NCBI RefSeq assembly: GCF_020905345.1
Contig: NZ_JAJJMO010000001.1
Span: 372,001-436,000, forward strand
Origin: Flavobacterium pisciphilum
GTDB taxonomy: Bacteria; Bacteroidota; Bacteroidia; Flavobacteriales; Flavobacteriaceae
Length of the DNA stretch: 64,000 nucleotides
Direction of reading: 5' to 3'
Under the pieces are notes generated by a model. The model was not told the origin of the DNA. It worked only from the letters and a program-made list of their open reading frames with translations, and ran no database searches. How positions within the stretch are numbered: the first letter of the stretch is position 1; each line of letters opens with the position of its first letter. Of the stretch, positions 1 through 64,000 are shown one piece after another. The translations under genes were made by a program, and so were the position numbers.

Positions 1-2
1 AT

Positions 3-3000
3 TTAATTAAATTTTTCTTCTATGATTTTTTCTAAGATTCCTAAACGTTTATTCATTGCGTCTGAAGCTTCTTTTAATTCTTTAATCATTTTATCTTTTG
101 CTTCGATTTCTTCGCTTTGAAATTCATTTATCTTATTTTGTTCTATAATATGCAAGTAAATTTCTTCTGTCTTTTCTAATAACTGTATTGATAGTTCAGA
201 CATATTAAATGAGTATCCTTCTTTTGTCTTTTCTAATTCATTAATTGGTGTTATTCCCGGAAGGTGTTTATGCTTTTTAATATATTCTTCTATTTCTGCA
301 AGTTGCTTAAATTTATAATCTGCTTTTATTTCAGAAAATCCTTGGAAATAGTCTTCAAACACATAATCGGCATAGTAGCTATTTACTGTGGTTATTGTAC
401 CATTTACTCTCAATTTTTCATTAACTGCACTAGATGGTTTTTTATAACCAATTCCTACCCATCCATTTGTATAGATATCTTCGGTATTTAATGTAGCTCC
501 AACATTAGTTGTTGAACTAAACCAAGGTTCTTTTACAGCTACTCCAAGATCTAATTGTGTTGTTTTTTTGTTTTCATCTGTATAATCTAAAGTTCCTGTT
601 GTCTCATTTACATCAAGAGTTGTTAGCGTTTCCGCTTCACCAACTAAATCAACCATTTTAAACTCTGTAGAATGCCCCTTTTCGTCTTTATAGACTAAAG
701 AATGATCTGCACCATCATAAGCCAATGAAGTTAATGTTTCCACTCCTTTAACTAAAACCGACAAATCGATTGAATTAGGGGTGTTTGTTTCATCTGTATA
801 AGTCAATGTATGTTTATCAAATAATTGCCCATCAACATCTATTTCTTGCGTTATTACATCTGTCAAAGACGTCACTGTTTCTTTTATTGCTTCTGGATTA
901 CCTAATGCATTTGTGTAAGTTGCAATTGTATTTCCTACAGTTACAACTGGCAATAGTGTAGTAACGCCATCATCTCCTTTATCTCCTTTTAAAGTGTCTT
1001 TATCCTCTTGGGTTAAATCAGCAAAAGTTAATTTATCACCTTTATCACCTTTCAATCCGTCAAGTTGCTCCTGAGTAAAGTCTGTAAATGTAAACGACTT
1101 CCCATCTGCTCCTTTTAGACCATCAAGTTCTGTTTGAGTGAAGTCTGAAAATTTAAATGAATCTCCTTTCTCACCTTTCAGTCCGTCAAGTTGCTCCTGA
1201 GTAAAGTCTGTAAATGTAAATGACTCCCCATCAGCTCCTTTTAGACCATCAAGCTCTGTTTGAGTAAAATCTGAAAACTTAAATGAGTCTCCTTTTTCGC
1301 CTTTTAGACCGTCAAGCTCTGTCTGAGTGAAATCTGTATATTTAAATGAATCTCCTTTTTCACCTTTCAATCCATCAAGTTGCTCCTGAGTAAAGTCAGT
1401 AAATGTAAATGACTTCCCATCGGCTCCTTTTAGACCATCAAGCTCTGTTTGAGTAAAATCTGAAAACTTAAATGAGTCTCCTTTTTCACCTTTCAATCCG
1501 TCAAGTTGTTCTTGTGTAAAGTCAGTAAATGTGAATGACTTCCCATCTGCTCCTTTTAGACCATCAAGCTCTGTTTGAGTGAAATCTGAAAACTTAAATG
1601 AGTCTCCTTTTTCGCCTTTTAGACCGTCAAGCTCTGTCTGAGTGAAATCTGTATATTTAAATGAATCTCCTTTTTCACCTTTCAATCCATCAAGTTGTTC
1701 TTGAGTAAAATCAGTAAATGTAAATGACTCTCCATCTGTTCCTTTTTCGCCTTTTTCACCTTTCAATCCGTCAAGTTGCTCCTGAGTAAAATCAGTAAAT
1801 GTGAATGACTCTCCATTTAATCCTTTTTCGCCTTTCAATCCATCAAGTTGCTCCTGAGTAAAGTCTGTAAATGTAAATGACTTCCCATCTGCTCCTTTTA
1901 GACCATCAAGCTCTGCTTGAGTGAAATCTGAAAACTTAAATGAGTCTCCTTTTTCACCTTTCAATCCGTCAAGTTGTTCTTGTGTAAAGTCTGTAAATGT
2001 GAATGACTTCCCATCTGCACCTTTTTCACCCTTCAAGCCATCAAGTTGTTCTTGAGTAAAATCAGTAAATGTAAATGACTCTCCATCTAATCCTTTTTCT
2101 CCTTTTTCACCCTTTAGTCCGTCAAGTTGTTCTTGAGTAAAGTCTGTAAATGTGAATGACTCACCATTTAATCCTTTTTCTCCTTTTTCACCCTTAAGTC
2201 CATCAAGTTGCTCTTGTGTAAAGTCTGTAAATGTGAATGACTCACCATTTAATCCTTTTTCTCCTTTTTCACCCTTAAGTCCATCAAGTTGCTCTTGTGT
2301 AAAGTCAGTAAATGTAAATGACTTCCCATCAGCTCCTTTTAAACCGTCAAGTTCTGTTTGAGTGAAGTCTGAAAACTTAAATGAGTCTCCTTTTTCACCT
2401 TTCAATCCATCAAGTTGTTCTTGAGTAAAATCAGTAAATGTGAATGACTCTCCATCTATTCCTTTCTCACCTTTTTCACCCTTTAGACCGTCAAGTTGCT
2501 CCTGAGTGAAGTCAGTAAATGTGAATGACTCTCCATCTGTTCCTTTCTCTCCTTTTTCACCCTTCAATCCGTCAAGTTGTTCCTGAGTAAAATCTGTAAA
2601 TGTGAATGACTTCCCATCTGCTCCTTTTAGACCATCAAGCTCTGTTTGAGTGAAGTCTGAAAACTTAAATGAGTCTCCTTTTTCACCTTTTAATCCGTCA
2701 AGTTGTTCTTGAGTAAAATCAGTAAATGTGAATGACTCTCCATCTAATCCTTTTTCTCCTTTTTCACCTTTTAAACCGTCAAGTTGTTCTTGAGTAAAAT
2801 CTGTAAATGTGAATGACTCCCCATCTGTTCCTTTCTCACCTTTTTCCCCCTTTAGTCCATCAAGTTGTTCTTGTGTAAAGTCAGTAAATGTGAATGACTC
2901 CCCGTCTGTTCCTTTCTCACCTTTTTCCCCCTTTAGTCCATCAAGTTGTTCTTGAGTGAAATCAGTGAATGTAAATGACTTCCCATCAGCTCCTTTTAAA

Positions 3001-5174
3001 CCGTCAAGCTCTGTTTGAGTGAAGTCTGAAAACTTAAATGAGTCTCCTTTTTCACCTTTCAATCCATCAAGTTGCTCCTGAGTAAAGTCAGTAAATATGA
3101 ATGACTCTCCATCTAATCCTTTTTCTCCTTTTTCACCCTTAAGTCCATCAAGTTGCTCTTGTGTAAAGTCAGTAAATGTAAATGACTTCCCATCTGCTCC
3201 TTTTAAACCATCAAGTTCTGTTTGAGTAAAATCTGAAAACTTAAATGAGTCTCCTTTTTCACCTTTCAATCCATCAAGTTGTTCTTGAGTAAAATCAGTA
3301 AATGTGAATGACTCTCCATCTAATCCTTTTTCACCCTTTAGTCCATCAAGTTGCTCTTGTGTAAAGTCAGTAAATGTGAATGACTTCCCATCTGCTCCTT
3401 TTAGACCATCAAGCTCTGTTTGAGTGAAATCTGTATATTTAAATGAATCTCCTTTTTCTCCTTTTAAACCGTCAAGTTGTTCTTGAGTAAAATCAGTAAA
3501 TACGAATGACTCTCCATCTGTTCCTTTCTCACCTTTTTCACCCTTTAGACCGTCAAGTTGTTCTTGAGTAAAATCAGTAAATGTGAATGACTCTCCATCT
3601 GTTCCTTTCTCACCTTTTTCTCCTTTTAGTCCATCAAGTTGCTCCTGAGTAAAGTCTGTAAATGAAAATGACTCTCCATCTGCTCCTTTTTCCCCTTTTT
3701 CACCCTTTAAACCGTCAAGTTGTTCTTGAGTAAAATCAGTAAATGTGAATGACTCTCCATTTAATCCTTTTTCTCCTTTTTCACCCTTTAGACCATCAAG
3801 TTGCTCTTGAGTAAAGTCTGTGAATGAAAATGACTCTCCATCTGTTCCTTTCTCACCTTTTTCACCCTTTAGACCGTCAAGTTGTTCTTGAGTAAAATCA
3901 GTAAATGAAAATGACTTTCCATCAGCTCCTTTTAAACCGTCAAGCTCTGTTTGAGTGAAGTCTGAAAACTTAAATGAGTCTCCTTTTTCACCTTTCAATC
4001 CGTCAAGTTGTTCCTGAGTAAAATCTGTAAATGTGAATGACTCTCCATTTAATCCTTTTTCTCCTTTTTCACCCTTTAGACCGTCAAGTTGTTCCTGAGT
4101 AAAATCTGTAAATGAAAATGACTCTCCGTCTGTTCCTTTTTCTCCTTTTTCACCCTTTAGTCCATCAAGTTGTTCTTGTGTGAAATCAGTAAATGAAAAT
4201 GACTCTCCATCTGCTCCTTTTTCACCTTTTTCACCCTTTAGTCCGTCAAGTTGTTCTTGAGTAAAATCAGTAAATGTGAATGACTCTCCGTCTGTTCCTT
4301 TCTCACCTTTTTCACCCTTTAGTCCGTCAAGTTGCTCCTGAGTGAAGTCAGTAAATGTGAATGACTCTCCATCTAATCCTTTTTCTCCTTTTTCACCTTT
4401 TAGTCCGTCAAGTTGTTCTTGAGTAAAATCAGTAAATGAAAATGACTCTCCATCTGTTCCTTTCTCACCTTTTTCACCCTTTAGTCCGTCAAGTTGTTCT
4501 TGAGTGAAATCAGTGAATGAAAATGACTCTCCATCTGTTCCTTTCTCACCTTTTTCACCCTTTAGTCCGTCAAGTTGTTCCTGAGTAAAATCTGTAAATG
4601 AAAATGACTCTCCATCTGTTCCTTTCTCACCTTTTTCACCCTTTAGTCCGTCAAGTTGTTCTTGGGTAAAATCAGTAAATGAAAATGATTTTCCATCTGC
4701 TCCTTTTAGGCCATCAAGCTCGGTCTGAGTGAAATCTGAAAATTTAAACGAATCTCCTTTATCACCTTTTTCCCCCTTTAATCCATCAAGAGTAATAATA
4801 TGAGTAACTCCCGATGCATCAACGTAAGTAAATTGTTGATTAACTGGATTATAAATAACGTTTCCTGTATTAGTGTTCATCTCACCCGATACAACAATTC
4901 TATTCCATTTGTTGTCATACCAGTAGTAGTACCCTGGCTTAACATCGGCAACTGTGATAGTGTTAAAAACTAGTAAACTGTTAATATTACCATTTTTGAT
5001 AGTAGTTGTATCTGTTGAGCTTGCTAATTTAATTCTAGGAATCAGCATACCCTTATCACTAGCTACAACTTCTAATTGTGAAGATGAGTTAGGCATTGGC
5101 GTTCCTATACCTACTTGTGAGTATGCAGAGTAACTACCTAGAACAAAAATTAATGGGAGTAATTTATTCTTCAT
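3..5174 (-). CDS. Secreted collagen-like repeat protein (1723 aa)
   Basis: The protein starts with a signal peptide (MKNKLLPLIFVLGSYSAYSQ) and a flavobacterial N-terminal module ending around residue 95 (YYYWYDNKWNRIV). Residues ~133-1395 are about 52 repeats of 21, 24 or 27 residues. Each repeat has 3-5 Gly-X-Y triplets (GLK, GEK, GTD, GES) and then a constant 12-residue segment such as FTFTDFTQEQLD. Two or three beta-type modules (LTSLAYDG.., LTTLDVNE..) follow, then a C-terminal module with YKFKQLAEIEEYIKKHKHLP and a coiled coil (~1640-1723). No type IX C-terminal sorting domain is visible. The gene is complete: its stop lies at positions 3-5. It is probably an exported or surface fibre-like adhesin, but its function is inferred from architecture only. 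It is transcribed alone from promoter module A and separated from ompA by a terminator. Confidence 0.85.
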   Translation of the reverse strand: MKNKLLPLIFVLGSYSAYSQVGIGTPMPNSSSQLEVVASDKGMLIPRIKLASSTDTTTIKNGNINSLLVFNTITVADVKPGYYYWYDNKWNRIVVSGEMNTNTGNVIYNPVNQQFTYVDASGVTHIITLDGLKGEKGDKGDSFKFSDFTQTELDGLKGADGKSFSFTDFTQEQLDGLKGEKGEKGTDGESFSFTDFTQEQLDGLKGEKGEKGTDGESFSFTDFTQEQLDGLKGEKGEKGTDGESFSFTDFTQEQLDGLKGEKGEKGLDGESFTFTDFTQEQLDGLKGEKGEKGTDGESFTFTDFTQEQLDGLKGEKGEKGADGESFSFTDFTQEQLDGLKGEKGEKGTDGESFSFTDFTQEQLDGLKGEKGEKGLNGESFTFTDFTQEQLDGLKGEKGDSFKFSDFTQTELDGLKGADGKSFSFTDFTQEQLDGLKGEKGEKGTDGESFSFTDFTQEQLDGLKGEKGEKGLNGESFTFTDFTQEQLDGLKGEKGEKGADGESFSFTDFTQEQLDGLKGEKGEKGTDGESFTFTDFTQEQLDGLKGEKGEKGTDGESFVFTDFTQEQLDGLKGEKGDSFKYTDFTQTELDGLKGADGKSFTFTDFTQEQLDGLKGEKGLDGESFTFTDFTQEQLDGLKGEKGDSFKFSDFTQTELDGLKGADGKSFTFTDFTQEQLDGLKGEKGEKGLDGESFIFTDFTQEQLDGLKGEKGDSFKFSDFTQTELDGLKGADGKSFTFTDFTQEQLDGLKGEKGEKGTDGESFTFTDFTQEQLDGLKGEKGEKGTDGESFTFTDFTQEQLDGLKGEKGEKGLDGESFTFTDFTQEQLDGLKGEKGDSFKFSDFTQTELDGLKGADGKSFTFTDFTQEQLDGLKGEKGEKGTDGESFTFTDFTQEQLDGLKGEKGEKGIDGESFTFTDFTQEQLDGLKGEKGDSFKFSDFTQTELDGLKGADGKSFTFTDFTQEQLDGLKGEKGEKGLNGESFTFTDFTQEQLDGLKGEKGEKGLNGESFTFTDFTQEQLDGLKGEKGEKGLDGESFTFTDFTQEQLDGLKGEKGADGKSFTFTDFTQEQLDGLKGEKGDSFKFSDFTQAELDGLKGADGKSFTFTDFTQEQLDGLKGEKGLNGESFTFTDFTQEQLDGLKGEKGEKGTDGESFTFTDFTQEQLDGLKGEKGDSFKYTDFTQTELDGLKGEKGDSFKFSDFTQTELDGLKGADGKSFTFTDFTQEQLDGLKGEKGDSFKFSDFTQTELDGLKGADGKSFTFTDFTQEQLDGLKGEKGDSFKYTDFTQTELDGLKGEKGDSFKFSDFTQTELDGLKGADGESFTFTDFTQEQLDGLKGEKGDSFKFSDFTQTELDGLKGADGKSFTFTDFTQEQLDGLKGDKGDKLTFADLTQEDKDTLKGDKGDDGVTTLLPVVTVGNTIATYTNALGNPEAIKETVTSLTDVITQEIDVDGQLFDKHTLTYTDETNTPNSIDLSVLVKGVETLTSLAYDGADHSLVYKDEKGHSTEFKMVDLVGEAETLTTLDVNETTGTLDYTDENKKTTQLDLGVAVKEPWFSSTTNVGATLNTEDIYTNGWVGIGYKKPSSAVNEKLRVNGTITTVNSYYADYVFEDYFQGFSEIKADYKFKQLAEIEEYIKKHKHLPGITPINELEKTKEGYSFNMSELSIQLLEKTEEIYLHIIEQNKINEFQSEEIEAKDKMIKELKEASDAMNKRLGILEKIIEEKFN
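988..4778 (-). repeat. Coding minisatellite, ~52 units of 63/72/81 bp
   Basis: This is the in-frame tandem array of the collagen-like gene. By reading the translation I counted about 23 units of 27 aa, 4 of 24 aa and 25 of 21 aa, plus a diverged last unit (GDKGDKLTFADLTQEDKDTLK-like). Neighbouring units are nearly identical at DNA level and differ mainly at one residue (T, L, A, I or N before D/N-G), so unit number is likely to vary by recombination. All length changes are multiples of one Gly-X-Y triplet. Confidence 0.9.
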
Positions 5175-5306
5175 AAGATCTAATAATTATGAGTTAATCA
5201 TTTATAAATTATAATTTGTAATTCTATACTTAAACCTAATTTGTAAGTTCGTTTCTTCATTAACAATCCAATTTTGTTTACTTACAACTTGAGTTTAAAT
5301 TATTAG

Positions 5307-5374
5307 CAAAATTATAGTCTAGTTCTTACTAAGAACTGCCACATAAACTTTTAAAATCAGCATAAAAAGTTACA
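5307..5374 (-). promoter_or_regulatory. Promoter module A (collagen-like gene)
   Basis: Read on the minus strand: TGATTTTAAAA, 7 bases, TGGCAGT, exactly 20 bases, then the -7 box TAATTTTG (5314-5307). The predicted transcript start near 5300 leaves a leader of about 125 nt. The same module with identical spacing precedes four other sites in the first 20 kb. TGGCAGT and TGATTTTAAAA are the weakest matches of the five. Confidence 0.6.
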
Positions 5375-5474
5375 AATGACTCGAAACAAAATAAATCATA
5401 GCTCTTTAATTAACTCAAAATGCTAAACATCTTAAAAACAGCCTGAAATAGAACTGAAATCAAATAATATTGCA

Positions 5475-5519
5475 TAAAAAAAAGGGCTTGACTTTTACTA
5501 AAAGCCAAACCCTTTTTTT
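5475..5519 (-). terminator. Terminator after the ompA gene
   Basis: A hairpin (AAAAAGGGCTTG... pairing with ...AAACCCTTTTT, with an inner ACTTTT/AAAAG stem) is followed on the minus strand by a T-run. It lies about 30 nt past the ompA stop and separates that operon from promoter module A. Confidence 0.7.
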
Positions 5520-5548
5520 ACCTAAACCAATCTTTTTTACTTCACTTT

Positions 5549-7786
5549 TTATTCTTTTATTGCAATAATAAACTCCGAACGTCTGTTTAATTCGTGTTCC
5601 GCTTCTGAACATTTTACACCGTTTCTACAGTCATTTATAAGTTGGGATTCTCCGTACCCATCCCCTCTAACTCGATCTCTAGAAATTCCTCCTTCAAGAA
5701 TAATATAATCCATGGTCGTTTTAGCCCTATTTTTGGACAATCTTAAGTTGTAATCATCCTTACCTCTGCTATCTGTATGCGATTTTACTTCTATTGAAAT
5801 ATTGGGACGGCTCTTAAGAATACTAATTATTTTATCCAGTTCGAGTTTTGACGATTTACGAATCGTATATCCGCCATAATCAAAGTAAATAGGACTTAAT
5901 TTCAATTTATTTGTAAGATCATCTCCATCTTTCAAAGTAATTACTTTATCATCAACTATAACCGAGAATTCATTAAATAAAGCAATTGGTATTTCTATCT
6001 TTTCAGAAATTTTATGTCCATCAACAACTATTCTCTCTACTCCAAATCCTTCTTTTTTAAATTCGAAATTATAATTCTTTAATGGTAACAAATTCAACGA
6101 ATATTTACCCAATTCATCCGTAAACACTGTTTCAATGCGCTCATTCAAATTATCAAAAATGCTTATTTCAACATTGCGTAATGGCTCTCCTGTTATGCTA
6201 TCCTTTACTATTCCAAAATAAACAGGCTTAATATCAAAAGGAAAAACAACTGGCTTTGTTTCTAAGAATTTATACAAATCATCATCTCCTTTCTCTCCTT
6301 TTCTATTAGATGAGAAAAAACCTCTTTTTGAATCGTTATCTATAACATAAGCAAAATCATCACTTGATGAATTTATAGGTTTCCCGACATTAACAACTGT
6401 ATAGTTCCCTTCACTATCTTTTGCAGCAGCGAAAATGTCTAATCCTCCTAAACCAGGATGCCCGTCAGAAGAAAAATATAATATTCCGTTACTGTCTACA
6501 AAAGGGAATGTTTCTCTCCCATATGTATTTATTTCATCCCCTAAAGGCTCCACTTTATTAGCAAAACCACCTCCTTGTTTCCTGCTTACCACATATAAAT
6601 CGGTATCGCTCATTTTCTTTTTTCTATTCGAAACAAAATACAATTCATCATTATCTGGGCTTAATGCTGGATGTGCCGATGAGGTTCCTTCCATATTAAT
6701 GGGGTAAGGAAGTTCTTTTATCTTAACCCATTTATTATTCTCTTTTTGTGCCTGAAAAAGCCTTAGGTCTGCAATTGCCGTTTCGCTTTTTGTTTTATCA
6801 TTTGGTACCAATCTAGTAAAATACATTGTTCTTCCATCATTTGTTATTATTGGTGTACTCTGATGAAACTTTGTATTGATATCTCCAAGTAATTTTTTCT
6901 CATTTTGCAATTTTCCGTCTTCATCAATTTGTGCCGAATATAATTTAAGAAAAGGCTTTTCGTTCCAGCTATGCTTACGCTTGATGAAAAACCCAGAATC
7001 TTTGGCAGTAGTATAGATCACCTCTTTGTACTTAGGCAATTTTTCAAAAAGATTGTTTTTTTTATTCCCAATTGAAGCATCAAATGATTTTATTGAATCA
7101 TTTTTTTTTACATTTTCTCCTTTGCTCTTATTTAGGCCTTTCCATCTTTCGACTTGCCCATTATTATCCTCTTTTTTTCTTTTTTGAGCATTCTCTCTTA
7201 TAATTCTTGCCTTTTCTTGTTTTTCAAATTGAGCAATTTCAAGAGCTTGTTTAATAGCCTCTTCATTAGGTACGAATGCTATCCCAAAATCTGAAAAAAT
7301 CGAGTTTGTTCCTGCCTCTCCCAGCTCGTCGTATCTACCCGACTGTTTTTCTATAGCTTTCAGATATTCTTTTTTATCCCATTTTTTTGTTTCATCAACA
7401 TTTCCAACTCCATTATACTTAGCTTGTATTGCTAGTGGTACTTGTTCATTATTATTTGCTCTAAAGCATACAGCATATCTATGATAATACTCTGGAGCGG
7501 TATAAGTACTCCCTTCTATCATTTTTGTATACCATTTTAAAGCATTAGAATAATCAGAATTAAAAAAATAAGTATCACCCAAACGAGCATATACTTCTTT
7601 AGATTCATATCCATTTTCAATCAATTGTTCGTATAGCTTTCCTGCTTGCACAAAAGCAAATTCATCGTATTTTTCATTAGCGATTGCCAATTTTTTTTCT
7701 AGTTTTTGATCCTGCTTTTGAGAAAAACCGATAGCACTACTAAAACAAAATAGCATAACAAGTACTTTGTGTATTTTTATTCCCAT
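5549..7786 (-). CDS. OmpA-family protein with TPR, PD40 and CarboxypepD-like domains
   Basis: 745 residues with an N-terminal signal peptide. A TPR-like region (~25-110, KLYEQLIENGYESKEVYARL) is followed by a charged linker. WD40/PD40-like propeller blades lie at ~290-500 (LSPDNDELYFVSNR; SNGILYFSSDGHPGLGGLDIF). A carboxypeptidase-regulatory-like domain spans ~525-600. The C-terminal OmpA peptidoglycan-binding domain (~630-745) has IEVKSHTDSRG and NRRSEFII. This architecture is typical of OmpA partners of PorP/SprF proteins in type IX secretion accessory operons, anchoring outer-membrane complexes to peptidoglycan. It lies 22 nt behind the porP/sprF-like gene and is surely co-transcribed. No large type B adhesin is adjacent, which is unusual. 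Confidence 0.9.
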   Translation of the reverse strand: MGIKIHKVLVMLFCFSSAIGFSQKQDQKLEKKLAIANEKYDEFAFVQAGKLYEQLIENGYESKEVYARLGDTYFFNSDYSNALKWYTKMIEGSTYTAPEYYHRYAVCFRANNNEQVPLAIQAKYNGVGNVDETKKWDKKEYLKAIEKQSGRYDELGEAGTNSIFSDFGIAFVPNEEAIKQALEIAQFEKQEKARIIRENAQKRKKEDNNGQVERWKGLNKSKGENVKKNDSIKSFDASIGNKKNNLFEKLPKYKEVIYTTAKDSGFFIKRKHSWNEKPFLKLYSAQIDEDGKLQNEKKLLGDINTKFHQSTPIITNDGRTMYFTRLVPNDKTKSETAIADLRLFQAQKENNKWVKIKELPYPINMEGTSSAHPALSPDNDELYFVSNRKKKMSDTDLYVVSRKQGGGFANKVEPLGDEINTYGRETFPFVDSNGILYFSSDGHPGLGGLDIFAAAKDSEGNYTVVNVGKPINSSSDDFAYVIDNDSKRGFFSSNRKGEKGDDDLYKFLETKPVVFPFDIKPVYFGIVKDSITGEPLRNVEISIFDNLNERIETVFTDELGKYSLNLLPLKNYNFEFKKEGFGVERIVVDGHKISEKIEIPIALFNEFSVIVDDKVITLKDGDDLTNKLKLSPIYFDYGGYTIRKSSKLELDKIISILKSRPNISIEVKSHTDSRGKDDYNLRLSKNRAKTTMDYIILEGGISRDRVRGDGYGESQLINDCRNGVKCSEAEHELNRRSEFIIAIKE

Positions 7787-7808
7787 AATTAATTTTAATT
7801 AGTTTTAT

Positions 7809-8744
7809 TTAGAAAAATCTTGGTGACATCATTCTATTTTTTGACCTGCTCAATAACTCAAATCTCAAAAAGATTTCATGAGATCCTGAATTATAGTTTG
7901 CTAGTTTAGTTGTTTCTGCATCATATGAATACCCTACAAACCAAGAATCTGAAACTTGAAACCCTACAAGACCACTTACCGACGCACTCCAACGATAAGC
8001 AACACCTGCAGTAAATTTTTCATTGAATAAAAAATTTGCTGAAATATCTGTTTGCAACGGAGATCCCTGCACAACTTTTGTTAATAAGGAAGGTTTGAAT
8101 TTTAAATTGTAATCTAAATCAAAAACATAACCTGCCATTAAATAATAATGCATACGATCTTTTACAACATAACTTTCTGACTCATCCTTTGCTGATTTAT
8201 TAAAATATTTTTTCTCTAACATATTCGGAATAGAAAGTCCGATATAGGATTTACCAGAATGAAGATATACCCCTGCTCCAATATTTGGTGAGAATTTATT
8301 ATCGATATTATATTGAAACCTAGGATCTGAAGGATCTTGAATATTAAGTTTATTAAAATCAACATTCAACAAGTTAGCTGTTCCTTTTAATCCAAAGGAC
8401 AGTTTATAAAATGGTGACGTATCAATTGAATATGAAAAATCTACTGATAAATTATTCTCTGTTGAAGGTCCAATACGATCATTAATTACAGAAATTCCTA
8501 ATCCCATATTTGAACTAATGGGAGTATTAACTGAAACAGTATTGGTCACTGGTGCTCCATCCAGTCCAACCCATTGGGTTCTATGCATTCCGAAAACACT
8601 AAGTGTACCTCGCGAACCTGCATAAGCTGGATTTATATTAATTGTGTTATACATATATTGGGTATACTGAGCGTCTTGTTGTCCTAACATAGTACTAGAA
8701 TAACAACATAATATAACTGCTATAAATAAATTTAATTTTTTCAT
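7809..8744 (-). CDS. PorP/SprF-family type IX secretion membrane protein
   Basis: 311 residues with a signal peptide ending ..STMLGQQ. The mature start QDAQYTQYMYNTININPAYAG is the family hallmark, and GMHRTQWVGLDGAP and a C-terminal SHEIFLRFELL beta-strand also fit. Family members are outer-membrane beta-barrels; SprF is needed to attach the SprB adhesin in Flavobacterium johnsoniae, and others serve type B substrates. This is the first gene of a two-gene operon with the OmpA protein, driven by promoter module B. The substrate is unknown; the collagen-like protein next door, or the ~690-residue proteins sharing its promoter type, are candidates by inference only. Confidence 0.9.
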   Translation of the reverse strand: MKKLNLFIAVILCCYSSTMLGQQDAQYTQYMYNTININPAYAGSRGTLSVFGMHRTQWVGLDGAPVTNTVSVNTPISSNMGLGISVINDRIGPSTENNLSVDFSYSIDTSPFYKLSFGLKGTANLLNVDFNKLNIQDPSDPRFQYNIDNKFSPNIGAGVYLHSGKSYIGLSIPNMLEKKYFNKSAKDESESYVVKDRMHYYLMAGYVFDLDYNLKFKPSLLTKVVQGSPLQTDISANFLFNEKFTAGVAYRWSASVSGLVGFQVSDSWFVGYSYDAETTKLANYNSGSHEIFLRFELLSRSKNRMMSPRFF

Positions 8745-8771
8745 TTTTATACTATTTATTTAAAATATGCC

Positions 8772-8836
8772 CAAAATTATGGCTTCAGATTTTTTTGGCA
8801 CTACCACATAAATTCATAAAATCATCACTAAAAGAC
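8772..8836 (-). promoter_or_regulatory. Promoter module B (porP/sprF-ompA operon)
   Basis: Minus strand: TGATTTTATGA, 7 bases, TGGTAGT, 20 bases, TAATTTTG (8779-8772). The transcript start near 8765 gives a leader of about 20 nt. TGGTAGT sits where the usual flavobacterial -33 TTG box would be. Confidence 0.7.
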
Positions 8837-8991
8837 ATAGTACATAAACAACTGTATATCAGTATTTTTAAATAGTAAATTAATTTAGGATTTACTTTTT
8901 GATGGGAAGTTTTCGATTGCAAATTATAAGCATAGAAACTTAGCAATCTAATAGCAATGTATTTATATACATTTAAGCCTTAAAACTAAAA

Positions 8992-9016
8992 ACCCGACTA
9001 CATTATGCAATCGGGT
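8992..9016 (-). terminator. Terminator of AraC pair 1
   Basis: ACCCGA/TCGGGT stem around CTACATTATGCAA, with a T-run on the minus strand. A near-identical hairpin ends AraC pair 2 (11678-11702), so the terminator was duplicated together with the pair. Confidence 0.75.
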
Positions 9017-9068
9017 AAAATCTATATCCAAAAAAAATAGACTCATCAAAAATTAGCTCAAATTGTAT

Positions 9069-10067
9069 TTATTTTGCTTTAAATACTACATTAGGCAAAT
9101 AGCCATGATACTGTTTAAATACCAATGAAAAATAGGAGGTCTTATTGTACCCTAATTCATAAGCGATGTCGCTAATTAATTTAAATTTTCCGCTTTGCAA
9201 TAATTCTTTTGCTAGTATTAATTTTTCATTTTTAAAATAAGTCGCTGGACTCATGCCAAATACACTAGCATATAAATTTCTATATTTTGAAATCGACATA
9301 TGGGCAATTTCAGCTAACACTATAATTCCTGGGAAAGGAACCATCAAATTAGATAATAAATACTTTTGTGTTTTCATGATGGCTGTTAAATCCTTTTCTA
9401 AAAACAATCCTACTTTGGGCATATTAGAATTTAGCCTTTCAACAAAATAACCAAAAAGTTTATAAGTGGCACTTTTTAGTAAAAACTCATAATTCATAAG
9501 ATCCATCTTTTGTTGTTTTAAACTGTGTAACACAACTTTGCTTCTGCTATCTATATGTCCATAATAAAACATTTTTCTCGTTTTATCATCAAAAACATTT
9601 TTGAAGTCTTTATCTAAAAATTCATCTTGAAAATACGTTTTTATAAACGATTTGCGAATATACAATCTCAAAGAAAATGATCTTTGTCCAACCTGAGAAA
9701 CATAAGTGCTTTTATGGTTGCTATCCATAATAGCAAAGCCAAGCTTGGATTTATACCCTATATTATGTTTGACATTGTCTACAAAATGTTTGCTAAAATT
9801 ATCACTCATATCATAATAAATAATCCAAAAATCCTCCTCAGACGGCATTCGTGTTAAGCGCATGGGTTTGTGTAGCACCAGATCAACAATAAGTATTGAT
9901 ATATCAGGACTAATCTCCATAAAATAACTAGAACCGCTAGCCTTGCTCTCAGGAAAATACATTAATTTATTATTGACTCTTGTACATCCCAACCTATCAG
10001 CAAAATCTTGTTGCCATTCAGGTGTTAATGATGTAGTATGTTTAAATTCCGGAATTGTTATATCCAT
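9069..10067 (-). CDS. AraC-family regulator, type A, pair 1
   Basis: 332 residues from MDITIPEFKHTTS. The longer frame starting at 10121 would overlap the upstream gene by 47 nt, and the paralogue at 11736-12731 aligns from this Met, so I chose 10067 (7 nt after the upstream stop). The N-terminal ~200 residues form an uncharacterised sensor-like domain (ASGSSYFMEISPD; EDFWIIYYDMSDNFSKH). The C-terminal two-helix-turn-helix AraC domain includes FPGIIVLAEIAHMSISKYRNLY and ISDIAYELGYNKTSYFSLVF. It is the second gene of a pair with a type B regulator. Tight spacing suggests a heteromeric regulator, which is inference. Confidence 0.85.
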   Translation of the reverse strand: MDITIPEFKHTTSLTPEWQQDFADRLGCTRVNNKLMYFPESKASGSSYFMEISPDISILIVDLVLHKPMRLTRMPSEEDFWIIYYDMSDNFSKHFVDNVKHNIGYKSKLGFAIMDSNHKSTYVSQVGQRSFSLRLYIRKSFIKTYFQDEFLDKDFKNVFDDKTRKMFYYGHIDSRSKVVLHSLKQQKMDLMNYEFLLKSATYKLFGYFVERLNSNMPKVGLFLEKDLTAIMKTQKYLLSNLMVPFPGIIVLAEIAHMSISKYRNLYASVFGMSPATYFKNEKLILAKELLQSGKFKLISDIAYELGYNKTSYFSLVFKQYHGYLPNVVFKAK

Positions 10068-10074
10068 ATTCTTT

Positions 10075-11055
10075 TTAAAATAAACTTTGATATTCCTTTG
10101 GAAAAACGCCATACATCTCATTAAATCGTTTTGCTAAATAAGAAACATTCGCATAGTTTAATTTATGAGCCACTTCATTTACTGTAAACTTTCCTGTTTC
10201 TAGTAACTCTTTGGCACGATATAATTTATTATTGTAAAAATAGGTTCCTGGATTCACCCCAGAGATTTTGGCAAATAACTTCTTGTATTTTGAAGGGGAC
10301 ATAGAAACTTGTTCTGCCAAAAAAATCACACCAGGAAACGGTCCCTCAATATTACTTTGCAGCATCGCTTTTGAGGTTATAATGCTCTTTATATCAACAT
10401 TGATTGTTTTGTCTATAATAATTTTTTTATTTCCTAACTGATTCAGATAATTGCCTATTAATCCATAAATAAGACCTTTAAAATAAGTTTCATATAAGGG
10501 ATTATCATAGGGTGTTTTCCTAAAATCTTTTATTAAAATTAAACTATCAAGACACATACGATCCAAACGGATAATTGTATTTTTTTCAGCATCAAGAATT
10601 ATATTTGCAATTGGTGCTATTTTGGTTATTTTAGCAAAATACTTTTTTAAAGCTTCCTTATCAAATAGAATACAAATGACAAATATTCGAGTGCCATTTC
10701 TAACAATATAATGCATGTCTATTGCACAATCTACAACAGATAAATTAAAATTTAATTTTCCTATCAAAGTTGATTGCTTTTCTATAATGAATTCAACATC
10801 CAAATTAGTGAGATAAAAATACAGCCCTATAAAATTGGAGTTTTCATTGTGATATTTTAATAATACCTCTTCTTTATATGTTGTGTCAACCAACATAGCA
10901 GTAATGCCATCTTCTATTGGTAAAACAAAATGGGTTCCTTTCCAAATTTCATTATCACCTTTAATAAAATTTCCCTCTATAGAACCTCCTATGGCTTCAG
11001 CTAATACATCAATCCAATCCTGTTCTGTATTGTTGTTATGTGCAATTGTTTTCAT
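10075..11055 (-). CDS. AraC-family regulator, type B, pair 1
   Basis: 326 residues. The N-terminal domain (DWIDVLAEAIGGSIEGNFIK...) parallels the type A partner in layout but is clearly diverged. The C-terminal AraC DNA-binding domain contains FLAEQVSMSPSKYKKLFAKI and VNEVAHKLNYANVSYLAKRF. It is the paralogue of 12740-13720. The only promoter-like signal I see upstream is module C, about 500 nt before the start. That would place this regulator pair in the same regulon as the surface genes, possibly autoregulated. Confidence 0.85.
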   Translation of the reverse strand: MKTIAHNNNTEQDWIDVLAEAIGGSIEGNFIKGDNEIWKGTHFVLPIEDGITAMLVDTTYKEEVLLKYHNENSNFIGLYFYLTNLDVEFIIEKQSTLIGKLNFNLSVVDCAIDMHYIVRNGTRIFVICILFDKEALKKYFAKITKIAPIANIILDAEKNTIIRLDRMCLDSLILIKDFRKTPYDNPLYETYFKGLIYGLIGNYLNQLGNKKIIIDKTINVDIKSIITSKAMLQSNIEGPFPGVIFLAEQVSMSPSKYKKLFAKISGVNPGTYFYNNKLYRAKELLETGKFTVNEVAHKLNYANVSYLAKRFNEMYGVFPKEYQSLF

Positions 11056-11560
11056 ACTAAAAGTTTAACTTATAATTTCATAATTCTTATTAATAAAAAC
11101 TCTAAAAAAAAGCTAACCGCTTGCAAAAAACTAGTCCAATTATTTACCAATAATAGGTTGTAGTTATATTGTGTTTTGCATAAATAGCTAGAATTTTTAA
11201 TAGATAATTTATTTAAGAAATCATTTTCCCTCTACATTCTCTAAAGTATAATCAAGAATTCAACCATGAAGCCCATTTTTCTTTATCCAAAACTTTTTTC
11301 AGAATCAGTTTCTCATAAATGCTTCAGGTTTTCATGCTCCTAGTCTGATAAGTCATATTTATATTATCATTTTTTTTAGGATATCTTTGTATGTTAAATG
11401 AACATTAACTATATATTATTTATGCTCATTATCTTTTTAATACATATTAATTATTATTACATTTGTTTTCATTTCTACAGATTACTCTTACATATTTTTA
11501 TTTATAACTAAATCAACGTTTTGTGATTTCTTTTAACAAAAATAGTATTAGAGTATATTA
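11056..11560. other. Long AT-rich leader/intergenic region
   Basis: About 505 bp between the type B regulator start and promoter module C. It is very AT-rich. I see no convincing reading frame, hairpin terminator or homology to neighbouring genes. If module C drives the AraC pair, this is an unusually long 5' leader. Otherwise it is what remains after loss of a gene that module C once served. Confidence 0.4.
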
Positions 11561-11628
11561 CAAAAGTATATCGGACATAGCTCTTTAAACTACCACAGAT
11601 ACTCATAAAATCAACATGAAAAGTTACA
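11561..11628 (-). promoter_or_regulatory. Promoter module C (upstream of AraC pair 1)
   Basis: Minus strand: TGATTTTATGA, 7 bases, TGGTAGT, 20 bases, TACTTTTG (11568-11561). The geometry matches modules A, B, D and E, although spacer and flank sequences are unrelated. It sits between the terminator of AraC pair 2 and AraC pair 1, just as module B sits after the terminator of pair 1. Confidence 0.6.
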
Positions 11629-11677
11629 TGACGCAAAATGAGTTGCCTTGTTTTTAAACCTTTTCAAGCAAAAAAAA

Positions 11678-11702
11678 TCCCGATTACATCATGCAATCGG
11701 GA
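11678..11702 (-). terminator. Terminator of AraC pair 2
   Basis: TCCCGATT/AATCGGGA-type stem around ACATCATGC, followed on the minus strand by a T7 run, about 34 nt after the type A stop. Confidence 0.8.
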
Positions 11703-11735
11703 AATAGTATTCATTTCTAAATATGATTTATTCTA

Positions 11736-12731
11736 CTAAGATGCCTTAAGCACAGTATGCGGTAAAACGCCAAAGTAATCTCTAAAAATAGACGAAAAGT
11801 AGGTGGTCTTATTATAACCTAATTCATAAGCTACATCACTAATTAATTTAAAATCACCACTTTCTAGTAATTCTTTTGCTAATATTAATTTTTCGTTTTT
11901 AAAAAATAAAGCAGGGCTCATTCCAAATATAGTATTATATAAGCTTCTATATTTTGTAGGCGACATATGTGCAATATTTGCTAAGAATTCTATTCCTGGA
12001 AATGGAGATGCTAGATTGGACAACAAATACTGTTGACTAAGCATGACCGCATCAATGTCTTTTTCGAAGTGAGTTCCAGTATTAGGCATTTTAGCTTTTA
12101 ATCTTTCTATTAAATATCCCAATAAAGTAAAAACTGATCCTTTTAATAAAAATTCATAACTAGGATTGTCTATATTTTGCTGCTTTAAACCATGCAATAT
12201 CACTTTACTTCGACTATCAATATGACCATAAAAGAACATTTTCTTTCTTTCATCATCAAAGATTTCTTCAAAATCCTTCTCAAATTCTGAATCATTAAAA
12301 AATGTTTTCATGTATGATTTACGAATAAGCAGTCGTAATGAATAAAACCGTTCTCCTACTGTAGCCAAATAACTACTCGCAATCTTGTTATCTACAATCG
12401 CAAAATTTAGTTTTGACTTATACCCTATTTTATGACTTACATCATCTACGATGTGTTTACTAAAACTCTCGCTCAAATCATAATAAACAATCCAAAAATC
12501 ATCTTCATAAGGCATTCGCATAAAGTGAATCGGTCTATTTAAAACCAAATCAATAATATCAACAGATACATCTGGGAGAATTTCCAAAAAATAACTAGAG
12601 CCACTAGCCGTTTCAGGAGGTAAACTCATAACATTATCTACAATTTTAGCATCTAACTCATTAACAAATTTTTGTTGCCATGCAGGTGTTATGGAATAAA
12701 AGTGTTTAAACTCGAGGGTTAAATTACTCAT
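11736..12731 (-). CDS. AraC-family regulator, type A, pair 2
   Basis: 331 residues, close paralogue of 9069-10067 along its whole length. Shared features are TPAWQQKFVNEL, TASGSSYFLEILPDVS, DDFWIVYYDLSESFSKH and a C-terminal AraC domain with LISDVAYELGYNKTTYFSSIF. It starts 8 nt after the stop of its type B partner, the same gap as in pair 1. The conserved order B then A and the matching terminators show that the two-gene unit was duplicated. Confidence 0.85.
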   Translation of the reverse strand: MSNLTLEFKHFYSITPAWQQKFVNELDAKIVDNVMSLPPETASGSSYFLEILPDVSVDIIDLVLNRPIHFMRMPYEDDFWIVYYDLSESFSKHIVDDVSHKIGYKSKLNFAIVDNKIASSYLATVGERFYSLRLLIRKSYMKTFFNDSEFEKDFEEIFDDERKKMFFYGHIDSRSKVILHGLKQQNIDNPSYEFLLKGSVFTLLGYLIERLKAKMPNTGTHFEKDIDAVMLSQQYLLSNLASPFPGIEFLANIAHMSPTKYRSLYNTIFGMSPALFFKNEKLILAKELLESGDFKLISDVAYELGYNKTTYFSSIFRDYFGVLPHTVLKAS

Positions 12732-12739
12732 GAATATAT

Positions 12740-13720
12740 TTATAATAAATTTTGGTATTCTTTTGGGAAGATCCCGTATTTGCTATTAAATCGCTTTGCT
12801 AAATAAGAAATATTTGCATAATTTAATTTATCCGCAACCTCGCTAACTGTATATTGTCCTGTTTCTAATAACTCTTTGGCGCGTTCTATTTTTTTGCCAT
12901 AAAAGTAACTCCCAGGACTTAATCCAGAAATTTTAGTAAATAGCTTTTTATATTTTGATGGTGACATAGACACTTTTTCTGCCAAAAAATCCACTCCTGG
13001 AAATACTTCATCAATAGACTCTAATAACATGACTTTGGAGACAAGAATACTCTTTACATCATCACTCATTACCTTACCAATTATAAATTTTTTAGTCAAT
13101 AATTGCTCTAGATAATTTCCGATTAAATTATTTATCAATCCTTTAAAATAAAAATTAAACAACGAATTATCATACGTTATTTTCATAAAATCTTTTATTA
13201 AAGCAGCACACTCCGTATTCATTCGATCCATCCACACAATAGTATTCTTTTCAGCATCAAAAATATCCTTGGTAATTGCTTTTAATGCTGGAATTTTGTC
13301 CATATATCCTCTTAGTAATGTTTTATCTATGTATATACTAATTATATATGTTCTATTATCTTTGTTAATTACATAATTAAAATCTAAAACACAATCCATA
13401 ATTAATAAATTATAATCTTGCTTGCCTATTAATGTAGCTTCATCATCTAAAATAAAATTAATATCTTGGTTCAAAACATAAAAATAAAACCCTATAAAAT
13501 GATCCACATCATTTTTAAATTCTAATAATGTGGTATCTTTATAAGTAACATCTCCCATCATGGCAGATCTATTATTATCCCATGGCAAAACATAATGTGT
13601 TCCTTCGTATAATTCGTTATTTCCTTTAATAAAATTTCCATCAATAGTACCTCCCAAGGCTTTCGCCAATATATCAATCCATTCTAAATCCGCACCACGT
13701 CTAAGAGTTATCACTTTCAT
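12740..13720 (-). CDS. AraC-family regulator, type B, pair 2
   Basis: 326 residues, paralogue of 10075-11055 (EWIDILAKALGGTIDGNFIK; FPGVDFLAEKVSMSPSKYKK; VSEVADKLNYANISYLAKRF). It is the first gene of the second pair. I found no copy of the TGGTAGT promoter module upstream, so the two pairs may differ in regulation. Confidence 0.85.
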   Translation of the reverse strand: MKVITLRRGADLEWIDILAKALGGTIDGNFIKGNNELYEGTHYVLPWDNNRSAMMGDVTYKDTTLLEFKNDVDHFIGFYFYVLNQDINFILDDEATLIGKQDYNLLIMDCVLDFNYVINKDNRTYIISIYIDKTLLRGYMDKIPALKAITKDIFDAEKNTIVWMDRMNTECAALIKDFMKITYDNSLFNFYFKGLINNLIGNYLEQLLTKKFIIGKVMSDDVKSILVSKVMLLESIDEVFPGVDFLAEKVSMSPSKYKKLFTKISGLSPGSYFYGKKIERAKELLETGQYTVSEVADKLNYANISYLAKRFNSKYGIFPKEYQNLL

Positions 13721-14044
13721 AAGAAAAAAATGTTTATTATAAAATTAATAAAAAACGCTCAGAATCACCCCTATAATTTCATTATAATCACTCTAAATAC
13801 TAGGCTTCAGACAAAATATATGCACTTATTTTTTCATGAGAAACATCCTAAAAAAAGAAGTTAAATTAATTATTTTTTATATTATTTTTCTTTCTATTTA
13901 TGCAAAATGTTTAGCTTGGCAAATAACAATAAGCAAAAGAAAAATCAATACTTCTCCATCTTTTTAAATTGTGAATATCTATTTCATGAATTGTTGATTT
14001 CTTTTTCATTAAAATCTATCTTTGACACCCTTAAAAAAAAATAA
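13721..14044. other. Divergent intergenic region, AraC pair 2 / DUF4494
   Basis: 324 bp, AT-rich. On the plus strand it holds the promoter of the DUF4494 gene. On the minus strand no clean TAnnTTTG box was found for the AraC pair. No gene is seen. Confidence 0.5.
13994..14024 (+). promoter_or_regulatory. Canonical flavobacterial promoter for the DUF4494 gene
   Basis: TTG (13994-13996), 20 bases, TATCTTTG (14017-14024). The predicted start near 14031 leaves a leader of about 14 nt. It has the ordinary TTG -33 box, in contrast to the TGGTAGT modules nearby. Confidence 0.6.
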
Positions 14045-14590
14045 ATGAGCACAATTTGGTACGAATGCAAAGTAAAATATAGAAAGACAGATGATATTGG
14101 AACACAAAAGGTTACAACTGAACCTTATTTGGTAGATGCTTTATCTTATACAGAAGCTGAAACCAGAATTAATGAAGAAATGTCTGCCTATATTAGTGAA
14201 GAATTTAAAATCACAAATATAAAAATGGCTAATTATGCCGAAATTCACCCTTTTGAAAATGCAGATCGTTGGTTTAAATCAAAAGTTTCTTTAATGGCGT
14301 ATGACGAAGAAAGTGGTAAAGAACGTAGATCAAACATGTATATATTAGTTCAAGCCAATGACGTAAAAGAGGCTTATGACAATACAATTGCTATAATGAA
14401 AAACACCATGGGTGATTACACTATTCCTGCTATTGCTGAATCTCCTATTATGGATGTTTTCCCTTATTTTAGTGGTGAAGAAGGAGAAATGGAACAATTG
14501 GAAAGATTCAATGCTCTTAAGGCTTCAAAACCAGAATTGGTTGCTGCTGGAGAAACAGGAGATGATTTTGTTGGAGCAGAAAGTGAATAA
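14045..14590 (+). CDS. DUF4494 family protein
   Basis: 181 residues, soluble and acidic, no signal peptide (MSTIWYECKVKYRKTDDIGTQ...). The first ~140 residues match my recollection of DUF4494, a Bacteroidota family of unknown function. The C-terminal tail is acidic (GETGDDFVGAESE). This is the only intact copy; two 3' fragments lie at ~16929-17130 and ~20003-20164, downstream of duplicated genes. It is convergent with the ~690-residue protein gene, separated by a strong hairpin. Confidence 0.75.
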   Translation: MSTIWYECKVKYRKTDDIGTQKVTTEPYLVDALSYTEAETRINEEMSAYISEEFKITNIKMANYAEIHPFENADRWFKSKVSLMAYDEESGKERRSNMYILVQANDVKEAYDNTIAIMKNTMGDYTIPAIAESPIMDVFPYFSGEEGEMEQLERFNALKASKPELVAAGETGDDFVGAESE

Positions 14591-14619
14591 TACACTTTAA
14601 CTTTTATAATCGTTTATGA

Positions 14620-14644
14620 GAAGAGGACTTTTTTAGTCCTCTTC
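14620..14644 (+). terminator. Terminator of the DUF4494 gene
   Basis: A perfect GAAGAGGACT/AGTCCTCTTC stem with TTTTA loop, then a T-rich run. A degenerate copy follows the third DUF4494 fragment near 20188-20212. Confidence 0.85.
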
Positions 14645-14690
14645 TTTATTTATATATGGACTTTATAAAATAGAAAAAGCCATTAAACAC

Positions 14691-16775
14691 TTACTCTATT
14701 ATTTTATCAATACATGTTTGCTCAATACAGTTCCAAGTAGTACCATTATAAAGCTTTAAACAATTACTGATAGTATCGTAAACAAGCATTCCTTCAACTG
14801 GGATAGCAATAGTTATTTCTGGTGAAGCAACTTTACTAATTGCAAACCCTTTTTCTTTAGATTCTAAAATTAAAGCTCCGTTTCTTTGATTCACTGCAGG
14901 GTGATTTTTACGATCCAGACTAGAAATAATTGTCAAAGAACCTGCTTGCGTACCTATAACAATACCCGGTTTATAACAAACTCCACACGTGTGATCAAGT
15001 GTAATAACAATAGAACTAGAAGGAGACACACAGTTGTATTTTTCAGAATAATAATACGCAGTATAAGTTCCGCTAGTAGTAACGGCTGTAGGATCTATAA
15101 CCACTACTCCTTTCGCATCTTTCCAAACTAAAACTGTTCCAAATGGTTTTGAGGATGTAACAAGACTATTTAAATCTAAAGCCAAATCTTGACAAATTAC
15201 TCCTTTATTTACTAAAATTGGGGCTTCATCACCCGCTGCACAAGAAAAAATCACTTTATTATTACTAGTATAACTACCTGATGTCGTACCAAAATTCATT
15301 GAAATACCGATACCATTATCAATATTAAGTCCAGGGTTTATAGTATTTTTAAAAGTCATCTCACTTCCTAAATTAGCATTTAATAAACCATAGTAAGCAG
15401 AAAAATAACCACTCCACGGCACGCCTCCAATATACTCAAAAGCTTCATAGGAAGGTTCTCTTGTTACTCCAACAACCAAATTAGGGGCTGTACCAGATAC
15501 AAATCCTGGCCCAACATCTTTCCCTTCCAGATAAGAATCCCAACCATGTGCCAATTTCACTTCTTCAGTATTCCCAGATGGTATAGTTATCGAATAATCT
15601 ATAAAAAAATAATTATCTGGAAGATTATAAACATATTTTACTGTCAAATCATAAGTCAAGCCATTTTTGACAGCAGCGAGTTTGATTTCATTTTTAAAAT
15701 GACCAAGAGAATATTCTATATGACTTTGTTGTGTACTGCTAACAACCTCTAGCCTCGTTCTAGGTAACGTTGTTAATAATAATGTTCCACCAGTAAAATA
15801 AGTATTGCCAACAGAAAGTACGATACCATGTGTACTCCCTGGAACACCATATAGATCTGAAGTACCTTTAACTAAATTGTTGCCCGAACTATATATTTGA
15901 TTCGAATTTTTCCTTCGGACTTGCATATTTGCAGCACCTGATAAAGTAATTCTAAGTCCATCATCTGCATTTGTCCCACCCGTTTTGTTTATCACTGTTT
16001 GGCCATAGAAACTAGCTTTGCAGCTATCCTCATTGTCATTACGAATAAAACGATATAATTGTCCACTTGCTGGGAGTTTATCTATATTAGAGATAAAATT
16101 TATAGAAGCGACAGGATTTACACCACTATTATGCAACCATAATTGTTTAGCTTCCACAGTTAAATCAATGCCGTTAAATATACCAATAGAAGCGGCGCTT
16201 GTGTTTGTATTTAAATTTGGCTCCTGATTATAGATATATTCTATACTATTGGTTCCTTCATACAACTTAACCTGAAAAGAAATTACAGGCGAAGAAGCAT
16301 TATAAGCCCACTTCCAGTTTTTCCACTCCGCAGTAAGAACCCTATTTGGTGCTACACCTGTAGTACGATATGAAAAAACTCCACCAACTCCACTTAAATC
16401 ATCCCATAAAGGAGCTAGTAAAGTCAGGTTATTAGGATATAGTGAGACAATTGAGTTCTCTTCAACAAAAAAAGGAAAATTAAAAGAGATAGTTCCATTT
16501 GAACTAGCATAAAAATCATAGTAAATTTCACATCCAAATTGAAAAGAAAAGCCTATGGGTAACTTACCACTCCCAATATTATCAGAACTAAGGGTTGGAA
16601 CAACTTCTCCCCCTGTAAGATAATTAAAGGTGCTATTCTCGCTTTTAAAAGTATATGGGATACTTGGCTTTTCACGCCCTCCCCCCTGAGGTTGCTGAGC
16701 AACAATCTTTACTGGGCACCAAAGTAGCAGTACAAAAATTACTATTTTATAACTATCTAATAAAAAATATCTCAT
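14691..16775 (-). CDS. Secreted surface protein, ~690-residue family, copy 1
   Basis: 694 residues with a signal peptide (ends CPVKIVAQ). Residues ~45-230 contain FNYLTGGEVVPTLS and YASSNGTISFNF, the beta-rich N-terminal module common in Bacteroidota adhesins. The middle (~250-520) is unrecognised. An Ig-like stretch (~540-600, TTSGTYTAYYYSEKYNC) is followed by a C-terminal module ending EGMLVYDTISNCLKLYNGTTW. No type IX sorting domain is visible. The 3' half is almost identical in DNA to copy 2, while the 5' part is clearly diverged. Unlike copy 2 it lacks the downstream 168-residue gene. Transcribed from promoter module D. Function unknown; a surface or matrix role is inferred. Confidence 0.8.
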   Translation of the reverse strand: MRYFLLDSYKIVIFVLLLWCPVKIVAQQPQGGGREKPSIPYTFKSENSTFNYLTGGEVVPTLSSDNIGSGKLPIGFSFQFGCEIYYDFYASSNGTISFNFPFFVEENSIVSLYPNNLTLLAPLWDDLSGVGGVFSYRTTGVAPNRVLTAEWKNWKWAYNASSPVISFQVKLYEGTNSIEYIYNQEPNLNTNTSAASIGIFNGIDLTVEAKQLWLHNSGVNPVASINFISNIDKLPASGQLYRFIRNDNEDSCKASFYGQTVINKTGGTNADDGLRITLSGAANMQVRRKNSNQIYSSGNNLVKGTSDLYGVPGSTHGIVLSVGNTYFTGGTLLLTTLPRTRLEVVSSTQQSHIEYSLGHFKNEIKLAAVKNGLTYDLTVKYVYNLPDNYFFIDYSITIPSGNTEEVKLAHGWDSYLEGKDVGPGFVSGTAPNLVVGVTREPSYEAFEYIGGVPWSGYFSAYYGLLNANLGSEMTFKNTINPGLNIDNGIGISMNFGTTSGSYTSNNKVIFSCAAGDEAPILVNKGVICQDLALDLNSLVTSSKPFGTVLVWKDAKGVVVIDPTAVTTSGTYTAYYYSEKYNCVSPSSSIVITLDHTCGVCYKPGIVIGTQAGSLTIISSLDRKNHPAVNQRNGALILESKEKGFAISKVASPEITIAIPVEGMLVYDTISNCLKLYNGTTWNCIEQTCIDKIIE

Positions 16776-16844
16776 TAAAAAAAAATTATATTAACTACTC
16801 CATTTTATCAATTACAAACATTATAATCATATCTTAATTAAGGA

Positions 16845-16910
16845 CAAAGTTAGAAAGACATTTTCCCTCATTACTACCATTTAAAATCATAAAACCAATA
16901 CAATAAGTCA
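16845..16910 (-). promoter_or_regulatory. Promoter module D (surface protein copy 1)
   Basis: Minus strand: TGGTTTTATGA, 7 bases, TGGTAGT, 20 bases, TAACTTTG (16852-16845). The leader is about 60 nt. Confidence 0.65.
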
Positions 16911-16928
16911 TCTTAAATTAAAAGGTTC

Positions 16929-17130
16929 TTTATGAAGAAAGTTGTTAAAGAACGTAGCTCAAACATGTACATATTAGTTCAAGCCAATGACAAAAGAGGC
17001 TTATGACAATACAATCGCTATAATGAAAAATACCATGGGTGATTACACTATTCCTGCTATTGCTGAATCTTCTATTATGGATGTTTTCTCTTATTTTAGT
17101 TGTGAAGAAGGAGAAATGGAACAAATAGAA
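16929..17130 (+). pseudogene. DUF4494 3' fragment, copy 2 (frameshifted)
   Basis: Closely matches roughly 14306-14510 of the intact gene (GYNTMGDYTIPAIAES-type region, 'EEGEMEQ'). A 2-base deletion after GCCAATGAC breaks the frame. The fragment then jumps from 'GAAATGGAACAA' straight into the sequence that lies beyond the terminator in copy 1. It has no start and no promoter, and is a relic of tandem duplication. Confidence 0.8.
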
Positions 17131-17157
17131 AAAGCCATTCTTAACAGGAATGGCTTT
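17131..17157. terminator. Hairpin after DUF4494 fragment 2
   Basis: AAAGCCATTC, 7-base loop, GAATGGCTTT. It is probably the terminator for the minus-strand 168-residue gene (17218) as well. A related hairpin is at 20245-20274, and the first arm only survives near 14670. Confidence 0.7.
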
Positions 17158-17217
17158 ATTGACTCTCTTTGAAGTCACAGATTGTAAATTTACATTATCA
17201 AGTTTTAAATCTTTTAT

Positions 17218-17724
17218 TTATTTCCAAAACGACCATTCATTCCCATTATAAATACACATCACTTTTTTGACGGTATCATAACAAATTGTACCCGCCATAG
17301 GTTTAACTATATTTAAATGAGGAGAGCCCACTTTAGGTAATATCAATGCTTTATCGGTAGTTTGCAAAACAAGTACTCCTTTTACTGAACTGCTTAAATC
17401 TCCAATAACTGTTCCCCCATCTACTTCTGGAATTCCATTTTGTTCTAACAAATTTACAGCACCAGTATTTATAGATAAATCTATCCAAGTTACACCGTTA
17501 TAATACATAACTTTTTTTTGAATAGCATTATAAATTAACATGCCTGGAGTTAAAGCAATTCCTGTAGGTAATGTAGTTACCCAAGGTAAAACGATTCCTG
17601 AAACACCTCCTGTACCAAAATCTAATATTCCTGAACCTTCTACATTGTGCTTGCCAATTGCCACTTGGGCGTTTGCAGTTAATCCAGCACCAATCGTCAA
17701 AATTATAAATAATATGTTTTTCAT
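17218..17724 (-). CDS. Small secreted protein with two 'YNG..W' modules
   Basis: 168 residues with a signal peptide (ends LTANAQ). It contains two copies of a short motif: GMLIYNAIQKKVMYYNGVTW (~75-95) and GTICYDTVKKVMCIYNGNEW (~145-165). The same motif ends the ~690-residue proteins and, more loosely, the N-terminal module of the collagen-like protein. It begins 27 nt after the stop of copy 2 of the ~690-residue family and is therefore co-transcribed with it. Probably a surface partner; function unknown. Confidence 0.75.
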   Translation of the reverse strand: MKNILFIILTIGAGLTANAQVAIGKHNVEGSGILDFGTGGVSGIVLPWVTTLPTGIALTPGMLIYNAIQKKVMYYNGVTWIDLSINTGAVNLLEQNGIPEVDGGTVIGDLSSSVKGVLVLQTTDKALILPKVGSPHLNIVKPMAGTICYDTVKKVMCIYNGNEWSFWK

Positions 17725-17751
17725 TTTTCAAGTTGATTATTAATTAAATAC

Positions 17752-19821
17752 TTACTCTATTATTTTATCAATACATGTTTGCTCAATACAGTTCCAAGTA
17801 GTACCATTATAAAGCTTTAAACAATTACTGATAGTATCGTAAACAAGCATTCCTTCAACTGGGATAGCAATAGTTATTTCTGGTGAAGCAACTTTACTAA
17901 TTGCAAACCCTTTTTCTTTAGATTCTAAAATTAAAGCTCCGTTTCTTTGATTCACTGCAGGGTGATTTTTTCGATCCAGACTAGAAATAATTGTCAAAGA
18001 ACCTGCTTGCGTACCTGTAACAATACCCGGTTTATAACAAACTCCACACGTATGATCAAGTGTAATAACAATAGAACTAGAAGGAGACACACAGTTGTAT
18101 TTTTCAGAATAATAATACACCGTATAAGTTCCGCTAGTAGTAACGGCTGTAGGATCTATAACCACTACTCCTTTTGCATCTTTCCAAACTAAAACTGTAC
18201 CAAATGGTTTTGAGGATGTAACAAGACTATTTAAATCTAAAGCCAAACCTTGACAAATTACTCCTTTATTTACTAAAATTGGGGCTTCATTTCCCGCTGC
18301 ACAAGAAAAAACCACTTTATTATTACTTGTATAACTACCTGATGTTGTACCAAAATTCATTGAAATACCGATACCATTATCAATATTAAGTCCAGGGTTT
18401 ATAGTGTTTTTAAAAATCATCTCACTTCCTAAATCATCATTTAATAAACCATAGTAAGCAGAAAAATAACCACTCCATGGCACACCTCCAATATACTCAA
18501 AAGCTTCATAGGAGGGTTCTCTTGTTACTCCAACAACCAAATTAGGGGCTGTACCAGATACAAATCCTGGCCCAACATCTTTCCCTTCTAGATAAGAATC
18601 CCAACCATGTGCCAGTTTAACTTCTTCAGTATTGCCAGATGGTATAGTTATCATATAATCTATAAAAAAATAATTATCTGGAAAATTATAAATATATTTT
18701 ACTGTCAAATAATAAGTCAAGCCATTTTTGACGGCAGCGAGTTTAATTTCATTTTCAAAATGACCAAGAGGAGATTCTATATGGCTTTGCAGTGTACTAC
18801 TAACAACCTCTAGTCTATTTTTAGCTAACGTTTCTAATAATGTTCCACCAGCAAAATAAGTATTCCCAACAGAAAGTACGATACCATGTGTACTCCCTGG
18901 AACACCGTATGGATCTGAAGTACCTTTAACTAAATTGTTAACAGGATTATATATTTGATTTAAATATTTCCTTCGGATTTGCATATTTGCAGCACCTGAT
19001 AAGGTAATTTTAAGTCCATCAACTGTATTTGTCCCACCCGTTTTGTTTATTATTGTTTGTCCATAGAAACTAGCTTTACAGTGATCGTCATTGTCATTAC
19101 GAGTAAATCGATATAATTGTCCATTTGCTGGGCGTTTACTTATATTAGAGATAAAATTTATAGAAGCGACAGGATTCACACCACTATTATTCAACCATAA
19201 TTGTTTAGCTGGCGCATTAAAATCAATACCATTAAATATACCAATAGAAGCGCTTGAGTTTGTATTTAAACCTAGCTCCTGATTATAGATATATTCTATA
19301 CTATTGGTTCCTTCATACAACTTAACCTGAAAAGAAATTACAGGCGAAGAAGCATTATAAGCCCACTTCCATTTTTTCCACTCCGCAATAAGAACCCTAT
19401 TTGGTGCTACACCTGTAGTACGATATGAAAAAACACCACCAATTCCACTTAAATCATCCCATAAAGGAGCTAGCAAAGTCAAATCACTAGGAACTAGCGA
19501 GGCAATTGAGTTGTTTTCACGAATAAAAGGAACATTAAAAGAAATTGTTCCATTTGAACTAGCATAAAAATCAGAATAAATTTCACATCCAAATTGAAAA
19601 GAGAAACCTATGGGCAACTTATCACTCACACTATCATCAAAACTAAGGGTTGGAACAACTTCTCCCCCAGTAAGGTAATTAAAAGTGCTACTCTCACTTT
19701 TAAAACTATATGAGATACTTGGTCCCCCCCACTGTGCTTCCTGAGCAATACTATTTACTGGGCACCAAAATAGCACTACAAAAATTACTATTTTATAACT
19801 ATCAAATAAAAAATATCTCAT
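17752..19821 (-). CDS. Secreted surface protein, ~690-residue family, copy 2
   Basis: 689 residues, same architecture as 14691-16775: signal peptide, FNYLTGGEVVPTLS module, unrecognised middle, Ig-like stretch, C-terminal NGTTW module. The last ~300 residues are almost identical to copy 1, whereas the first ~400 carry many substitutions and small indels (for example QWGG for QGGGREK near residue 30). This pattern points to gene conversion of the 3' half. It heads an operon with the 168-residue gene under promoter module E. Confidence 0.8.
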   Translation of the reverse strand: MRYFLFDSYKIVIFVVLFWCPVNSIAQEAQWGGPSISYSFKSESSTFNYLTGGEVVPTLSFDDSVSDKLPIGFSFQFGCEIYSDFYASSNGTISFNVPFIRENNSIASLVPSDLTLLAPLWDDLSGIGGVFSYRTTGVAPNRVLIAEWKKWKWAYNASSPVISFQVKLYEGTNSIEYIYNQELGLNTNSSASIGIFNGIDFNAPAKQLWLNNSGVNPVASINFISNISKRPANGQLYRFTRNDNDDHCKASFYGQTIINKTGGTNTVDGLKITLSGAANMQIRRKYLNQIYNPVNNLVKGTSDPYGVPGSTHGIVLSVGNTYFAGGTLLETLAKNRLEVVSSTLQSHIESPLGHFENEIKLAAVKNGLTYYLTVKYIYNFPDNYFFIDYMITIPSGNTEEVKLAHGWDSYLEGKDVGPGFVSGTAPNLVVGVTREPSYEAFEYIGGVPWSGYFSAYYGLLNDDLGSEMIFKNTINPGLNIDNGIGISMNFGTTSGSYTSNNKVVFSCAAGNEAPILVNKGVICQGLALDLNSLVTSSKPFGTVLVWKDAKGVVVIDPTAVTTSGTYTVYYYSEKYNCVSPSSSIVITLDHTCGVCYKPGIVTGTQAGSLTIISSLDRKNHPAVNQRNGALILESKEKGFAISKVASPEITIAIPVEGMLVYDTISNCLKLYNGTTWNCIEQTCIDKIIE

Positions 19822-19889
19822 TAAAAAAAAATTATATTAACTACTCCATTTTATCAATTACAAACATGTAATCATATTTTAATTAGGGG

Positions 19890-19955
19890 CAAAGTTAGAT
19901 ATACATTTTTCCCCATTACTACCATTTAAAATCATAAAATAAATACAATAAGTCA
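19890..19955 (-). promoter_or_regulatory. Promoter module E (surface protein copy 2 operon)
   Basis: Minus strand: TTATTTTATGA, 7 bases, TGGTAGT, 20 bases, TAACTTTG (19897-19890). The leader is about 60 nt. It resembles module D in flanking sequence because both belong to the duplicated unit. Confidence 0.65.
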
Positions 19956-20002
19956 TCCTAAATTAAAATTATACAGCTAAAGACATTGATTCAAATCAAA
20001 AG

Positions 20003-20164
20003 TCTCTTTATGAAGAAAGTGATAAAAAACGTAGGTTAAACATGTACATATTAGTTCAAGCCAATGATGTAAAAGAGGCTTATGACAATACAATCGTTAT
20101 AATGGAAAATGCTATGGGTATTTATACTATTCCTGATTTTATTGGAGCTGAAGCTGAGCAATAA
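20003..20164 (+). pseudogene. DUF4494 3' fragment, copy 3 (internally deleted)
   Basis: Reads in frame as LYEESDKKRRLNMYILVQAND, then VKEAYDNTIVIMENAMG, and ends TIPDFIGAEAEQ-stop. About 50 codons between TIP and FxGAE of the intact gene are missing. No start codon with a promoter is seen. It is followed by a degraded copy of the DUF4494 terminator. Confidence 0.75.
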
Positions 20165-20244
20165 CTTTGCTTTTATAATCGTTTATAAGAAGAGTGATTT
20201 TTTAGTCCTCTTTTTTATTTATCAACACGGACTATTTAAAATAG

Positions 20245-20274
20245 AAAAGCCATTCCTATTAAGGAATGGCTTTT
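20245..20274. terminator. Bidirectional hairpin upstream of the MFS gene end
   Basis: AAAAGCCATTCC/GGAATGGCTTTT stem with a T6 run on the plus strand. It lies about 50 nt past the end of the minus-strand MFS gene and terminates it. Confidence 0.75.
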
Positions 20275-20326
20275 TTAGATTCATTTTGAAGTCACAGAAT
20301 GTAAATCTGTGCTACTTAGGTTTACA

Positions 20327-21532
20327 TTAATTTATCAGTTGATTACGTGCCGCTTTCAAACCTGTTATTAATAATATTACTGCCATTAGTAAAAGAAAAT
20401 ACAACGACAAATTCCATGTATTATCAAATTCATATAACTTACCAAAAATAGGTGGCCCAAACGCTGCCAATAGATAACCTACAGATTGCGCCATACCAGA
20501 TATTCTTGTAGCAGTATGACTATCTCCTGTACGAAGCACAAAAAACATCATTGACAAGCTAAAAGCCAGTCCTGAGGAGATTCCAAATAATATAACAGCA
20601 GCATAGATATATTGCAATTGAAACATCATAATAAGCAATACACTAACAAACATTCCTGCTGCAACAATTAGAACCAAAATCTTTTGATTGGAAAGTTTAG
20701 ATGCGATAATAGGTCCTAAAAAAGTTAAAGGAAGCATTGCCAATTGCATAAAAGACAAAACCCATCCGCTTTCTTCTTTTGGCATACCAAACCCTTGTAA
20801 TAACATAGGAAGCCAAGTCACAATAGAATAATACATTAGAGACTGTAATCCCATGAAGATACTAATTTGCCATGCTAATGGAGATTTAAAAATATTTATA
20901 TTGCTTTTTGTAATTTCTGTTTTTTCAACATTTTCTTTACTTTTTAGCACGATTGGGATCCATAACAAGAAGGAAAAAACACCAATCCATATCCATATTC
21001 CCAAAGAACCTTTCCAGCCAAGACCACTTAACTTACCAATTGCAATGCTAAAACCAGAAGCAAGAGCTGCTGTTAGATTCATCGATACAGAATAAAAACC
21101 GATAACCATTCCAGATTTATCAGGGAACGTTTTCTTTATATATCCTGGCACCAAAACATTACCAATGCATATTGCTATACCTAAAATAGCTGAGCCTATA
21201 AATAATGTAGCTACGGTATCTAAAACTCTTATATATAACCCTGCGATTAATAACGCTATAGAAAACAATAAAAACTTCTCTATACTTAGTTTTCTTGATA
21301 ACTGTCCTACCAAAATTGATAGAAATGCAAATGCCATTAAAGGAATGGTTGTAAGCAATCCAGCTTCGCTATTTGATAGTTGTAGTGAACTACTTATTTC
21401 AGTTAGTACAGGCCCAAGGGCTGTAAGTGGTGCACGTAATGTAGAGGCTACAAATATTATTCCTATAAATGGTAGCGCAATCTTAAAGCCAAATTCCGAC
21501 TTATTTTTCCAGTTATTTTTATGCTTATTCAT
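20327..21532 (-). CDS. MFS transporter, CynX/NimT type
   Basis: 401 residues with about 12 membrane segments. The N-terminal FVASTLRAPLTALGPVLTEI and SNSEAGLLTTIPLMAFA are typical of the CynX/NimT (cyanate/2-nitroimidazole) branch of the major facilitator superfamily. It is divergent from an AraC regulator with only 54-90 nt between, the same layout as nimT/nimR (yeaN/yeaM) in Escherichia coli, where the regulator controls the exporter. The substrate cannot be read from the sequence; drug or organic-anion export is likely. Confidence 0.8.
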   Translation of the reverse strand: MNKHKNNWKNKSEFGFKIALPFIGIIFVASTLRAPLTALGPVLTEISSSLQLSNSEAGLLTTIPLMAFAFLSILVGQLSRKLSIEKFLLFSIALLIAGLYIRVLDTVATLFIGSAILGIAICIGNVLVPGYIKKTFPDKSGMVIGFYSVSMNLTAALASGFSIAIGKLSGLGWKGSLGIWIWIGVFSFLLWIPIVLKSKENVEKTEITKSNINIFKSPLAWQISIFMGLQSLMYYSIVTWLPMLLQGFGMPKEESGWVLSFMQLAMLPLTFLGPIIASKLSNQKILVLIVAAGMFVSVLLIMMFQLQYIYAAVILFGISSGLAFSLSMMFFVLRTGDSHTATRISGMAQSVGYLLAAFGPPIFGKLYEFDNTWNLSLYFLLLMAVILLITGLKAARNQLIN

Positions 21533-21550
21533 ATGTTATTTTAACTTCTG

Positions 21551-21582
21551 CAAATTTAAAATGGATATTATAATTAAATTTG
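21551..21582. promoter_or_regulatory. Back-to-back promoters of the MFS/AraC pair
   Basis: The minus-strand -7 box TAAATTTG (21558-21551) serves the MFS gene. The plus-strand -7 box TAAATTTG (21575-21582) serves the AraC gene. The two boxes are 16 bp apart, so binding of one regulator could control both. The plus box overlaps the first ATG of the longest AraC frame, which argues for the downstream start. Confidence 0.5.
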
Positions 21583-21622
21583 CCATATGTTTAATCTAAA
21601 ACGACAACAAACACACTCTGCC

Positions 21623-22402
21623 ATGGAAAATGAAAAACCAAGTGAATTAGTAGATCGTATTGAAAAAAAAGCCCATGTGTGGTTTGAGGACAATTGGATA
21701 CATGATACCGAAGAGCACTTTCATGAAAGAGCACAACTTGTTTATGTAGAGAAAGGATTTCAATATTTGCATGTTGAAGGTCGGATTTATCTTTTACCTC
21801 AAAATCATGCAGCATGGATTCCCTCTAATCTATCGCACAGGACAACTGCATCTTCGGACAATATAAATCTAAGAACCATTTTTTACTCTATTGGCAAAAA
21901 AGATAATTTATATGATAAACTAAAAATATTTTCTGTTCCTCCAGTCCTCCGTGAAATTATCTCTTATTCGGCTAAGTGGAGTAAAATAGAACAATATTCA
22001 GTTGCAGAAGAAGCCTTTTTGAATGCCATTTTTGTAGAATTACCAAGCTTCTTTGAAAATGTAATGACTTTAAATATTGCAGTTCCAAATGATGAACGGT
22101 TGTTACAAATAAGTAACTTCATTATTGACAATATCGGAGATGACCTGCAAGTTAGTGCAATTGCAGAAAACAATAATATGTCATTACGTTCCCTAGAAAG
22201 AGTCTTTAAAAAAGAAACTACAATTACGATTTCAAAGTATATTCAATTGGTACGAATTATTAAAGGCGTTGAATTTTTAACTACTGGTAAATATTCGGTA
22301 TCACAAGTAGCTTATCTTGTAGGTTACAAAAGCCTACAAGCGTTCAGTTCTAGTTTTTTTCAAATTTTAAATAAAAGACCTAATGAGTTTTTAGGAGTTT
22401 AA
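21623..22402 (+). CDS. AraC-family regulator with cupin-like sensor (NimR type)
   Basis: About 259 residues from MENEKPSELVDRIEKK. A longer frame from 21587 would start only 5 nt after the -7 box, so I prefer 21623. The N-terminal cupin-like domain has EEHFHERAQLVYVEKG and LPQNHAAWIPSNLSH. The C-terminal AraC domain (~165-259) has VSAIAENNNMSLRSLERVF and VSQVAYLVGYKSLQAFSSSF. Probable local regulator of the divergent MFS transporter. Confidence 0.8.
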   Translation: MENEKPSELVDRIEKKAHVWFEDNWIHDTEEHFHERAQLVYVEKGFQYLHVEGRIYLLPQNHAAWIPSNLSHRTTASSDNINLRTIFYSIGKKDNLYDKLKIFSVPPVLREIISYSAKWSKIEQYSVAEEAFLNAIFVELPSFFENVMTLNIAVPNDERLLQISNFIIDNIGDDLQVSAIAENNNMSLRSLERVFKKETTITISKYIQLVRIIKGVEFLTTGKYSVSQVAYLVGYKSLQAFSSSFFQILNKRPNEFLGV

Positions 22403-22470
22403 TATAGTGTTAATCAAATTCAAGAAGCTTTTCAAGAACATTTCTCCTATAATCTGATTTAAAAAACAAA

Positions 22471-22499
22471 AAAACCACTCCTTTTAAGAAGTGGTTTTT
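22471..22499. terminator. Bidirectional terminator
   Basis: AAAACCACT/AGTGGTTTT stem with A-run and T-run on either side. It lies between the convergent AraC and metallo-hydrolase genes. Confidence 0.8.
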
Positions 22500-22534
22500 C
22501 GATTATGATTGCTGTAGTTCAAAATCTGCTCATA

Positions 22535-23398
22535 TTAGTAAAGTTTAATAACCTGTCCATCTACTGGAATGATTACTTTATCAGAGATTCCATTACTCTT
22601 GACATATTCGGCAAGTTCTTTACGACTAAGAATACAATGGTTAATTGCCTCCATGTGTACAGCTATTATTGTTGCATTAGGCAAAACTTTGTGTACTCTC
22701 GTTACATCTTCTTTCCCCATAATAATTGCTCCAAAGCCATTTACTTGAGCAAAGCCAGTATTCAAGACAACAACATCTGGATTTAACTTTCTCAAATTAG
22801 ACTCAAAAGAACTCGTCCAGATTGCGTCTCCTACAAAGTAAACTGACTTCTGTCCTGATTCCTTAAAGAAAAAACCTGAAGCCTCACCCATAATGGCTGC
22901 CATCTGAGGATTAGCATATAATTCGTCCGATCCATGTTGCGCTTCTGTTTTTTGAAACTTAATATTTTCAAAATGAGATTTATCAGATAAAATGCGGACA
23001 TCTTTAAAACCAACAGACTTAATTGCTTCGGCATCCTGTTCGTTTTGAGCATAAAGAGGTTTGTCTTTCGGAAGTATCTTTATTGCAACCTCATCCCAAT
23101 GATCTGGATGTAAATGAGTCACAATAATTGCATCTGGATTTAGAAGGCTTTCTGCTGGAACGGGAAGTTCTACAAGTGGATTGCGCAAATGCGAATTTGC
23201 AGTCCCCTCAAACCCTGGATAAGCTCCTTTTTTTGCCAACATTGGATCAATAAGGAATTCTTTGCCAGCATAATTAAATACCAAAGTTGCATTTCTGATT
23301 AATTGAATACTTGCCTTTTTATTAGTAGTTGCTTGTCCATAAGAAACTACCATAAATAAACTTACTGCAATACCTAAAAACATTCTTTTCATGTCCAT
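22535..23398 (-). CDS. Exported metallo-beta-lactamase-fold hydrolase
   Basis: About 287 residues from MDMKRMFLGIAV, with a signal peptide ending VVSYGQA. The fold is shown by IVTHLHPDHWDE (the HxHxDH metal motif), EAQHGSDE, VYFVGDAIWTS and IIAVHMEAINHC. It resembles the UlaG/UPF0173 branch of metal-dependent hydrolases, but carries an export signal, so it acts in the periplasm. The substrate is unknown. The longest frame starts at 23425; I chose the Met directly before the hydrophobic signal. A -7 box TACTTTTG lies at 23473-23466. It is flanked by an AraC regulator. Confidence 0.75.
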   Translation of the reverse strand: MDMKRMFLGIAVSLFMVVSYGQATTNKKASIQLIRNATLVFNYAGKEFLIDPMLAKKGAYPGFEGTANSHLRNPLVELPVPAESLLNPDAIIVTHLHPDHWDEVAIKILPKDKPLYAQNEQDAEAIKSVGFKDVRILSDKSHFENIKFQKTEAQHGSDELYANPQMAAIMGEASGFFFKESGQKSVYFVGDAIWTSSFESNLRKLNPDVVVLNTGFAQVNGFGAIIMGKEDVTRVHKVLPNATIIAVHMEAINHCILSRKELAEYVKSNGISDKVIIPVDGQVIKLY

Positions 23399-23506
23399 TT
23401 TATTTACATAATTAGTATCTACCACCCTACCTCTGGCATGAGATATAGAGCGATAAATTATAATACAAAAGTAAGTATGGGGTTATTTTGAAAAGCTACC
23501 AAACAA

Positions 23507-24379
23507 CTATGAAAATATACCATTTTGATAATCCAACATGAATTGACTAGTCGTTATTCCTGTTTGTGCCTTAAAAAAACGCATCATGTGGTTAGGCTCT
23601 GAAAAATGAAGCTCATGTGCTATCTCAGTCACTGTTTTACCAGAATGTATAAGATCATTCTTTATTTCAAAAAGAAGTCGCTGTTTTAAAAGATGCGTAG
23701 CAGTAACATTAAACTGTTTTTTTACTGCTGCATTTATAGTAATTCTGCTTACTCCTAATAAAAGAACATAATCATCAATCCGTTGTTTTTCTCTGATATG
23801 TAGTTCTAATAATTGTTTAAACTGATAAGCATAATTATTCTCTGGTCGATCAAGAGAAAGATTATTTTTAGAAGCATATTCGCGATTGAATTTCTGCAAA
23901 ACATAATAAATAAGTGAACGAATTATATGAATACTATCAGGTTTGCTATCTATGATTTCAACCTTAATCTCAGTAAGTAAATTACAATATTTTTGAAGAT
24001 CCTCTTTCTCTATACTAATGTTTAAAGGATAATTCAACTGATAGAAATACAACAACCGATATGAAAAGAGTTTGTCTGAGAAAAAATCATTCAAAAAGTC
24101 TTCTTGAAAAACCAGTATGGTAAAATCCAATCCGTCAGCTTCTAAGTTCCATTGTCTTTTCTGAAATGGCGAAATAAAAACAATCGTATTGTCTGTAATA
24201 TCAATTTTTCTTTGATTTAAAATCACTGATCCTTTAGCCTTTTTAAAAAGTAAAATTTCAAAAAAATCAGTATTGTAAGCATCTGTGTTCAAATAATTTT
24301 CTTTTACCTGATCTCCATGCAATACATTAAGAAGCACCTCAACGCCACAGTCTGATTTATTAAATTTGATTGTTTTCAA
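23507..24379 (-). CDS. AraC-family transcriptional regulator
   Basis: 290 residues. A cupin-type N-terminal region (IVFISPFQKRQWNLEADGL) is followed by a C-terminal AraC domain (~190-285) with LLGVSRITINAAVKKQF and VTEIAHELHFSEPNHMMRFF. It is upstream of and co-oriented with the exported metallo-hydrolase (about 108 nt gap), which is its most likely target. A minus-strand -7 box TAATTTTG is at 24498-24491. Confidence 0.8.
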   Translation of the reverse strand: MKTIKFNKSDCGVEVLLNVLHGDQVKENYLNTDAYNTDFFEILLFKKAKGSVILNQRKIDITDNTIVFISPFQKRQWNLEADGLDFTILVFQEDFLNDFFSDKLFSYRLLYFYQLNYPLNISIEKEDLQKYCNLLTEIKVEIIDSKPDSIHIIRSLIYYVLQKFNREYASKNNLSLDRPENNYAYQFKQLLELHIREKQRIDDYVLLLGVSRITINAAVKKQFNVTATHLLKQRLLFEIKNDLIHSGKTVTEIAHELHFSEPNHMMRFFKAQTGITTSQFMLDYQNGIFS

Positions 24380-24959
24380 TTTATTGATTTTTAATATTTA
24401 AAATTGATATATTTTTATTATCTAAAATTCTAATTATAAAGATTAAATACACTTTTATATAAAGTAATTATTTAAGATAAATTATCATCTCAAAATTAAA
24501 TAACATACATACTCAACTTGATACCAAAGTAGTCAAAATACATACCATTTTGATAACATAATACCTTTTATATTTTAGTGCTTAGTCTCTGTTATAAGTT
24601 TTCAGTCACAGTAATCAATCATAGAGTATTAACTCTCAATATATAATCTGCTAAATCCCCTAAATCTGCGTGCTGAGAAAGTGTTCAGTCACAGTATTGA
24701 GTTTAAAATAGAAGCTTGCCTTCCTTGCGTAAATCTTTGCAAACTTTGCGGTTAATACTCCGTTACAAGTCTTCAGTCACAGTGCTTAACAGTAGAGTAT
24801 TTACTCTCAATAAATAATCTGCTAAATCCCCTAAATCTGCGTGCTAAGAAAGTATTCAGTTTAAAATAAACCGTTGCCTTCCTTGCGTAAATCTTTGCGA
24901 ACTTTGCGGTTAATACACAGTTACAAGTTTTCAGTTGTAGTTAATACACAGGTTCAATT
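24380..24959. other. Gene-free region with tandem repeat
   Basis: 580 bp with no gene. The left 200 bp hold the AraC promoter region; the rest is the 2.1-copy repeat listed separately. Confidence 0.6.
24591..24934. repeat. Intergenic tandem repeat, ~165-bp unit, 2.1 copies
   Basis: Unit 1 is about 24591-24758 and unit 2 about 24762-24916, with a partial third copy to 24934. Each carries in order GTTAYAAGT, TTCAGTCACAGT, CTGCTAAATCCCCTAAAT, CTGCGTGCT, TTGCCTTCCTTGCGTAAAT and CTTTGCGGTTAATAC. The CTAAATCTGCGTGC word also recurs at 38.7-38.9 kb. No open frame runs through it. Such degenerate intergenic repeats are common in Flavobacterium genomes. Confidence 0.8.
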
Positions 24960-25382
24960 TTACTTCCTATTTCGTAACCACTTATCTACGGGTTCAATAG
25001 CGGTATTAACTATAATTACTAAAAATGTACAGATTAAAGCTTCTGTAAAATAACCCGATGCTGAGATACATCCTATTGCAGCACTACACCATATTGTAGC
25101 TGCCGAATTTAATCCATGCACATTAGACCCTTCTCTAAAAATTACTCCTGCCCCAAGAAATCCAACCCCCATAACCACTTGGGCAGTAATACGAGTTACA
25201 TCAATATTGGGAGCTGTTCCTGCAACTTTGATTGACAACAATACAAATGCTGCTGCTCCTGTTGCTACCAACATATTCGTTTTTAACCCCGTTTCCTTAT
25301 GATGCCATTGTCTTTCGAAACCAATAATCAATCCTGCAAAAGTTGCAATTACAAGGCGTATTAAAAATTCTTTTGTATCCAA
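24960..25382 (-). CDS. mgtC: MgtC/SapB family inner-membrane protein
   Basis: 140 residues with four to five hydrophobic segments. Family motifs are RLVIATFAGLIIGFERQ, VVMGVGFLGAGVIFREG and GLNSAATIWCSAAIGC. The length fits the short N-terminal-domain form without the C-terminal ACT-like domain of Salmonella MgtC. Members are linked to magnesium limitation and acid or phosphate homeostasis. It appears to be a single-gene unit. Confidence 0.85.
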   Translation of the reverse strand: MDTKEFLIRLVIATFAGLIIGFERQWHHKETGLKTNMLVATGAAAFVLLSIKVAGTAPNIDVTRITAQVVMGVGFLGAGVIFREGSNVHGLNSAATIWCSAAIGCISASGYFTEALICTFLVIIVNTAIEPVDKWLRNRK

Positions 25383-25499
25383 AATAATAACTTTTTTTAT
25401 TATTAAAACATTCTTTTTTATGAATTTAAAATATTAAACTATTACTTTAAATAAGTCAATTTAAGCGCTTTAAAATCATATCAAACTTAATATTATAAA

Positions 25500-26720
25500 T
25501 TACTCAAAATGCAAGGCTTCAATTGGATCTAGTTTTGATGCTTTTAGAGCTGGGTAATACCCAAAAAAGATTCCTGTGATAGCACAAACTAAAAACGAAA
25601 GAATAACTGAAGACTCCGAAATTAATGTTGGCCAATGCAAGAAATATTGGATCAACTCAGAAGCCACAATTCCTAAAACTATACCTATCAATCCTCCTGT
25701 TAAACTAATTAATATCGCTTCGACTAAAAACTGCAATAAGATATCTCTTCCGTTTGCTCCAATAGACATACGTAATCCTATTTCTTTAGTTCGCTCAGTA
25801 ACCGAAACATACATGATATTCATAATTCCGATTCCACCTATCAAAAGTGAAATACCCGAAATTGCAGTTAGCAGTACAGTTAATAGCTGACTGGTTGAAC
25901 TAAACGTATTAATTAATTCTGCCTGCGTTCGTACCGAAAAATCATCTTCATCTTTAGCTTTAAGCCGATGTGCTGTACGCATTATTTGCCCAATCTCATC
26001 GGTTGCCAATTGTGTTAAACTCTCATCGGCTGTAGATGCATAAATATTTTGTAGATAAATTGAGTTTGTTATTCTTTTCTGTACAGTTGTAAAGGGAGAT
26101 ATAATAATATCATCTTGATCTTGCCCAAATGCATTTTCCCCCTTAGATTCTAATACTCCAATCACTCTAAAAGGAATCTTATTAAACCTAATGATCTGCC
26201 CTATCGGATTTACACCATACGGAAATATATTATCTACTACCGTTTGACCAATAAGACATACCTTATTTGCAGTATGTATATCTGATTCTCGAAAAATGAT
26301 ACCTTCCTTTAATGGCCAGTCTCTAATTTTAAGATAATCAATGCTTACTCCTTGCATTGTAGTTGGCCAGTTAAGTGCACCATTTATTGCCTGTCCCTTG
26401 CTTGATACAGCGGGAGAAATAGCGTTTAAATATTTTGTTTCTTTTTTTAATGCATCAACATCACTAAGCGTAAGCGTTTGCACACTGGATATATCCAAAC
26501 GTGCTCCAGCAGTTACATTACTGTTTGGTCTAATCGTAATCATGTTCGAACCCATACTAGATAATTGATCCTGTATACTTTTCTTAGAACCTTGTCCTAT
26601 GGCCACCATTGCAATAACTGAAGCCACACCAATAATAATCCCCAGCATTGTCAATAATGCGCGGAGCTTATTGCGGCGTAACGCTTTTAAAGCTATTAGA
26701 AAAAGATTAGCTATTTTCAT
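25500..26720 (-). CDS. MacB-type ABC transporter permease
   Basis: About 406 residues from [21 protein letters not shown]. An alternative start 15 nt upstream is possible. One N-terminal membrane helix, a large periplasmic MacB_PCD-like domain (~45-270) and three C-terminal helices of the FtsX domain (GIGIMNIMYVSVTERTKEIGLR) are visible. It lacks a fused ATPase, which is encoded by the overlapping upstream gene. Final gene of the tolC-hlyD-ATPase-permease operon; the substrate (peptide, macrolide or other) is unknown. Confidence 0.85.
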   Translation of the reverse strand: MKIANLFLIALKALRRNKLRALLTMLGIIIGVASVIAMVAIGQGSKKSIQDQLSSMGSNMITIRPNSNVTAGARLDISSVQTLTLSDVDALKKETKYLNAISPAVSSKGQAINGALNWPTTMQGVSIDYLKIRDWPLKEGIIFRESDIHTANKVCLIGQTVVDNIFPYGVNPIGQIIRFNKIPFRVIGVLESKGENAFGQDQDDIIISPFTTVQKRITNSIYLQNIYASTADESLTQLATDEIGQIMRTAHRLKAKDEDDFSVRTQAELINTFSSTSQLLTVLLTAISGISLLIGGIGIMNIMYVSVTERTKEIGLRMSIGANGRDILLQFLVEAILISLTGGLIGIVLGIVASELIQYFLHWPTLISESSVILSFLVCAITGIFFGYYPALKASKLDPIEALHFE

Positions 26721-27468
26721 ATTTATAATCTTCATCTACACGAAAATCTGCAAGCATTTGTTTGGCAGACTTTATGTTTTGGTTATTAAAATCTTTAATG
26801 ATTCTTCCGTCACGAAGTGTTACTGTTCTGTTACTAAAAGCAGCTATATCTGGCTCGTGAGTTACAAAGATTATTGTTTTACCTTGTGCATTTAATTCCT
26901 GAATTAAAGCCATGATTTCATAGGACGTTCTTGTATCTAGATTCCCTGTAGCTTCATCGGCAAGAATCATTACAGGATCGTTTACTAATGCTCTCGCAAT
27001 AGCAACACGTTGTTGTTGTCCTCCTGAAAGTTGATTCGGAAAGTGATCTAGCCTATCTGCTAGTTTTACTGCTTCTAGTGCATGAATAGCTCTTTCTCTT
27101 CTTTCTTTTGTAGATACTTTTGAATTATATAATAATGGAAGTTCAACGTTTTCTATAGCTGAAGTGCGCGCCAAAAGATTGTATGACTGAAAGATAAAAC
27201 CAATCTTGGTATTCCTCAATGCAGCCAATTCATTTTTAGAAAGTGATTTTACGTTTACCTCGTCCAACAAATAATTCCCATCCGAAGGTTTATCCAAGCA
27301 TCCCAGAATATTAAGCAAGGTCGTTTTTCCAGAACCACTACTTCCCATAATAGTGACAAACTCTCCTTCCATAACATCAAAAGACACTCCTTTTAAGGCT
27401 CTAACTGTCTCAGATCCCATGGTGAATTCTCTTTTTAAGTCTTGTATTTCTAGAATCTTTTTACCCAT
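26707..27468 (-). CDS. MacB-type ABC transporter ATPase
   Basis: 253 residues from [15 protein letters not shown]; the longer frame to 27525 runs into the upstream gene. Walker A is GSSGSGKTT, the signature is LSGGQQQR, and Walker B is [13 protein letters not shown], with a following H-loop (IFVTHEP). This is the LolD/MacB class. Its 3' end overlaps the start of the permease, indicating translational coupling. Confidence 0.9.
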
Positions 27469-27496
27469 CACAATTAATTTTGTGTTTTGAATGCTC

Positions 27497-28759
27497 TTAT
27501 CTTTTCCCTGATCCACCGCCACCACGTTTTGGTATAAACGGACTTTGTTCTGTTCCTTTAGAATTTTTAACTTGCTTTAATGCATTTACTCCAGTGATAA
27601 TTTCGTCTTGCTCAGTAATTCCTTTTAATACCTGAACATTAACATCATCATCTAGTCCTATTTTTATATGTATTGGCAATAACGAATCACCTACCTTTTT
27701 CCATACAATAGCTTTCTTATGATCGGTGCTATCTTTTTGGAACTTGTTAGCAGGCTCGTTTTTATTTTTATAGTTCCCTTTACCTTTCTTATCCTTAATG
27801 CTTCCTAAAAACAGTTTTCTAATCTTAAATTGCTTCCCTAATGTAGAATCTGGCTGAAAGGCAATTGCTTTTGCCGAAATAAGCAATGCATTTTTAACTT
27901 CCTTGGTATAAATAATAATATTTGCAGTCATTCCAGGCTTTAACTTTAAGGCATCATTACTAGCATTAATAATAGTAGTATAAGTAACTACATTTGAAGA
28001 AATAGCTGGTTGCAGGCGCACCTCGATTACAGTTCCATCAAAGACATCATCTGGGAAAGCATCAACCGTAAAAGTTGCTTTTTCTCCTACTTTAACATTC
28101 CCTACATCTGCCTCATCAACTGATGCCTGAACTTGCATTTTGGTAAGATCTTTGGCGATACTAAATAATGTTGGCGTATTTAAACTTGCAGCTACTGTTT
28201 GTCCCTCACTTACTTTCCTAGACAGAACAGTGCCATCAATAGGAGATGAAATATTAGTAAAGGAAAGATTCCTCTGTGCTGATTTTAATTGTGCAGTAAC
28301 GCTATTTACATTATCTCTTGCAACTTCATATTGATTTTTGGCAGCTTCAAAATCGGCTCTACTAATTCCCCCAGCCTTATATAATTCAGTTTGTCTATTA
28401 TAATTGGATGATTGGTAACTCAGATTACTCTTTGCTAATTGCAAATTGGCTGTTATCTGCTCTACTTGTGCAAGAAACAACGATTGGTCAATTTGTGCCA
28501 GCAATTGCCCTTTTTTCACTACCGAATTAAAATCTACAAATACCTTTTGTATTGTACCCGAAACCTGTGTTCCTACAGCTACAGTATCTACAGGTTGAAT
28601 TTTTCCTGTAGCGGTTACACTGGTTGCTATATCTCCATAATGAGGTTTTTCGGTAATCAGTTCTACAGTATTACCTTCTTTATGAAAAATAAAGTATCCT
28701 ATACATCCTATAAGCAACAACCCAATGATGATAATGATTATTAATTTACTCTTTTTCAT
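27497..28759 (-). CDS. MacA-like periplasmic adaptor (HlyD family)
   Basis: 420 residues with an N-terminal membrane anchor (KLIIIIIIGLLLIGCIGYF). A lipoyl/barrel-sandwich hybrid (~45-85 and ~175-215, VGTQVSGTIQKVFVDFNSVV) is interrupted by a coiled-coil hairpin (~90-170). A beta-barrel domain and a lysine-rich insert (~315-345) follow. The C terminus is basic and glycine-rich (KRGGGGSGKR). It links the MacB-type transporter to the outer-membrane channel encoded just upstream (11 nt gap). Confidence 0.88.
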   Translation of the reverse strand: MKKSKLIIIIIIGLLLIGCIGYFIFHKEGNTVELITEKPHYGDIATSVTATGKIQPVDTVAVGTQVSGTIQKVFVDFNSVVKKGQLLAQIDQSLFLAQVEQITANLQLAKSNLSYQSSNYNRQTELYKAGGISRADFEAAKNQYEVARDNVNSVTAQLKSAQRNLSFTNISSPIDGTVLSRKVSEGQTVAASLNTPTLFSIAKDLTKMQVQASVDEADVGNVKVGEKATFTVDAFPDDVFDGTVIEVRLQPAISSNVVTYTTIINASNDALKLKPGMTANIIIYTKEVKNALLISAKAIAFQPDSTLGKQFKIRKLFLGSIKDKKGKGNYKNKNEPANKFQKDSTDHKKAIVWKKVGDSLLPIHIKIGLDDDVNVQVLKGITEQDEIITGVNALKQVKNSKGTEQSPFIPKRGGGGSGKR

Positions 28760-28770
28760 TTTTGCACTTT

Positions 28771-30111
28771 TTATAGTTTGATTGGATCTCCTCTATAGAA
28801 ATCATATATTTTTAAACTCACTACAGCATTAAATTTTGCCTGAATAAAATTCTGCAATGCCTGAACATATAAATTCTTCTCCAAGAGATAATCTACGGTA
28901 TTAATTCCACCCAGTCTTAATTGTTCATTTGCTATTCGATAATTCTCAGTATTCGCTTCAAGCTGTTCGTTAGCAGCAGCAAACTGTGATTGGGCATTAA
29001 GAACATTTATATACGCTTGTTCTACTTTTTGAGAAAGTACTGTTTCAGTATTCGTAAGATCTAATTTAGATTGGTCTATGGCTATTTTAGATTTTTCGAC
29101 GCTCGTCCTTGCTATCCGATTATTAAATACCGGAATAGTCAATGAAAGCCCTACACGCTGGTAAAAATTATTATCTAATTGTGATCCAAATGATGTACTC
29201 TGATTATCTGAATATCCCGAAGCCAATGTACCACTAGCGCTAAGCGTTGGTTTAAAACTAGCTTTGGACTTTAATAACTCCAAATCAGCTGCTTCTTTTC
29301 CTAATAAACTACTTTTAACTTCAGGTCTTTGCTCTAATGCTATTTTTTGAGCTTCATCTAAGTTTACCACAGGTAAAGTAGTAGCTAGATTTTCTGGTTT
29401 CTGAATATTTAAATTATATCCTGACGGAAGTTGTAGCAACTGCTTTAATGTTAATATATTTTGACGTTCACTATTCTGAGAAACAACCAAATTATAGTTA
29501 TCTGTTGCTAATTGTGCTTTTAGTAAAACAAAGTCTTTCTTAGCAATACTACCTGCATTGTATTTTAACTCGCCTAATGTAAGTTGTGCTTTTGAGGTTG
29601 CTACAATTTCATTTAAATACACACTATTTTCTTTAGCCAAAAGAATAGTTAAATAGGCCTGCGTAATTAGTATTGTGATATCATTCTGAGCAGCATCAGC
29701 ATTAAATTGTGCCGATTTTATAAATAATTCTTTCTGTTTAATGTCATTATTCAGATATCCTCCATTGTATAAAACCATAGATGATCCCAAAGAATAATTA
29801 CCTGCAAAACTAGACTGGGTTTGAAAACCTCCAACCACTAAATCTGCATTTTTTGAATTAGTAAAAGTCTGTGATGCATTACCCAAAAGATTAGGATACT
29901 TAGCTGCTTTGGATAACAATAAATCTTGTTCTGTAGATTTAGTTGTTAACCGTAATGTATTAATTTGAATGTTCTGTTGCTTAGAATAAGCAATACATTG
30001 TTCAAGATTCCATACTGTAGGCAATGGATTAGATTCAATTGTTTGTGCTGAACTACGTACACCATGAATTATCAAAATCGCCATTAAAGTATTTATCATA
30101 AATGACCTCAT
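28771..30111 (-). CDS. TolC-family outer-membrane efflux protein
   Basis: 446 residues with a signal peptide (ends VRSSAQ). Two outer-membrane-efflux-protein repeats are visible, with long helical segments (NSVYLNEIVATSKAQLTLGE and QAYINVLNAQSQFAAANEQL) and the family tail RLGGINTVDYLLEKNLYVQA. First gene of the export operon. A -7 box TATATTTG (30264-30257) lies upstream. Confidence 0.88.
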   Translation of the reverse strand: MRSFMINTLMAILIIHGVRSSAQTIESNPLPTVWNLEQCIAYSKQQNIQINTLRLTTKSTEQDLLLSKAAKYPNLLGNASQTFTNSKNADLVVGGFQTQSSFAGNYSLGSSMVLYNGGYLNNDIKQKELFIKSAQFNADAAQNDITILITQAYLTILLAKENSVYLNEIVATSKAQLTLGELKYNAGSIAKKDFVLLKAQLATDNYNLVVSQNSERQNILTLKQLLQLPSGYNLNIQKPENLATTLPVVNLDEAQKIALEQRPEVKSSLLGKEAADLELLKSKASFKPTLSASGTLASGYSDNQSTSFGSQLDNNFYQRVGLSLTIPVFNNRIARTSVEKSKIAIDQSKLDLTNTETVLSQKVEQAYINVLNAQSQFAAANEQLEANTENYRIANEQLRLGGINTVDYLLEKNLYVQALQNFIQAKFNAVVSLKIYDFYRGDPIKL

Positions 30112-30418
30112 ACTTGTAGTTATTTTAAATTAAAAAAATAAAATGTAACCTGAGTCTTAGATAATAAAAATTGCTTTGAGCCTATTATGGATTTGACTAA
30201 AAAAGGGGATTTGGTACATTATTCATAGTAACATTGTCCAAAACGATTAATCACATCAAATATAACGATTATTTTAACAATTTTACCGAAACAAAATCAT
30301 TATAATCATAATTAAAATATAAATTAATCAATACACACTCGCTACTCATACCCTTTCATTAGGTGATAAATAAAAAATGATCAATTTAAGATGTGAGTGC
30401 TAAATGAAGATACAAATG
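30112..30418. promoter_or_regulatory. tolC operon upstream region with direct repeat
   Basis: 307 bp without a gene. It holds AACGATTA twice, at 30242-30249 and 30264-30271 (22-bp period), around the -7 box TATATTTG (30264-30257). LytTR regulators bind direct repeats with a period of about two helical turns, and a LytTR system is encoded directly upstream. The placement over the -7 box is atypical for activation. Confidence 0.35.
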
Positions 30419-31135
30419 CTAAGGCAATAAATTTAAATTGTCAAGCAAGATTTGATATTTCCTTCCAATAGGTAAAACTTCGGCATTACTCATCGTCAAA
30501 GTTTTAGACGTTAGCGTTCGTATTGCATGTTTGTTTACTATAAACGATCGATGTATTTGTATAAAGTTTACATTATCAATCTCTTTTGCAATACTAGAAA
30601 GCGATCCATATATGATAATGGGGATATCTAACTTATTGCTATATAGTTTCATGTAGTTGCCTAGACTTTCTATATAAATGATCTCTTTTAAAAGTATAGT
30701 TGCCATTTGACCATTTATACGATAAGAAAGCACTCCATCTTGATAACTGTTTTTTTCTTTTAAGCTTTTACCAGAAAAATAGGCTTTTGCTTTATTAACT
30801 GCTTTACTAAATTTTTCAATAGAGATAGGCTTCAGCAAATAATCGATAGCATCGTTTTCATAAGCGGAGAGAGCAAAATCAGAATAGGCTGTAGTTACAA
30901 TAGTAAGCGGGCGATTGGGCTGCAATTCCATTAACTCTACACCAGATATAACTGGCATATTAATATCCAGAAAGATAATATCATAGATGTTTTCATTGAG
31001 CATTTTTAAGGCCTCCATACCACTAAAGGCACTTCCTGAATGTTCTAGATCATCATATTTTGCAATATGTGAAGCTAAAGCTTTGTGAGCAGGCGTCTCA
31101 TCATCTATTATAAGGCAGCGGTAGGTAAATCCCAT
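30419..31135 (-). CDS. LytTR-family response regulator
   Basis: 238 residues. The receiver domain (~5-120) has IIDDE at the start and the phospho-acceptor in IIFLDINMP. The LytTR DNA-binding domain (~140-238) has IIYIESLGNYMKLY and FIQIHRSFIVNKHAI. It overlaps the 3' end of the upstream histidine kinase gene by about 28 nt. Likely targets are the MacAB-type operon downstream and the divergent outer-membrane gene at 32.3 kb. Confidence 0.9.
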   Translation of the reverse strand: MGFTYRCLIIDDETPAHKALASHIAKYDDLEHSGSAFSGMEALKMLNENIYDIIFLDINMPVISGVELMELQPNRPLTIVTTAYSDFALSAYENDAIDYLLKPISIEKFSKAVNKAKAYFSGKSLKEKNSYQDGVLSYRINGQMATILLKEIIYIESLGNYMKLYSNKLDIPIIIYGSLSSIAKEIDNVNFIQIHRSFIVNKHAIRTLTSKTLTMSNAEVLPIGRKYQILLDNLNLLP

Positions 31136-32106
31136 ATTTTTAATTTTATACTAAATAAATCTCCCTCTTTCACATATTTAAGTTCATGTTTTAATCCATA
31201 AACTTCAAGTCGTCTTTTAAGGTTTTCAATTCCAATACCAGTACTTGAAAGCCTAGAGCCCTCCATCAAAAAATTATTCTTTATCGAAAATGATAATTTT
31301 CCGCACTTAACACTTACATCAAGAATTATATATGGTGTAGTTGTTTCTCCCGAAAATTTAATAGCATTTTCTACTAATGGCAAAAAGAACAATGGCGATA
31401 TTTCAATACCTTCAAAATGACCTTCATAATTTTGTGTAATCGAAAGACGCTCATTTCGAAAAGCATAATACTCTATATATTTTTTAATAAACTCCACTTC
31501 TTCAACAAGCAACACAAAATCTTTTTTTGTCGCTTCTATTTGATAGCGAAGCATATCCGAAAGGTTCAATATTCTATCCGGAAGTCTTTCTGGCGCAACC
31601 AATGATTCTCCATAAAGATTATTCATTGCATTGAGCAAAAAATGAGGATTGAGCTGTTGTTTTAAAAAAGAAAGCTCCGATTCGTAATTAATAAGATCCC
31701 TATTCGATTGAGAAATTTTTTGAACAATCCACAAATGAAGAAAATAAATTCCCGTTCCGTTGCAAACCAATGAAAATACAGACAACGTTTTTAGTCTACC
31801 AAGGTCTGCATATATAAAATACCTAGACAATATAAAGTAAAAACAAACCCAATAAGCAATAAAGAGCACAGCGAAGATTTTATACTTTTTTTCTAAAAAA
31901 AATGGCTTAATCAAAAAGGTATTGCTACATAATATTCCAAGATACATTGGGAAATACCCCAAGCAGATTTTCTTAAAAAGATAAAACCAACCCAGTTTTT
32001 GCTCACTAAACTCATCGTACACACAAACAAAAATAATTGCTATGGCAAAAATATTTATAATGATGTTTCTTAGGAAGACGTTTTGATAGATTTTAAAAAA
32101 TTTCAT
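31108..32106 (-). CDS. LytS/YehU-type sensor histidine kinase
   Basis: 332 residues with four N-terminal membrane segments (~15-130). The His_kinase domain carries LSFLKQQLNPHFLLNAMNNL (phospho-acceptor His), and the HATPase_c region follows (FLPLVENAIKF; GIGIENLKRRLEVY). There is no large periplasmic sensor, so the signal is probably membrane-borne. It forms a two-component system with the overlapping LytTR regulator. Confidence 0.9.
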   Translation of the reverse strand: MKFFKIYQNVFLRNIIINIFAIAIIFVCVYDEFSEQKLGWFYLFKKICLGYFPMYLGILCSNTFLIKPFFLEKKYKIFAVLFIAYWVCFYFILSRYFIYADLGRLKTLSVFSLVCNGTGIYFLHLWIVQKISQSNRDLINYESELSFLKQQLNPHFLLNAMNNLYGESLVAPERLPDRILNLSDMLRYQIEATKKDFVLLVEEVEFIKKYIEYYAFRNERLSITQNYEGHFEGIEISPLFFLPLVENAIKFSGETTTPYIILDVSVKCGKLSFSIKNNFLMEGSRLSSTGIGIENLKRRLEVYGLKHELKYVKEGDLFSIKLKIWDLPTAAL

Positions 32107-32166
32107 GAATGCAAAATTAGCTTAATATTTAATTTATAAGCTTTTATAATACCAAAATTATACAAA

Positions 32167-32200
32167 CGCCATTAGTATAAATCATGCGCCATTAGTATAA
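32167..32200 (+). promoter_or_regulatory. Direct repeat, probable LytTR operator
   Basis: CGCCATTAGTATAA occurs perfectly twice, at 32167-32180 and 32187-32200, period 20 bp. The -7 box TACATTTG lies at 32230-32237, so the repeat is at roughly -44 to -77, a standard activator position. It lies between the LytTR two-component system and the divergent outer-membrane gene. Confidence 0.55.
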
Positions 32201-32292
32201 TTGTTCTATTATAATAAGAAGCTACTCCCTACATTTGTTTCCGGTTTTTGTAACCTGACATCATGACTTTACTATCTTTTATACCTAAAACT

Positions 32293-33276
32293 ATGAAACT
32301 AATAATTGTATACATAACACTATTACTATTGACTTCGTTACAAGCCATAAGTCAAGAAGAAGATCCTACAATGAAAGGCTTCATTAAAGGCGTAAAGAGA
32401 AACTTCCCGATTACTCGTACTTTCGACTTGCAATATGATCAATTTGGACCTACAAATTATAATTCTAAACTCTTAGGACAAGAGGATGAAAAAGGAAGAT
32501 TTGACAACCACAACAGGTTAAAAATAGCAGTAAACTTACCTTTATATAAATCTAAATCACAGCGATTTGTTTTAACGAACACCTTCTTATATAAATATGA
32601 ATCATATGGATTTGGTGATATTTATAATTTTAAGTCCAATACAACTCATTCAAGACCTACAAAAGATTTTCATTATTTTGCAGAAGCATTGAGTGCAACC
32701 TATGTGTCTTCCCTATTTAACAAGCCTATAATTTATAACGCTACTATGATAGTAGATGGAAACGAAGATAATGTACAGCGAATTAAAGGCTTCGTTACGG
32801 CAAGCTTAGTTCTTAAGAAAACAGCAAATACTACTATCACAGCTGGGCTTTTGGTAATTGCCGATCCGTCATCAATAGTTCCTATCGCGCCTTTGTTTAC
32901 CTATAACCATCAGTTTGTTAACTCTAAATGGGAAGTTGGTATAATCCTTCCAAAAAGCATCCTTTTTAGAAGAGAATTACTAGAAAATGGGCGTATTTCG
33001 TTTGGTACTGAATTTGATTCCGAAAATTTTTACTTAAATATAAAAGAGTCCCAATTAAAAGGAGTCTATGAAGTGAATTCTCTTGAGCTAAAATCTGGCA
33101 TAACCTATGAATATCACTTGGATAGAAAAATCATAGGCACATTTAAAACAGGAATAAACAATATTTTAAGCACCCGTGTTACAGAACGAGGAGAACGTAC
33201 CGACAAATATATTTACGAAAACAAACAAGATGCTCAAGCTTATTTTAGACTTGGTTTATCATACAATCCATTTTAG
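32293..33276 (+). CDS. Outer-membrane beta-barrel protein (DUF6268-like)
   Basis: About 327 residues from MKLIIVYITLLLLTSLQAIS, a clear signal peptide; a longer frame begins at 32263. The rest is rich in alternating beta-strands (KIAVNLPLYKSKSQRFVLTN; YFRLGLSYNPF at the end, an outer-membrane C-terminal strand). It looks like the DUF6268 family, an assignment from memory. Probably a target of the adjacent LytTR system. Confidence 0.65.
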   Translation: MKLIIVYITLLLLTSLQAISQEEDPTMKGFIKGVKRNFPITRTFDLQYDQFGPTNYNSKLLGQEDEKGRFDNHNRLKIAVNLPLYKSKSQRFVLTNTFLYKYESYGFGDIYNFKSNTTHSRPTKDFHYFAEALSATYVSSLFNKPIIYNATMIVDGNEDNVQRIKGFVTASLVLKKTANTTITAGLLVIADPSSIVPIAPLFTYNHQFVNSKWEVGIILPKSILFRRELLENGRISFGTEFDSENFYLNIKESQLKGVYEVNSLELKSGITYEYHLDRKIIGTFKTGINNILSTRVTERGERTDKYIYENKQDAQAYFRLGLSYNPF

Positions 33277-33323
33277 AAAAAATATATTTTCCCAAATAAA
33301 AATGCACCAATAAAAAAGAAATC

Positions 33324-33533
33324 ATGATCGAAATTTTTAAAACAAATGTTCAAAACGAAAGCGACACTACTATCATTATAAAAAGCATTCAAGAATATTT
33401 TCATGATCATCAAATAAATTTTGATTTGGAAGATTGTGACAAAATACTGCGAATTGAAGCTAATCAAATAGAATCTTGCAAAATCATAGAACTTCTTAAT
33501 ATCCTTAATTTTGATTGCATCAAACTAGATTAA
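33324..33533 (+). CDS. Small hypothetical protein (69 aa)
   Basis: MIEIFKTNVQNESDTTIIIK.. has a pattern of alternating strands and helices and two cysteines, and looks like a small ferredoxin-like fold similar to HMA-type domains but without CxxC. It lies 47 nt after the outer-membrane protein gene on the same strand and just before a terminator, so it is probably co-transcribed. Function unknown. Confidence 0.55.
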   Translation: MIEIFKTNVQNESDTTIIIKSIQEYFHDHQINFDLEDCDKILRIEANQIESCKIIELLNILNFDCIKLD

Positions 33534-33547
33534 AAAATTATACGCAA

Positions 33548-33586
33548 AAAAAAAGAACCGCCTATTTATAGACGGTTCTTTTTTTA
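33548..33586. terminator. Bidirectional terminator
   Basis: AAAAAGAACCG(C)C... pairs with GACGGTTCTTTTT, with A and T runs on both sides. Confidence 0.85.
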
Positions 33587-33592
33587 AAAAAC

Positions 33593-33652
33593 AATTTGCA
33601 GTCTCAGTTTACAATTTGCAGTCTCAGTTTACAGTTTGCAGTCTCAGTTTAC
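33593..33652. repeat. 20-bp tandem repeat, 3 copies
   Basis: Three units of TTTGCAGTCTCAGTTTACAR at 33593, 33613 and 33633, followed by TTTCACTTCTCAC-type simple sequence to about 33725. The CAGTCTCAGTTTAC word recurs at 38.64-38.85 kb. Confidence 0.85.
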
Positions 33653-33733
33653 AGTAAACATTTCACTTCTCACAGTTTACATTTTTCATCTCACTTCTCA
33701 CTTTTCACTTTTCACAAATAACCTCTCACACAT

Positions 33734-36388
33734 CTACAAACTAAAGCTCATTCTTCCAAAGTAGTAAGCTCCAGTTGTTCCCATTTGTACAGGAGCATAT
33801 TTAAACACACCATAATAGCTGTTTTCATAAATTTGTCTGTCTGGAAAAACATCCAATAGGTTATTAGCTCCTAAAGCAATCTGGATTTTTGGAGTTATTT
33901 TATAAGCAACAGTTAAATCTGTAACTACTTTTCCGTTATGTTTTTGAATTCCTCCAAATGGGAATCCATCACGAATTACTTCTCCAAAATAGGTGTTTCT
34001 CAATAAAAAGTTCCATTTACTTAAACTATAATTTATTGCAAAAGTTCCTTTGTGTTTTGGAGTATTTGTTTCAATCAAACTTCTTTCTTGTGGTCCGTAA
34101 TAAACATCTTCTTGGCCTTCAAACAAAGCTGGAACATTGTTTAAATGCTTGTCTACTTTGTTGTCATTATAGTTATACAATAGCGAAAGATTCATTTTCC
34201 CTTCTCCAACATTCATATCATAGTCAATAACTAAATCAAGTCCGTTTGTAGTTGTATTGATTGCATTAGTAAAGAAACGTCCTGTTTGAGCCCCGTAAAC
34301 AGCAAACAAATCACGTAGTTCTGGAACTGGTTCTCCAAAGGCATCATTACCTAAATTTCCAGTTAAGATAATTCTGTTATCAATCCTGATATGATAATAA
34401 TCGGCAGTAATATTCAATTTCTTTATTGGAGAAAAAACAACTCCAAAACTGTAATTTCTAGAAGTTTCTTCCTTTAATTTTGGAATCCCTAGTTGCTTCG
34501 CTACATCGCTATCATTTCTAAAAATTCCAGAATTTAAAATTTTTCCATCAACAGCATCAGTTGCAATGTTGTTAAAGTATTGTTGGTGTAAAGATGGTGC
34601 TCTAAATCCAGTACTTATTGCTCCACGAACAAAAAGGTTATCTAAAATTTTATATCTAGCAGATAATTTTCCGTTTAAAGTATTTCCAAAATCTGTAAAA
34701 TCTTCATAACGCCCCGCAACACCAATTAATAATTTTTCAGTAACATCAGCTTCTAAATCTACATAAGCCCCTACACTACTTCTATTTTCATTTACAGCAT
34801 TCAAAGGAGAAAACCCAGGGAATGATTGTGATCCTCCATCGATATAAGAAGCTTCTTCGCCAGCAACAATTTTATATTTTTCAAAACGATATTCTCCTCC
34901 AAAAGCAACACTCAAACCATGAAAAACATCTTTATACAATCTTGTAACATCTGCATTTACTGTGTTTTGTAAAAAAGAGTGATTTCCTGCTTCAAAATCA
35001 GTTGGACTATTAGCTCCTAATGAAACGTTATTGGTATTAGAAACATCATAAACAAATTTATTCTCACCGATAGTATTACTCAAATCCAATTTCCATTCAC
35101 CAAACTTAAATTTAAATCCTACTGAAGAAGAAAGATCGGTTACAACTGAATTTAATTCAGGTTGAAATCCGAATGGAAAAATAGAAAACACAACATTCTC
35201 CGTTTCACTTGGCAAACGTCTAAAACCATAACCAGTACCATTTCTGTGACTTATTCCTCCTGAAGCATAAAACTCTATTTGATCGTTTAACGGAATTGAT
35301 GCATTAAAGAATCCTTGAATATTTTTGATTTTAGCATCTCCAATCTGGAAATTAAAATCATCACGCTTTAATCCATTTTGTGCTAATAAATTATCATCTA
35401 TCTGACGTGCTTGTGCAGGATCAGCAGCAAAATCATAAGCAAAATTGTTATCGTAAGCCGATTGATCAAAAATAATCAAGTTGTTATTTTGAGAACGATT
35501 CGTTTTCTGACGATTATTAAATTCAGCCGTCAAATTAATAAAACCACCTTTATTTCCAATTTTGGCTCCATAGTTCAAGTTCAAATTTGTAGTTTGACCA
35601 TCATTTCTAGAGGTACTTCCATAAGTTACATTGGCATCTAAACCTGCATTATCTTTCAAAACTAAATTGATAACACCAGCAATAGCATCCGATCCGTATT
35701 GTGCAGCAGCACCATCTCGTAAAACCTCAATACGCTTAATTGCCGAAGCTGGAATTGCACTTAAATCTGTTCCTACAGATCCGTTTCCAACAGTATTTTG
35801 ATAGTTAACTAATGATGTTGTATGTCTTCTTTTTCCATTAATTAAAACCAAAACCTGATCTGGTCCTAACCCTCTTAACGAAGCAGGATCAATATGCTCT
35901 GTACCATCCGATGATGATTGTCGACTTGAATTAAAAGAAGGAATTAAATAGGTTAAAATATCGTTTGTAGTTGTTTGTGGTGTTGTATTTCTAATTTTAG
36001 CCAAATTTACTACATCAACAGGAACAGCTGTTTCTAGTTTACTCTTCTTAGGATTTCTACTTCCAACAACTACAATTTCATCTAGACTGTTATTCTCTAA
36101 AACCAGTTGAATTTCTATACTATTTCCTCTTACAACGACCTCTTTTGTTTGATATCCAAATAATGAAACTATAAAAGTTGGACTAATTGCTGCTGATGTT
36201 ACTCTAAAATTCCCTAAAGCATCACTTGTAGCACTTACATGAGTTCCTTTGATCAGAATAGTAACAAATTCTAATGGACTTCCATTTTCACTAGTAATGG
36301 TTCCTTTTATGTCTTGACTTTGCGCAAAAAACAAGGTACTCGATAAAGTGAGAATTGCTGTAATTAAGATTCTTAAATTTTTTTTCAT
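33734..36388 (-). CDS. TonB-dependent receptor with CarboxypepD_reg-like domain
   Basis: 884 residues with a signal peptide (ends LFFAQ). An N-terminal carboxypeptidase-regulatory-like domain (~23-105, GTITSENGSPLEFVTILIKG) is followed by a TonB plug (~115-250, IRNTTPQTTTNDILTYLIP; IEVLRDGAAAQYGSDAIAGV) and a 22-strand barrel to the end. No SusD partner is next to it, so it is more likely a siderophore, vitamin or small-molecule receptor than a glycan receptor. It is divergent from the secreted SAM-hydrolase-like gene; a -7 box TACATTTG is at 36480-36473. Confidence 0.9.
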   Translation of the reverse strand: MKKNLRILITAILTLSSTLFFAQSQDIKGTITSENGSPLEFVTILIKGTHVSATSDALGNFRVTSAAISPTFIVSLFGYQTKEVVVRGNSIEIQLVLENNSLDEIVVVGSRNPKKSKLETAVPVDVVNLAKIRNTTPQTTTNDILTYLIPSFNSSRQSSSDGTEHIDPASLRGLGPDQVLVLINGKRRHTTSLVNYQNTVGNGSVGTDLSAIPASAIKRIEVLRDGAAAQYGSDAIAGVINLVLKDNAGLDANVTYGSTSRNDGQTTNLNLNYGAKIGNKGGFINLTAEFNNRQKTNRSQNNNLIIFDQSAYDNNFAYDFAADPAQARQIDDNLLAQNGLKRDDFNFQIGDAKIKNIQGFFNASIPLNDQIEFYASGGISHRNGTGYGFRRLPSETENVVFSIFPFGFQPELNSVVTDLSSSVGFKFKFGEWKLDLSNTIGENKFVYDVSNTNNVSLGANSPTDFEAGNHSFLQNTVNADVTRLYKDVFHGLSVAFGGEYRFEKYKIVAGEEASYIDGGSQSFPGFSPLNAVNENRSSVGAYVDLEADVTEKLLIGVAGRYEDFTDFGNTLNGKLSARYKILDNLFVRGAISTGFRAPSLHQQYFNNIATDAVDGKILNSGIFRNDSDVAKQLGIPKLKEETSRNYSFGVVFSPIKKLNITADYYHIRIDNRIILTGNLGNDAFGEPVPELRDLFAVYGAQTGRFFTNAINTTTNGLDLVIDYDMNVGEGKMNLSLLYNYNDNKVDKHLNNVPALFEGQEDVYYGPQERSLIETNTPKHKGTFAINYSLSKWNFLLRNTYFGEVIRDGFPFGGIQKHNGKVVTDLTVAYKITPKIQIALGANNLLDVFPDRQIYENSYYGVFKYAPVQMGTTGAYYFGRMSFSL

Positions 36389-36586
36389 TTCTGGTTATTT
36401 TAATACATTGTAAATTATTCATTTAGATAAATGAAATGGCTTGTTAAATATTTTGTTAATCTTAACAAAGTGCAAATGTAAATCTTAAAAGTTAAACTTT
36501 ACTTATCCAATAGAGTTTATGTGTTTAAAAAAGATAAAATCTAATTTTAATGAAATATCTTTGTGGAAATTTTTAAAAATAGAAAA

Positions 36587-37474
36587 ATGAAATTACGATT
36601 ATTACTTTTTTTGTGTGCTATTACTTTTAATGGGTTTTCTCAAAATAATGTATTAGTTTTTCAATCTGATTTTGGTTTGAAAGATGGAGCTGTATCTGCC
36701 ATGAAAGGGGTAGCGATAGGTGTTTCTACCGACTTAAAAATATTTGATGTAACGCATGAAATTCCAGCATTTAATATTTGGGAAGCAGCTTATCGTTTAT
36801 CACAAACAGCACAATATTACCCTACAGGAACAGTATTTGTTTCAGTTTGTGATCCGGGAGTAGGAACAGCTAGACACTCTGTTGTTTTACTTACTAAATC
36901 TGGTCATTATTTTGTAACTCCTGATAATGGTACTTTGACTTTAGTTGCTGAACAATTAGGAATTCAAGAAATCCGCGAAATCGACGAAGTAAAAAACCGT
37001 CGTCAGAACTCAAATGAGTCCTATACTTTTCATGGTCGTGATGTCTATGCTTATACAGGTGCACGTTTAGCATCAAAAACAATTACATTCGATCAAGTTG
37101 GGCCAAAATTACCAAATGAGGTTGTAAAAATTGAATATCAGAAACCCGTTTTCGAAAAAGGAATTATCAAAGGCGGAATACCGATTTTAGATATTCAATA
37201 CGGAAATGTTTGGACCAATATTGACAAAAAAACATTTGCAAATTTAGATTTGAAAGCAGGAGATTTTGTGAAAATTCAAATTTTTAATGGAACTAAAAAA
37301 GTGTATGATGGAAAACTAAAACTAGTACATACTTTTGGAGAAGTTGAAATCGGTACTGATGTATGTTACTTTAATAGCCTTTTGAATTTCTCATTGGCAG
37401 TAAATCAAGGAAGTTTTTCAGAAAAACATAAAATTTATAGCGGAGCTAATTGGAGTATTTTAATCAATAAATAG
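36587..37474 (+). CDS. Exported SAM hydroxide adenosyltransferase (DUF62)
   Basis: About 295 residues from MKLRLLLFLCAITFNGFSQ, a signal peptide; the longer GTG frame begins inside the -7 box TATCTTTG (36556-36563) and is unlikely. The family fold is shown by VFQSDFGLKDGAVSAMKG, FDVTHEIPAFNIWEAAY and CDPGVGTARHSVV. The proposed catalytic triad is present as D89, R96 and H149 (YTFHGRDVY), with the D-R spacing known for family members that hydrolyse S-adenosylmethionine to adenosine and methionine. The export signal is noteworthy because SAM is normally cytoplasmic. Promoter and terminator show a single-gene unit. Confidence 0.85.
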   Translation: MKLRLLLFLCAITFNGFSQNNVLVFQSDFGLKDGAVSAMKGVAIGVSTDLKIFDVTHEIPAFNIWEAAYRLSQTAQYYPTGTVFVSVCDPGVGTARHSVVLLTKSGHYFVTPDNGTLTLVAEQLGIQEIREIDEVKNRRQNSNESYTFHGRDVYAYTGARLASKTITFDQVGPKLPNEVVKIEYQKPVFEKGIIKGGIPILDIQYGNVWTNIDKKTFANLDLKAGDFVKIQIFNGTKKVYDGKLKLVHTFGEVEIGTDVCYFNSLLNFSLAVNQGSFSEKHKIYSGANWSILINK

Positions 37475-37494
37475 TTTCATCATCCAGTATAAAT

Positions 37495-37528
37495 AAAAAA
37501 GGTGTTCATTAAATGAACACCTTTTTTT
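37495..37528. terminator. Bidirectional terminator
   Basis: AAAAAAGGTGTTCATT/AATGAACACCTTTTTTT hairpin between the convergent DUF62 and alcohol dehydrogenase genes. Confidence 0.9.
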
Positions 37529-37541
37529 AGTTTACAAAACC

Positions 37542-38597
37542 TTAGTTTTTAAGTGAAGCCATATCGATTACAAAACGATATTTTATATCTCCTTTTAATA
37601 ATCTTTCGTAAGCATTATTAACGTCGTTTACACCTATCAATTCAATATCGGCAACAATATTGTGCTTAGCGCAAAAATCAAGCATTTCTTGAGTTTCTGC
37701 AATTCCACCAATAAGCGAACCAGAGAAACTTCTTCTACCAAGTATTAGGCTAAATGATGTTACAGGAAGTGGATCCATAGGAGCACCAACCAATGTAAGT
37801 GTTCCATCTACTCTAAGTAGATTTAAATACGCATCAATATCATGTTGAGCCGATACGCAATCTAAAATAAAATGCAGACTTTTTGCATATTTAGCCATTT
37901 GTTCAGCATCTGTAGATAGTACTACTTCATCTGCTCCCAATCGTTTTGCATCCTCAGTTTTAGACAATGAAGTCGTAAAAACTATTACATGAGCTCCCAT
38001 TGCTTTTGCAATTTTGATTCCCATATGACCTAAACCACCAATACCTACAATACCAACTCTTTGCCCAGGTCCTACTTTCCAGTGTTTTAATGGAGAATAC
38101 GTAGTAATACCAGCACATAGTAAAGGTGCAACTCCAGCTAAATCTAATTTATCAGAAATATGAAGTACAAAACTTTCGTCTACAACAACACTCTCAGAAT
38201 ATCCACCAAAAGTTTGCCCTCCAAGGTGTGGATCTGGAGAGTTAAATGTCATTGTATTTCCCGGCTCACAAAACTGCTCTAAACCATCTTTACAATGCTC
38301 ACACTCTCTACAAGAATCAACCATACAACCTACTCCAGCTAAATCGCCTACTTTGAAGTTTTTTACATGATCTCCTACTTTGGTTACGCGACCCACAATT
38401 TCATGTCCTGGAACTATTGGATAAATTGTACCATGCCATTCGTTTCTAGCAGAATGAAGATCAGAATGACAAATTCCGCAATATAAAATATCAATCTCCA
38501 CATCATGTGCAGTTACTGCTCTACGCTTTATATCTAATGTTTTTAACGGTGCTTCGGCAGCTTCTGTACCAAATGCCTTTATGTTTTTTGCTTCCAT
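37542..38597 (-). CDS. Zinc-dependent alcohol dehydrogenase (YahK/CAD type)
   Basis: 351 residues. Catalytic zinc site: YCGICHSDLH and PGHEIVGRVTKVG. Structural zinc site: CMVDSCRECEHCKDGLEQFC. NAD(P) Rossmann motif: GIGGLGHMGIKIAKAMG. The family reduces aldehydes to alcohols with NADPH. Neighbouring cupins and an AraC regulator suggest an aldehyde/electrophile response group, by inference. Confidence 0.9.
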   Translation of the reverse strand: MEAKNIKAFGTEAAEAPLKTLDIKRRAVTAHDVEIDILYCGICHSDLHSARNEWHGTIYPIVPGHEIVGRVTKVGDHVKNFKVGDLAGVGCMVDSCRECEHCKDGLEQFCEPGNTMTFNSPDPHLGGQTFGGYSESVVVDESFVLHISDKLDLAGVAPLLCAGITTYSPLKHWKVGPGQRVGIVGIGGLGHMGIKIAKAMGAHVIVFTTSLSKTEDAKRLGADEVVLSTDAEQMAKYAKSLHFILDCVSAQHDIDAYLNLLRVDGTLTLVGAPMDPLPVTSFSLILGRRSFSGSLIGGIAETQEMLDFCAKHNIVADIELIGVNDVNNAYERLLKGDIKYRFVIDMASLKN

Positions 38598-39043
38598 ATT
38601 TTTAAAAAGTTATTTGTTTAAAATGTTATTTGTTTCAAGTGTTCAGTCTCAGTCTTTAGTCTTTAGTCTCAGTTTACAGTATTCATACAGTAAAAAAAAA
38701 AACAATCTGTTCAATTCGCTAAATCTGCGTGCTAATTTTCAGTATTCAGTCTCAGTATTTATAAGTAGAGAAAAAACAATCTGCTTAATCCGCTAAATCT
38801 GCGTGCAAATTTTCAATATTCAGTTTACAGTTTACATTATTCATAAGTAGAGAAAAAATAATCTGCTAAATCCGCTAAATCTGCGTGCTAATTTTCAGAA
38901 TCCAGTCACAGTGTTCAGTACTGCGACTACAAACTGAGCGTCACAACTGTAAACTATAAACTGCGACTGTAATCTCTTTTCACTTCTCCCTCTTAGTTTT
39001 CAATCTCTTAGAACCTTAGCTACTCAGCACCTTTGAACCTTTA
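38598..39043. repeat. Intergenic tandem repeat, ~80-bp unit, 3 copies
   Basis: Units of about 80 bp begin near 38681, 38757 and 38838. Each carries ATTCATAAGTAGAGAAAAAA, CAATCTGCTTAATCCGC, TAAATCTGCGTGC and AATTTTCAGT. TCAGTCTCAGT-type words flank them. The rest of this 446-bp gap is low-complexity sequence. No gene. It shares words with the repeat at 24.6-24.9 kb. Confidence 0.75.
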
Positions 39044-39448
39044 TTATTCAGTAAAACTGTTATATTCCTCATCAGTTACTTGTTCCATCCAAATTCCTAG
39101 ACCCTTATCTATTTCAGTTATAATTGCTATATGCGAAAATCGACTTGTAGGTGTGGCACCATACCAATGCTCAACTTCTGGCAAAATGGTCAGAACTTCT
39201 CCTTTATGAACCAATCGTATTGGCGTACCTCGCTCCTGAAAATAACCAACACCCTCTGTTGCAACAAGCAATTGCAAACCTGTATTTGTGTGCCAATTAT
39301 TTCTCGATCCAGGCTCAAAAGAAACCTCTTTTATGGTAGTATTACGTGGCTGAATATCGCTAGTACTCTTTTTAAAAGAAACTTCGCCAATAGCATATTT
39401 GTTAGGAACGATTCCTTCTTCTATGGTAGTTGTATAATGTGTTGGCAT
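39044..39448 (-). CDS. Cupin-domain protein, copy 1
   Basis: 134 residues, a single small cupin barrel: SFEPGSRNNWHTNTGLQLLV and ILPEVEHWYGATPTSRFSHIAI. It is paralogous to the next cupin, but the second histidine of the first metal motif is replaced (HTN instead of HTH). Such proteins are usually small metal-dependent enzymes or sensors in quinone or electrophile metabolism; the role here is inferred from context only. Confidence 0.8.
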   Translation of the reverse strand: MPTHYTTTIEEGIVPNKYAIGEVSFKKSTSDIQPRNTTIKEVSFEPGSRNNWHTNTGLQLLVATEGVGYFQERGTPIRLVHKGEVLTILPEVEHWYGATPTSRFSHIAIITEIDKGLGIWMEQVTDEEYNSFTE

Positions 39449-39637
39449 AAATAGTTATTTATTGTAGTTTGATTTATTATTTAATGGCTAACCAATAAAA
39501 ATCACAACAATCTTAAATACAGCAATTTACAACAATATTTTATCATCACATGATTGAGATAAAAAATTATGGATTACTTTTTATAAAATTATTTTTAAAT
39601 TAATGTTGGCTACAAACAACACATATAAACTTTAGGA

Positions 39638-40054
39638 CTATTTAAAGCTATTGTATTGTTCATCAGTTACTCTTTCTAACCAATCGACAATGCCCTTTTG
39701 AGTATTAGTACTAATCGCTATATGAGTAAATTCACTATCAGGGGATGCGCCATGCCAATGTTTAACATCGGGTAAAACAGAAACAACATCGCCTATATTA
39801 AGTAATTGGATAGGTTTTCCTTCTTCTTGGTAATAACCTACTCCGTGTGTAACAATAAGTATTTGACCTCCGGGATGTGTGTGCCAATTATTTCTGGCTC
39901 TGGGTTCAAAAACTACATTTCCTACAACAGTATTTAAAGTTCTGTCATCTGGAACGAGTAGTTTTACCCAAGCATTACCTGTAAAATAATCGGCTGAAGC
40001 TGGATCTCCTTTTAGAAAAATAGTATTATCTGATTCATTTTGTTCTGTTTTCAT
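39638..40054 (-). CDS. Cupin-domain protein, copy 2
   Basis: 138 residues with the cupin metal motif intact: NNWHTHPGGQILIVTHGVGYY and KHWHGASPDSEFTHIAIS. Paralogue of 39044-39448, separated by 189 nt. It lies between that copy and an AraC regulator on the same strand and is likely under its control. Confidence 0.82.
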   Translation of the reverse strand: MKTEQNESDNTIFLKGDPASADYFTGNAWVKLLVPDDRTLNTVVGNVVFEPRARNNWHTHPGGQILIVTHGVGYYQEEGKPIQLLNIGDVVSVLPDVKHWHGASPDSEFTHIAISTNTQKGIVDWLERVTDEQYNSFK

Positions 40055-40240
40055 AATTATTCTGTTTTATACATCAGTACAAACTAAATTAAAGAAGCGG
40101 TCAATACTATAAATACAAACCTTGCTATTTAGCCAATAATCTGACATTGATTAATACTAATTATTCCAGTACAAATTTACTTTGGTAAAGACTTTTTAAA
40201 ATAACAATTATCAAACAAAAAATTAAGAATATGAAACAAT

Positions 40241-41113
40241 TTACATCCTTAAAGTTTTAGGTACAGTTCCGGTTAGCCTTTTAAAGTAATTATTAAAATA
40301 ACTCGGATATTCAAATCCAAGTGAAAACCCTATATCGGCAATACTCCAATCAGTATGCTGCAAAAGAGCTTTTGCTTCACTAATAATTCTTTCACTGATA
40401 TGAGTAGTAGTCGATTTACCAGTAATTTCCTTTACCGAACGATTAAGGTGATTGACGTGCACTGCAAGATTTTGAGCATAGTCTTGTGGTGTTTTTAGCT
40501 TAAGTGGCTGATCCTTGGTCTCTATCGGAAACTGTCTTTCTAAAAGTTCGAGAAAAAGTGTAGTAATTCGAGAAGAAGCATTCTTATGTTTAAAGAAATT
40601 TTCTGAAGGTTGCATTTTTAATGATTCATGAATAATCAGGTTGATATAATTTCGAATTAAATCGTCTTTAAAAATGTAATCTGTATCTTGTTCCGATATC
40701 ATTTTTATAAACATCGAAGTTATAAATTCCTCTTGTACAGGAGTCAAAGAGAATATAGGAGTTCCTCCAATCTTAAACAAAGGGGATTCATGAAGACTAT
40801 CTGAACGATAATTAACCTTTAAAAAATCTTCGGTGAAAACACAGGCATATCCGCTATAAATAGGTGAAATAATTTCCCAAGAGTATGGAATATGTGGATT
40901 TCCAAAGAATAATATTGTACCATCAGTTTCAATACCTCTATCAGCATAATGAATGAGACTTTTACTAGTATTAATACAAATCTTGTAAAAATCCCTACGG
41001 TTATAAGTTGGTACAGCATTAACACCACTATTCACTTCATATACTTTAAAGCCTTTTAGTTTTAAGTCATTGGTATTAAAATCTGAAGCTTGAGAAACAA
41101 TATGATTATCCAT
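40241..41113 (-). CDS. AraC-family transcriptional regulator
   Basis: 290 residues. The N-terminal sensor is cupin-like (TDGTILFFGNPHIPYSWEII). The C-terminal AraC domain has HVNHLNRSVKEITG and SIADIGFSLGFEYPSYFNNYF. A -7 box TAACTTTG (41125-41118) is only 5 nt upstream of the ATG, so the mRNA may be nearly leaderless. Probable regulator of the two cupins and the alcohol dehydrogenase. Confidence 0.8.
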   Translation of the reverse strand: MDNHIVSQASDFNTNDLKLKGFKVYEVNSGVNAVPTYNRRDFYKICINTSKSLIHYADRGIETDGTILFFGNPHIPYSWEIISPIYSGYACVFTEDFLKVNYRSDSLHESPLFKIGGTPIFSLTPVQEEFITSMFIKMISEQDTDYIFKDDLIRNYINLIIHESLKMQPSENFFKHKNASSRITTLFLELLERQFPIETKDQPLKLKTPQDYAQNLAVHVNHLNRSVKEITGKSTTTHISERIISEAKALLQHTDWSIADIGFSLGFEYPSYFNNYFKRLTGTVPKTLRM

Positions 41114-41302
41114 GAGGCAAAGTTAAGAAAATCAAACATAAATTAAATAAGAAATAATTATGAAATTACAGTAACTAACGCTATCTTAGTCGCAAACCCA
41201 TACATCACATATTATCTACCCCATAATTACTGATTTGCAAGAATCATCGTAAATACAACAACTATATTTTTTTATTGAATCGAAAATATACAGCTAATAA
41301 AA

Positions 41303-41899
41303 ATGATTTTCAAACAACTCCGATTAAACATTGATATTGAAGATAGTACATTTAATGAACTATACTCAACCCGCATACAAAGACTTTCAGAACGGCATTG
41401 GACTCCAGTTGAGATAGCCAAAGCAGCTGCTGATTATCTTGTAGACAAACCCAATAAAAAAGTACTGGATATAGGTGCTGGTGCAGGAAAATTTTGCTTA
41501 GTAGGCGCTGCTTCTACAAGGGGAATGTTTTATGGTGTTGAACAAAGAGAGTCACTTATAAAAGTATCTAAAAAAATAGCCGAAAAGCATAATGTAAAAA
41601 ACGTTGAATTCATTCATTCGAATATCAACCAGATTTCCTTTTCAGATTATGATGCATTTTATTTCTATAACTCCTTTTACGAAAATATTGATATTACATG
41701 TCCAATAGACAAAATTATACTTCCTGAAAAAGAATTGTTTCATTCATATTCTAATTATGTTAGAGAACAGTTGTCAAAAACGCCCAAAGGAACAAGACTA
41801 GTTACCTATTGGAGTACTTGGGAAGAAATCCCAGAAAGTTTTGATTTAGAAGAATCTGCTTGTGATGGAATATTGAATTTCTGGAAAAAAAAGGTATAG
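41303..41899 (+). CDS. Class I SAM-dependent methyltransferase
   Basis: 198 residues. SAM-binding motif I is KVLDIGAGAGKFC. Other family blocks are MFYGVEQRESLIKVSKKIA and SDYDAFYFYNSFYEN. The substrate is unknown. Single gene ended by the hairpin at 41911-41943. Confidence 0.8.
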   Translation: MIFKQLRLNIDIEDSTFNELYSTRIQRLSERHWTPVEIAKAAADYLVDKPNKKVLDIGAGAGKFCLVGAASTRGMFYGVEQRESLIKVSKKIAEKHNVKNVEFIHSNINQISFSDYDAFYFYNSFYENIDITCPIDKIILPEKELFHSYSNYVREQLSKTPKGTRLVTYWSTWEEIPESFDLEESACDGILNFWKKKV

Positions 41900-41910
41900 C
41901 TATACTAAAA

Positions 41911-41943
41911 AAAACTGCCCTGAAATAATTCATAGGCAGTTTA
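41911..41943 (+). terminator. Terminator of the methyltransferase gene
   Basis: AAACTGCC/GGCAGTTT stem followed by a T-rich stretch. Confidence 0.7.
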
Positions 41944-41988
41944 ATTGCTCTTTCAAGCTGTCAAAATTTAATAAAAAACAAAAATAAT

Positions 41989-42522
41989 CTAAAGCGTTTT
42001 TTCTAACGTCTCTAGTACTTCCTTCCAATTATTCACTCTTAAATGATGTGTTTGATTTATATTGTGGAATGCCGTAAACATAATAGGTTTACCCATGCAA
42101 TAATCTAAATTCTTACTGTGATCATCAATCATATAATCAGTATTGATGATTCTTTTACTTCCGCATAAAATAATATTCTCCCATTTGATAAAAGGAAAAT
42201 GTTCTCCAAGCCAATCTATTTTTTCAGGAAGTGACATAGGAAACTCTGTAGCAGCAGAAACGATAAAGATTTCAAAATTTTCTTGTAACTGACGTAAAGC
42301 ATCTACAGCATTTGGCATTACAGGTAATGTTCTGAAAAAATTTTCAGAATTTAAAATCCCTCGTAAAATTTCTCTTCCTTGAAAAGCTTCATCTTCACTT
42401 AATCCTTGAATGCTTTCTCTTGAAATAGTTGTTCCACATTCTTTATTGTAATATTTAATCAAGCTAGCCTCTATATCAGCAAGCACGCCATCCATATCGA
42501 CAGCAATAGTTTTCTTTTTCAT
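41989..42522 (-). CDS. 5'(3')-deoxyribonucleotidase (NT5C-like, HAD fold)
   Basis: 177 residues. HAD motif I is IAVDMDGVLADIEA. The core has FEIFIVSAATEFP, then a lysine block and MIDDHSKNLDYC (motif IV). The family dephosphorylates deoxyribonucleoside monophosphates and balances dNTP pools. It is divergent from a DeoR regulator across overlapping palindromes, which suggests that the DeoR protein controls it. Confidence 0.85.
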   Translation of the reverse strand: MKKKTIAVDMDGVLADIEASLIKYYNKECGTTISRESIQGLSEDEAFQGREILRGILNSENFFRTLPVMPNAVDALRQLQENFEIFIVSAATEFPMSLPEKIDWLGEHFPFIKWENIILCGSKRIINTDYMIDDHSKNLDYCMGKPIMFTAFHNINQTHHLRVNNWKEVLETLEKTL

Positions 42523-42539
42523 TGCAATTTATTTTGCTA

Positions 42540-42605
42540 CAAATCTACGCAAATATTGCAATATATTGCAATATTTTATTATTTTTGCAATATAAATTTG
42601 CAACA
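42540..42605. promoter_or_regulatory. Divergent promoters with overlapping ATATTGCAATAT palindromes
   Basis: Minus -7 box TAGATTTG (42547-42540) with TTG at 42571-42569. Plus -7 box TATTTTTG (42580-42587) with TTG at 42556-42558; both spacers are 21 bp. Between them two perfect 12-bp palindromes ATATTGCAATAT overlap at 42553-42564 and 42563-42574 (10-bp period). Further TTGCAATAT and TTGCAA half-sites lie near 42585 and 42598. This looks like a cooperative operator, probably of the DeoR protein. Confidence 0.6.
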
Positions 42606-42606
42606 C

Positions 42607-43356
42607 ATGAAAAAAGAGGAACGTCAAAATGTAATTTTAGAATACTTATCAAAAGAGCATAGAGTAACTTTATTCGAGCTTAGTGAGTATTTAAATGTTT
42701 CTGAAGACACTGTAAGAAGAGATGTAAAGGAGCTTTCTGATCAAGGGCTATTAAAGGCTGTTCGTGGAGGTGCAGTAGCCCCATCTCCTATTCCATTACA
42801 TTTTAGAAATAGAGAAAAACATGACCTTGAAAGCAAAAGAATTATTGCCGAAAAAGCAATTTCATATCTAAAAGATGGTCAAGTAGTATTTATCGATGGC
42901 GGAACAACCTCTTTGGCATTAGTTGCAAGTTTTCCCTATGATTTAAAAATTACGGTAATAACAAATAGTTTTCCTGTAGCTGTATTGATAGAAGACTTAC
43001 CCAATATCGATTTGATATTTGCTGGTGGAAAAATGTGTAAAACATCGTTTGCAACAGCTAGCATAGAAACCATTGATTTCTTTAGAAATTTTAGAGCAGA
43101 TGTTTGTCTTTTAGGAGTTTGTAGTATGCACCATGAGCGCGGAGTAACTGGAATCATATACGATGATTCACAGATTAAAAAGAACATGATTCAAAATTCA
43201 AATACGGTTATTGCATTAAGTTCAATTGAAAAAATTGGAACTGCCGAAGCCTATTTTGTTTGTCCCATCAAAGATATTAATATCTTGGTAACCAATATTT
43301 CTCCCGAAGAAGATGTTTTAAAAGTGTACAAAGAGGCGGGTATTACAATTGTTTAA
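42607..43356 (+). CDS. DeoR/GlpR-family transcriptional repressor
   Basis: 249 residues from MKKEERQNVILEYLSKEHRV; the longer frame begins upstream of the -7 box. N-terminal DeoR helix-turn-helix: FELSEYLNVSEDTVRRDVKE. The DeoRC sensor domain follows with VFIDGGTTSLALV, VITNSFPVA and LLGVCSMH. The family senses sugar phosphates. It probably represses itself and the divergent nucleotidase. Confidence 0.88.
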   Translation: MKKEERQNVILEYLSKEHRVTLFELSEYLNVSEDTVRRDVKELSDQGLLKAVRGGAVAPSPIPLHFRNREKHDLESKRIIAEKAISYLKDGQVVFIDGGTTSLALVASFPYDLKITVITNSFPVAVLIEDLPNIDLIFAGGKMCKTSFATASIETIDFFRNFRADVCLLGVCSMHHERGVTGIIYDDSQIKKNMIQNSNTVIALSSIEKIGTAEAYFVCPIKDINILVTNISPEEDVLKVYKEAGITIV

Positions 43357-43517
43357 TATTTTTTTTTAAGCGTATATTAATTAAGAACTATTTCTTGTTA
43401 TCTGTTTCAAACGAAGTTCACTGAACGCTGTTGAAAATAAATGCAAAGTGAAGTAATCTTTTCCTTTTTAAAGAAAAAAAACAAAAGAATTTCTATTTCT
43501 ATAAGAGCAACTTACAT

Positions 43518-43545
43518 AAGGACATAGTCACATGACTATGTCCTT
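43518..43545. terminator. Hairpin between DeoR and YdeI genes
   Basis: AAGGACATAGTC/GACTATGTCCTT perfect stem with ACAT loop and flanking T-run. Confidence 0.85.
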
Positions 43546-43585
43546 TTATATTTATATACATAACATTATAGAAAAATATAAATGA

Positions 43586-44164
43586 TTATATGATTTGTTG
43601 TGATATCTGCCTTTTTATTACACTTTCTACAACTTCATTAATGCGTTTTTGTCTGGTTTCCTGTCGTTTGGCAAGGACAATCCAACTTAACATTATTTTT
43701 CTTGTCGACTTACTAAGACTTAGGAAATAGTCTTTTGAATCTTTGTGCTTTTTGAACACTTTTTCTAAATCTTCCGGTATTATCAGTTCTTCTACTTCGT
43801 CCAAAACTGTCCAAGAACCATTCTTTTTTGCTACTTCAACACTTTCAAAACCCGCTTTTGTCATTCTTTTGCTATCAATGAGTAATTGAATTTTCTCTTT
43901 GTTGATTTTTGACCAGATACTTTTAGGTTTACGTTTGCTAAAATATTGAATAAACGAAGAATCGTCAACCTTTTTTTTTGTGCTATCAATCCAACCGAAG
44001 CAAAGTGCTTCATCAACAGCTTCACTCCAACTGATTGAAGGAAGCTTAGACTTTTTTGTGTAATAAACAAGCCATACAGAGTGTTTAGACTGGTAGTTAT
44101 TTTCCAACCATTGTCTCCATTCTGTTCGGCTTTGAGGACAATATGTTTCTACTTCCTTAGCCAT
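43586..44164 (-). CDS. YdeI/OmpD-associated family protein
   Basis: 192 residues. The family motif VDEALCFGWIDSTKK and the flanking FIQYFSKRKPKSIWSKINK are clear, and the tail is helical and basic. YdeI-like proteins are linked to envelope-stress and antimicrobial-peptide tolerance in enterobacteria; the biochemical role is not established. It begins 2 nt after the alpha/beta hydrolase stop, in one operon. Confidence 0.82.
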   Translation of the reverse strand: MAKEVETYCPQSRTEWRQWLENNYQSKHSVWLVYYTKKSKLPSISWSEAVDEALCFGWIDSTKKKVDDSSFIQYFSKRKPKSIWSKINKEKIQLLIDSKRMTKAGFESVEVAKKNGSWTVLDEVEELIIPEDLEKVFKKHKDSKDYFLSLSKSTRKIMLSWIVLAKRQETRQKRINEVVESVIKRQISQQII

Positions 44165-44165
44165 T

Positions 44166-45107
44166 CTATTGTTCTAACCATTTTAAAATTGCTTGGGTAG
44201 TTTCTTCTGGTTTTTCTTGTTGAATCCAATGACCACAATCCAGTCGTACAATATCCAAATTATGAACAATATTTTTTAAGTTTTCACTCTCAGGAATCGT
44301 ATCCTGTTCACCATATATCATAAGAGTCGGCTGATAAATGACTGGGGTAACATCCGCCATTAAATGCCAGTTTCTATCCATATTTCTATACCAATTTATA
44401 CTTCCTGTAAAACCTGTTAATTCAAAGGCAGAAACAAATACAGATAGTTCACTTTCTTCCATTAAAGGTTCCCACAATGGATTTTCTGCTTGTGCAAGAT
44501 TTATCATCAGCATTCCAGGCTCCGGTGGTGTAATAGGTACATTTTTACGGAATATATTACGTAGGAATTGGGTAGCATTTTCATTCATTATAGCATCTGC
44601 CACACCTGGTTGTCTATTGAAGTGAACAAAATAGAAGTCTCCTCCAAATATTGCTTCCATAAACTCAATCCATGGTATTTCACCTCGCTCTTGATAAGGT
44701 AAAGCCAAGTTTATTATTTTACTTACTCTTTCTGGATGCAATAGTGCCAGATTCCAAACGACATTTGCTCCCCAATCATGACCAACAAAAATGGCATCTT
44801 CATATCCAAAGTGATCCAGTAATGCTACTAAATCACCAGTCAGGTGTACAATATCATATTGAGTTACTTCGATTGGACTCGATGAGTTACCATAACCTCT
44901 TTGATTTGGAATAATGACATGATAACCAGCTGTAACAAGTGCTGATACCTGATGACGCCAAGAAAAAGCATGTTCAGGGAAACCATGACAGAGTACAATG
45001 GGCTTTCCTATATTCTGTTTACCTGCTTCAAAAACTTCTAGTTCTACATCGTTGATTGAGATGAGAGTAGGTTGAGGAAAATTGGTTGAGTTAATTTCGT
45101 TTATCAT
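44166..45107 (-). CDS. Alpha/beta hydrolase, epoxide-hydrolase-like
   Basis: 313 residues. Oxyanion HGFPEHAFSW, nucleophile elbow VGHDWGANVVW (Asp, as in epoxide hydrolases and haloalkane dehalogenases), and the final His in LDCGHWIQQEKPEE. A cap region lies between ~135 and 240. No signal peptide, so cytoplasmic. The substrate is unknown. Confidence 0.85.
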   Translation of the reverse strand: MINEINSTNFPQPTLISINDVELEVFEAGKQNIGKPIVLCHGFPEHAFSWRHQVSALVTAGYHVIIPNQRGYGNSSSPIEVTQYDIVHLTGDLVALLDHFGYEDAIFVGHDWGANVVWNLALLHPERVSKIINLALPYQERGEIPWIEFMEAIFGGDFYFVHFNRQPGVADAIMNENATQFLRNIFRKNVPITPPEPGMLMINLAQAENPLWEPLMEESELSVFVSAFELTGFTGSINWYRNMDRNWHLMADVTPVIYQPTLMIYGEQDTIPESENLKNIVHNLDIVRLDCGHWIQQEKPEETTQAILKWLEQ

Positions 45108-45671
45108 TTTTATTCTTTTAAAGATTACTTAATAATGCGAAATTATACCTACCTAGTGACAACCCTATGTCAAGGGTTAAAAAAAAAATTAATGATATGT
45201 TTCGAAATACTCTTGTAAGTATCGCCGTTAGTCGCGATAGTCGCTTTGTATCGTTTTCGTTGTCATTCATCCTTCAAATAATGTATATTTTAATTGCAAA
45301 AATAAGAATTATATATCCCAACCAACACCATCACACTTTACATCAGTCATTGCATTTCATAAATTCAAAATGATGATTCAAACTTATCATTAAGTACAAC
45401 CAGTCCTTTGGTAACTAATACATATTCAATACTATTTAATTCACTTATATAGTTGATTCGAGTAAATAAAGAATCATTAAAATCATCAGAGGTACAAAAT
45501 TATTTTTTAAAAAAAAGTGCTGATATTAAATAAAACCACCATTATAAATGATAGTTTTTATTTAACAGTAATTGATTCAAATCTGTAATAAAATATGCCG
45601 ATATATCTTCTACATCAGCTAGAAAACTTATTCTTACAAAGAACTTGAAGCCAATATATTTCTCAAAATAA
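45108..45671. other. Gene-free region
   Basis: About 560 bp, AT-rich. A 68-residue frame on the plus strand (45167-45373) has no family resemblance, no promoter and biased composition, and I do not accept it. No repeat or RNA recognised. Confidence 0.5.
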
Positions 45672-45707
45672 AAAAACCTCCTAAGATTTTGCTCTTAAGA
45701 GGTTTTT
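45672..45707 (-). terminator. Terminator of 45722 gene
   Basis: AAAAACCTC/GAGGTTTTT stem. Nearly the same hairpin follows the 47214 gene (47168-47199) and the efflux operon (48121-48158). Confidence 0.8.
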
Positions 45708-45721
45708 AAAATTATAATCGT

Positions 45722-46900
45722 TTATTTATTCTCTAAAGAGTTCAATCTTTTGCTTTGTTCTTCAACAACTTTACTTTGTTCTTCAACAACTTTTATTAAT
45801 TGTTTAATATCCTTTTGCTGCTCTATAGCATGCAAAGTAAGTTCTTCTATTTTCTTAAGCAAGTTCATATTCATTTCTGCCAGCATCAAGCCATTCTTTT
45901 CTATTTCTTGAGCCGAAGGTATTTCTGGTAAGTGCTTGTTTTCTTTGATATACTTTTCAACCTCTTGCAGTGGTTTTAATTTGTAATCATTTGCAAAAAC
46001 ATAATCTGGTACTTTACCTGCATCAATGGTAACTTTCACTTCTTGAGCATGGATATTTCCAGCAACAGTAAGTTTTGAATCTGGACTTCCTGTTCCAATA
46101 CCTACATTACCATCAAGCCCTCTCAGATAAAAAATATTATCTCTATAGCCTCTTCCTGTGTGTGCACCTAATTTCACATAACCTGTAGCACCATCAAATC
46201 CCATATCTATAGATGCAACACCACCACTATTTATACTTGAGTTATGAACCCCATCATTTGTGATGTCTAATTTTTTCACATATAGGCTTTCAGCAGAAAC
46301 TCTACCTTGAACATCCAATTTATAATTAGGAACTATTGTACCAATACCAACATTACCATTAGCATCAATACGCATTTGTTCTATATTATTATTAGTATTA
46401 AAAGCTATACTACCTCCAACGCTAGAATTACCTCTAAAAAAATTAATTGAGCTATTCACAATACTATAAAAACTATGCTCAATCGAAAAAGATTTTGCAA
46501 TTAAACCTGAAGTACTATGTCCCCTCACTCCTAAAAAAGTTCCCTCACCAACATCATTACCTTCTGGCAAACGACCGAATACTGTACCTAAAACACCATT
46601 TTGAATATTAGTTGCAACATCTAATACTGCTCTTGGAGAATTTGTTCCTAAACCTACATTTCCATCAATACCTCTCATATAAAGGATATTATCCCTAAAA
46701 CCATTTCCTGTATGAGTGCCAAATTTTACAAATCCAGTACTTCCATCAAATCCCATATTCATATTGGCAACATATCCACTATTAAAATTTGTATTATGCA
46801 CTCCATCATTACTGATTACAAAACTCCCTACTGGAAGATTGTGTTGGGCAAAATTAATTTGACAAACAAAAAAAACAATTATTAACAACCTTACTTTCAT
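45722..46900 (-). CDS. Secreted protein with VGIGT repeats and KHLPEIPSA module (392 aa)
   Basis: Signal peptide (ends CQINFAQ). Two internal copies of a ~70-residue block are visible: VISNDGVHNTNFNSG.. to GLGTNSPRA (~28-90) and DITNDGVHNSSINSG.. to GIGTGSPDS (~210-275). The C-terminal ~115 residues contain YKLKPLQEVEKYIKENKHLP, then EMNMNLLKKIEELTLH and a coiled coil with a duplicated VVEEQSK heptad. This tail is typical of flavobacterial secreted proteins annotated as tail-fibre-like. Function unknown. A canonical promoter lies upstream. Confidence 0.75.
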   Translation of the reverse strand: MKVRLLIIVFFVCQINFAQHNLPVGSFVISNDGVHNTNFNSGYVANMNMGFDGSTGFVKFGTHTGNGFRDNILYMRGIDGNVGLGTNSPRAVLDVATNIQNGVLGTVFGRLPEGNDVGEGTFLGVRGHSTSGLIAKSFSIEHSFYSIVNSSINFFRGNSSVGGSIAFNTNNNIEQMRIDANGNVGIGTIVPNYKLDVQGRVSAESLYVKKLDITNDGVHNSSINSGGVASIDMGFDGATGYVKLGAHTGRGYRDNIFYLRGLDGNVGIGTGSPDSKLTVAGNIHAQEVKVTIDAGKVPDYVFANDYKLKPLQEVEKYIKENKHLPEIPSAQEIEKNGLMLAEMNMNLLKKIEELTLHAIEQQKDIKQLIKVVEEQSKVVEEQSKRLNSLENK

Positions 46901-47007
46901 GACTTTACTTTATTTCAATTTATATTATCTTTTTTCTAATTATGTTTGATTGCTCGTTAGGTTTTAATTACAATCATATTAAAGTATCATTTACTTCATT
47001 TCCTAGA

Positions 47008-47037
47008 CAAAAATAGATTTATTACATAAACAACAAA
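47008..47037 (-). promoter_or_regulatory. Canonical promoter of the 45722-46900 gene
   Basis: Minus strand: TTTG (47037-47034), 18 bases, TATTTTTG (47015-47008). The leader is about 100 nt. The rest of the 313-bp gap holds only the 47168 terminator. Confidence 0.55.
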
Positions 47038-47167
47038 CTATTTGTAAGATTAAATCTGTATATTTTTGACAAAAGAAATTAGCTATATTTATAGTCATTG
47101 ATGCCATTTCATATCAAACATAACTCTAACCCAATCCTATTAAAATATCTAAATTTAAAACATAAAA

Positions 47168-47199
47168 AAACCTCTTGAGAGTAAAATCTTAAGAGGTTT
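47168..47199 (-). terminator. Terminator of 47214 gene
   Basis: AAACCTCTT/AAGAGGTTT stem directly downstream of the stop. Confidence 0.8.
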
Positions 47200-47213
47200 A
47201 TAATTCTAATCGC

Positions 47214-47996
47214 TTATTTGTTTTCTAAAGAATTTAATCTTTTACTTTGTTCTTCAACAACTTTAATTAATTGCTTAATATCCTTTTGTTGCTCTATAGT
47301 ATGCAACGTAAGTTCTTCAATTTTCTTAAGCAAGTTCATATTCATTTCTGCCAACATCAAGCCATTATTTTCTATTTCTTTAGCTGAAGGTATTTCTGGT
47401 AAGTGATTGTTTTCTTTGATATACTTTTCAACCTCTTGCAGTGGTTTTAATTTGTAATCATTTGCAAAAACATAATCTGGTACTTTACCTGCATTAATAG
47501 TTACTTTCACTTCTTGCGCATGAATATTACCAGCAACAGTAAGTTTTGAATCTGGACTTACAGTTCCTATACCTACGTTGCCATTTACAATATAATTGTT
47601 ACCATTTCCGCTTATTTTTAAATTACCCGAAGATTCAATATCACTTTTAGAATCTAGAAGATAACGCCAGCTTTCCCAAGTATTTTGTGCATAAAATGCA
47701 CTTCTATAAAGGATTCTACCTCCATTCCACGTATTATCAAAATAAAGATGAGAAACAAGGTGACCATGCTGTCCATATAATTCTAATAAAGATCCATATT
47801 CTGATGGTGCATTTATCCCATGATAATTATCCCATAAACGAATAGACATAGGATTAACACCAACTCTAGGAGGACTATTGAAATCTTTTTGATCATTATT
47901 CCAATTTAAACTTTTTGAGCCTAAATTACCATCAAAGGTTTGACTATAAGAAAAAGAAGAAAATAGTATCATAAAAGACAGTAATGTTTTTTTCAT
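47214..47996 (-). CDS. Secreted protein with KHLPEIPSA module (260 aa)
   Basis: Signal peptide (ends SSFSYSQ). The N-terminal ~140 residues (LWDNYHGINAPSEYGSLLEL; STFYAQNTWESWRYLL-like) resemble phage tail-fibre receptor-binding segments. The C-terminal ~120 residues are nearly identical, also in DNA, to the tail of the 392-residue protein, including the following terminator. It therefore arose by partial duplication, with a different N-terminal domain joined to the same tail. Function unknown. Confidence 0.75.
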   Translation of the reverse strand: MKKTLLSFMILFSSFSYSQTFDGNLGSKSLNWNNDQKDFNSPPRVGVNPMSIRLWDNYHGINAPSEYGSLLELYGQHGHLVSHLYFDNTWNGGRILYRSAFYAQNTWESWRYLLDSKSDIESSGNLKISGNGNNYIVNGNVGIGTVSPDSKLTVAGNIHAQEVKVTINAGKVPDYVFANDYKLKPLQEVEKYIKENNHLPEIPSAKEIENNGLMLAEMNMNLLKKIEELTLHTIEQQKDIKQLIKVVEEQSKRLNSLENK

Positions 47997-48120
47997 TTGT
48001 TTGTTGATTTTAATTTTTAAGTAATAAATTATTTACAAGGTTTTAAATGTATAATTTTTAACCTTAGAAAACCAATTCAAGAAAAGGAAATTCTTATATT
48101 TAATACACTTTTAAAACATA

Positions 48121-48158
48121 AAAAAACCTCCTAAGATTTTACTCTCAAGAGGTTTTTT
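48121..48158 (-). terminator. Terminator of the first RND efflux operon
   Basis: AAAAAACCTC/GAGGTTTTTT stem about 20 nt past the outer-membrane factor stop. Confidence 0.8.
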
Positions 48159-48176
48159 AACTACAAATAACCAATT

Positions 48177-49610
48177 TTATTTCCAGCCACCACCTAAATC
48201 TTTATAGACATAGACTGCAGCATTAAGTTGCTCTTTCTTTGTGTCAATCAATTCAAGTTTAGCTTCTAGTGCATCACGTTGTGTCATTAGAACTTCAAAG
48301 TAATCAATTCTTGCTGACTTAAATAAGTCATTAGAAACATCAATTGATTTATTCAAAGCAGCTACTTGTTGCGATTTTAAATCATATCCTTTTTGAAGAT
48401 TCTCAATTTTAGAAAGCTGATTTGATACTTCTAAATAAGCATTTAAAACCGTACGATCGTAATTATACAATGCTTGAAGTTGTCTTGCATTGGCACTACT
48501 GAACTCCGCTTTTATTGCATTTCTGTTAATTAATGGCGCAGCCAAATCTCCTGCTAAAGAATACAGCAATGATTCAGGCATAGTAAACAAATACGTTGGC
48601 TTAAATGCTTGTACACCTATCGCTGCCGAAATATCAAGTGACGGATAAAATTCGGCACGAGCTACTTTTACATCAAGTTTTGCTGCCACTAATTCTAACT
48701 CAGCCTGTTTTACATCAGGACGATTAGTTAGTAATTGTGATGGAATTCCAGAATTAACTGATGCTGGTAACAAGGCTAAAAAGTCTGTATTGTCTCTTTT
48801 AATTTCCTGTGGATAACGAGCTAGTAAAAAGTTGATCTTATTCTCTGCTTCTTTTATTTGCTGCAGAATATCAAACTCTTTACTTTTTGAAGCCATAACT
48901 TCAGCTTGGAATTTCTGAACTCCTAATTCCGTTGCTCTAGCAGCTTGCTTTTGAATTTTTACAATTTCTAAAGCATTTGTTTGCAACTTAATAGTCTGTT
49001 TTACAATATCCAACTGACTGTCTAAAGCTAACAATTCGTAATACGAATCAGCAACCTCGGCAATTAAATTTGTGATTACAAAGTTTTTACCTTCTACAGT
49101 AGCCAAATACCTGCTCACAGCTGCCTTTTTAGAATTACGTAGCTTTTTCCAGATATCCACTTCCCAGTTTGCATAAGCAGCAATAGTAAAATCACCTAGC
49201 GGATCGGGTGTTTCTTTACCAGGTTTAATCTCAGTAGTAGCATCACCAGCACCTTGACTAGTATATCGCCCTACTTTCTCTACTCCTGCTCCTGCACGTA
49301 CACCCACTGAAGGCAACAATGCTCCTTTTCTAACACGAATATCGTTTTTAGCAATTTCGATTTCTTGTAAAGTGATGTTTAATTCCTGATTGTTTTTTAA
49401 TGCAGTATCAATTAAAGCAACAAGGTTCTGGTCTTTAAAATAATTGCTCCACTTAATATTCGACATATTTGTCGAGTCCTTAGTACTGCCAAATGACTCT
49501 GGAATAGGGTTCTTTGGAGTTTCTGCTACTGTTTGTGGTGCTTTACAACTTACTACAGCAAGACAAAGCCCAAAAACAATACTATATTTATATAATTTGA
49601 TTTTATACAT
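48177..49610 (-). CDS. RND efflux outer-membrane lipoprotein (NodT/OprM family)
   Basis: About 477 residues from MYKIKLYKYSIVFGLCLAVVSC; the lipobox VVSC predicts a lipoprotein. Two efflux-protein repeats follow, with IKWSNYFKDQNLVALIDTAL, LLTNRPDVKQAELELVAAKL and the family ending VYVYKDLGGGWK. Its ATG overlaps the stop of the transporter gene (ATGTATAA). It forms the exit duct of the tripartite pump. Confidence 0.88.
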   Translation of the reverse strand: MYKIKLYKYSIVFGLCLAVVSCKAPQTVAETPKNPIPESFGSTKDSTNMSNIKWSNYFKDQNLVALIDTALKNNQELNITLQEIEIAKNDIRVRKGALLPSVGVRAGAGVEKVGRYTSQGAGDATTEIKPGKETPDPLGDFTIAAYANWEVDIWKKLRNSKKAAVSRYLATVEGKNFVITNLIAEVADSYYELLALDSQLDIVKQTIKLQTNALEIVKIQKQAARATELGVQKFQAEVMASKSKEFDILQQIKEAENKINFLLARYPQEIKRDNTDFLALLPASVNSGIPSQLLTNRPDVKQAELELVAAKLDVKVARAEFYPSLDISAAIGVQAFKPTYLFTMPESLLYSLAGDLAAPLINRNAIKAEFSSANARQLQALYNYDRTVLNAYLEVSNQLSKIENLQKGYDLKSQQVAALNKSIDVSNDLFKSARIDYFEVLMTQRDALEAKLELIDTKKEQLNAAVYVYKDLGGGWK

Positions 49611-52600
49611 GATTGTTGTCAATTTCTTCTGTTAATGGATTTTCTTCTTCATGTTTTACTAGTTTGTGTTTTTCAGCGATTCTAGCGAAAATATAATACA
49701 ATCCCGGAATAACAAATACACCACAAATAGTCCCAATAAGCATACCTCCAGCTGCTGCTGTACCAATAGTTCTGTTACCAATTTTACCTGGACCAGTAGC
49801 AAAAGCTAACGGAAGCAATCCTGCAATAAAGGCAAATGAAGTCATCAAAATTGGACGGAAACGAGCTTTAGAACCTTCCAATGCAGATTCAAAAACCGAT
49901 CTACCCGCTGCATGCCTTTGTATCGCAAACTCCACAATTAATACCGCATTTTTACCCAATAAACCAATAAGCATTACCATAGCAACCTGAGCATAGATAT
50001 TATTCTCTAACCCAGTTAATTTTAATAAAAGGAATGCTCCAAAAATACCTGCTGGTAAAGACAGAATTACAGATAATGGTAAAATAAAACTCTCGTATTG
50101 TGCTGCTAGTACTAGATACACAAACCCTAAACAGATAAGGAAAACCCAAATTGCTTGATTTCCTTGAGCAACCTCGTCGGCAGAAATACCTGCCCAGTCG
50201 ATATCATATCCTCTAGGCAATTTTTCAGCTGCAACTTCTTGAATCACCTTAATAGCTGTACCACTACTATATCCCGGAGCGGCACCACCACTAATTTCAG
50301 TAGAGTTATACATATTATGTCTTGTGATTTCTGAAAGACCATATACTTTCTCTAATTTCATAAAAGCAGAAAAAGGAACCATTTCATCATGATTGTTTTT
50401 CACATATAGCTTTAAGATATCATCTGGTTGTGCACGATACTCAGGAGCTGCCTGAACAATTACTTTATAATTAATTCCGTATTTGATAAAACTAATCTCA
50501 TAGTTACTTCCAACAAGTGTCGACAATGTATTCATCGCATTCTCGATAGAAATTCCTTTTTGTTGTGCCAAATCATTATCAACTTTCATCATATATTGAG
50601 GAAAACTAGCACTAAAGAAACTAAATACGTTAGATAACTCCGGACGCTTGTTTAGTTCTTTTACAAATTCAGTATTAACAGCTTCCATTTTCTTGAAATC
50701 TCCCGAACCTGTTTTATCTAACAAACGAAGTTCAAATCCTCCTGCTGCTCCATATCCCGGTACTGCTGGGGGTTGGAAAAACTCAATGTTTGCACCTGGA
50801 ATATCTTTAGATTTTTCTTCCAATTCTATCATAACCTCTTGAACTGATTGTTTTCTATCATTCCAATCTTTAAGGTTAATCAAACATGTTCCTGCATTAG
50901 ATCCTGTACCTTCGGTCAAAATTTCATAACCCGCTAATGACGAAACTGATTTTACTCCATCTATTGTTTCTGCAATTTTTTGCAATTTCTCAGCAATATT
51001 ATTGGTTCTTTCTAATGATGATCCGGGAGGTGTTTGAATAATAGCATAAAACATACCTTGATCCTCATTTGGAATAAATCCAGAAGGAACAGTGCTGCTA
51101 ATCAACCATGTTCCTGCACAAAAACCTAAAAGCGCAATAATAGTAACGGCTCTTCTATTTACAATTTTCTCTAATACGTTTTGGTATTTACCTTGTGCTA
51201 GATTAAACTTGTTATTAAAACCATCTATAAATCTATTTACTGGTGTTTTCTTTTTAGGTTTACCATGATTGTTTTTTAACATCATCGCACAAAGTGCTGG
51301 TGTCAAAGTCAATGCAACAATACCTGAAAGTATAATAGCTGTTGCCATCGTAATCGAAAACTGTCTGTAAAAAACTCCTACAGGACCTGACATGAAGGCA
51401 ACTGGAATAAATACCGCAGCCATCAAGAATGTAATAGCGATAATTGCACCTGCAATCTCATGCATTGCTTTTTTGGTAGCTTTAAATGGTGAAAGATGTT
51501 CTTCTTCCATCTTGGCGTGAACCGCCTCAATAACCACAATGGCATCATCGACGACGACTCCAATAGCCAGAACCAAAGCAAATAATGTAATTAAGTTGAG
51601 CGAAATATCAAAAAATTGCATGAACACAAACGTTCCTACCAATGATACTGGAACTGCAATTGCTGGAATAATCGTAGAACGCCAATCACCCAAGAAAAGA
51701 AACACAACTAATCCTACCAAGATAAAAGCTTCAATCAAAGTGTGGATTACTTTCTCTATAGAAGCATCCAAGAATTTAGAAACGTCATACGAGATTTCAT
51801 AATCCATTCCTTTTGGAAACTTTTTCTTAATAGTTTCTAATTTGGCTTTTACATCCTCAATAACTTGATTTGCATTACTTCCAAATGATTGTTTTAATAC
51901 GATAGCTGCTGATGGTCTTCCATTTAAATTAGAATAAATATCATACATTGAACTACCAAATTCTACTTTAGCAACATCTCTCAATCGCAAAAGTTCTCCA
52001 TTGCTATTTGATCTTACTACTATATTTTCATATTGTTCCTTCGTTGTAAAACGTCCAGAATACTTCAATACATACTCAAATGCTTGTGAACGTTTACCAG
52101 AACTTTCCCCAGTTTTACCAGGTGAAGCCTCCAAACTTTGACTTGATAATGCTTCCATTACTTCATCAGCCGATATTTTATAAGCCAACATACGATCCGG
52201 TTTCAACCAAATACGCATTGCATATTCACGTGTTCCTAAAATATCTCCAGATCCAATACCATTAACCCTTTTAAGCTCAGATAATACATTGATATCTGCA
52301 TAATTGTATAAAAACTTCATGTCGGTATTCTTATCCGTACTATAAAGATTCACATACATTAACATACTAGGAACTTCACGAGTAATTTTTACTCCTTCCC
52401 TTACTACTAATGGAGGTAATTTATTAGTAACCGAAGCTACACGATTTTGAACATTAATTGCTGCTTGATTAGGGTCGGTACCCAAGTTAAATACAACCTG
52501 AATACTCGCTTCCCCATCATTTCCAGCATCTGAAGTCATATATTTCATTCCAGGAACTCCATTTAAAGCTCTTTCCAAAGGAATAACAACAGATTTAATC

Positions 52601-52770
52601 ATCAATTCTCCATTAGATCCAGGGTAATCTGCTGTAACATTTACCATGGGAGGAGAAATGGAAGGGAATTGGGTAATAGGTAAATTTAGAACCGACAATA
52701 CCCCCAAAAAGACAATTATCAGCGATATTACTATCGACAGTACAGGTCTTTGAATAAATTTATTAAACAT
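49603..52770 (-). CDS. RND multidrug transporter, HAE1/AcrB family
   Basis: 1055 residues, full length. N-terminal MFNKFIQRPVLSIVISLIIV, 12 membrane segments, and the proton-relay aspartates in LAIGVVVDDAIVVIEAV. Porter/docking regions include TQFPSISPPMVNVTADYPGS and FIPNEDQGMFYAIIQTPPGS. Transport is proton-driven export of drugs or other amphiphiles. Second gene of the adaptor-transporter-outer membrane factor operon. Confidence 0.92.
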   Translation of the reverse strand: MFNKFIQRPVLSIVISLIIVFLGVLSVLNLPITQFPSISPPMVNVTADYPGSNGELMIKSVVIPLERALNGVPGMKYMTSDAGNDGEASIQVVFNLGTDPNQAAINVQNRVASVTNKLPPLVVREGVKITREVPSMLMYVNLYSTDKNTDMKFLYNYADINVLSELKRVNGIGSGDILGTREYAMRIWLKPDRMLAYKISADEVMEALSSQSLEASPGKTGESSGKRSQAFEYVLKYSGRFTTKEQYENIVVRSNSNGELLRLRDVAKVEFGSSMYDIYSNLNGRPSAAIVLKQSFGSNANQVIEDVKAKLETIKKKFPKGMDYEISYDVSKFLDASIEKVIHTLIEAFILVGLVVFLFLGDWRSTIIPAIAVPVSLVGTFVFMQFFDISLNLITLFALVLAIGVVVDDAIVVIEAVHAKMEEEHLSPFKATKKAMHEIAGAIIAITFLMAAVFIPVAFMSGPVGVFYRQFSITMATAIILSGIVALTLTPALCAMMLKNNHGKPKKKTPVNRFIDGFNNKFNLAQGKYQNVLEKIVNRRAVTIIALLGFCAGTWLISSTVPSGFIPNEDQGMFYAIIQTPPGSSLERTNNIAEKLQKIAETIDGVKSVSSLAGYEILTEGTGSNAGTCLINLKDWNDRKQSVQEVMIELEEKSKDIPGANIEFFQPPAVPGYGAAGGFELRLLDKTGSGDFKKMEAVNTEFVKELNKRPELSNVFSFFSASFPQYMMKVDNDLAQQKGISIENAMNTLSTLVGSNYEISFIKYGINYKVIVQAAPEYRAQPDDILKLYVKNNHDEMVPFSAFMKLEKVYGLSEITRHNMYNSTEISGGAAPGYSSGTAIKVIQEVAAEKLPRGYDIDWAGISADEVAQGNQAIWVFLICLGFVYLVLAAQYESFILPLSVILSLPAGIFGAFLLLKLTGLENNIYAQVAMVMLIGLLGKNAVLIVEFAIQRHAAGRSVFESALEGSKARFRPILMTSFAFIAGLLPLAFATGPGKIGNRTIGTAAAGGMLIGTICGVFVIPGLYYIFARIAEKHKLVKHEEENPLTEEIDNNHV

Positions 52771-52939
52771 TTTATATTTTTTTAATGATTAAGCTAAATT
52801 GATTTTAAGTGTTATCAGTTATTGTGAACTTGTGAAATGTTGATTGTGAAATGTAAAATGAGAAATGTAAAATGAATACTGCCCACTGTTTACTTCTAAC
52901 TTTTCACTAATCACTTTTTGCACACCTGATAACTTTAAC

Positions 52940-54022
52940 TTACTCTGCTTTTAAGCGTAAACTATTCAATACCACTTTAGGAGATTGAAACTCATATTTA
53001 ATTTTGTCATTCTCTTTTACTTTCTGAACCCCTTCAAGTAAAATTTTATCATTTTCAGTCAATCCACTACTAATCACATATAAATCAGGAATTTCACCTG
53101 TTATAGTGATCTCTCTTGAGCTTACTTTATTGTTTTTGTCTATAATGAAAACATACTTTTTATCCTGAATTTCATAAGTTGCTTTTTGTGGAATCACAAT
53201 AGCATTTTTAAGAGGCACTAACATCTGAACTTGTCCTGTTTCACCATTTCTAAGTAGCTTACCTGAGTTAGGAAATCTTGCTCTAAAAGCGATATTTCCT
53301 GTTTCGTTGTTAAACTCACTTTCGATTAATTCAACATTTCCTTTCTCCTTAAAAACTTGTCCATCAGCTAAAAGCAAACTAACTTTAGTTTCTGCACGAT
53401 CTTTTACATCTGTTTGATATTGCAAATATTCTGGTTCTGATACATTGAAATAAGCAAACATCTGACTGTTGTCTGAAAGACTTGTCAATAGCTCCCCTTC
53501 ATCAATAAGACTTCCTAATTTTAGCGGAATGCGATCGATAGTTCCGTCAAATGGAGCTCTAATTTCTGTGAATGATAAATGAAGTTTTGCCAATGCAACT
53601 TCTGCTTTTGCTGCTTGGACTTTAGATAACGCAACTGCTTGCTCGTTCTTTGAAACAATATCTTTATCTGCTAGTACTTTAGTATTCTGAAATTCTATTT
53701 CAGCCGATTTTTGTTCTGCTTGAGCTTTAAGTAACTCTGCTTCATACATTTTAGGCTGAATTCTAAACAATACCTGTCCTGCTTTTACAAATTGACCTTC
53801 ATCAACATAAATGTTTTGCAGGAATCCTTTTTCTTGTGCACGGATTTCAATGTTTCGTACAGATTTTATCTGCGAAACATATTGCTTGGTAAACGAAGTG
53901 TCGATTTTTACAGGATTGGTCACAGTAAATTTTTCGGCTTCTTCTTTTTCTTCTTTTTTAGCTGTACAACTAGTTAGGTACAACAAGGCAATAACGCCCG
54001 TTAACACGACTATTCTCTTCAT
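52940..54022 (-). CDS. RND efflux periplasmic adaptor (AcrA family)
   Basis: 360 residues. Signal with lipobox (LLYLTSC) and an acidic/lysine linker. Barrel-sandwich hybrid: EIRAQEKGFLQNIYVDEGQFV and LSFTEIRAPFDGTIDR. The alpha-hairpin (~95-150) and beta-barrel domains follow. It bridges the transporter and the outer-membrane factor encoded downstream. Confidence 0.9.
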   Translation of the reverse strand: MKRIVVLTGVIALLYLTSCTAKKEEKEEAEKFTVTNPVKIDTSFTKQYVSQIKSVRNIEIRAQEKGFLQNIYVDEGQFVKAGQVLFRIQPKMYEAELLKAQAEQKSAEIEFQNTKVLADKDIVSKNEQAVALSKVQAAKAEVALAKLHLSFTEIRAPFDGTIDRIPLKLGSLIDEGELLTSLSDNSQMFAYFNVSEPEYLQYQTDVKDRAETKVSLLLADGQVFKEKGNVELIESEFNNETGNIAFRARFPNSGKLLRNGETGQVQMLVPLKNAIVIPQKATYEIQDKKYVFIIDKNNKVSSREITITGEIPDLYVISSGLTENDKILLEGVQKVKENDKIKYEFQSPKVVLNSLRLKAE

Positions 54023-54198
54023 GGTATAAAAATGGTAATTAAGCGATTGAATGCTTGGAATGCAAGGATTCCTTTAGATGTGAAAAAAACATCAGTAGCC
54101 ATAGTTATGCATGAACAGTCATACAAGAAGATGTAAGTTTAATATACAACCACAAGATATGCATCATTACACTTTAGGTAACCGATGTATCTTGTTTA

Positions 54199-54588
54199 TC
54201 AGATTCTTAATACTCGTTGAGTAATATAAATAGGATTGGTTTGGCCACAAAATGGCGTGAAGATTTTAAAATTCTTTTGACAATGGTTTAAAAGTGATTG
54301 ACAAGAGATTGTCAAATACCAATTATCTAATAAGCTATAATTTCCAGCGAAAAGTTTATCTGAAATTTCATCTTTAACATCACCACCCAGATGCTCTTCA
54401 TCGATATCAATATCAGCATCCTCAATTAAAGAGTTACCTGAATCTTGATTCGTAAATTTTACTCGGTGTTTTTTCTCTAGACTATGAGAGGATGAATCAG
54501 ATTTTTGATGTGTACCTGCATTAAGATACTGACCCCCGCCTAGCAGAAGCAATCCTAAATACACAAATAACACAATCAGTTTTCTCAT
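54199..54588 (-). CDS. Small exported hypothetical protein (129 aa)
   Basis: MRKLIVLFVYLGLLLLGGGQ is a signal peptide or anchor. The mature part is polar and acidic (DADIDIDEEHLGGDVKDEI) and ends in a more hydrophobic stretch with two cysteines (ISCQSLLNHCQ, PFCGQ). I do not recognise the family. It lies 176 nt upstream of the efflux adaptor on the same strand, so it could be the leader gene of that operon. Confidence 0.6.
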   Translation of the reverse strand: MRKLIVLFVYLGLLLLGGGQYLNAGTHQKSDSSSHSLEKKHRVKFTNQDSGNSLIEDADIDIDEEHLGGDVKDEISDKLFAGNYSLLDNWYLTISCQSLLNHCQKNFKIFTPFCGQTNPIYITQRVLRI

Positions 54589-54985
54589 TTGGCGTCAAAA
54601 GTAAACAAAGTATTGAAACAAAAAAAGAAATTTCACTAGGCTTTAACAAGTAAATGTCACCGAAAACGTTTTCTACTGGTTATTAAATTGTTACGAGCAA
54701 CAATTCTTATATCATTTTCTTAAATTAAGTATATTATTCCCAATTTTTTAGAAATATTATATCCTATTAAATACTACATAATTTTAGGTAACGTAAAAGG
54801 TATCAATCTTTAAACGCATTTTATAATATAATTTGGCTAAAAAAAATATTACAATAACTTTAACTTGGATTATTATTTAGAATTAAAATAATTAATAATT
54901 TAGTAAGCAAATAAAAAATACCCATTAACTGAATCCAAACATATCGAAGTACAAAGCCGTTTTAGCCAATATAAACTAGCTATAG
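54589..54985. other. AT-rich gene-free region
   Basis: 397 bp between divergent genes. A minus-strand TACTTTTG box lies at 54603-54596, right at the start of the 129-residue gene. Nothing else recognised. Confidence 0.4.
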
Positions 54986-55642
54986 ATGACATTAAATAAA
55001 AGCAATACAAAATCTAATTTTAGTCAATTTCTTATCAAAGTAGAAAAATTCAGAAAAAAATGTAGCTGGAACTACAAATATGCTTTAGGTAAATGGGATT
55101 TTATGACAGAGGAAAAGACCAGATATGAAAAGATAATTGAATTCATCAAAGCTACCCATATCGATAAACCAAGAATACTAGACTTAGGCTGTGGATATGG
55201 AGCCTTAAATTCTTATTTAAAAGAATCCGATTATTCTACCATAACAGGTGTAGACTTATCTGCTACAGCAATTTGTAGAGCCAAAAAACAAAATTTTATA
55301 AACTCTTCTTTTATAACTGCTGATCTCAATCAATATAACACCAACGAACAATACGATATTGTCATTTTTAACGAAGTTCTTTATTATCTGGAAGATCAGG
55401 AAAATATTGTCTCTAGATTTGTTAAAGATACAGACAGTAGTTATTTGATAATTTCTCTATTTAAAAATTCAGATAATGTTATGGAAGCAGTACCTAATGA
55501 ATATGTATTATTAAAGACAGAACTCGTAAAACAATCTAATGAAATCTTCTGGCATATCTACCTTTATAAAATTAAAACTAAAATCCAAAGTCTTATTTTA
55601 TTCCTTCATGCAGATGTCAACGATTTAGCTCTATTCTTCTAG
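54986..55642 (+). CDS. Class I SAM-dependent methyltransferase
   Basis: 218 residues. Motif I is RILDLGCGYGALN. Further blocks are TGVDLSATAICRAKKQ and YDIVIFNEVLYYLED. It resembles small NodS/UbiE-like enzymes. The substrate is unknown. No close operon partner; the copper cluster starts about 175 nt downstream with its own -7 box. Confidence 0.75.
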   Translation: MTLNKSNTKSNFSQFLIKVEKFRKKCSWNYKYALGKWDFMTEEKTRYEKIIEFIKATHIDKPRILDLGCGYGALNSYLKESDYSTITGVDLSATAICRAKKQNFINSSFITADLNQYNTNEQYDIVIFNEVLYYLEDQENIVSRFVKDTDSSYLIISLFKNSDNVMEAVPNEYVLLKTELVKQSNEIFWHIYLYKIKTKIQSLILFLHADVNDLALFF

Positions 55643-55793
55643 GTTTACTTGGGAAAAAGCTGGGTACTCTATTAACAATAGTATTAGGGAGATTATTAAA
55701 TTGGTTAATCCCCTCACCATGAGCAACTACAAAAAGATTATTTTATATTTAAAAAATATGACTATAATCATACTTTCAAAAAAAAGTTGCTCT

Positions 55794-55801
55794 TAAATTT
55801 G
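55794..55801 (+). promoter_or_regulatory. -7 box ahead of the copper-cluster genes
   Basis: TAAATTTG, 17 nt before the chosen ATG at 55819. No clear -33 TTG was found. Confidence 0.4.
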
Positions 55802-55818
55802 TGGTTTCAAGAAATAGA

Positions 55819-56190
55819 ATGAAATCCCTCGCTTACATCTTTTTAATAGCCATAATTATAAGACCCCTATTTCCTATATTGGATTACATGGTTAATTATA
55901 ATTATATAGCGACTGAACTTTGTGAGAACAAAAGTCAGCCAGAATTGGATTGTAAAGGAAAATGTTATTTAAAAAAAGAATTGGGTAAAGCATCCGAAAA
56001 TGATTCTTCTCCATCAACTGAGAAAAAAAACGCCCCAACTGGAATTGATTTATTATTCATTGAAAAAATTGACTCTTTTAATTTTAACCTTGTAATTGAG
56101 TCAATCTTAAAAAAGGATATTCTACCTAAGAATCTTTACACCCATTTCAATATAACCTTAGTATTTCATCCGCCCAACCTTCAGTATTAA
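55819..56190 (+). CDS. Small membrane-anchored Cys-motif protein
   Basis: About 123 residues from MKSLAYIFLIAIIIRPLFP, one N-terminal hydrophobic helix. The extracytoplasmic part begins with LCENKSQPELDCKGKCYLKK, a C-x8-C-x3-C pattern well suited to bind a metal. I recall similar proteins in many Bacteroidota beside metal-receptor genes, but know no assigned function. First gene of a three-gene set with the Met-rich lipoprotein and the TonB receptor; a role in copper handling is inferred. Confidence 0.65.
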   Translation: MKSLAYIFLIAIIIRPLFPILDYMVNYNYIATELCENKSQPELDCKGKCYLKKELGKASENDSSPSTEKKNAPTGIDLLFIEKIDSFNFNLVIESILKKDILPKNLYTHFNITLVFHPPNLQY

Positions 56191-56269
56191 TTTTTCGAAA
56201 TCTTTATTAATTGTCTTCTCGGTCTCACAACCGACAAGCATTTTATTATCCATTCTTAATTTAATACTT

Positions 56270-57121
56270 ATGAAAAATTTTAAATATTTATCTATCTTGC
56301 TTTTGGCAATTGCCTTTTATTCATGTTCTTCTGACAGTGATTCAGTATCAGAAAACCCTATTGATGAAACCTCTGGACTTGTCAAAATTCAAGAGCTATC
56401 TAATGACAATCATATCATTGAACTTTATTCAGAAACTGGTAAACTAACCCAAGGTTACAATCAAATTTCCTTAAGAATAAAAGACAAAACAACCGACAAA
56501 TATATTACCAATGCTTCCCTTAATTGGATGCCAATAATGAATATGGCAACCATGAAACATTCTTGTCCTAAATCTTTAATCGAAAAGGTTTCTGGTAAAC
56601 AAACACTATATGAGGGTACTATTGTTTTTCAAATGGCGCAAAATACCTCTGAATTTTGGGAACTAAAAATTAATTATACCATTAATGCTATTGATTACAC
56701 TACTACAGCTAAGATAAATGTACCTGCTTCTGAAAAACGTACTGTAAGCTCTTTCACTGGAAGTGATGGCGCAAGATATATCTTGGCTTACATCAGTCCC
56801 AAAAACCCAAAAGTTGCTATAAACAACATGACTGTAGGACTATATAAAATGCAAGATATGATGACGTTTACAGCAGTCGATAATTTTAAAGTAAAAATCG
56901 ATCCGCGAATGCCAAGTATGGGCAATCACAGCTCTCCTAACAATACCGATTTAATACAATCAACTACAGGAGGATTGTATAACGGAAAACTATCCTTGAC
57001 AATGACTGGATATTGGAAAATTAACCTACAGCTTTTAAATGCATCTGGCGAGAAGCTAAAAGGAGAAGAAGTTACTCAAGAAAATTCAGCAAGCAGTCTT
57101 TTTCTCGAGATTGAATTTTAA
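56270..57121 (+). CDS. Lipoprotein with two YtkA-like, Met/His-rich domains
   Basis: 283 residues. Lipobox AFYSC, then two tandem beta-sandwich domains. Each carries a Met/His cluster: WMPIMNMATMKHSC (~85) and DPRMPSMGNHSSP (~220). This is the pattern of YtkA/FixH-like or Cu(I)-binding periplasmic proteins. It lies 79 nt after the Cys-motif gene and 64 nt before the TonB receptor. Probably the copper-binding partner of the receptor. Confidence 0.7.
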   Translation: MKNFKYLSILLLAIAFYSCSSDSDSVSENPIDETSGLVKIQELSNDNHIIELYSETGKLTQGYNQISLRIKDKTTDKYITNASLNWMPIMNMATMKHSCPKSLIEKVSGKQTLYEGTIVFQMAQNTSEFWELKINYTINAIDYTTTAKINVPASEKRTVSSFTGSDGARYILAYISPKNPKVAINNMTVGLYKMQDMMTFTAVDNFKVKIDPRMPSMGNHSSPNNTDLIQSTTGGLYNGKLSLTMTGYWKINLQLLNASGEKLKGEEVTQENSASSLFLEIEF

Positions 57122-57185
57122 TCATTTTTAGTAGTAACAAGAAAGGACCAAGTGAAATCACTTGGTTCTCATTATTCATAATATT

Positions 57186-59180
57186 ATGAAAACTATAGCA
57201 ACAATTCTGTTAGCAACATTTTCAAGTATTTGTTTTGCGCAGAAAGAAGTAAAAGATAGTATTTCTCCAATTGATCTCAGTGAAATTATTGTCATTTGCA
57301 AAAAGACACCAGCGCACCTTAAACAACCAAAATCACTTGCGACAGTTGAGGAATACTTACAACAATCATCAAAGGTAAATATGATAAGAAGAGGCGGATA
57401 TGCCTTAGAACCGATCATTAATAGTATGGCTACTGAGCGTACTGTGGTTACAATTGATGGCATGCGAATTTTTGGAGCCTGTACCGATAAAATGGACCCT
57501 GTAACGTCATATGTTGAAATATCAAATCTATCTGAAGCGACTATAGCTTCTGGTCAGCAAGGGAGCTGTCACGGGCCTACCATTGGAGGAACAATTGATT
57601 TGAAACGAAACAATCTTATACAAAAAGAATTAGGGTGGAATACCGTATTAAAGACAGGTTACGAAACCAACAACCAGCATAAAATCATCGGTACATCAAT
57701 AGGTTACAATCACAGTTCATTTTATTTCAATACCGATTTTACGTATCGCGATGCCGAAAACTACAAAGCAGGAAATCATGAAGAAATCAATTTTTCGCAA
57801 TTTACTAAATACAATTTATCAGCCACAGCAGGTTTTTATTTGGGCAAAAAAAGTTTAATTGAAGGTTCTATAATTTATGATAAAGCTACAGATGTAGGCT
57901 ATCCAGCTTTGCCAATGGATGTTTCTTTAGCAAAAGCCACAATAACGGCTTTGCGTTATAGCTTCACTCCTGTTTCTGGCTATTTTACTAATTGGGAAAC
58001 CAAAGTATATTTTAATACAATCACACACAGAATGGATGATACCAAAAGACCAAGTGTTCCTATTCATATGGATATGCCTGGTTGGTCAGATACTTACGGA
58101 TACTATTCTAAGTTGAAAGGAAAATTTAAAAATCATCATTTTATGGCTAACCTCAATGGGTTTTATAATAAATCGATTGCCGAGATGACGATGTATCCCA
58201 ATAATCCCAAAGAAAACGCTATGTTTATGTATACTTGGCCCGATATACGAACATTGTATAACGGAGTTTATCTAGAAGATGCAATACAAATTTCTCAAAA
58301 TGCTACTGTTAAAATTTCCTCTACTATCGGAATCCATTCTAATAAAGTCGCTGATGAATTTGGTTTACAAAGCCTTCAGATTTTTTATCCCGAAATGAAA
58401 GAAACAAAAAATCGTATTTTAAAAAGTTTAGCTGGAAATTATATTTTACACTATGACAAATTTGAATACGGTTTAGGTTTAGCCTATGGCGAAAGAGCTC
58501 CGTCTGTTTCTGAAGGTTATGGTTATTATTTGTACAATAGCAATGACTTTTATGATTATATCGGAAATCCAAATCTAGAAAATGAAAAATCTTTTGAAGC
58601 TAATCTCTCTTTTGGATATAAAACGGGAAAATTCACTTCAACCCTAACTTCTTCTTTTTTTCATATTCAGGATTATATCGTTGGGAAAATCAATACAGAC
58701 ATACATCCTATGACTATTGGAGCTTCAGGAGTAAAAGTATATAATGCTTTAGATTATGCCACCATTTTTAATACTGATTTGAATTTGGAATATAAAATAA
58801 CCGAAAACTGGAACTTTAAAACACTCTTGGTTTATAGCTACGGAAAAGATAATGAAAGTAACAAGCTACCATTCATAAGTCCGTTGCGTTATTCTGGAAA
58901 CATACAATTTAAAAAAGAAAACTTTAATCTAGGATTTGGTGCATCTGGAAATCTTGCTCAAACAAAATTTGCAGCTGTTTATGGTGAGTCAAAAACTCCT
59001 GCTTATGTAATTTTTAATTTTAATTCTGGCTATACATTTGCCTTGAATAAAAACAAAATGAATGTCCAAGCTGGGGTCGAAAATATCTTTGATACTTATT
59101 ACAGTACATTTTCTGATTGGAATAAAATCCCACGCCAAGGAAGAAATTTTTTTATAAATGTTTCTTATGCCTTGTTCTAA
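57186..59180 (+). CDS. TonB-dependent receptor, OprC/NosA-like (copper)
   Basis: About 664 residues from MKTIATILLATFSSICFAQ; the longer frame adds eight residues before the signal peptide. The plug (~35-145) contains RTVVTIDGMRIFGACTDKMD, with a CxxxM motif at C99-M103. A barrel loop has HxM at H281-M283 (THRMDDTK). In Pseudomonas aeruginosa OprC, C143, M147, H323 and M325 form the copper site, and the spacing here (~182) is close to that. The barrel ends in FFINVSYALF. Its lipoprotein neighbour is Met/His-rich. Copper uptake is a strong inference. Confidence 0.8.
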   Translation: MKTIATILLATFSSICFAQKEVKDSISPIDLSEIIVICKKTPAHLKQPKSLATVEEYLQQSSKVNMIRRGGYALEPIINSMATERTVVTIDGMRIFGACTDKMDPVTSYVEISNLSEATIASGQQGSCHGPTIGGTIDLKRNNLIQKELGWNTVLKTGYETNNQHKIIGTSIGYNHSSFYFNTDFTYRDAENYKAGNHEEINFSQFTKYNLSATAGFYLGKKSLIEGSIIYDKATDVGYPALPMDVSLAKATITALRYSFTPVSGYFTNWETKVYFNTITHRMDDTKRPSVPIHMDMPGWSDTYGYYSKLKGKFKNHHFMANLNGFYNKSIAEMTMYPNNPKENAMFMYTWPDIRTLYNGVYLEDAIQISQNATVKISSTIGIHSNKVADEFGLQSLQIFYPEMKETKNRILKSLAGNYILHYDKFEYGLGLAYGERAPSVSEGYGYYLYNSNDFYDYIGNPNLENEKSFEANLSFGYKTGKFTSTLTSSFFHIQDYIVGKINTDIHPMTIGASGVKVYNALDYATIFNTDLNLEYKITENWNFKTLLVYSYGKDNESNKLPFISPLRYSGNIQFKKENFNLGFGASGNLAQTKFAAVYGESKTPAYVIFNFNSGYTFALNKNKMNVQAGVENIFDTYYSTFSDWNKIPRQGRNFFINVSYALF

Positions 59181-59215
59181 TAAGCTACACTATTACTAGC
59201 TTATAAAGTAGAGTT

Positions 59216-59291
59216 TATCATTTCGAGGAACGAGAAATCACATAAGTGATACAATTAATATCAATGGAATATCTCGTTCCTAAAAATGATA
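59216..59291. repeat. REP-like long hairpin, likely bidirectional terminator
   Basis: TATCATTT plus AGGAACGAGA pair with TCTCGTTCCT plus AAATGATA across ~35 nt, in the gap between two convergent genes. The ATTTCGAGGAACGAGAAATC word is of the REP kind seen scattered in Flavobacterium genomes. Confidence 0.7.
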
Positions 59292-59311
59292 ATATTATAA
59301 AAAGTTAGTTA

Positions 59312-60697
59312 TTAATTCCAACCTCCGCCAAGGGCACGATACAAATTCACAACTGCATGCAGTTTCTGACTTTGATCATCAATTCCTCTTAATTGTGCAT
59401 TAAGCAAGTTTTGTTCGGCTGTTAATACATCTGTATAGTTAGTAGTAGAATTGTTCAATAATTCTTTATTAAACTCTACTGCTTTTACTAATGCCTCTAG
59501 TTGTCTTTTTCTTTTTTCCTCTTTTAAGGCTGCATTATCATATCTAGAAAGTGCATTCGATACTTCTTCACTTGCCTTTAACATCGACAATTCAAAATTA
59601 TACAACGCTTCTTTTTGCAATGACAATGCGGTAGCCAATCTAGCTTTATTGATTCCTTTATTAAAAATAGGTTGTGTCAAACCTCCCGCAATATTACCAA
59701 AAAGACTCCCGTTTGTAAACCAATCCTTTAATCCGAAACTAGAAAAACCCGCTGCTCCACTAATAGTCAAAGCTGGATAGAAATAGGCTCTTGCTACATT
59801 ACTTTCTTCAAATGCAGTTCTAAAATTATATTCTGCCTGTTGTACATCTGGTCTATTAGCAAGGAGTTGCATCGGAACTCCAATTTTAAGATCATACACT
59901 AACTTTTGCTGTTCAAGAGTGCTTCTGTTAATCTTAGTTGGTGATATGGCAAGAAGTACACATAAGGCATGTTCTGTTTCGATAATCTTTTGCTCTATAT
60001 CTGGAATCGCTAATTCAGCTTCGTAAAAGTTAGCCTCACTTTGTACCACAGCGACTCCATTGATAATAGAATTTTCAAAAAGAACCTTAATTGTTTCTGC
60101 ATCTTTCTCTCTATTTTTGGCTGTCATTTTAAGTACTTTGAGTTGTTCATCAAGCAGTAACAATTCATAATACGAATTGGCAATATTTGCAATTAACTGT
60201 GTTTGAACAGCACGTTTAGCTGCATCTGTAGCCAATAAGTTAGCTACTGCACTTTTTTTGGCACTATTTAATTTACCCCAAACGTCTATTTCCCATCCAG
60301 CAGAAATTCCCAAATCATATTGAGTAGATTGGTCAAAAAGCCCAAATCCTTGCGGAAAAGCAAGTCTTGATTCTTTTACTGACACATTTCCGTTTACTGA
60401 AGGTAGAAAAGCTGCTTTACTCAGTTTAAGATTAACAGCTGACTGATTGATTCGTTCTACAGCAATCTTTAAATCTAGATTTGCAGCCAATCCGTCAGAA
60501 ATAAGTTGTTGTAATGCCGCATCTGTAAATAGCTCCGACCATTTCATCATACCAATAGTAGTACTATCGGTGCTTTTGGACTCTCGATAATTTACTGAAG
60601 TTGCTGGTTTAGCATAAGGTTTCGTGATTTTACACGAGCTCCATATACTTGCAACAAGCAATACAATGAGTATCGATTTATAATTGTATGTGTTCAT
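59312..60697 (-). CDS. RND efflux outer-membrane lipoprotein (NodT/OprM family), second
   Basis: 461 residues. Lipobox SIWSSC. Efflux repeats with MKWSELFTDAALQQLISDGL, LLANRPDVQQAEYNF and the ending VNLYRALGGGWN. It belongs to the operon of the partial transporter upstream, across a gap of 202 nt that contains low-complexity repeats (CTTAGCCTCTCAGAACC). Confidence 0.88.
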   Translation of the reverse strand: MNTYNYKSILIVLLVASIWSSCKITKPYAKPATSVNYRESKSTDSTTIGMMKWSELFTDAALQQLISDGLAANLDLKIAVERINQSAVNLKLSKAAFLPSVNGNVSVKESRLAFPQGFGLFDQSTQYDLGISAGWEIDVWGKLNSAKKSAVANLLATDAAKRAVQTQLIANIANSYYELLLLDEQLKVLKMTAKNREKDAETIKVLFENSIINGVAVVQSEANFYEAELAIPDIEQKIIETEHALCVLLAISPTKINRSTLEQQKLVYDLKIGVPMQLLANRPDVQQAEYNFRTAFEESNVARAYFYPALTISGAAGFSSFGLKDWFTNGSLFGNIAGGLTQPIFNKGINKARLATALSLQKEALYNFELSMLKASEEVSNALSRYDNAALKEEKRKRQLEALVKAVEFNKELLNNSTTNYTDVLTAEQNLLNAQLRGIDDQSQKLHAVVNLYRALGGGWN

Positions 60698-60899
60698 TAT
60701 GATATGTTTGTATTGTTATTTTTTTAAAATAAAAGTGTATCTTTTTTAGTTTTCAATCTTAATTTTCAGTCTCAGTCGCAATGTTATCTTGAACGGAGTC
60801 GAAGAACAGTCATGGTGTTCAATTTCTAAAAACCTTAGCCTCTCAGAACCTTAGAGGCTAAGTACCTTTATAACTTTGAGCCTTTGTTACTAAATAAAT

Positions 60900-63800
60900 C
60901 TAAATTGTTCTTGGTTCATGTATCGGTTCTTTTATTCCTCCAATTTTTTCTTGTAAAGTCTGAAATATGATAAATAGAATAGGAATTACAAAAACACCGA
61001 ATACGGTACCAATCAGCATCCCACCAACAGCAGCTGTACCAATTGATCTATTACTTAAAGCTCCTGCTCCTGTAGCAATCATCAACGGAATCAATCCAAA
61101 AATAAAAGCAAAAGAGGTCATTAAAATAGGTCTCAATCTGGCTCTTGCTCCAAATATAGCCGACTGAACTAAGCTTCTTCCGCTTAAGCGATGCAATAGC
61201 GCAAACTCTACAATTAGAATTGCATTTTTAGCCAAAAGACCAATCAACATAATTAAACTTATCTGAAGGAAAATATTGTTATCAACTCCAAAAAGGTTCG
61301 CAAATATAAATGCACCTGCAAGCCCTATGGGTAATGATAACAATACCGAAAACGGTAAAATATAACTCTTATACTGAGCACTCAACAAGAAGTAAATGAA
61401 TAGTAAACAAAGCCCGAAGATTAATGTAGTTTGGCTTCCGCTAGAGAGTTCTTCTTTAGTTAATCCTGAGAACTGATACGTATATCCTCTATCTAATGTT
61501 TTTGCTGCAACTTCTTCGATTGCCTTAATCGCATCTCCTGAACTATAACCTGCATTTGGCGCACCAGTAACCGTAGTAGAAGTAAATAGATTAAAACGAT
61601 TTAAAAATTCTGGACCCTCCTTCTTTTTCAATGTTACAAATTCCGAAATTGGAGCCATTAAGCCATTATCAGTTCTAACAAAAATTTTATTGACATCACT
61701 TTCCTTTGCTCTATAATCAGGATGCGATTGCAACATCACTCTATACTGTTTACCAAATCTATTAATATCAGAAGCATAGATTCCACCAAAATACCCTTGA
61801 AGTGTATTAAGTACTGCATTTACACTTACGCCAGCATCTTTACATTTAGCTACATTCACATTAACTTCTAATTCTGGAAACCCAATATTAAACGGACTTG
61901 TAGCATACATAATCTCTGGTCGCTTATTGATTTCGGTCATAAACTTTTTGATGTTTTCATCAAATTTTTGATAGCTACCTCCCGTTTTATCTTGCAATTG
62001 CACTTCAAATCCATTGCTATTTCCAAATCCCTGCAAAGTTGGAGCTGCAAAGAATATAATACTTGCTCCTTTTATATGAGCTGTTTTTGCAAACAACTGA
62101 CCAACAATTGAATTAACATCTTGTGTTTTGCCTTTTCTTTCATTCCATGGCTTCAGTCTAATAAACAATGCCCCATAAGAACCTCCATTTCCATGAATTA
62201 AATCCATCCCTGAAAGTGTAGACGAAAGTTCTATTTCAGGAATACTTCTCGCAATACTATCTATTTCTTTTGTAATTTCTTCAGTACGTTCTAGTGTAGA
62301 AGATGGTGGTAAAACCACGTTTCCAAAAATGGCTCCCCCATCATCATTAGGCACAAAACCTGTTGGCGTATTTTTCATAAGTACATAAAACACAATTCCA
62401 AAGATTGCTATTGCTACTAATGAAATCCATTTTCTACGAATTAAAAATCGAACAGCTCCAACATATTTAGTGGTAACAGCTTCAAAAGCAACATTAAAAC
62501 TAGCATAAAACTTAGGTAAAAATCCTTTAGGGTGATTTGTTTTTTCAGGATCGTGAGGTTTTAATAAAATAGCACAAAGTGCTGGACTTAAAGTCAATGC
62601 ATTAACTGCAGAAATTAAAATGGCTACTGCCAGTGTCAAACCAAATTGCTTGTAAAATACTCCAGCCGATCCTGTAATAAACGTAACCGGAATAAATACT
62701 GCCGACATAATTAAGGTAATCGATATTATCGCTCCTGAAATCTCACTCATGGCATGAATGGTAGCTTTCTTGGCCGATTTTGCCCCTTGATCTAATTTGG
62801 CGTGAACAGCTTCAACAACAACAATCGCGTCATCGACAACAATACCAATAGCAAGAACCAAAGCGAAAAGAGTCAATAAATTAATAGTAAAACCGAATAA
62901 CTTTAAGAAAAAGAAAGTACCAATAATCGATACAGGAACTGCAATTGCAGGTATTAATGTAGATCTAAAATCCTGTAAAAAGATAAATACAACGATAAAA
63001 ACCAAAATGAAAGCTTCAATAATAGTATAAACTACTTTCTCAATTGATGCGTCCAAAAAGTCATTGGCATTCAGGAATGTATGATACTCCAATCCCGGAG
63101 GAAAATCCTTGGATGCTTTTTTTAGTATGTCCTCACAAGCAATAATAAGCTCTCTAGCGTTTGAACCTGAAATTTGGCTTATTGCTCCACCCGAAGAAAC
63201 ATTTCCTTGTGTAATTAGAGAAGTACTATAATCTAAAGCTCCAAATTCAATCTCTGCAACATCTTTTAGACGCAATAAACTACCTTGTTTACCGCTTCTC
63301 AAGACAATGTTTTCAAAAGCTGCAGGATCTTCTAGCCTTCCAGTAAACTTTAATGCATATTGAACTGACTCTCTACTGTTCTCTCCTATTTTCCCTGGAG
63401 CAGCTTCGATATTTTGCTCTCGTAATGCAGTGATAATATCATCAGGAACCAAACCTTGAGTAGCCATTGCATCTGGTTTTAACCAAATACGCATAGAATA
63501 TTCCTGACTCGTATAAATTTCAGTTCCCCCTACACCCTCAACACGTTTCATCTCAGGCATAATATTTATTCTCAAATAATTATCAAGGAATTTTTCATCA
63601 TACTTTCCGTCTTTACTGTATAACAAAAAACTAAAAGCAGTACTACTTAATTGCTTACTGGTTGTAATTCCTGATTTAATAACCTCATTAGGCAACAAAC
63701 TCGTAGCCTTTGTAACTCTGTTCTGAACATTCACAGCAGCCATATCGGGATTTGTACCCTGTTTAAAGAATATTGTTATCGTTGCACTACCATTGCTACT

Positions 63801-64000
63801 AGCAGTAGAAGTCATATAACTCATATTCTCAACTCCGTTTATTTGCTCTTCCAGAGGTATAATCACACTTTTCAATACTACATCTGCACTTGCCCCTTGA
63901 TATGATGCCGTTACAACAACTGTAGGTGGAGCAATTTCAGGATATTGAGATATAGGCAATGAAGCCAATCCTAGCAATCCCAAAATCACTATTATTATCG
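60900..64000 (-). CDS. RND transporter, HAE1/AcrB family (5' end outside window)
   Basis: About 1032 residues are visible. The frame is open to the window edge (IIIVILGLLGLASLPISQYP), so only the first ~15 residues are missing. VLAIGIVVDDAIVVVEAV carries the proton-relay aspartates; FVPNDDGGAIFGNVVLPPSS and ISQYPEIAPPTVVVTASYQG are porter motifs. Together with the NodT protein it forms a second pump. The adaptor gene is expected just upstream, beyond the window. Confidence 0.92.
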   Translation of the reverse strand, partial: IIIVILGLLGLASLPISQYPEIAPPTVVVTASYQGASADVVLKSVIIPLEEQINGVENMSYMTSTASSNGSATITIFFKQGTNPDMAAVNVQNRVTKATSLLPNEVIKSGITTSKQLSSTAFSFLLYSKDGKYDEKFLDNYLRINIMPEMKRVEGVGGTEIYTSQEYSMRIWLKPDAMATQGLVPDDIITALREQNIEAAPGKIGENSRESVQYALKFTGRLEDPAAFENIVLRSGKQGSLLRLKDVAEIEFGALDYSTSLITQGNVSSGGAISQISGSNARELIIACEDILKKASKDFPPGLEYHTFLNANDFLDASIEKVVYTIIEAFILVFIVVFIFLQDFRSTLIPAIAVPVSIIGTFFFLKLFGFTINLLTLFALVLAIGIVVDDAIVVVEAVHAKLDQGAKSAKKATIHAMSEISGAIISITLIMSAVFIPVTFITGSAGVFYKQFGLTLAVAILISAVNALTLSPALCAILLKPHDPEKTNHPKGFLPKFYASFNVAFEAVTTKYVGAVRFLIRRKWISLVAIAIFGIVFYVLMKNTPTGFVPNDDGGAIFGNVVLPPSSTLERTEEITKEIDSIARSIPEIELSSTLSGMDLIHGNGGSYGALFIRLKPWNERKGKTQDVNSIVGQLFAKTAHIKGASIIFFAAPTLQGFGNSNGFEVQLQDKTGGSYQKFDENIKKFMTEINKRPEIMYATSPFNIGFPELEVNVNVAKCKDAGVSVNAVLNTLQGYFGGIYASDINRFGKQYRVMLQSHPDYRAKESDVNKIFVRTDNGLMAPISEFVTLKKKEGPEFLNRFNLFTSTTVTGAPNAGYSSGDAIKAIEEVAAKTLDRGYTYQFSGLTKEELSSGSQTTLIFGLCLLFIYFLLSAQYKSYILPFSVLLSLPIGLAGAFIFANLFGVDNNIFLQISLIMLIGLLAKNAILIVEFALLHRLSGRSLVQSAIFGARARLRPILMTSFAFIFGLIPLMIATGAGALSNRSIGTAAVGGMLIGTVFGVFVIPILFIIFQTLQEKIGGIKEPIHEPRTI

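Follow-up and report, generated by a model that had tools for sequence, protein, structure and literature searches.

A conserved, activator-like promoter module of fixed geometry beside paired AraC-type genes in a Flavobacterium surface-protein cluster

Class II activation by AraC/XylS-family proteins, as with AraC at I1-I2, XylS at Pm and MtlR at PmtlE, relies on tandem direct half-sites that lie upstream of or overlap the -35 element, and on regulators that combine a C-terminal double helix-turn-helix (HTH) with a cupin sensor domain. The operators of AraC and XylS have a 21-bp geometry. RhaS and RhaR are encoded by neighbouring AraC-family genes and act on linked promoters, and LytTR-type operators consist of ~21-bp direct repeats near -35. 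The MtlR site is described as spanning 37 bp or more of the DNA upstream of -35, with direct repeats (PMC4514859), and the published -7/-33 consensus for Bacteroidota promoters is TAnnTTTG/TTTG (PMC2483708). Within Flavobacterium, a start-site map of F. psychrophilum assigns control of remFG-sprCDBF to sigma-54/SM5 and of T9SS genes to the ECF-like SM6, and the term 'AraC' is absent from its main text (PMC9723704).

Here, we describe a promoter module in a 64,000-nucleotide stretch of the Flavobacterium pisciphilum genome (the window) that, by analogy, would act like a class II AraC/XylS operator, and whose neighbouring regulators are AraC/XylS proteins by domain. The module resembles the class II systems through its wider operator class, which has tandem direct half-sites next to the core promoter, and in the double HTH and cupin sensor predicted for the regulators. 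It differs in having a Bacteroidota -7 box, no -33 element and two distinct AraC genes next to each other, and in its putative targets, which belong to type IX secretion and the cell surface rather than to sugar or aromatic catabolism. The two adjoining AraC-family genes recall RhaS/RhaR, but here the two are distant homologues (25% identity), one pair lies behind another, and the targets would be surface proteins. The sigma-54/SM5 and SM6 systems likewise govern Flavobacterium genes for SprF-type proteins and surface adhesins, although with other core boxes, whereas the sigma-A -7 box is kept here. LytTR-type operators are alike in their ~21-bp tandem repeats near -35, but by eye the motif appears not to fit the LytTR consensus. 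A literature search returned no description of such a module among the matches listed.

Five copies, sites A to E, are located on the minus strand, and the sequence confirms the positions and the exact N7 and N20 spacers that a first-pass annotation had reported for all of them. Site A (5307..5369; operator 5369-5339, -7 box TAnnTTTG 5314-5307) lies upstream of a minus-strand gene for a collagen-like repeat surface protein of 1723 amino acids (3..5174). Site B (8772..8834; operator 8834-8804, -7 box 8779-8772) is followed by the gene for a PorP/SprF type IX secretion membrane protein (7809..8744, minus strand; PF11751, 312 bits), whose family membership is supported by a TIGR03519 score of 298.3 bits against a cut-off of 90.55, and then by a gene for a PD40/OmpA-like outer-membrane protein recognised by domain matches (5549..7786, minus strand). 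Site C (11561..11623; operator 11623-11593, -7 box 11568-11561) lies between AraC pair 2 and AraC pair 1. Site D (16845..16907; operator 16907-16877, -7 box 16852-16845) is upstream of the gene for a 694-aa secreted protein (14691..16775, minus strand), and site E (19890..19952; operator 19952-19922, -7 box 19897-19890), a duplicate of D, is upstream of the gene for a 689-aa secreted protein (17752..19821, minus strand), itself a duplicate of 14691-16775 and followed by a gene for a 168-aa secreted protein (17218..17724, minus strand). Pfam gave no match for the collagen-like 1723-aa protein or the 694-aa protein. No structured RNA matches Rfam at the gathering threshold in window positions 4800-20500.

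The core pattern, TTTTATGA-N7-TGGTAGT-N20-TAnnTTTG, occurs without mismatch in B, C, D and E and with three mismatches in A, where TGGCAGT replaces TGGTAGT. The upstream 11-mer had been called common to all five sites, a wording that proves too generous: TGATTTTATGA is exact in B and C only, while D has TGGTTTTATGA, E has TTATTTTATGA and A has TGATTTTAAAA. The reported distance of 20-125 nt to the following genes also needs revision, since the -7 box lies 132 (A), 27 (B), 69 (D) and 68 (E) nucleotides from the open reading frame. All five copies are present, but D and E, together with the genes that follow them, are 92.7% identical across 2233 bp and represent one recent duplication, hence they are not independent. 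Partial copies of a DUF4494 gene (14045-14590) are found upstream of D and E, at 16934-17131 (93.5%) and 20012-20135 (87.9%), and are probably remnants of that duplication. The operators of A, B and C agree at 25 of 31 positions, and their upstream flanks are unrelated (8-10 of 30 positions identical). The spacing is itself distinctive: within the window, five matches have the N7/N20 combination, and 14 are spread over the 98 remaining spacing pairs, with at most three each.

The four AraC-type genes, all on the minus strand, form two pairs. Pair 1 consists of AraC-b (9069..10121; 350 aa as called; PF12833, 54.4 bits) and AraC-a (10075..11055; 326 aa; 56.8 bits), and pair 2 of AraC-b (11736..12731; 331 aa; 54.3 bits) and AraC-a (12740..13720; 326 aa; 56.3 bits). 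All four proteins score 54-57 bits with PF12833 (cut-off 33.6), and PDB profile and fold matches back the assignment of the AraC DNA-binding domain. The structural model of pair 2 AraC-b and its fold match predict a cupin-like N-terminal domain, of the sensor type, ahead of the AraC DNA-binding domain. AraC-a and AraC-b are distant full-length homologues (hhalign, 321 columns, 25% identity), and the two pairs are paralogues of each other (71.8% over 1438 bp). Elsewhere in the window, at 30419-32106, a response-regulator-like gene and its neighbour look by eye like a LytTR-type two-component system.

The module is conserved in relatives. Scanning named genomes with the AraC-a protein yielded 10 loci, eight in Flavobacterium and two in Pedobacter. 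An orthologue of site C is present in all eight of the other Flavobacterium loci, and A and B each have one in six; the stretch examined at locus L065 holds no PorP gene, and that of L069 stops ahead of PorP. Together with those of the window, 25 sites align without gaps over 73 columns, of which 21 are invariant, and the spacing is unchanged, so the fixed geometry noted in the window is held at the same places in other species. The conserved part begins earlier than initially stated, with an invariant CTT that starts 13 bases 5' of TTTTATGA, and extends through GTGGTAGT and again over the -7 box; the intervening spacer is partly conserved and A-rich at its start, while most flank positions are near background. 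Site C had been described as preceding an AraC pair. It is indeed followed by pair 1, at 505 bases, but a small open frame of 70-86 codons occupies this gap in six relatives (L062, L063, L064, L066, L067 and L068); the frame contains stops in L065 and is missing in L069. Window positions 11055-11560 hold a weak remnant of this small gene (tblastn E 0.1), and Pfam gave no match for its L062 copy. Two loci also carry an additional AraC-b-like piece between pair 1 and site B (L062, 14864-15484, 206 aa; L063, 14771-15490, 239 aa).

At its downstream end, the module contains an ordinary promoter box. TAnnTTTG, the sigma-A -7 consensus, is found in 25 of 25 window and orthologous sites, which bears out the first reading of this element. 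The -33 TTG is absent in 24 of the 25, as had also been proposed, and a single site has TTG 17-23 nt upstream of the box; by these features, the sites agree with Bacteroidota sigma-A promoters in the -7 box and depart from them in the -33 TTG/TTTG. The missing -33 TTG and the constant distance to the -7 box suggest that an activator is needed. Judged from sequence, the module is an activator-type operator adjoining an ordinary sigma-A -7 box, and the pattern as a whole is real, conserved and activator-like. An earlier suggestion of dependence on either an activator or an alternative sigma factor therefore holds for the activator, given the missing -33 TTG, the fixed geometry and the retained -7 box, and is not supported for the sigma factor.

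Within its own genome, the module is confined to this cluster. The genome, 5,457,213 bases in length, contains five core matches at up to three mismatches, all in the window, and a reversed control pattern gives one; the lack of further matches points to a local cluster and not a genome-wide regulon. The same search in this genome and 99 relatives stays at a control-like background except in genome G004, where three of seven matches are sites of the orthologous locus. At up to two mismatches, the only matches beyond the window and that locus are one on contig C21 of G004 and one in G063, a member of another family (one mismatch). A profile built from the 25 aligned sites scores A to E at 43-61 bits. 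The next-best place in the genome (23.8 bits) lies ~150 bp behind another AraC pair and ahead of a gene for a 1097-residue protein; it is followed by a match of 19.0 bits with no AraC gene nearby and one of 15.8 bits behind a neighbouring AraC pair. A genome-wide regulon is rejected, as no more sites of the window variant appear above 23.8 bits. The genome search proposed at the outset thus upholds a shared module but reduces the regulon to a local cluster.

Among 249 sampled Flavobacterium genomes, including our own, matches of at least 29 bits occur in three (13 matches, 11 of them training sites), and exactly these three encode AraC-b at 55% identity or higher (Fisher 4e-7, uncorrected for shared descent). 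The two new matches are each a fourth site. The one in G226 lies at the other end of the cluster, ahead of a gene for a 697-residue protein that is homologous (50%) to the 689-residue one, accompanied by a 63% homologue of the 168-residue protein, and the one in G004 is upstream of a gene for a 1290-residue protein. Below 29 bits, the full-length matches in G275 (25.0) and G127 (22.5) have an AraC pair nearby, and those at G198:C22 (22.8), G004:C21 (22.6) and G008:C6 (22.4) do not. An operator-only matrix with its threshold set from reversed sequence returned no sites, because the reversed control itself reached 22.1. Iterating the matrix at a low threshold swelled it to 1082 sites, and this set is used solely for choosing places to compare.

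In several loci, other AraC pairs also have genes for PorP/SprF, OmpA and large surface proteins in their vicinity, with CHU_C type IX signals. We compared 36 AraC-pair neighbourhoods outside the training set with 20 control stretches from such genomes; N runs affect at least two of the former and one of the latter. The best matrix scores in the test loci are 29.7, 24.7, 23.6 and 18.7; the controls reach 3.5 at most, a value that 11 of the 36 exceed and 25 do not (one-sided rank test, 4e-4). Three of the best loci were known beforehand, L074 by eye and L147 and L167 as profile matches, and six loci with profile matches (scores up to 30.9) but no AraC pair were kept outside the 20 controls. In a matrix-free count, pairs of CTTA[AT]T with CTT[AT]T number 43 at a spacing of 21 and 3-10 at any other spacing from 12 to 33, with two spacing-21 pairs in the controls. 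Of the 43, 37 fall between genes, 15 are followed by an AnnTTTG box at offset 21 and two by one at offset 22. With one mismatch allowed, 143 intergenic spacing-21 pairs are spread across 34 of the 36 loci, spacings of 17-20 and 22-25 give 46-68, and the controls have no excess at 21. The variants G[TAC]CTTATT and [CT]CTTA[TA]T start two and one bases earlier, respectively, and so produce peaks at 23 and 22.

This wider class has tandem direct half-sites ~21 bp apart beside the core promoter, as a class II operator does. The window motif correlates with it at shift 0 (r 0.535; runner-up 0.316 among 31 shifts). Because the second half-site of the window sites is degenerate, being partly kept, with GG retained and the first C lost, their membership rests on the wider class. 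The two Pedobacter loci have one such operator behind the AraC pair, with the box at offset 21 by manual count; their DNA behind the pair is nearly identical, and only the match directly behind the pair was used from a loose scan with many chance matches. Genes for ~150-aa receiver-like proteins, recognised by eye, recur behind the wider operator and near AraC pairs (L149, 8129-8590; L274, 7129-7578; and others), and Pfam gave no match for the L149 protein. Small secreted barrel-like genes, likewise seen by eye, follow similar operators in L233, L241, L248, L253, L254, L257, L261, L263 and L266, and many of these operators have a common tail near TGTAAGTCTAATCTTAGTTTTG.

Across the 249 genomes, a strict form of the wider pattern has 61 exact matches in 32 genomes, against five for the control, and none in the window's own genome. 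Six of the 61 have an AraC pair within 10 kb, and in 14 of the 32 genomes the AraC-pair family is absent. The form with offset 22 matches 16 times, in 13 genomes (control 0), and six of these matches are near an AraC pair. For both forms, the share near a pair is far above the expectation from area at an assumed mean genome size of 3.7 Mb, but the majority of sites lie elsewhere. The AraC-pair family occurs in 26 of the 249 genomes, weakly in G189 and G274, and is strongly associated with the operator (18 of 26 versus 14 of 223 genomes, p 4e-13); among genomes of at least 4.6 Mb, the association is weak (16 of 22 versus 14 of 31, one-sided p 0.04, hand count). In 53 neighbourhoods covering 54 of the 61 sites, from which all six sites near an AraC pair are among the seven omitted, the AraC-pair family is found in none and any AraC-type HTH in four, compared with one and six of 20 controls. 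The genes downstream there appear by eye to be mostly for surface or secreted proteins, including the collagen-like family of site A and barrel-like, receiver-like and lipoprotein-like proteins; one is ArsR-like. Since the wider operator precedes surface genes where no AraC pair is present, a different regulator can use such sites, and adjacency is insufficient as proof of a link to the AraC proteins.

On balance, and by a small degree, we consider it probable that the two embedded AraC-a/AraC-b pairs activate sites A to E as class II sigma-A promoters. The 21-bp geometry, like that of the Pedobacter loci, and the confinement of the variant of at least 29 bits to genomes with close AraC orthologues together make activation by the pairs probable. 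They were named at the outset as the first candidates and are now the best-supported candidates, because close orthologues occur only where sites of at least 29 bits do, but the wider operator is also used without the pairs. We infer binding, activation, heterodimer formation, a ligand and a regulatory cascade as follows. An operator of the AraC/XylS type, ~31 bp long and composed of two tandem half-sites with a period of 21 bp and a GG end, would occupy the place of the missing -33 element and the DNA just upstream. AraC-a and AraC-b would probably bind it as a tandem dimer or an a-b heterodimer, with the predicted cupin domain as sensor, and the fixed distance from operator to TAnnTTTG would let the bound activator contact RNA polymerase. 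The pairs would turn on the surrounding genes for type IX secretion partners and surface proteins, and site C, behind pair 2 and ahead of pair 1, may add a cascade or feed-forward step.

Another widely held regulator of surface genes in large-genome Flavobacterium, of the AraC, LytTR or OmpR type, might instead bind the same kind of operator, leaving the AraC pairs as mere residents of the cluster. This is unlikely in our judgement, although the 14 operator-bearing genomes without the pair family agree with it, as do operators ahead of collagen-like, small barrel-like, receiver-like and lipoprotein-like genes with no such AraC gene nearby. Tandem repeats of ~21 bp near the -35 region also suit LytTR regulators. 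Against such a regulator, the strict wider pattern is absent from the window genome, the variant of at least 29 bits is restricted to genomes with close AraC orthologues, and A, B and C agree with one another at 25 of 31 positions but with the sites at this genome's other AraC-pair loci at 13-21. Sites D and E break this rule: they match the sites of pairs 3 and 4 at 21-24 of 31 positions and A to C at 21-23, so the argument from a private variant is not clean. The compared places at L072, L073 and L075 were chosen by eye, and no T[AC]nnTTTG box accompanies the site at L073. Protein and operator co-vary to a modest degree (Spearman 0.34, Mantel p 0.029), and descent confounds this signal.

The remaining explanations fit less of the evidence. 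A repressor operator over the -33 region, which would abut the promoter as observed, is quite improbable; AraC proteins can repress, but 24 of 25 sites lack the -33 TTG and the distances to the -7 box are fixed, which suggests a need for an activator. That the elements are leftovers of copied DNA without common regulation is very improbable. D and E are a recent copy and the AraC pairs are paralogous, whereas the flanks of A, B and C are unrelated while their operators agree, and across species the elements persist while most flank positions drift; copying alone is rejected because of the unrelated flanks. Least probable is a promoter class for an alternative sigma factor. Common elements at fixed spacing do resemble sigma-specific promoters, but the core box is the same as that of sigma-A in every site, the upstream element, with its tandem repeats, exceeds 30 bp, and the interval between it and the box varies by 11 bases among loci. 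The motifs given for such factors in the F. psychrophilum start-site map also differ (PMC9723704).

Returning to activation by the AraC pairs, we tentatively extend it, as a reading somewhat less likely than not, to a widespread class of Bacteroidota promoters whose -33 element gives way to a 21-bp tandem-repeat operator that is helically phased to the -7 box. Adhesin and type IX clusters would each carry their own AraC-a/AraC-b pair and operator dialect, so that modules could be switched separately. Activator sites in Bacteroidota are little known, and promoters there are unlike those of model bacteria. The module offers a testable operator, a likely regulator and its targets, and ties AraC pairs to genes for type IX secretion partners. 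It also offers regulated promoters for Flavobacterium genetics, and would account for the separate expression of paralogous surface-protein clusters in one genome.
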